Below are positions 1 to 24,547 of a stretch of DNA of 24,547 bases, piece after piece. A program made the translations under genes and the position numbers. Below the pieces are notes generated by a model, which saw nothing but the letters and a program-made list of their open reading frames with translations, had not been told where the DNA came from and did no database searches. How positions within the stretch are numbered: the stretch's first letter is position 1; every line of letters begins with the position of its first letter. Location: positions 1-24,547 of the IMG/VR virus record IMGVR_UViG_3300017738_000037, one strand, 5' to 3'. The DNA comes from a virus.

Positions 1-3000
1 GTAAACTTGACGCTGAGATTGGTACCAATTCCAGTGGCAGTTGCAATTCCAATAATATCACCTTCATAACCATTTACAGTTGGTATTAATGAAACACTTT
101 CAATACTTACAGGTGGAGTTGGTAATAACGCATATGCACTTGTTCCATATCCACTACCAGCATTGGTGATATTTGCACCAATAACTGCACCGTTGGAAAT
201 AATTGCAGTTGCTAATGCAGTTGTTCCAAAACCAACCGTGATATCAGGTGGATTGGATATGGAAATTGTTACGATTCCAGTATATCCAGAACCACCATTG
301 ATAACAGTGATTGTAGAAATTGTACCAGCATTTACTCCAACACTTAGAATACCTACAACTGGATCTTCTCCTTGAGTAATGATACCATCGAAGTTGGTAG
401 ATGGAGTCACTGCTTCATAGTTAAACAAACTAGCATTATCAAGGAAGAGGAAATCTTGAGTTGTAGATGCAGAACCAATAATTCTTGCTGTTGGATAGAT
501 TTGTGGTTCTAGTGCTTCACGAGTCTTGGGAATAATACGTCCATCAACAGTTCTATCAACTTTTTGTTTTCTCCAAACAACAGGTCTCTTGAAGTTGTTA
601 TCAATACCCTGTAGAGAGTATAAGTTAGTTGCAAGAATATCAGATGCAACAATTTCATTAACAACTCTTGGGTCTTGATCTGGAACAGTAGAAACACCAA
701 CTGGTTTAATTAAGATTAATTCATCACCAATTTTAATGGATTCAACTACGTTAACAGTATTAACATCATCATTACTACCTCTATAGAAGTAAATTGTAAC
801 TTGGTCTGCCTCTTGTGGAGGACTTGTGAATTCAAATGCAGTACCACCTTCAAATATGTAATCTTTGTTTGGAATTTGAAGAACACCATTAATAAAGATG
901 ATAAGAAGTGATGGGAAACTAATAGGTGTTCCATCTGCTTTCTCAAAACTGACTAACTGCTCATTTTGGAATAGTGGGAATCTCTTTGTTACACCATCTT
1001 GTAATGAAGTAATATCATCAATATAATCAAGTTGACCGAATTGCCATCCGTAGAAAGTATCAGAGAATGTATCAATAACTGTAAGTTCAAATGGTTCAGT
1101 TTCAGTTGTGTAACCAACGGTCTTAGATCCAGCAAGGATTTTCGCAGCGGTTACTAAACCAACAGGACTAACTTTATCATTGAGTTGGAAACCATATCCT
1201 CTGTTTCCAATTGTAAAGTTTTTAACGCCACTTGTTTCTGATGCAACACCACTAGTACTAATACCACCAACATTTAAAGTTACAGATAATCCAATACCAG
1301 TAGCAGTTGTCTGACCAATACCTAGTCTAAAGAGACCTCTAACTGGGAGATCATCATAAGCTGGTCCAGGAGTTTCTAACCTTGGAGCAATAGTAAATCC
1401 AGTTCCAACATAATCTAGAGAAGGAACAAGACTTCCACCAAAACCAACTGTAGTAGTAACTGTTAAACCACTTCCAACACCATTTTCAGGAACTACTGTT
1501 ACTGGAACATTATTTCCATAGAATCCACTACCAGGGAAGAATTGATTAACCTTACCAACTTTACCACCAGAGTGATAGAAGTGTTTAAATGTACAGATAC
1601 CAACGTCAGTAGTAAATTCAGTAGCAGAATATACATCTTTAACTCTAAATGGACCTGGATTTAGTTTCTTCTCAGCAATACCAGAGCGTAACCTAGCAAT
1701 CATACCTCCACTACCGTAGAAGTGTTGATAAGTCGAAATACCAACTCTTACTCTTAATGTATTTGCGTCAGGTGCAGCAATTATCTTATAAGGACCAGTG
1801 TATTGTTGTGGTTTGGATGTACCGCCACCAGTGTAAGTATGAGCAATTGGAGATCTTCCAACATTGATGGTATATTCCTTACTATTAGTAATAGCAAGTA
1901 CTTCATAAGGTCCAGTATATCTTACAGGAGATACTCTACCAGAGTGATCATAAGTATGGACGTAAGTAGAAACACCAACATTAACAGTGAATGTATTTCT
2001 GTCAATTCTTTCCTTAACTGTGTAAGGACCAGCAAATTTAACTTCTGCTGCAGTACCACCAGAAACATATGTATGAGCAAGAGTTGATACTCCTACATTA
2101 GTTACAAATGTTGTTGAGTTAACAATAGTCGTTAATTCAAAGTCAGTTTGCTTATCTGGATAAGTCTTAGAACCATATGCACATGATACGGTCATACCCT
2201 GCAATCTAACCTTCTTAAATCGGACAAAATTATGGTTGGTTGCGGTAGTAACGGTCGCAATACCAGACTGATTATCATATTGGAAGTTACTAATATTAAC
2301 AACTGTTCCAGTATCTTGTGGGAATACATGTGTAGTACCACTACCAATTGGGCAAAGCATATGGATATTTTCAAAGTTAATTAACTGCCCAGTTCCAAGT
2401 TGATTGAAACCATTGGTTGTTACTGTTGCCAAACCAGTCATATTGTTATATTCAAAATTAGCAATCTTACTAAATGAACCTTGAGGATTAGGGAACTTGT
2501 CACTTGTAACACCAGTTCTTACATTACCACCACTGACATATGTGTGTACTATAGTTGAGATACCTGTGTTTGTTACGAAAGTATTAGCATCAATAACGTT
2601 AGTTACTCCGAAGAAGAATCCTGTTCCACCATCTGGATATGTTTTCATACCAGAAGTACATGTCAAAGCAATACCAGATAGTTTTACATTTTCACCTGTT
2701 GTTAGTCCATGACCAACTGCGGTTATAGTTGTAACACCAGTAGCGTTAGTATAGTTAAATCCAGTGATAGGAACATCAGTGAAATATGTTGGTCCTGTTA
2801 ATCCAGTACTCTGCTGAAGATCTGGAGTTGCACCAATATTAACAGTAATAGTATTTGGAGTTCTTGCCTCAATATTAATATTATTATCATAGAATGGATC
2901 TCTCTTATGTGATAAACCTTCATCAGTTGCACTTACAAATGTATGTACAGAAACGTTTGTGGAAGGTACAGTTGCTAATGTTTGTACTTCAAAAGTATTT

Positions 3001-6000
3001 GTAGTGACGTTTTGTACTTTTATCCACTTACCACTGAAAGGATCAGTTGGTCTTGGATAAGTTTTATTTGTAGTATTTCCATCAAGAGTACAAGTAAATG
3101 TTAATGAATTATCTGCTAACTTAATTTGCCTACCATTCTCAAATCCGTGGTTAGGAACAGTAAGTACCATCATACCAGTAGTAGGATCGTAATTAGCATC
3201 AGTTACAGTTTTAGTCTCTATAAGAGTTCTAGGATAACTATGCTGAGTCGCATTATTATCTTTATCACATGTAAATGTTAGTGAGTTATCTGCTATTTTT
3301 ATACTTGTTCCTACATCTAAGTCATGAGAACCAATGGTAAGTACCATTTTACCTGAATTTGGATCGTAACTCGCATCAGAAACATTATAATTTACGATAG
3401 TTGATACACCAACATTTAAACTGACTGTATCACTAGTTGTAGCAGCAATAGCAACAGAAGTATTATAGTATGGGTCTTTTGCACGTTTGAATGTGATGCC
3501 ATTAGTAACTCCAGATACAAATGTATGAGCATCAGTATTTGTAGAAGGGATTACATCTAATACTTGGACATCAAATGTTTTTGTGGTTACATTAGAAATT
3601 TCAACCCACCTATTACTAATGAAATCAGTAGAACGAGGATATGCGGTTGCCACAGTTCCACTAGTAGCACCAACATTAACTGTGATTGTTCCACCAGCTT
3701 GGTCTACAGCAGTAATTAATAGAGGAGTATTATATGCAGGATCAGTTGCACGAGGATAATACTTAGTCTTGACGTTACCGTCAGCAGTACAAGTAAATGC
3801 AAACTTCTCAGCACCAATTTCTACTAAGTCATCAGTTGTGAAACTATGTGCCCCAATGGTAAATACCATAACACCAGTTGCAGGATTATATGTGGCATTA
3901 GTTACATCATGTTTTGTCTGGACAGGACCAACAGTAATTGTAACAGCATCAGTTACTGTTCCACCAGCCCATGTATGTGCTGAACCTACACCATATTGAC
4001 ATGAGAATGAAACCGCACCATCAGCAAATTTAACTTCATCACCATTTTTCATTCCATGAGCAGCAGGAGTGGTGATGGTCATGATACCTACAACAGGATC
4101 ATAAACTGTGCCAGTTGTTGCGGTAAGAGAAGCAGTAGTTGAACGAGGATATGCATGAACAGTTGCATTATCATCCTGTGAACATGTGAATAGTAATGAA
4201 TTTTCATTAATTTTAACACTTGTTCCAGTTTTTAAGGTATGAGCACCAATGTTTACTACCATTACACCTGTAGCAGCATCGTAAGTTGCAGCACTAACAT
4301 CAAATGGGAGAATAGGAGATTTACCTACATTAAGTGTGATTGTAGTACTGGTTGTCGAAGCAATACCAACAGCAGTATCATAGAATGGATCAGTAGATCT
4401 TGGATAATTCTTCGTTGATGTATTACCATCCATTGTGCAAGTAAATGGTAGTGAACCATTAGCAATCTTAACACTTGTTCCAGTTGGTAATGTATGAGCA
4501 CCTATTGTTAGTACCATCACACCTGTCGCTGCATCATAAGTTGCATCCGTAACATCATGATTTACGATAGGTGATGCACCAACGTTGATTGTAAATGTAT
4601 CTGTGGTTGTTGCTGTAATAGCAGTTGCAATTCCAGAAATAGGATCAGTTGATCTAGGATATGTCTTAGTCGCTGTATTGCCATCCATTGTACAGGTAAA
4701 GGATAATCCATTATTAGCAATAGAAATTGTATTTGATCCAGTTAATAAATGAGCAGCAGAAGTAATTACCATATCACCACTGGAAGGTGTATATACTACA
4801 TCTGTTACTGCATTAGGTAAATTACCAACATTTGAGGTAACACTGTTTGCTACAGCAGATAAGAATGTATGAACATAATTACCACCTGATTGGATTGCAC
4901 TAGTTGCTGTACCAACAAATGTATGTGGATGGTCACCGCCACTATTAATTACTTCTTTCTTAATACCACCCTCAAGAGCAGATACAAATGTATGAACTGA
5001 AGTATCTGTGGAAGGTGTAACTGTTAATACTCCTACACTAAATTTGTTCTCATCAACAACAGTAACCTGTGTAAATGTACCACTAAGAGGATCAGTAGGT
5101 CTTGGATATGGATGAAGAGTTGCATTACCATCTTTATTACATGTAAATGTTACTGCATAATCATCAAACTTAATATAATCACCATTTCTTAATCCATGAT
5201 TAACTTTAACACCCTTTGAAGTAGCACTCATGAAGGTATGAGGAACAGCATGACTGATAGCACCTTTTCCACCATTAACATTGACTGTAATTGTGTCAGA
5301 TGTATAACGTATGATTGGTAAATCCTTATCATAGACATAATCATTACCATTTGATCTTGGATATGCCTTAGTTTGTAACTTACCTTCAAATACACAACTA
5401 AAGGATATTGATTCTGTGTCAAGACGTACACTATCATAATTTGTTAATCTATGAACTCCAACAGTCAATGTCATTTCACCACTAACAGGATCATAAATCG
5501 CATCTGATACAGTCAATTGCTGATTAGTAACAGTCATTATACCTGTAACTGGATCATACAAAGCAGTATCTGGTGTCAAACCAAATTGAGGAACAAATGT
5601 ATGTGTATAGTTACCACCAGTCTGGACTGCGCTAGTTGCTGCACTTACAAAAGTATGACTTCCACCAGCTCCGCCAGTACAAGCGAAACCAAGATTTTCA
5701 AGTTTTACAAACTGACCAACAAATGTAACACCATGACCAACGTTAGTGGTCACTGTCATTATACCTGTGAAATTATTATAATTAGCGGTGCTAATATTTC
5801 TACTTAAACCATTAGGATCTGGGAAAATATGAGTTGTAATACCTGTACCGCCAGGACAAGTTAAGGCAAGACCAGAAATACTGATTAGTTCACCACCAAT
5901 TGCTCCATGATTAGGAACAGTAAATGTTGCAATACCAGTAGAGGTGTTGTATGTCATTCCAGTAATACTACTAATACCACCAGGTTCTTTACTTGGTTTT

Positions 6001-9000
6001 GGATCGTATACGTGACGATATGAAGAAACCCCTACATTAGTTCTAAATGACCTATCACTGTAAATAGTATCAACAATGAATGAATCAGTCCTTAGTTTCT
6101 TCTTACTGATTGCATTTTTTGTATCTACATCGTAGAAGTGAGTATAAGTTGAAATACCAGCATCAATTGTAAACGACTTCTTACCGACAATACCAGTTAC
6201 GATAAAGGTATCATCTACACCACCAAAGTTCTGTTTTCTTACTTCACCAACGCCAATTGAAGGTGTATAGTTGTGTTTGTAAGTGGTAATACCGACGTTA
6301 CAGTTGAATCTAGGACCACCTTTTGTGATAGCACCAGTAGCAACACCAACAAATGTATGTGCATAGTTACCACCTGCAATAACAGCGCCTGCAGTTGCAC
6401 TATCAAATGTATGAGCAGATAAGTCACTGATAGAAGAAAGACCTACACTAGAGTTGACATTGATAGTAATAGTCGTTGAGGTTACTGCACTAATTTCTAA
6501 AGATTTCTGATATGCATAATCTGGAGTACCAGCATTGATACCAGTACCACTAGCACGAGGATATGACTTGACTAAAGTGTTACCATCTAAAGTACAAGTA
6601 AATGATATTGAGTTATCTGCTAATTTTATATGTTGACCGACTGCAAAAGCATGAGAACCAATAGTCAACTCCATAACACCTGTTGTTGGTTCGTATGTAG
6701 CGTTAGTTACGTTGAAATTAACTATCGGTGATCTACCAACTTGAAGATCGATGGTAGTATTTCCAACGCCAACAACTGAAACTGGTTGCTCGAATGATTT
6801 ATCTACTTTATGTGTAATACCACCTGTTACAGCAGATGTAAATGTATGTGCATCTATGTTTGTAGATGGGGTAGAATTGTCAGATAAAGACTGAATCTCA
6901 AAAGTATCTGTTGTAGTATTAGAAACTTGTATCCATTCTCCACTAATAGGATCACTAGAACGTGGATATGATTTTGCACTCTTACTTCCTAGAGAATCTC
7001 CAACATTAAGTGTAAACTCAGTTCCTGATGTAACAGTTACAGCAGTGGTTACTCCTGCAATAGGATCAGTAACACGAGGATATGTGTGGGTTGTTGCATG
7101 ATAATCTGCAGCACAAGTAAATGTTAATGAATTGAAATCAAGAGTAATTGTATCACTAGTTGACATTCCATGAGCAGCTGCAAATCCTAATGTAAGAAGA
7201 CCTGTTGATGCATTATAAGTTGCTGCGTTAGGGGTCTTTTCATTTCCAGATTCTGCACCACTCTGGACATTAACAGCATTAGTTGTTGCAGATACAAATA
7301 TATGAGTAGTTACACCATAACCACATATGAATGATAATGATTCATCTGCTAATTTGACCCAACATCCATCATCCATGCCATGACCAGCAACAGTTATAGT
7401 TGTTACACCTACAACAGGATCATAGATGGCATTAGTTGCTGTAAAGGTTTTAATTAAATTTCTTGGATATGTTTTTTGAGAACCTGTGGAATCCATATCA
7501 CAGGTAAATGTTAATGCATTAGTTCCAATATCAACAGTTTCACCAACAGAAATACCATGTCCATTACCAACAGTAACAGTCATGATACCTACAACAGGAT
7601 CATAGATGGCATTAGTTACATCATATGGTCTAGGTGCAAGAAGTCTGGTTACTTCATAAGGACCAGTTTTCTTAATTGCAGAAACTGTACCACGAGTATT
7701 AATTCCAACATTTAATGTAATAGTATCTGCCCCTACTGCATCAATGTTAATTGCAGTATCATAATAAGGGTCACTAGCACGAGGATAAGTCTTAGTTGTT
7801 ACATTATTATCGTCCTCGCATGTAAAACTCAATGCTCCGTTTGCTATCTTAATACTGGTTCCAGTTGTTAGAGTATGGGCACCAATAGTTAAGACCATTA
7901 CACCTGTATCGTTGTCATAAGTAGCATTTGTTACATCATGATTAACAATAGGTGATGCTCCAACGTTAATTGTAATAGTATTAGTAGTTGTTCCTGTAAT
8001 AGTAATAGTTTGTCCAGATACAGGGTCAGTAGATCTTGGATAAGTCTTCGTTGCTGTATTTCCATCCATTGTACATGTGAAGGACAATGCGTTATCAGCG
8101 ATGGTAAGTGTATTAGAAGTTGTTAATAAATGAGTAGCAGAGGTAATTACCATATTACCTGTGTTAGGAGTATATGCTACGTTTGTAATTGGGTTTGGTA
8201 AATTACCAACGTCACTTGTAACTCCATTTGTTACAGCAGATAAGAATGTATGTACATAATTACCACCAGACTGAACTGCATTACTTGCTGTTCCTCCTAC
8301 CCATGTATGTCTACCAAGGTTATATGTGTGAACAATTGTAGAAACACCAACATCAACCCAGATTGTATTTGGATCAACTATTCTTAGAACTCTGTAAGAT
8401 CTATTAGGTTCGTCAACATAATCTGGGAATCTATGAGTAGTTACGCCAGCATATGCTGAAGAACAATTAAAGAGAAGATTTTGTAAATCTAGACTATCTG
8501 TTACTTTAAAATCATGAGCAGCAGTTGTGGTTACAGTAGCAAGACCAGTAGCATTATTATAGAAAACTGTTCCAATATTATATTTTCTTCCTAATGATTG
8601 TGGGAAAATAGTTGATGTTAGACCAGCAAAACCACTAGGACATGTAAATCCTAAACCAGCAAAGTTGACTCTATCACCCAATGCAAATGGTATAGAATTT
8701 CTTGCAACAGTAATAGTAGAAAGACCAGTAGTATTATCGTAAATAAAGTCAGTTATACTGTGACCAATACCTGATTGCGATGATGGATATATGGTTGTAC
8801 TTAATCCAAGAAGTGCAGTACCACCACTTACATAAGTGTGAGCAATTGTGGAAGGTCCTACGTTAACTCTGAACTTATTTCTAGTTGGTGTGCTAGAAAC
8901 AATAAATTCAAATCCATATTTACCAGTTGGGTAGATATGAGATGTAACACCAACCTGTACCTCACCACCTTCAGTATAAACATGAGGAATAGAAGTTATA

Positions 9001-12000
9001 CCAACATTTGTTAGAATCTTGGTTGGAGAAAGAACTTTAGTAACTCTGAATTGATTTCCCTGTGTACCATCTGGGAATGTTGAAGTTGTTACTCCAAGAT
9101 AGTTAAGAGTTTTAATCGCATTTGTAGTTGCACTAACAAAGGTATGTGGGAATGTACCTGTACCACCAGTTCCAACATTAACTTGGAATGAATTTGTAGT
9201 TACACCTGAAATTGGTAGATACTTATTATATGCAAAGTCTGTAGGACGAGGATATGGATGAGTTGTAGCACCACCATCTAAAGTACATGTAAATACAATA
9301 CTACTTGCACCAATGGAGATTTTATCACCATTTGTTAATCCATGATTAGAAGCAAATGTGACTGTAGAAAGACCAGTTAAAGGTTCATAAGTAAATCCAA
9401 TAGGTGTTCCAACATTAACTTTTGGACATGTAAATCCAAGACCAGTTAATTTTATCTGTTCTCCAGGTAGTGCTCCATGAGGACTAGGAGTTGTAATCGT
9501 AGTAATACCTGTAGAATTATTATATTCAAAGGTAGAAATAGCAAATGTTATTCCATATCCAGCACAAGAGAATTCAAGACCCTGCAATCTAACCTTATCT
9601 CCTTTGGAGAATTTATGAGGAGTTGCTGTAGTTATTGTTGTAAGACCTGTTGGTGCGTCATAGATGGCATTAGTAATGTTAGCACCATATCCACACTTTA
9701 AGTTAAGATTTTCAATAAAGAGTCTTTCCCCTTCCACATATCTGTGAGGAGTTGCCAAAGTAATAGTAGCAATACCAGACTGATTATCATAATTAAAGGC
9801 AGAGATAGTCTTAGCAATACCTGCTCTACAAGGGAAGAGAGTGGTTGTAATTCCAGCTTTCTGACTGATTTGAGCAAACTTTTGACCAATACATGTGAAA
9901 CCAATACCATTGAAGAATACTTCCTCACCTACTTCTAAAATACCAAATCTTTCTAGAGTGGTTACTGTTGCCATTCCAGTTTTATTATCATAAAGGAAGT
10001 CAACCACAGTCTTCTTCTGACCTCTAGTATATGGGAAGACACCAGTAGTAATTCCAGATTTAGTTGGTACACAAGTAAATCCAATACCTACAAAATCAAT
10101 ACTATCACCTGCTTCTAATCCATGTGCTTGTGAGGTTGTAACTGTAGAAAGTCCTATAGTATGATCGTAGACATAATTGGTAATGCTACTCATTCCTTGA
10201 GTTGTTGGTGCAGTCAGAATCTTATAAACTTCACCTGCATGGTTGATAGAAGCACCAATAGATGGATTACCTAGGTTTGCAAATCCTTTACCTTCGCTAG
10301 AACCTAAAGTAACAACAACACCACCTCTAGGTAAACCATTTTGGTTAATATCTGTTGCAGAAACAATAGGATCTCCACTTTCATTAAGAATACCAGTGAA
10401 AGTTAGATCAGTCTGACCACCAGTTTCTCTAATGAATAGGTTTGCATTAAAGTTATTTGGAGTTTGTGGTTTTTGGAACATATTGTTCACAAAGAAGATA
10501 CCAAAACCACCTTCACTACCAATACCAGTTATATCTTCACCTTCAGATCTAAGAGTAAATGTTTTTGCAATACCAGTAAACTGACCAGAAATATCATCAA
10601 AGATTTTATTGGAATCATAATTTTTTCTCAAATAAACTCTTCCATTAAAACTAGATCCTGCTTCTGGTATACCAGTTGTAGATGCTTCATCAGAAGATTT
10701 ACCACCATTAGGAGCACCAGTGAAGAAAATATTATTTCTAGAGAAGTTATAAGAACCAGTGTATTTTTGAATTATTGAACCATTAGCATGGAACGATGCT
10801 GCTGTTCCTACTGAACCACGTTGAATCTTACATAAGTTAATTGTACCAATACCACTAGAATTAATATCAGTAGTAGTTGTTCCAACACCAACAGCTTCAA
10901 CAAGTACAAATTCATCATTAATCTCAAATAAATCACCAAGAACAATAGATGAAATACCAGAAACTGCCATAAATGTGGAAGTTTTACCAAGACCAAGACT
11001 AGAACCAGAAAGAGTTGTATTATTCTCTAGAGTCCTAGTAATTGGTGACCAAGTAAGTGGTTTTTGAACAAGACCATCAATCGCAATAAGAGATCTGGAT
11101 AGTTTACCAGTTGAATCAAATTCGTGAAGATTACCTGCACCAACAGATCCTAAAGTAGTTCCAATACCAGCTAAGGCAGCTACCGTGCTGAGACCGATTC
11201 TAAACTGATCTTCATTATCTTTAATTGCGTAAACTGGAGATGGTAGAGGATTTCCGTTTGCAAGAGTCATTGGTGCTGTGACAACACCAACAAATGTTCC
11301 ACCAGGGAGATATTCTAATTCTTGACCACTTGCAAAGAAGTGATTTTTAATAGTAAATTGACCAGTAGCAAGATTAAGTGCAGAAGTATTAGAAGGATTA
11401 AATGTTTTAGAGAAAATAGGATATCCATTCCACAACATTGGGAATTCAAAGATATTTCTAAAATTCAAACCTGTGTAAGTAGTATTGAAAGTTTCTTCAA
11501 CAACTGCTCCATATTCCAATGGATTTACAATATTTCTTTCAAGTTCTAAGTAAAGGACTTCATTAAATGTTCTCATGAACATTTTGTCATTTATACCTGC
11601 CTCAGGTGTAAACACAAGAACAGCCTTTTCACCATCATATTTGGCAAATACCGTTCCCAGACCCGTCGTATTACCGACCGATAATACGGGATATTCCGAG
11701 AAGTATAGAGAATCACCAAGTTGGTCATTCAAGAACATATACTGGAAGGCAGATACTGTCCTTCCATATCCAACAACCATTGTACACTGGTTTACGGACT
11801 GAATATCACTCTTAATACCAGCAAAGTTTGCGGTAGATCCAACACCAACAGTCTGATATTCAGTATAATACTGAGCAGATCTTTCGTTATTAGGAATCAT
11901 TCCTGTTGCTAAGAATCTATAGTCTCTGTTAGTAGTTCCAGTAGTATTACCAAAACCTAATGTTCTTGCTTTTAAGTTTACAAACTCAGAAGGTCTAGCA

Positions 12001-15000
12001 TTATAAAATTCAATACTAAAGTTATTACCACTAGGATCATAAGTAGTTCCAAATGTACCAAATGCACCTGCGTTAGTACCACCAAAAGAACCATCAGAAA
12101 GAATGATATTATATTCAGACATATAACTATCATTTCCATCATGAATTGCTTTCAGTTCAACAAACATGGTCTCTTTTTGACCAGAAGATACAGTTTCTAC
12201 TTCAACTTGAGAATGTAGATAATCAAAGTTTGTTGCTGCAACAGAAACAAAAGATTTAGATGTAGAAGGTCCAATTTCAGCATCAGAACCCATTAGAGCA
12301 GCAAAACCAAACGCAGTGGTACCAATACCAGTCAGTGTTGATTCAGTATTATAAAACTGATTTAGAACTTTAATATCATAATTTTTATCAAATGGATCAG
12401 CAGGGAAGAATCTTAAACGAACTTGTGAATTCTCTGTGTCTACAGAACCTTCAAGAGTTCCTATTTCTTGTGGTGTACTATGTAATTTCTTAAAGGTTGG
12501 TTCTGCATAGTAAGTATTAGTTCCATCTTGAAGAATAGTAATTTCAGAAACTTGGAAATCTCTACGATCTTCACTAGTAATTTGAACAAGGAATCTATTT
12601 GAGATAAAGTTAAATGGATATCTGTAAATATTTTCAAATAGATCCAAAGTGTTTGGATTACTAATATTACTAAACTGACTTGAAATATCGTCAATGTTTA
12701 GAACTCTGTTTGTAATAGATTCAAAATAGTCAGATAATTTTGCATTTTCCAATTCAATTTCATTACTGAGTTCTACCTCACTTCTAGTTGCAATATTAAC
12801 ATCTCTACCTATATCAAAATAATATTGATCATCAACTCTTACTTCTTCAACAAGATCTACTGTAGCATTAGTAACAGTAGTAGAAGTTTGAATACCAGCA
12901 TTCTTACCAATAGTTACTAACTGACTATCAACAAAGTTTTTAAGACCTGTTGGGTGAACACTGTTGTTTACCGCATCAATACAATCTTCATAAGAGACTT
13001 CAGTTTTAAGTGTATATGAAAGATTCTGATAATAATTATTATCTTGGATAACTTGAGCACTTGAATTTAGTTTTCCAGAATCAGATGTTCCTTCAATAGT
13101 CTTATCTGTTTCAGCTTCTACACTGTAAACACCATCAAATCTTAAGATTTCTACAACTTTTGCTTGACTACCACTCTTTGCTCCAATGATAATATCATCA
13201 GGAACAATAGGAGCAGTACCAACAAACTTAATATTTTCAGCAGTTGCATCAAAAGAGATAACTTGTAAATCAGTCTCTGCATTATTTACAAGTAGTTTTT
13301 CATTTTTATCAAATGAAGCTTGTTGTAAACCAATACTAAATGTAGGTAGTTCTTCTTTACCAATAACACGAGAGAAGTTTTGAGTATCACTAACACCCAA
13401 ACCAACATTAAATGTGTAATTTGAATAATCAACTTCAAAGGAGAATGGATTAGTTGTTACAACATTATTAACTTTTAAGAAATTGTATAGATGATCAGAT
13501 GAGTTATAACCATCTGAACCAGAATCTTTTGAAAAACCTTCGATCCAAACTTCATCATTAACAGCAAATGGAGGAGAACTAAACCCAAGAACAGGAGTAG
13601 AAATTGTAAATGTTACAATACCACTTCTAGTTGGGTTAGATTCTGATTTTGTGATGACAATACCGTTTGTATTATTAACTGAATATAACCTATACTCTCT
13701 ATTTTGTAGACCTACAGGATTAGCTGCAATTTCTGTATCTACAATAGAACCTGAGTTTTCATTAATTCTTGCAACAATATTAGCACCAGGAACTTTTGTA
13801 CCTACAAATCTATCAACAAGTTCTAACTTAGGAGCAGAAATATAGTTCTTACCATTAGATAAAATACTAATTGTACCAACAGTATTAAAGTCTCTAATAG
13901 TAGTAACAGTAGGAACATCAACAATTGGTCTTAAAGTAGTATCAGAAGAATAGTTAAATCCTTCATTTACTAACTGAATTGAGTTAATTTGACCAATTCT
14001 GGTTGATTTTGGTTTAATAGTGGAGTTATCACCATTTTCAGAATCAACACCTAAGAATCTTGGTAATTTTCTATAGAATTCTCCACTGGATAGTAAACTA
14101 ATCTGATCAATTGGACCTTCTGGACCAACAGCACCAGTAGCATAGAACCTTCTACCCTCAGTTGCAGCATAAGAAACTTGCTCTGGATTTTTTGCGATCG
14201 CAAAACTAAATGTAGTAGTACCGACTCCAACTGCGGAAGTACCAATACCAGTGATCGTAAACATACCAGTGTATGCACTATCCACATACTTAATAGTATT
14301 ATTTTCTTTTACATCATTATCTGGAATTAATGGTGTTCCATCTTTAGTAACATTATAATAGAGAATCTTAGGACAGAAGGTATTATTATTAACATCTAAT
14401 CTAGCATAAGTGTTACCAATACTAATTACACGATCTTCTGCATCAAGAACATCACCAACTTCAGCAGATGTACTTTGACCAGTTCCTACAAACTCACTAT
14501 TAAATCCTTGGTCATAATAAATTTTGAAATTATATCCATTTAACTCATAGTTTTGTAAATCAAATACAGTTGTAGATCTGCTAGGAATTTCTACTTTTGG
14601 ATTAATTAAACCAAAGTTATGACTCGTACCACCAATACTTGTTAAAGAAACTATAACGGGGACATCTGCCACAGAATCTTCATATGTTTCACATAATCTG
14701 AAATTTTCAGGAGAATCTCTGTAAATGTAATATCTACCAGTTCCTAGTCCACCAATAACTTCTGATTTAGGTTCATAGTAAACTCTATCACCTGTTCTAA
14801 AATTATTACCTGAAATAGAAATTCTATTAGTCGATGTATTAACGCCAGCAGAAGAAATGCCTTGAGAATCAACAATAATCAAACCTTCAGAATTAAGTTC
14901 TATTCTTACTCTAGAACTTGCACCTAAACCAACTTCTTGATTTGCAATTACATTAAAGTTAACAGTATCTCCTATTTTTAACCCATGAGCTTGAGTTGTA

Positions 15001-18000
15001 GTAACTGTTGTAGTTGGTTGTAATACAGATCCTCTTACTGCTGTACCGATACCTTGAACGAAATATCCATCATCGTCACTACCATCGCTAGTAAAGAACA
15101 ATTCAGCACCATTTTTCTGAGTTTTGATGCCAATTGTATTGATTGATTTGTATATAATATAAACTTCTTGTTCGACACCTGATCTAGGTAAAGAATCGGC
15201 AACAAGAGTAGCTGTTGTTCCAATACCAATTGCAGTAGCAACACCAAGAGAAAGTTGACCTGATTTCTTAACAAATAAAGCTTTTTGTCCATCCAAGAAA
15301 GGATGTTTATTTAAGAAAATAGATCCATGCTCAACTACTCTAGTTTGGGCAATGTTATTTTCTGTATAACTAAGAGTCTCATAATTACCTACAGTTGTAC
15401 CTACACCAACTGTTTGTTTTGGATTAAAGAATTTTTTAGGGAAGAATTCAGATACAAATTGTGGAGCATCACTAGCAATAGTGAATCTATCTTGAAGATA
15501 ACTGATAGTACCAGAAGCACTAAATGATGCAATACCTGTTCTCTCAATACGTACTAAATTTTTACCCTTAATTACATTTAATACTTTAGCAACTTCACCA
15601 TCACTAAATTTAATACTAGATCCACCACTTACATTTCCTGGTATTCTACTTACAATAAGATCAGTTACAACACCAACTGCTCCCGCTTTAACTGGATCTA
15701 AAAGTATAGCTCTTTCTGATGCAACACCAACTACATGGAATCCTTGAAGACCTTTAATATCAGTATTCGTGTTAAATATTTCGATAACCTCACCATTGTT
15801 AAAATCATGATTTGGTTGAATAATTCCTGTAATTTCTGTATCACCTGTTTTTTGGAAAGTTACCTCATCAAATTGAACATTAGTGCTTTGTAAATCAGTA
15901 ACACTTTTACCTTTAATGAAAGAAACCTGTGCAGATACCCCATTACCATTAGTTCCTTCTTCATCAAATAGTAAAGTATTTCCAACTTTATAAAGATCAC
16001 CTGCTTCAACGATTTCTAACTCTTCAACACCACCAGTAAAGACAGAATCAATAACACCTTCTTGTCCAATTAATTCATCAGCTTCGATAACAAAATCGTA
16101 ACTAGCATTAAGACTTTTTAATCTGTAAGGATAAGTATTCCTACTAAGATCTAATGCATTAATATCATCGTCCTGAGAGATGGACTGAGACGCTCTAGGA
16201 GCGATATAAGTGTCTCCAATATAATATGGGAAGGATGCTCTTGGTAAACCAGTTCCTGGGTCTATTTCAAGGGTAGCGACATATCCATAAATTCCATCAG
16301 GGAAATCGTCAGATACAAACCATCTACCATTATGAACATCAAGATCACCAGTTCCCATGAACTTATAATCTTCAACAAAGAAACCAGCGGGATATTCTCC
16401 TGCAGTTGGTCTATTTGGAACTAGATTACTCGCTAATTGATATCCAGAACGAACATATGTTGTAATACCTGTGTTTTGTTTTGGATCTCTTGTTGCAAAA
16501 GGACCAAAAATTGGGTTTCCATCGTATGCCCAACCAATAATAGGAGATCTTTGTGCAAGAGAATCTCCAAAATCAGTTTGAAGATCTGTAGAATATGCTA
16601 AAGATGCATATTGAATTGGATATTGAGTCTCAGCATTTAAGAAATCATCTGTTGAATACTTTTCATGCAAATTAACAGTTAATGGTCTTACTGTTGATTC
16701 AATAATACCAGACTGTCCTACAGACCTTACAACAATAGCTGTATCTTCTGCATCGTAGTTTAAACCACCAGAAATTACCTCAACTGTAGAAACCTTACCA
16801 TTTGCATTAAGTTTTGCCTTTAGTTGTGCACCAGAACCTGTAGGACCTGTAACTGTTAAATCTGGAGCAGAAGTATAATTTGAACCAGCACCAATGATTT
16901 GAACCTGTGTAATAACTCCATTACTAATCAATGGTTGGAATTGTGCTCCAGTACCACTTGAAACTGTAATTAGAGGTGGTTTTTCAAAGTTTAATACTTT
17001 AGAACCATAATTTGATCCAGGTTCAGATAAGTATGCACCAATAATCTCACCTCTTACATCTGGTTCGCAAGGAATGGATACTGTTGTTCCACCAATAGAT
17101 GCTACAACAGTAGCAGTAATATCTGGATATTTAACAGTATGAATACCACTACCAACATCGCTAAGGAAAATATATCTACCTCTATTAACATCAGTTTCAG
17201 AAAGAGCTAATCTAAACGCATCTGCATTTATACGAATAATCCTATAATTTGTTTCTGTGGTTAATTCTCGAATAGAATTAGTTGCTTGATAAATTACTTC
17301 TTCATTGTCTAGGAAACCATGTTGTTTTATAATAAAACAATTAGTTCCTGTACTGATACCTGTTGTTTTAGTTTCATAAGTTCTTTTCTTATATCCAGAA
17401 CCTTCAGTAACAACAGAAATATTTTGAATTTTATTTTTAAAATCAAAAGATCTAAACTTATGAATACCTAAAGTATTGAAAGTTGTGATACCAACAGTAC
17501 TAAGACCTGCATTAGCATCATCTTCTGTTTCATGAAGTTTAATAGTAGTTGTGTTAATTACATTGGCAAAATATGCAACACCAGATTGTAAAGTATTTTC
17601 AGCATCATACTGGGTATTATCATCAGAACCTAATGTAATTGCAACACCTAATGGTTGGTTTCCATTTGGATTATAAACAATTTTTTGTCCAGTTTTAAAA
17701 TTATGCTCCCCAATAAAAGTAAGTGTATTCGCAGGAATATCAACACCACCATTTGCTAAAATATCTTTAGCATTGAAATTTGCTTCTGTATAATCTTGAG
17801 ACAGTGTAATTTCACCACTAGCACCTTCTCCATTACCACCTTCAATATTGATACCAAAAACTTGGTCAATATCATAAGACTCTCTGTTTTCAAGATATAA
17901 AGACTTTAGAGATCCACTAAGAACAGGATTAATTACAGCAACTGTTCCACCAACTCCAGGATTAGATACTGTAATTTTTGGTGGATTGATAACATCATAA

Positions 18001-20615
18001 TCAGAACCACCACTAACTAATTCAACAGATTGAAGAGGACCATAATATAAGTAATCATTTGACTTATAGTTTAGTATTTCAATACCATTGATCAACATTC
18101 CTGTTGGACCATAGGAAGTGGTTTGAGCAAGACCAGAAGAAACACTTGGTTTTAATGGGAATTGCCTTAGAATTTTTTGAGGTTGTATATTCTTACCGTA
18201 CTGAGAAGCAAGAGTTAGTCTATGTGTACCTGTTCCTGTTTTTAATTCAATAAATTTACTAACTTCAATAAACGATCTAGCATTTGCTAGTTTTAGTTGA
18301 TTATTAGCAGCTGGATTTACCCAAATAAAGTATCTCGTACCACTTACTAATCCCTCTAGGGCAGTAGATCCAGATAATGCCTCATATACAATTTCGTCAC
18401 CTGTAACAAAGGGTAAATTTGTCTGGAATGATACTAATTGATCGATTTGACCAATACCAACATCTTGTCCTCTAAAATCGACAAAAACTTTATCAACACT
18501 AAATGAGAAAGAAGGTAAACCTTGAGTCGCAACGTACATGGACTCATTAACTTTATTTTTGGTAACATATGCATTTTGAATATTGGAAATAATTGTTTGA
18601 TTTCCAAATTCAATTAAATCATTACTAGAAGTTGCCCTACTAATTACTCTTCTAATATCCCAATTTCTATCAGTAGTAATTCCTGTTGTATTAGATAATT
18701 GTAGAGTATTGCTATCAATAACAGTTACAACAGCGGTTGTTGTAATTGTATTTGTTCCTCTAGCAAGAATTTCTACAGAATCTCCTGTTCTTAAATTACT
18801 CTTATCAAACTTATCTGAAACAGACAATGTAGAACCAGTAATTTCAGCTACTTCATATCTTGTTGCAATATTATAGATCCAAGAGTTAAAGATTCTTTGT
18901 TTATAAGTCGGTAATGTTAATGGATCTGCAGGTGGAGAAATGTTTTCACCAATACTCTTGATATAGATTTCATTACCAACATCAAGATAATAGTTATTTC
19001 CTTGAGCCTCAAACTCTCCGAGAACTCCAGTAATTCTCATTTCTACCTTTTTAGTAGAATCTCCACCTTCATAACCATATGCAATAACTGTAGATCTGAC
19101 TTCACTTCCAACTGGTAGATCAGATGTTAAACCAGAACAACCTAAAAATTGAGTTAGGTTTTTATCAGTGTAAGTTACAGTAATTCCAAGAGAATCAATA
19201 AAGAATGAACCACTCCTAGAAAAACCAACGGTACTATCTACGTTGATAACTCTGGTATTAGCAGAAGCAAGTAGAGTATTTTTAGTAAAACCTGGAACAA
19301 AGAATTCACCAGAGACCAAAGACTGTTCGTTAAATCCAACAAAAAGAGGAATTTTATAAAACTCTTCACCCTGACGAGTAAAAATTTCTACCTCAGAAAT
19401 AGGACCAGATGCAACTTGAACATCTGCATTAGTTGGGTCTGAATCTTGATAAAGAGTTTGACCAGTAAGTAGTAGAGGATTTCCACTAATCGCTTTTACA
19501 ACAACAATAGCTCTTCTTAAATAATCAGAAGTAGATGATTTGACAACAAAATCTTCAAGGTCAACTACTTGAACCTTTTTACCATAAAGAACATTAAATA
19601 AAATTCTAAATGATTCTCTAGTTCCTTTTGTTTTATAGAAAGAATTTACGTTTTTGAGGAAATTTCCTACATTAATACCTGAACTTAAGGTTCTATCTTC
19701 AAAACCAGGAGCATATAATTCTTTTAATTTAATATAATACTCTTTTAAAAATTCTACACTAAGATTTTGAACTGTTGTAGTTGTACTTGCTCCACCATTA
19801 GTAATACCAGTTGTTAAAACTGTAGTTGTATCATATCCATTACCTGTACTTTGAATCCAAAGAGGGAATCCCTGTGCATTTACAATGAACTCAATTGTAT
19901 CACCTTCATCAATTACAATAGTTTGATTTAAACCTAAAGAATCAATACCAAGAGTTGTTAAATCATTTGCATTTGAATCTCTATTAGCATTACTTAATTG
20001 GTAAAAATCATTATCAATATTCGTGATACCTAGTCTGAATGTAGTGGGAGTGCTTCTACCACTAGTTCCGCTAGCTTTAACACGAATGATGCCAAACATT
20101 TTAGTGATGGTGGCACTCTGATAATAGTAATCAGCAGCAGTATATCCAGTTGTATCAAATACAACAACTCCTGAAACGTGAGCAGATGTATCTGTAGATT
20201 CAAAAATTAACTCTTCAGGGTTGTTTTCATCTCTATACTTTGATATACCACTAAACCCTCTAATACAACCCTTAACAGTATTACCATCTCTTTCAGTATA
20301 TGTTATGATCTCATCACCAACTTTTATTAAACCATATTCATCAGGCAAACCATCAGAACTAGACAATACAATATCAGTGTCTGTAGATGTACACGCTCTC
20401 TCTAAAATAATGTCTGGATTAATTACATTATCAACCAGATTATCTAATTTGATGTATTGATCTAAATTTTCCGCAAGATCAATCGCACCACCTTGAAATT
20501 CTTGAGAAATGTAGTATTGTCTTAGAAAATCGGCAAATTTTGGGTTATCTTCTAATACAAACCGAGGAAGTTGGCTCTCAATAACATCTTTTATTTTAAC
20601 TCTCTTGTTTATCAT
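1..20615 (-). CDS. Giant modular virion structural protein with a gp7-like N-terminal part (C-terminal end outside the window)
   Basis: The ATG at 20615-20613 opens a frame that is still open at position 3: 6,871 codons without the natural stop, roughly 0.7 MDa or more. I translated or scanned most of it, including the whole repeat region, and found no in-frame stop or frameshift. It starts one base after the gp6 stop (TAG 20619-20617) with no clear Shine-Dalgarno, so translation is probably coupled to gp6. Order of parts: a gp7 C-terminal-like module (about residues 20-400), mixed beta-rich modules with GxGY motifs, a YHYH-like domain (about 1354-1451), more mixed modules to about 3,470, then repeat types A, B and C (about 3,480-6,350), a fibre-like module and GxGY repeats. 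I see no transmembrane segment or signal peptide. It holds the position of gp7 in the T4 order gp6-gp7-gp8. Role (inferred): baseplate wedge component extended into a fibre or adhesin that meets the host surface. Homologous giant virion proteins occur, from memory, in marine T4-like phages. The exact function is unknown. Confidence 0.9.
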   Translation of the reverse strand, partial: MINKRVKIKDVIESQLPRFVLEDNPKFADFLRQYYISQEFQGGAIDLAENLDQYIKLDNLVDNVINPDIILERACTSTDTDIVLSSSDGLPDEYGLIKVGDEIITYTERDGNTVKGCIRGFSGISKYRDENNPEELIFESTDTSAHVSGVVVFDTTGYTAADYYYQSATITKMFGIIRVKASGTSGRSTPTTFRLGITNIDNDFYQLSNANRDSNANDLTTLGIDSLGLNQTIVIDEGDTIEFIVNAQGFPLWIQSTGNGYDTTTVLTTGITNGGASTTTTVQNLSVEFLKEYYIKLKELYAPGFEDRTLSSGINVGNFLKNVNSFYKTKGTRESFRILFNVLYGKKVQVVDLEDFVVKSSTSDYLRRAIVVVKAISGNPLLLTGQTLYQDSDPTNADVQVASGPISEVEIFTRQGEEFYKIPLFVGFNEQSLVSGEFFVPGFTKNTLLASANTRVINVDSTVGFSRSGSFFIDSLGITVTYTDKNLTQFLGCSGLTSDLPVGSEVRSTVIAYGYEGGDSTKKVEMRITGVLGEFEAQGNNYYLDVGNEIYIKSIGENISPPADPLTLPTYKQRIFNSWIYNIATRYEVAEITGSTLSVSDKFDKSNLRTGDSVEILARGTNTITTTAVVTVIDSNTLQLSNTTGITTDRNWDIRRVISRATSSNDLIEFGNQTIISNIQNAYVTKNKVNESMYVATQGLPSFSFSVDKVFVDFRGQDVGIGQIDQLVSFQTNLPFVTGDEIVYEALSGSTALEGLVSGTRYFIWVNPAANNQLKLANARSFIEVSKFIELKTGTGTHRLTLASQYGKNIQPQKILRQFPLKPSVSSGLAQTTSYGPTGMLINGIEILNYKSNDYLYYGPLQSVELVSGGSDYDVINPPKITVSNPGVGGTVAVINPVLSGSLKSLYLENRESYDIDQVFGINIEGGNGEGASGEITLSQDYTEANFNAKDILANGGVDIPANTLTFIGEHNFKTGQKIVYNPNGNQPLGVAITLGSDDNTQYDAENTLQSGVAYFANVINTTTIKLHETEDDANAGLSTVGITTFNTLGIHKFRSFDFKNKIQNISVVTEGSGYKKRTYETKTTGISTGTNCFIIKQHGFLDNEEVIYQATNSIRELTTETNYRIIRINADAFRLALSETDVNRGRYIFLSDVGSGIHTVKYPDITATVVASIGGTTVSIPCEPDVRGEIIGAYLSEPGSNYGSKVLNFEKPPLITVSSGTGAQFQPLISNGVITQVQIIGAGSNYTSAPDLTVTGPTGSGAQLKAKLNANGKVSTVEVISGGLNYDAEDTAIVVRSVGQSGIIESTVRPLTVNLHEKYSTDDFLNAETQYPIQYASLAYSTDLQTDFGDSLAQRSPIIGWAYDGNPIFGPFATRDPKQNTGITTYVRSGYQLASNLVPNRPTAGEYPAGFFVEDYKFMGTGDLDVHNGRWFVSDDFPDGIYGYVATLEIDPGTGLPRASFPYYIGDTYIAPRASQSISQDDDINALDLSRNTYPYRLKSLNASYDFVIEADELIGQEGVIDSVFTGGVEELEIVEAGDLYKVGNTLLFDEEGTNGNGVSAQVSFIKGKSVTDLQSTNVQFDEVTFQKTGDTEITGIIQPNHDFNNGEVIEIFNTNTDIKGLQGFHVVGVASERAILLDPVKAGAVGVVTDLIVSRIPGNVSGGSSIKFSDGEVAKVLNVIKGKNLVRIERTGIASFSASGTISYLQDRFTIASDAPQFVSEFFPKKFFNPKQTVGVGTTVGNYETLSYTENNIAQTRVVEHGSIFLNKHPFLDGQKALFVKKSGQLSLGVATAIGIGTTATLVADSLPRSGVEQEVYIIYKSINTIGIKTQKNGAELFFTSDGSDDDGYFVQGIGTAVRGSVLQPTTTVTTTQAHGLKIGDTVNFNVIANQEVGLGASSRVRIELNSEGLIIVDSQGISSAGVNTSTNRISISGNNFRTGDRVYYEPKSEVIGGLGTGRYYIYRDSPENFRLCETYEDSVADVPVIVSLTSIGGTSHNFGLINPKVEIPSRSTTVFDLQNYELNGYNFKIYYDQGFNSEFVGTGQSTSAEVGDVLDAEDRVISIGNTYARLDVNNNTFCPKILYYNVTKDGTPLIPDNDVKENNTIKYVDSAYTGMFTITGIGTSAVGVGTTTFSFAIAKNPEQVSYAATEGRRFYATGAVGPEGPIDQISLLSSGEFYRKLPRFLGVDSENGDNSTIKPKSTRIGQINSIQLVNEGFNYSSDTTLRPIVDVPTVTTIRDFNTVGTISILSNGKNYISAPKLELVDRFVGTKVPGANIVARINENSGSIVDTEIAANPVGLQNREYRLYSVNNTNGIVITKSESNPTRSGIVTFTISTPVLGFSSPPFAVNDEVWIEGFSKDSGSDGYNSSDHLYNFLKVNNVVTTNPFSFEVDYSNYTFNVGLGVSDTQNFSRVIGKEELPTFSIGLQQASFDKNEKLLVNNAETDLQVISFDATAENIKFVGTAPIVPDDIIIGAKSGSQAKVVEILRFDGVYSVEAETDKTIEGTSDSGKLNSSAQVIQDNNYYQNLSYTLKTEVSYEDCIDAVNNSVHPTGLKNFVDSQLVTIGKNAGIQTSTTVTNATVDLVEEVRVDDQYYFDIGRDVNIATRSEVELSNEIELENAKLSDYFESITNRVLNIDDISSQFSNISNPNTLDLFENIYRYPFNFISNRFLVQITSEDRRDFQVSEITILQDGTNTYYAEPTFKKLHSTPQEIGTLEGSVDTENSQVRLRFFPADPFDKNYDIKVLNQFYNTESTLTGIGTTAFGFAALMGSDAEIGPSTSKSFVSVAATNFDYLHSQVEVETVSSGQKETMFVELKAIHDGNDSYMSEYNIILSDGSFGGTNAGAFGTFGTTYDPSGNNFSIEFYNARPSEFVNLKARTLGFGNTTGTTNRDYRFLATGMIPNNERSAQYYTEYQTVGVGSTANFAGIKSDIQSVNQCTMVVGYGRTVSAFQYMFLNDQLGDSLYFSEYPVLSVGNTTGLGTVFAKYDGEKAVLVFTPEAGINDKMFMRTFNEVLYLELERNIVNPLEYGAVVEETFNTTYTGLNFRNIFEFPMLWNGYPIFSKTFNPSNTSALNLATGQFTIKNHFFASGQELEYLPGGTFVGVVTAPMTLANGNPLPSPVYAIKDNEDQFRIGLSTVAALAGIGTTLGSVGAGNLHEFDSTGKLSRSLIAIDGLVQKPLTWSPITRTLENNTTLSGSSLGLGKTSTFMAVSGISSIVLGDLFEINDEFVLVEAVGVGTTTTDINSSGIGTINLCKIQRGSVGTAASFHANGSIIQKYTGSYNFSRNNIFFTGAPNGGKSSDEASTTGIPEAGSSFNGRVYLRKNYDSNKIFDDISGQFTGIAKTFTLRSEGEDITGIGSEGGFGIFFVNNMFQKPQTPNNFNANLFIRETGGQTDLTFTGILNESGDPIVSATDINQNGLPRGGVVVTLGSSEGKGFANLGNPSIGASINHAGEVYKILTAPTTQGMSSITNYVYDHTIGLSTVTTSQAHGLEAGDSIDFVGIGFTCVPTKSGITTGVFPYTRGQKKTVVDFLYDNKTGMATVTTLERFGILEVGEEVFFNGIGFTCIGQKFAQISQKAGITTTLFPCRAGIAKTISAFNYDNQSGIATITLATPHRYVEGERLFIENLNLKCGYGANITNAIYDAPTGLTTITTATPHKFSKGDKVRLQGLEFSCAGYGITFAISTFEYNNSTGITTITTPSPHGALPGEQIKLTGLGFTCPKVNVGTPIGFTYEPLTGLSTVTFASNHGLTNGDKISIGASSIVFTCTLDGGATTHPYPRPTDFAYNKYLPISGVTTNSFQVNVGTGGTGTFPHTFVSATTNAIKTLNYLGVTTSTFPDGTQGNQFRVTKVLSPTKILTNVGITSIPHVYTEGGEVQVGVTSHIYPTGKYGFEFIVSSTPTRNKFRVNVGPSTIAHTYVSGGTALLGLSTTIYPSSQSGIGHSITDFIYDNTTGLSTITVARNSIPFALGDRVNFAGLGFTCPSGFAGLTSTIFPQSLGRKYNIGTVFYNNATGLATVTTTAAHDFKVTDSLDLQNLLFNCSSAYAGVTTHRFPDYVDEPNRSYRVLRIVDPNTIWVDVGVSTIVHTYNLGRHTWVGGTASNAVQSGGNYVHTFLSAVTNGVTSDVGNLPNPITNVAYTPNTGNMVITSATHLLTTSNTLTIADNALSFTCTMDGNTATKTYPRSTDPVSGQTITITGTTTNTITINVGASPIVNHDVTNATYDNDTGVMVLTIGAHTLTTGTSIKIANGALSFTCEDDNNVTTKTYPRASDPYYDTAINIDAVGADTITLNVGINTRGTVSAIKKTGPYEVTRLLAPRPYDVTNAIYDPVVGIMTVTVGNGHGISVGETVDIGTNALTFTCDMDSTGSQKTYPRNLIKTFTATNAIYDPVVGVTTITVAGHGMDDGCWVKLADESLSFICGYGVTTHIFVSATTNAVNVQSGAESGNEKTPNAATYNASTGLLTLGFAAAHGMSTSDTITLDFNSLTFTCAADYHATTHTYPRVTDPIAGVTTAVTVTSGTEFTLNVGDSLGSKSAKSYPRSSDPISGEWIQVSNTTTDTFEIQSLSDNSTPSTNIDAHTFTSAVTGGITHKVDKSFEQPVSVVGVGNTTIDLQVGRSPIVNFNVTNATYEPTTGVMELTIGSHAFAVGQHIKLADNSISFTCTLDGNTLVKSYPRASGTGINAGTPDYAYQKSLEISAVTSTTITINVNSSVGLSSISDLSAHTFDSATAGAVIAGGNYAHTFVGVATGAITKGGPRFNCNVGITTYKHNYTPSIGVGEVRKQNFGGVDDTFIVTGIVGKKSFTIDAGISTYTHFYDVDTKNAISKKKLRTDSFIVDTIYSDRSFRTNVGVSSYRHVYDPKPSKEPGGISSITGMTYNTSTGIATFTVPNHGAIGGELISISGLALTCPGGTGITTHIFPDPNGLSRNISTANYNNFTGIMTVTTNVGHGVTFVGQFVKLENLGFACTGGAGGSHTFVSAATSAVQTGGNYTHTFVPQFGLTPDTALYDPVTGIMTVTNQQLTVSDAIYDPVSGEMTLTVGVHRLTNYDSVRLDTESISFSCVFEGKLQTKAYPRSNGNDYVYDKDLPIIRYTSDTITVNVNGGKGAISHAVPHTFMSATSKGVKVNHGLRNGDYIKFDDYAVTFTCNKDGNATLHPYPRPTDPLSGTFTQVTVVDENKFSVGVLTVTPSTDTSVHTFVSALEGGIKKEVINSGGDHPHTFVGTATSAIQSGGNYVHTFLSAVANSVTSNVGNLPNAVTDVVYTPSSGDMVITSAAHLLTGSNTISIANNGLSFTCTMDGNTATKTYPRSTDPISGIATAITATTTDTFTINVGASPIVNHDVTDATYDAATGVMVLTIGAHTLPTGTSVKIANGSLPFTCTMDGNTSTKNYPRSTDPFYDTAVGIASTTSTTITLNVGKSPILPFDVSAATYDAATGVMVVNIGAHTLKTGTSVKINENSLLFTCSQDDNATVHAYPRSTTASLTATTGTVYDPVVGIMTITTPAAHGMKNGDEVKFADGAVSFSCQYGVGSAHTWAGGTVTDAVTITVGPVQTKHDVTNATYNPATGVMVFTIGAHSFTTDDLVEIGAEKFAFTCTADGNVKTKYYPRATDPAYNTPLLITAVDQAGGTITVNVGATSGTVATAYPRSTDFISNRWVEISNVTTKTFDVQVLDVIPSTNTDAHTFVSGVTNGITFKRAKDPYYNTSVAIAATTSDTVSLNVGVSTIVNYNVSDASYDPNSGKMVLTIGSHDLDVGTSIKIADNSLTFTCDKDNNATQHSYPRTLIETKTVTDANYDPTTGMMVLTVPNHGFENGRQIKLADNSLTFTCTLDGNTTNKTYPRPTDPFSGKWIKVQNVTTNTFEVQTLATVPSTNVSVHTFVSATDEGLSHKRDPFYDNNINIEARTPNTITVNIGATPDLQQSTGLTGPTYFTDVPITGFNYTNATGVTTITAVGHGLTTGENVKLSGIALTCTSGMKTYPDGGTGFFFGVTNVIDANTFVTNTGISTIVHTYVSGGNVRTGVTSDKFPNPQGSFSKIANFEYNNMTGLATVTTNGFNQLGTGQLINFENIHMLCPIGSGTTHVFPQDTGTVVNISNFQYDNQSGIATVTTATNHNFVRFKKVRLQGMTVSCAYGSKTYPDKQTDFELTTIVNSTTFVTNVGVSTLAHTYVSGGTAAEVKFAGPYTVKERIDRNTFTVNVGVSTYVHTYDHSGRVSPVRYTGPYEVLAITNSKEYTINVGRSPIAHTYTGGGTSKPQQYTGPYKIIAAPDANTLRVRVGISTYQHFYGSGGMIARLRSGIAEKKLNPGPFRVKDVYSATEFTTDVGICTFKHFYHSGGKVGKVNQFFPGSGFYGNNVPVTVVPENGVGSGLTVTTTVGFGGSLVPSLDYVGTGFTIAPRLETPGPAYDDLPVRGLFRLGIGQTTATGIGLSVTLNVGGISTSGVASETSGVKNFTIGNRGYGFQLNDKVSPVGLVTAAKILAGSKTVGYTTETEPFELTVIDTFSDTFYGWQFGQLDYIDDITSLQDGVTKRFPLFQNEQLVSFEKADGTPISFPSLLIIFINGVLQIPNKDYIFEGGTAFEFTSPPQEADQVTIYFYRGSNDDVNTVNVVESIKIGDELILIKPVGVSTVPDQDPRVVNEIVASDILATNLYSLQGIDNNFKRPVVWRKQKVDRTVDGRIIPKTREALEPQIYPTARIIGSASTTQDFLFLDNASLFNYEAVTPSTNFDGIITQGEDPVVGILSVGVNAGTISTITVINGGSGYTGIVTISISNPPDITVGFGTTALATAIISNGAVIGANITNAGSGYGTSAYALLPTPPVSIESVSLIPTVNGYEGDIIGIATATGIGTNLSVKF
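117..330 (-). repeat. GxGY-type repeats near the C-terminal end seen here
   Basis: Two adjacent units are visible: VINGGSGYTGIVTISISNPP (about 243-308) and IGANITNAGSGYGTSAYALL (about 123-182). Both show the G-S-G-Y core followed by a beta strand and prolines. Their form matches the motifs near 16,743-18,012, so the same module type is used near both ends of the giant protein. After it the frame runs on with IIGIATATGIGTNLSVKF to the window edge. Confidence 0.6.
1563..2102 (-). repeat. Type C tandem repeat (VGxSTxxHxYxxGG), five copies about 40-46 residues apart
   Basis: Five consecutive units end in an aromatic-histidine motif: VGVSTLAHTYVSGGT (2043-2102), VGVSTYVHTYDHSG (1923-1982), VGRSPIAHTYTGGG (1803-1862), VGISTYQHFYGSGG (about 1702-1743) and VGICTFKHFYHSGG (about 1563-1605). 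Each is followed by a short GPY/GPF segment and a TFTV strand. Single copies occur elsewhere: near 2,530, 6,010, 6,140, 6,255, 8,830 and 8,970. The histidine is the most constant residue after the VG pair. Confidence 0.75.
3220..4925 (-). repeat. Higher-order duplicated block, C-terminal copy
   Basis: This is the partner of 6550-8310 (about residues 5231-5799), with seven modules in the same order. The two copies are separated by about 1.6 kb that has its own repeat units (YPR at 5100 and 5355, type B near 5,700-6,000) and no partner pattern that I could see. Small indels between the copies shift the offset from 3.32 to 3.38 kb without breaking the frame, as expected for a duplication under selection. 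Confidence 0.75.
6550..8310 (-). repeat. Higher-order duplicated block, N-terminal copy
   Basis: This block of about 1.76 kb (about residues 4103-4689) has the same order of modules as 3220-4925. Paired landmarks are 6555/3228, 6957/3630, 7074/3750, 7461/4143, 7777/4404 and 8033/4650 for YPR. A seventh unit without YPR, with a CGYGV-like end, pairs 7300 with 4000. The last part (7,765-8,310 against 4,385-4,925) is the most similar: both contain the forward word tgtagcaga or tacagcagataagaatgtatg followed by the same NYVHTF segment. The offset is 3.32-3.38 kb throughout. Confidence 0.75.
9400..10190 (-). repeat. Type B repeat array (Y-x3-TG-(I/L)-x-T(I/V)T ... GLxFxC)
   Basis: Consecutive units of about 75-95 residues follow the skeleton (F/Y)xYDxxTGxxT(I/V)T, then HG or H, then G(D/E)x(I/V)x(F/L)xGLxFxC, then (G/A)xTTxxFP. 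Units lie near 10,050-10,190, 9,860-10,030, 9,710-9,820, 9,560-9,700 and 9,420-9,550. More copies are interspersed at about 8,490-8,770, 5,700-6,000 and 2,150-2,480. Each has one conserved cysteine after the GLxF segment. The skeleton resembles type A, so the two probably share an ancestor. Confidence 0.7.
10440..10650 (-). other. Fibre-type module with DDI and NGxxQxP landmarks
   Basis: The translation reads NGRVYLRKNYDSNKIFDDIS, then GQFTGIAKTFTL, then FFVNNMFQKP and FIRETGG. A segment with the same order of landmarks lies at about 790-1030 (YIDDITSLQDGVTKRFPLF, then IFINGVLQIPNKDYIF). I recognise this pattern (DDI, an F-x-L strand, then NGxxQxP) from tail-fibre and structural proteins of marine phages. 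The two copies are about 9.6 kb apart and lie on either side of the repeat array. Confidence 0.5.
16261..16560 (-). other. YHYH-like domain in the giant protein (about residues 1354-1451)
   Basis: The translated segment holds RSPIIGWAYDGNPIFGP (about residues 1354-1370), then a stretch with aromatic and acidic residues, and near the end WFVSDDFPDGIYGYVATLEI (about 1432-1451). The pattern SPIIGxAxDGxPIxGP is the hallmark I know from the YHYH family, a domain of unknown function that often occurs in large secreted or virion proteins. The name-giving YHYH tetrapeptide itself is not seen here, so this is a divergent or partial member. It is embedded among beta-rich modules. Confidence 0.6.
16743..18012 (-). 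repeat. GxGY-type motifs in the middle of the giant protein
   Basis: Several short units of the form V-x-V-x-(I/V)-x-(G/A)-G-x-x-Y followed by P-x-(I/L)-x-V occur here: SVELVSGGSDYD with NPPKITV near 17,970-18,010, VQIIGAGSNYTSAPDLTV near 16,860-16,920 and VEVISGGLNYD near 16,760-16,790. Related copies lie at about 13,830-13,900 (ILSNGKNYISAPKLELV) and 13,950-13,990. They are spaced unevenly. I read them as small beta modules found in marine phage structural proteins; the fold is not known to me. Confidence 0.55.
19410..20560 (-). other. gp7 C-terminal-like module in the giant protein (about residues 20-400)
   Basis: Near the N-terminus is a segment on filling of the tail wedge type (NPKFADFLRQYY, about residues 24-35). 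At residues 327-345 is YKTKGTRESFRILFNVLYG. From memory, the C-terminal part of T4 gp7 contains YSTKGIEASYKFLFKVLYN, preceded by a FEAFCEAYIQYL-like segment, and both are followed by an LxGQTxY stretch (LLTGQTLY here). The order and spacing of these landmarks match. T4 gp7 carries this region at its C-terminus, whereas here it is at the N-terminus of a giant chain. This is a by-eye match against a remembered sequence and needs a profile comparison; boundaries are approximate. Confidence 0.6.
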
Positions 20616-20616
20616 T

Positions 20617-22509
20617 CTATCGAGTTAGTGATCCGTTAGTGTAGCTAGAAGAAGTTGGATATGATACTCCAGAAATCTGATCTCCCGAACTAATCGTATC
20701 TTTAATCATATTTATAGTACTTTTAGATAAATCTACATTGAGGTACAAATCTTTTAATCCTATGACATCATTAGACTCTGGAGTTGCTTGTATTTCAATA
20801 ATATTTTGACTTAAAGAAGTTCCAGTAATGAAAATTGAATTAATAAGAACTTCTCCATGCGTATAATCAACTGTACCTGCATTACCGTCTATAGTAACAA
20901 CTTCACCATTACTATCTACGCTAACAATAGTTAGTCTTCCTGTGGTTGTGCTGCCATCTGGTTCATCACTAAAGTAAACAGGTGCACTTTCTCCTCTGAT
21001 ATTAAAAGCAGTGGATTTAATGTTCCTACCTTCTAAATTAACGTGGAATTGATTACCATAACATAATTCATATTGACTCGTAACATTAATTTCTGCACGA
21101 AGGTCTCTTCTCATTTGGATTCTTGTAATATTTGACGTAATCGATCTATCAGAATCATCGACAATATTAACGAACTTACTATACTTGAATCTTCCACCGA
21201 ATTTATTGAGATCTAAGGAATTAGCATACTTTTGAACTGAATTACTGATTCTTGTTTGAAGAGTAGATACATCATTGAATATATTACTATTATAATATAC
21301 AAAACAATCATACTCAACAGTTAGGATTTGTAGATCAACTAATTGTTGATTAATTCCTGCAAGAGCAAATTTCTTTAACTCAGTTGTAATTTGTTGTTTA
21401 GTAAAGTCAGAAATAAAGTTAGCATTTCTTGGTTTGATACTAATTATGACATTTCCAAATTGTGGTGGGTCTAACTCTTCACCACCAACGACTGAAACAC
21501 TCTCAGTATCGGGATAAATTTGCTGAATTATCGCTTCATAATCAGTTGCAGAAACCGCCCTGTATTGCGATGAATATAACCTAGGAGCATAATACTTAAC
21601 TGAGTTAATTGACTCGATCTCATCGCCACTCTGAGCGGCTTGAACGGTAGTTAACGTGATAGTTAGGGTGCTCTGATTTACACTAACATTCAAACCATCA
21701 TAAAAATCTCCTCCAAATGAAAAATTACGAGCACCGTTTCCTTCTCTACCCTCAGTTACAATATAATCGATTCTAATATCTGTATTTGGATCTAATTTCT
21801 TACCAAAAAATCCATCACCAAAAAGAACTTCATATTTTTCATCTTCAATCTCCTGAAGTAGGAAAATTTCAGAGTCTTTGGTAATTTTAACGATATTATC
21901 AACTAATCTATATCTTCTACCATCTCCAATCTCTCCAGGTCTAAAAATAACACTTCTAATAGTCGATGTATCAATAAATGGATTATCTAAAACAAACTTC
22001 TGCTCACTATGACCACTAACTGTAAATGCTTTTGATAATAATGTTCCTTCATATACCTCAAACTGCCCAAAATCAGCAACTCCATTTACAACTGCTACTG
22101 TTCTATCCTCTGGAATGGCAAAAGCATATGTTGTTCCAGAAGAATCACCAGTACAAACTAGACCCTTTCTTAAAGTCAGTGTATTTCCATTGATAACACT
22201 ACTTGGATCAGTAACACTAAGACTTATTGTACCTTGTGCAGCAGTTCTTGATCTAGGAACATAACCAATATTTCTAGCAAGTGAAACAACGTTCTCTCTA
22301 AGAGTAGCAGAATCTATAAAAGATTCATTAACAACCATATTAGTGTTAAATGCAGTCTGATATGTGTTATATGCTAATGTATCGATAAGAACCGACATGT
22401 TTGACCCTTCATAGTCAAAACCAGTAAAGTCGGTATTTGCTCTTAGGTAGTCTTTAATAGAGGATTTAATATCCTCATAGTCTAAATTTGTAAACTTATT
22501 AGATGGCAT
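20617..22509 (-). CDS. 6: Baseplate wedge subunit gp6
   Basis: This is the 630-residue homologue of T4 gp6 (660 residues), a core wedge protein of the contractile tail baseplate. In T4 it forms the inner ring of wedges together with gp7 and gp25/gp53. The N-terminal part has the typical start LDYEDIKSSIKDYLRANTDF, followed by YEGSNMSVLIDTLAYNTYQ and the segment SFIDSATLRENVVSLARNIG, features I know from gp6 and baseplate J-like proteins. The middle holds VLFGDGFFGKKLDPN. The start ATG at 22509-22507 overlaps the gp25 stop by one base (TAATG), with AGAGG ten bases upstream. The stop TAG lies one base before the giant gene, so the three genes are probably cotranslated. Nothing is truncated. Confidence 0.96.
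   Translation of the reverse strand: MPSNKFTNLDYEDIKSSIKDYLRANTDFTGFDYEGSNMSVLIDTLAYNTYQTAFNTNMVVNESFIDSATLRENVVSLARNIGYVPRSRTAAQGTISLSVTDPSSVINGNTLTLRKGLVCTGDSSGTTYAFAIPEDRTVAVVNGVADFGQFEVYEGTLLSKAFTVSGHSEQKFVLDNPFIDTSTIRSVIFRPGEIGDGRRYRLVDNIVKITKDSEIFLLQEIEDEKYEVLFGDGFFGKKLDPNTDIRIDYIVTEGREGNGARNFSFGGDFYDGLNVSVNQSTLTITLTTVQAAQSGDEIESINSVKYYAPRLYSSQYRAVSATDYEAIIQQIYPDTESVSVVGGEELDPPQFGNVIISIKPRNANFISDFTKQQITTELKKFALAGINQQLVDLQILTVEYDCFVYYNSNIFNDVSTLQTRISNSVQKYANSLDLNKFGGRFKYSKFVNIVDDSDRSITSNITRIQMRRDLRAEINVTSQYELCYGNQFHVNLEGRNIKSTAFNIRGESAPVYFSDEPDGSTTTGRLTIVSVDSNGEVVTIDGNAGTVDYTHGEVLINSIFITGTSLSQNIIEIQATPESNDVIGLKDLYLNVDLSKSTINMIKDTISSGDQISGVSYPTSSSYTNGSLTR
20709..20716 (-). promoter_or_regulatory. 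Possible internal late promoter box TATAAATA upstream of the giant gene
   Basis: On the minus strand the octamer TATAAATA lies inside the 3' end of gp6, about 93 bases before the ATG at 20615. It matches the T4 late promoter -10 element read by gp55. The same bases also encode Thr-Ile-Asn, and in such AT-rich DNA a few chance copies per strand are expected, so position is the only argument. A transcript from here would serve the giant gene alone. Confidence 0.35.
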
Positions 22510-22916
22510 TATCTTGTAGCCTCTAGGATGAACGAAATTGCTTGGGCTGAGGATAAATCCCCAATAATATCATAAAATATTGTTACTCCAAATGCATTTA
22601 GGTCAGGTCTAGACTCAACTTCAACACTAACATTACTAACTCTAGTTTCATATAACTGAATTGTGTTCTTAATTGTATCAGAAACTACAGAAGCAGTTGC
22701 ATCATCAATTAAATTAAACAGAGTATCTCTTATTGGCGATCCAAATTGTGCATTAAAAAATTTTTCACCAGGAAGTGTAAAAACACAATTCTTAATTGCT
22801 GTCTTTATTGCATCTTCGTTCTTAACAACGAGCAAATCATTCGTTACTGGGTGAGGTGTGAATGAAAAACTGATATCTTTGAACGATTTTGAGGTAATCC
22901 TATTGGAAATAGGCAT
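22509..22916 (-). CDS. 25: Baseplate wedge subunit gp25 (gp25/GPW family)
   Basis: This is a 135-residue protein of the size of T4 gp25 (132 residues). The family connects the baseplate wedges to the first sheath ring and helps to set the sheath for contraction; it is found in almost all contractile tail systems. The motif LPGEKFFNAQFG at residues 48-59 corresponds to the conserved PGE-RxxxPxFG-type segment of the family, and SPIRDTLFNLIDD follows. The C-terminal part alternates beta strands (VSNVSVEVES, GVTIFYDIIG) as expected. It is the first gene after the late promoter at 22936-22943. The ATG at 22916-22914 is 19 bases from the promoter box, with no strong ribosome site in between. The stop TAA shares its last base pair of letters with the gp6 ATG (TAATG). 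Confidence 0.95.
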   Translation of the reverse strand: MPISNRITSKSFKDISFSFTPHPVTNDLLVVKNEDAIKTAIKNCVFTLPGEKFFNAQFGSPIRDTLFNLIDDATASVVSDTIKNTIQLYETRVSNVSVEVESRPDLNAFGVTIFYDIIGDLSSAQAISFILEATR

Positions 22917-22935
22917 ATTATCGTAGCTTTAAATT

Positions 22936-22943
22936 TATTTATA
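22936..22943 (-). promoter_or_regulatory. T4-type late promoter box TATAAATA for gp25-gp6-giant
   Basis: In the only gap of note (22917-22969) the minus strand reads TATAAATA, identical to the T4 late promoter consensus. It is followed by an A/T-rich start region, and transcription would begin a few bases further, giving a leader of about 14 bases before the gp25 ATG. I see no -35 box, as is usual for late promoters. The placement at the head of the baseplate operon makes it likely to be real. Confidence 0.7.
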
Positions 22944-22969
22944 CGTATTAACGACAACTTTTTTTACAA

Positions 22970-23656
22970 CTACTCAATTTCTCCACTTTTTTCGTCAATC
23001 CACTCGCTAACTGACCTCTCTTTTGCTGTTTCCCAGAAATATTCATCAGTATCTCCCAGTCTTCCCCAGTCTGTTCCTGCCTCAACTTGATATTCTATAG
23101 TAGAAACCTTAAAATCAGGTTTCTTTGGCATCTCAGGAGTGATAGAAAGGTCATATAGACGCATCCGATTGTTAGGATACAGTGCAAACTGCCCATTTTC
23201 GAGTGCTATGCAGTTATGAGACTTGTGTTCTTGTGGAACTTCACTTACATTATTGTCTACTACGTCTGGATTTGCATGGTAATTGTCTAATGTAAACAAA
23301 TATTGACCTTTAATGAATCCATGATCTCTTGTATAGACCTCACAATCCATTGAAGAGACGAAACCTTTGTTGATTGCCACGACTCCATAGTCCATACAGT
23401 TCCAAAATTGGAGATTTTCAAGTGTCATATCAGGATCTGGTGCCTTTGGTGCTCTGACAAATGCACTAATAGGCAGTTTATCGAACATTGCACCGTATTC
23501 TGGTAGGTATGTCTCAAAGTAAAAAGCGCGACCAGGTATCGATTTTGCCGAAACCCAGACGCCCTCTACATATTCACCATGTCCATCTTGATGATCTCGC
23601 AAATATTCCTTACGTACCCAAACTTTTTCGGCAGGAAGATTGCAAATTAGGTTCAT
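22970..23656 (-). CDS. Conserved cyanophage hypothetical protein, 228 residues
   Basis: I do not know its function. The start MNLICNLPAEKVWVRKEYLR and segments such as HGEYVEGVWVSAKSIPGRAF, YLPEYGAMFDKLPISAF and LQFWNCMDYGVV look like a protein I remember as a conserved hypothetical in T4-like cyanophages. It is soluble: no signal peptide, no membrane segment, four cysteines and many aromatic and acidic residues, with an acidic C-terminus (WIDEKSGEIE). The ATG at 23656-23654 overlaps the TGA of the preceding small gene (ATGA), with AGAGGT five bases upstream, which fixes the start. It ends 53 bases before the gp25 ATG, on the other side of the late promoter, so it belongs to the upstream transcription unit. 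Confidence 0.88.
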   Translation of the reverse strand: MNLICNLPAEKVWVRKEYLRDHQDGHGEYVEGVWVSAKSIPGRAFYFETYLPEYGAMFDKLPISAFVRAPKAPDPDMTLENLQFWNCMDYGVVAINKGFVSSMDCEVYTRDHGFIKGQYLFTLDNYHANPDVVDNNVSEVPQEHKSHNCIALENGQFALYPNNRMRLYDLSITPEMPKKPDFKVSTIEYQVEAGTDWGRLGDTDEYFWETAKERSVSEWIDEKSGEIE

Positions 23657-23766
23657 CCTTGACCTCTAGGACGTTTTTTCTTTGAATTACGGGAACTTGC
23701 AGCATATTTTGTATGTCTACCCTTCCCTTGTTTTGTTTTTTTCGGTTTTCTTTCAATAGTATTCAC
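23653..23766 (-). CDS. Small, strongly basic protein of 37 residues with a GTG start
   Basis: This gene is too short for usual gene callers. The GTG at 23766-23764 starts a 37-residue protein: KPKKTKQGKGRHTKYAASSR near the beginning and KKKRPRGQG at the end. About 14 of 37 residues are Lys or Arg and only one is acidic, as in ribosomal-tail-like or nucleic-acid-binding peptides. The start is supported by AGAGGT six bases upstream, by a stop codon in frame directly before it and by the overlap GTGA with the preceding stop. Its own stop overlaps the next ATG (ATGA). I believe close relatives occur as short hypotheticals in cyanophages. Function is unknown; binding to RNA or DNA is an inference from charge only. 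Confidence 0.8.
   Translation of the reverse strand: MNTIERKPKKTKQGKGRHTKYAASSRNSKKKRPRGQG
23662..23667 (-). promoter_or_regulatory. Ribosome binding site AGAGGT for the 228-residue gene
   Basis: On the minus strand AGAGGT lies five bases upstream of the ATG, inside the end of the small basic gene. An AAGG directly next to the ATG could also pair. It decides the start of the 228-residue protein. Confidence 0.65.
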
Positions 23767-23933
23767 TTAATTACCTCTACATTAATGTCTTTTGCGTTAG
23801 GATGCCCCTTTTCGTAGTACTGAATGGCAAGATCTTCAAGAGTATTGAACATTTCTTCCTCTGAAAGATCCTTCCATGCCACTACACCCTTGATTGAAAC
23901 GTTATATCTATCAGATAACTCTTGTTTTTTCAT
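23763..23933 (-). CDS. Small hypothetical protein, 56 residues (74 from an upstream ATG)
   Basis: I do not recognise a function. The protein from the ATG at 23933-23931 begins MKKQELSDRYNVSIKGVVAW and continues with an acidic helical stretch (KDLSEEEMFNTLEDLAIQYY), ending in KDINVEVIK. It looks like a small soluble, mostly helical protein. The frame also has an ATG at 23987, giving 74 residues, but that one has no ribosome site, while the inner ATG has AGAGTT four bases upstream, close to the AGAGGT of the following two genes. I therefore prefer the inner start. The gene overlaps the end of the glycosyltransferase by 23 bases with the inner start, and its TGA overlaps the next GTG (GTGA). Confidence 0.75.
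   Translation of the reverse strand: MKKQELSDRYNVSIKGVVAWKDLSEEEMFNTLEDLAIQYYEKGHPNAKDINVEVIK
23773..23778 (-). promoter_or_regulatory. Ribosome binding site AGAGGT for the GTG-started small gene
   Basis: On the minus strand AGAGGT precedes the GTG by six bases, inside the last codons of the upstream gene. It is the main reason to accept the GTG start and the same hexamer is used by the next gene. Confidence 0.7.
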
Positions 23934-24547
23934 GTCCAACTCTGATATTTGGGTCACAGTAGATCTCAAAACCTGCTGCAATCGCATCTAGACAGAAAGA
24001 AACATCTTCTCCGCACATATCTTGTACCTCTCCAGACTCAAATTCTTGCATCTTAGGAGCAAACCAAGGGTATTTCATTTCTTCGTGTTCAAAAACTCCA
24101 TTTTTGATCAGTACCCACCCAAATCCTGTGTAGTCCACCGTGAAGGGCTTACGGCGCTTTTGCATACTTTCGCCAGTTTCATGATTCATGACACCTCCAT
24201 TGGTACGGAAGTCTTGCTCCTCCAACCAGTGAGCAACAGAAGTTGTGCGTCCATCTTCGGTCATGTACCAACCAGCAGCAATATCCTTCTGCATAAGAAC
24301 TAACTGCAGAAATTGTGCAGAGTTAAAGATAATATCACTATCAATCCACAGTTGATAATCATACTTGAGTTTGCCGTCCCATGGGATTTGGTTAGGACCA
24401 CGGAGAACATTTGCACCTAATACCTTACAACGTGCAAAGTTAACCATTGATGAGTAATCTTGAGAGATCTGAATACTCACTCCCATTTGTACTAGATCAA
24501 AACATAGTTGAACAAAGTTCTTCATGAATGCATATGAACAACCACGA
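23911..24547 (-). CDS. GT-A-type glycosyltransferase-like protein, N-terminus outside the window
   Basis: The reading frame runs off the right edge: seven further codons (ending RGCSYAF) precede the first visible ATG at 24525, so the gene starts upstream. Numbered from that ATG, WIDSDIIF carries a DxD motif at residues 62-64, the usual metal and nucleotide-sugar site of GT-A enzymes. Further on are AAGWYMTEDG, FGWVLIKNGVFE, then GEDVSFCLDAIAAGF (GED at 172-174) and a late histidine in RVGHE (198), matching the acceptor/base and metal-binding positions of GT2-like families. It would transfer a sugar from a nucleotide-sugar donor, with an unknown acceptor: a virion protein, host surface glycan or modified DNA base. 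It leads the cluster of overlapping small genes. The fold call is fairly sure; the substrate is not. Confidence 0.75.
   Translation of the reverse strand, partial: RGCSYAFMKNFVQLCFDLVQMGVSIQISQDYSSMVNFARCKVLGANVLRGPNQIPWDGKLKYDYQLWIDSDIIFNSAQFLQLVLMQKDIAAGWYMTEDGRTTSVAHWLEEQDFRTNGGVMNHETGESMQKRRKPFTVDYTGFGWVLIKNGVFEHEEMKYPWFAPKMQEFESGEVQDMCGEDVSFCLDAIAAGFEIYCDPNIRVGHEKTRVI

Follow-up and report, generated by a model that had tools for sequence, protein, structure and literature searches.

The giant gp7 frame in the window (the whole stretch of 24,547 nucleotides that was analysed, IMG/VR record IMGVR_UViG_3300017738_000037) probably encodes a nested, exchangeable domain array, in which two paired repeat blocks did not arise from one whole-block copy in this lineage. 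According to this explanation, gp7 would be a long array of an all-beta domain of approximately 77 aa, the copies of which stand in tandem or are inserted in a loop of another copy, the host copy then being interrupted by its guest, with an N part before it and a C part after it. The two blocks, termed A and B here, would be two versions of one series of units, and this series and its sub-cassettes would be common, in frame, to marine cyanophages and to several of their tail genes, with recombination exchanging them.

The gp7 frame and its two collinear blocks

The frame (3..20615, minus strand) comprises 6871 aa within the window and is open at the contig edge; in the near-identical contigs L005 and L006, gp7 ends 142 aa beyond this edge. 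All three gp7 pieces scanned matched phrog_2885 ('baseplate wedge subunit'; E 0, 1.1e-270 and 4.9e-184). The genes are arranged in the order gp25-gp6-gp7-gp8, of which gp25 and gp6 lie inside the window, while the next frame after gp7 was seen in L005 (phrog_438, baseplate wedge). The same order is found in cyanophage P-HM1. Judged by family match and gene order, the frame is assigned to gp7 of a T4-like cyanophage (marine, cyanobacteria-infecting). The gp7 of T4 is likewise a wedge protein of the baseplate, acting with gp6, gp8 and gp25 (PMC3004832), the same proteins that are encoded next to it here. In contrast to the 119 kDa, three-domain T4 protein described in that source, the gp7 of the window is at least 6871 aa long and carries a long unit array. 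The phage records retrieved here give these giant proteins various annotations, namely structural, tail-fibre, baseplate or hypothetical protein. For a different phage, S-CREM2, two proteins named 'baseplate wedge protein, intermediate' are listed in the virion proteome (PMC10665884).

Block A (6453..8318, minus strand; leader and units 15, 16, 17N[18N[19]20C]21C and 22) and block B (3225..4928, minus strand; leader and units 29, 30, 31N[32N[33]34C]35C and 36N) share the series unit, unit, N[N[unit]C]C, unit. The initial annotation had described landmarks paired one-to-one at a near-constant offset of 3.32-3.38 kb, and this was borne out by offset scan, gapped alignment, HMM order and DNA identity. 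Among 2170 offsets scanned over aa 3201-6300, the best ungapped one was 1127 aa (3381 nt) with a local score of 775, followed by 85 aa (one unit period, 420), 1212 aa (396) and 1109 aa (282). A gapped alignment of aa 4103-4687 with aa 5231-5796 is collinear (score 1467, 52% identity), in agreement with copies that are old and diverged, yet in frame; the spacing from block A to block B is 1127 aa at first and then 1107-1110 aa. On the DNA level, positions 4361-4660 and 7742-8041, 3381 apart, are 73% identical. The HMM found an identical module order in aa 4143-4721 and 5270-5797, including the YPR-less module, which had been reported at matching places in each block, and the later half-module. 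When the order of the 27 N-modules was permuted, a run of six pairs equalling the observed one occurred in 20 of 5000 cases. Three of the six N-module pairs between the blocks are reciprocal best matches within the genome (73, 77 and 56% identity), and the remaining three have their best partner elsewhere in the genome. When the full-length blocks are compared with the non-kin frames examined, A scores highest with B and B with A (1467, with 1133 and 1294 as the next scores).

Both blocks are carried by L005 (99.98%), L006 (99.96%), L008, L009 and L010, while L007 spans block B alone. An assembly artefact of the IMG/VR record as source of the paired blocks was therefore rejected. Block A aligns without gaps across the relatives. 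The leading modules of block B number two in L010, three in the window and four in L008 and L009, so that the one-to-one module count holds in the window but depends on the phage. The changes among close relatives affect a single module or a single leader repeat at a time and thus give no support to the earlier proposal of growth through the copying of whole blocks in addition to single units. Single modules are still being gained and lost in block B.

Split units and their complements

The YPR-less modules and half-modules are, on well-supported grounds, parts of host units split by a guest beta-domain of approximately 77 aa in a loop. When N and C fragments were paired last-in-first-out, 60 of 90 pairs were complementary within 5 profile columns around whole inserted units, compared to 28.8 ± 3.9 (maximum 44) in 2000 shuffles; these counts are non-independent, as the 61 frames include related phages (e.g. 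P-HM1, P-HM2, L047, L048 and L075). First-in-first-out pairing gave 48 complementary pairs out of 97. At least one complementary pair was present in 30 of the 61 frames. These 61 were taken from 119 unit-bearing frames by removing named duplicates and the kin of the window (the window itself was kept), then frames with fewer than three fragments or with identical fragment strings (66 left), and finally frames sharing at least half of their fragments with an earlier frame. The breaks lie in profile columns 18-26, 44-48 and 52-56, and 58 out of 60 fall in coil of the AlphaFold unit. Insert lengths were 93-119 aa (41 inserts), 203-222 aa (17), 314 aa and 394 aa, mostly about 104 or 207 aa. The connectors differ by port, with about 20-28 aa at the outer two loops, where an H-T-F/W hairpin motif is often present, and 3-6 aa at the middle loop.

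In block A (all split units and guests described here, in both blocks and outside them, lie on the minus strand), the N part of unit 17 (7458..7619) ends just past YPR and is continued by half-module 21 (6735..6806), its C part. Between them lies the YPR-less module, the N part of unit 18 (7281..7436), whose C part is half-module 20 (6891..6986), which contains YPR; unit 19 (6999..7226) is the intact guest within unit 18. The arrangement in block B corresponds, with the N part of unit 31 (4134..4298) and half-module 35 (3408..3497) as its C part, the YPR-less N part of unit 32 (3978..4115) and half-module 34 (3561..3656) as its C part, and unit 33 (3669..3905) as the intact guest within unit 32. 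A further nested unit, 36N[37]38C (2832..3383), begins with the 36N that ends block B, and another one, 26N[27]28C (5028..5567), split near profile column 17, is located between the blocks. All six rejoined hosts of the window score as one unit, extending from columns 1-3 to columns 75-77, and in four of the six the N and C parts have a common nearest intact unit. Of 30 control joins of halves from different hosts, 11 scored as high as the lowest-scoring true host; they are a weak control, because halves split at one loop are interchangeable. The automatic parse of the window placed two of five pairs within 5 columns and left 21C uncalled, the others being assigned by hand from the profile ends. 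A nesting depth of three is the best explanation for the window, and on our reading up to four levels are reached in L104.

Cassettes common to other phages and the origin of the blocks

Cassette A1 (leader and units 15-16; 7692..8316, minus strand) shares 86.7% DNA identity over 625 bp with the gp7 gene of P-HM1, with abrupt edges: in ungapped 30-nt steps, identity jumps from 23% to 87% on one side and drops from 73% to 33% on the opposite side. The neighbouring gp6 and gp25 of the two phages share 39% and 38% amino acid identity, far below the level of the cassette. In the DNA tree, modules 1-2 of block A cluster with the Prochlorococcus phages P-HM1 and P-HM2 and with L047, L048 and L053 (100/99, starred). 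Cassette B1 (leader and units 29-30; 4323..4931, minus strand) groups with B1 of its kin; its modules 1-2 cluster with block B of these relatives (100/100, starred) and, in the protein tree only, with L055 (89/91, unstarred). An exclusive A+B clade in this first segment is rejected on DNA (p-AU 0.0004) and borderline on protein (0.069). Cassette B2 (most of unit 32 to unit 34 plus tail; 3516..4046, minus strand) is 78-81% identical on the DNA level to P-SSM2 and L104, with which the middle segment of block B clusters (DNA tree, 100/99, starred); here the exclusive clade has p-AU values of 0.0104 (DNA) and 0.055 (protein, borderline). For the last segment the protein test leaves it unrejected (p-AU 0.446), a value that may be compatible with part of the block having been duplicated long ago.

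The distant phage L099 has a single copy of this series, broken at identical points. P-HM1 and P-HM2 hold one close copy each of the first cassette, and L104 has three stretches resembling segment 1. A leader with a two-unit cassette occurs in eight other surroundings (judged by eye), two of which (L049 and L059) are frames matching tail-fibre families at E 0. Judged from trees and identities, parts of the blocks are horizontally shared, the two versions being related to different phages in different parts. Unit trees had been chosen beforehand as the check that could overturn a whole-segment internal duplication, and with other phages in the trees, the blocks fail to pair in two of the three segments. 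What stands of that claim is an old, in-frame and collinear relationship, together with a last segment that is compatible with it, whereas segments 1 and 2 group with other phages. Duplicate contigs were left out of the trees, and the segment-2 DNA tree contains 19 of the 32 rows of its protein tree. The phage set was retrieved by module sequences and is thus biased to cassette holders; the best 80 of 233 stretches were kept. A single-model profile of the whole block tail retained 9 rows only, and local alignments were used instead; we think that the inserts broke the whole-tail match.

It is unlikely that all seven modules of the block were duplicated in tandem in one old event within this gp7 and diverged afterwards. 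Such an event is in line with the full-length collinear alignment, with the mutual best match of the blocks among the frames compared, with the presence of both blocks in L008, L009 and L010 and with the last segment. A block duplication private to this lineage is rejected on DNA for segments 1 and 2, however, which group with other phages; the series is present in the distant L099, A1 resembles P-HM1 far more than gp6 and gp25 do, and two of the three tested segments would have to have been replaced later. Possible, if doubtful, is that the block was duplicated very early, in an ancestor shared by many cyanophages, and that differential loss and later cassette exchange followed. This scenario would explain the two collinear versions, their old divergence and the three segment-1-like stretches of L104, but not readily the one close first-cassette copy each in P-HM1 and P-HM2 or the one full series in L099, and the 87% cassette requires horizontal exchange anyway. 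The present data fit such an ancestral duplication and the import of a second series equally.

It is very improbable that unequal crossing-over left the half-modules and YPR-less modules behind as degenerate or truncated remnants, and that they are not split domains. In favour of this view, certain C parts score weakly by themselves (21C, 8.8 bits), no partner was assigned to 27 of 117 C fragments, and complementarity is missing in 30 of 90 pairs; against it stand the complementary ends, the few fixed break places, the whole-unit insert lengths and the discontinuous domain in the structure model, and in-register unequal crossing-over should leave units whole. Even less credence is given to an independent origin of the same-order blocks through a favoured building rule (which unit follows which). 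An N-N-unit-C-C string is found in several phages with different outer break points, as such a rule would have it, but convergence would not produce identities as high as those of the linkers and of modules 1-2 (N-modules, 73 and 77%); the rule could hold for the block tail only.

Structure models, related systems and significance

In the nested, exchangeable array preferred here, the split parts would fold as one domain, the loops would tolerate guests because the domain ends lie close together, and recombination would be the means of cassette exchange. The array would hang from the baseplate as a branched adhesin meeting cyanobacterial surface glycans, module content tuning the contact, and such a branched mobile-domain array probably serves host contact. 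A fairly probable generalization is a self-nesting mobile domain, whose loops act as docking ports for its own copies with port-dependent connectors, so that whole domain trees are traded between phages and tail genes and protein growth is branching, not chain-like. The nesting reading would make these giant proteins parseable, a YPR-less module and a lone half-module being one domain. It would show where to cut them for expression, make a clear prediction that cryo-EM can address and allow module content to be compared with host range. Paired repeat blocks within one gene, moreover, need not imply block duplication.

The BACON arrays of crAss-like phages are similar in that tandem domains occur in tail-associated proteins; these domains were acquired through duplication of single domains and through the horizontal passage of individual domains from phage to phage, and section 3.4 of the source, which also refers to horizontal transfer of phage immunoglobulin domains, gives an account of single-domain duplications and transfers without self-nesting (PMC6949934). 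The gp7 array differs in its domain and in that copies seemingly lie in loops of copies; BACON was not among the Pfam families listed (25 of 37) for 69 members. Promiscuous Ig-like domains are small beta-domains found at many places in phage virion proteins and spread horizontally. The gp7 units resemble them in being small and beta, in their many insertion places and in their horizontal spread; Ig_3 matched one of the 69 members (E 0.036) and was the sole Ig family among the matches listed. A domain inserted into its own kind in phage proteins was not found described in the titles and abstract beginnings searched, a corpus in which subscription journals are thinly covered, and 'nested domain insertion' returned one paper, which was unrelated.

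Among the best PDB matches of a two-unit model was the small beta-barrel of endosialidases (K1F and phi92; Z 5.1-5.4, rmsd 2.0-2.5, 56-64 residues), a score below the telling Z level and equalled by VCA0042, an unrelated PilZ protein (Z 5.4 and 5.1). Pfam End_beta_barrel (PF12195) matched 6 of the 69 members weakly (best E 0.011). In K1F, one of the three sites that bind polysialic acid is located in this barrel (PMC12632334, preprint); the sugar site is a feature of K1F, and the likeness of the gp7 unit is a weak match in sequence and structure. The AlphaFold model of units 31-35 has middling confidence (pLDDT 81, pTM 0.51); in it, single PDB domains align over 70-86 residues inside the stretch 60-282 (Z <8), as if 32N and 34C closed around unit 33. 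Foldseek gave no PDB match at E ≤ 0.001, the initial 2000 aa of gp7 matched no PDB sequence up to E 1, and four queries had no match in NCBIfam. An iota-carbonic anhydrase, the best of five PDB matches of the cassette profile up to E 10 (E 0.00028, 46 residues), was judged to be a chance match. Compared to viral models, the two-unit model had 31 matches at E ≤ 0.001, the named ones being Synechococcus phage proteins and many being nameless, and the nested piece had 38, which also included an Ectocarpus virus protein and proteins of uncultured phages.

The gp7 frame and its neighbours

In the virus record of 24547 bases, gp25 (22509-22916), gp6 (20617-22509) and a giant frame (3-20615) are all encoded on the minus strand. 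The giant frame has 6871 aa in the window, where it is open at the contig edge; in the near-identical contigs L005 and L006 it ends 142 aa past the window, and the next frame in L005 belongs to phrog_438, a further baseplate wedge subunit. All three scanned pieces of the 6871-aa frame matched phrog_2885 (baseplate wedge subunit). The frame is gp7 of a T4-like cyanophage, and its residue n starts at window position 20615-3(n-1), running downwards. Elsewhere, gp7 is 4446 aa (P-HM1), 4454 aa (P-HM2) or 5195 aa (P-SSM2) long. A YHYH domain (PF14240, E 4e-24) was found at aa 1269-1450 (window about 16266-16811). The frame adjacent to gp25 (22970-23656) matched phrog_3704, labelled ferredoxin, and similar DNA is present in Synechococcus phages ACG-2014h and S-SCSM1. 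A frame at 23911-24546 strongly matched phrog_1574 (function unknown) and weakly phrog_34859 (glycosyltransferase).

Paired blocks and split units

The paired series of modules at a near-constant spacing described in the initial annotation was confirmed. Block A (6453-8318, minus strand; units 15 to 22) and block B (3225-4928, minus strand; units 29 to 36), both runs of small beta-domains of approximately 77 aa, follow the same order and were joined in one gapped alignment with 52% identity. The best ungapped diagonal of 2170 offsets was 1127 aa (score 775; runner-up 420); the offset is 1127 aa for the first two units of the block and 1107-1110 aa for most later ones. When unit order was permuted, a run as good as A/B was obtained in 20 of 5000 cases. 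Three of six A/B pairs of N-modules were reciprocal best matches within the genome. The nearest relatives of units 31 and 22 are the adjacent unit 30 and unit 37, respectively, not their block partners.

Modules without the usual YPR end and lone half-modules are, judged by profile columns, complementary, and read as the N and C parts of split units. Unit 18 stops about where unit 20 starts (column about 45), as do 32 and 34; unit 17 stops past YPR (column about 54) with the remainder supplied by 21, and 31/35 and 36/38 are split likewise. Unit 26 covers columns 3-17 and unit 28 columns 17-77. Whole units lie between the parts in every window case. The automatic parse passed two of five window pairs and missed 21C; the remaining pairs were assigned by hand from profile ends, alongside the rejoining scores. 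All six rejoined hosts scored as one unit (80.5-112.8 bits), with 11 of 30 control joins at or above the lowest true score. For four of the six, both parts shared the nearest intact unit among ten compared (e.g. unit 30 for 31/35).

Nesting was surveyed in 61 of 119 frames with units, each C fragment being joined to the last open N fragment and pairs within 5 columns counted as complementary. This last-in pairing gave 60 complementary pairs out of 90, compared to 28.8 ± 3.9 (maximum 44) in 2000 shuffles of C starts and 48 of 97 with first-in-first-out pairing; 27 of 117 C fragments had no partner. Matched splits occurred in 30 of the 61 frames, and six matched pairs, across five loci, enclosed another matched pair. 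The midpoints of the 60 breaks fall in columns 18-26 (37), 44-48 (14) and 52-56 (9). Of these breaks, 58 lie in coil of the predicted unit, where coil makes up 57% of columns 8-70; the binomial value is a guide only, since related phages are non-independent. Insert lengths of 93-119 aa (41), 203-222 aa (17), 314 aa (1) and 394 aa (1) correspond to a single unit, two units or more. Where a lone guest occupies either of the two outer loops, its tail has a median length of 22 or 25 aa, depending on the loop, and often resembles PSTN..HTFVSA...GI (17 of 28); guests at the middle loop have a median tail of 4 aa and the motif in 0 of 13, and tandem neighbours carry it in 31 of 162. In contig L104, N(50)[N(19)[N(46)[unit]C(46)]C(24)]C(44) would in our reading comprise four nesting levels, although the outermost pair is 7 columns off.

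A second class of gp7 units (e.g. ITNYVYD..GLSTVTT...GIGFTC), whose C part matches the profile weakly or not at all, adjoins both blocks at about 9393-10184, 8346-8756 and 2091-2768, and may be nested as well.

Relatives of the blocks in other phages

The initial annotation had attributed the pairing to an old duplication of the whole block. Two collinear versions are in line with this, and in the whole-block comparison A and B are each other's best match among the non-kin frames compared, but A1 (leader plus units 15-16; 7692-8316) and segment 2 of B (units 32-34) group with other phages. A1 shares 86.7% DNA identity across 625 bp with P-HM1 gp7. In ungapped 30-nt steps, one edge shows a jump from 23% to 87% identity and the other a drop from 73% to 33%, with 17-40% beyond the edges; the P-HM1 flanks differ from those of the window on both sides. 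Amino acid identity to P-HM1 is 39% for gp6 and 38% for gp25. The DNA tree placed A1 from the window and its kin with P-HM1, P-HM2, L047, L048 and L053 (100/99*), and B1 (leader plus units 29-30; 4323-4931) and its kin on the opposite side. Forcing A1 and B1 together was 57 log units worse with DNA (p-AU 0.0004); the protein test gave p-AU 0.069, and in the protein tree L055 adjoins B1 (89/91, without star). Segment 2 of B clusters with P-SSM2 and L104 (100/99*); for a joint grouping of A and B in this segment, p-AU was 0.0104 with DNA and 0.055 with protein. Its sister cassettes occupy a different break point of the outer unit, which lies at column 21-26 for P-SSM2 and column 19-24 for L104, compared to about 54 in the window. 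For the last segment, the grouping of A with B was not rejected (protein p-AU 0.446).

For units 31-36 of B, the matches to L099, P-SSM2 and L104 all exceed the match to A, and for units 17-22 of A the L099 match is slightly above that to B (751 vs 722). L099 is remote (29% identity across a 191-aa stretch in a comparison using the N-terminal 3300 residues) and contains a single copy of the series unit, unit, N[N[unit]C]C, with break points identical to those of the window, besides two further nested strings. One gene holds two versions of a nested series, parts of which are common to different phages; the observation in the initial annotation was right and the cause is different. The second version may have been imported into the gene or may stem from a very old duplication. 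The L099 frame (at 2) is itself giant (6575 aa, 39 unit fragments, two matched double nestings) and very distant from the window gp7.

Three relatives (L008, L009 and L010) have both blocks, and block A is gap-free in their alignment with the window. Block B starts with two leading units in L010 (29, 31), three in the window and four in L008 and L009. This stepwise difference makes a one-module change directly visible. A leader repeat of approximately 18 aa (HTFVSA..AIQSGGNY), counted by eye, is present once in L010 (aa about 3126-3195), twice in the window (aa 5197-5275) and three times in L008 (aa about 2306-2395), tracking the number of leading units. Growth by copying of blocks, as initially proposed, was not borne out: these kin differ by single modules, and no gain or loss of a whole block was seen among the four.

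The leader plus two-unit cassette was found by eye in eight further surroundings, including frames with matches to tail-fibre families (L049, phrog_4527; L059, phrog_5342; both E 0). We infer that cassettes moved by recombination. In L052, L056 and L068 (aa about 910-1112) and L002 (aa about 3758-3960), the cassette seems, from the sequence by eye, to lie within a loop of unrelated repeat domains, with flanks FVNASF/TFTYNEEKCRRD and LWGIVTQAVGTG/NTGNLNGITRTAS.

Predicted fold and putative function

The two-unit cassette was predicted by AlphaFold2 (69 rows) as nearly all beta (pLDDT 93.8, pTM 0.75). Foldseek against the PDB gave no match at E <= 0.001 for this model; a second structural comparison gave middling matches to the small barrel of the phi92 and K1F endosialidases (Z 5.1-5.4), tied by VCA0042. 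In K1F, the barrel is described in one report as a sugar-binding site with influence on host discrimination (PMC12632334). T4 gp7 is placed by another at the baseplate periphery, with an A domain that swivels upon the change of baseplate state (PMC3004832). Position, sharing and fold suggest that the gp7 array is a putative branched adhesin or spacer.

The piece covering units 31-35 was modelled with 24 rows (pLDDT 81, pTM 0.51). Within model residues 60-282, a span that includes unit 33, 70-86 residues of single domains align, such as residues 177-260 of ubiquitin E1 (81 aligned, Z 7.3) and residues 14-97 of the tail tube of phage T1 (82 aligned, Z 6.9). The middle of the span is skipped, since aligned residues are far fewer than those spanned; from the alignment ranges, the model appears to close 32N with 34C across guest 33. 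A weaker match spanning residues 2-313 (75 aligned, Z 4.5) would fit 31N joined with 35C.
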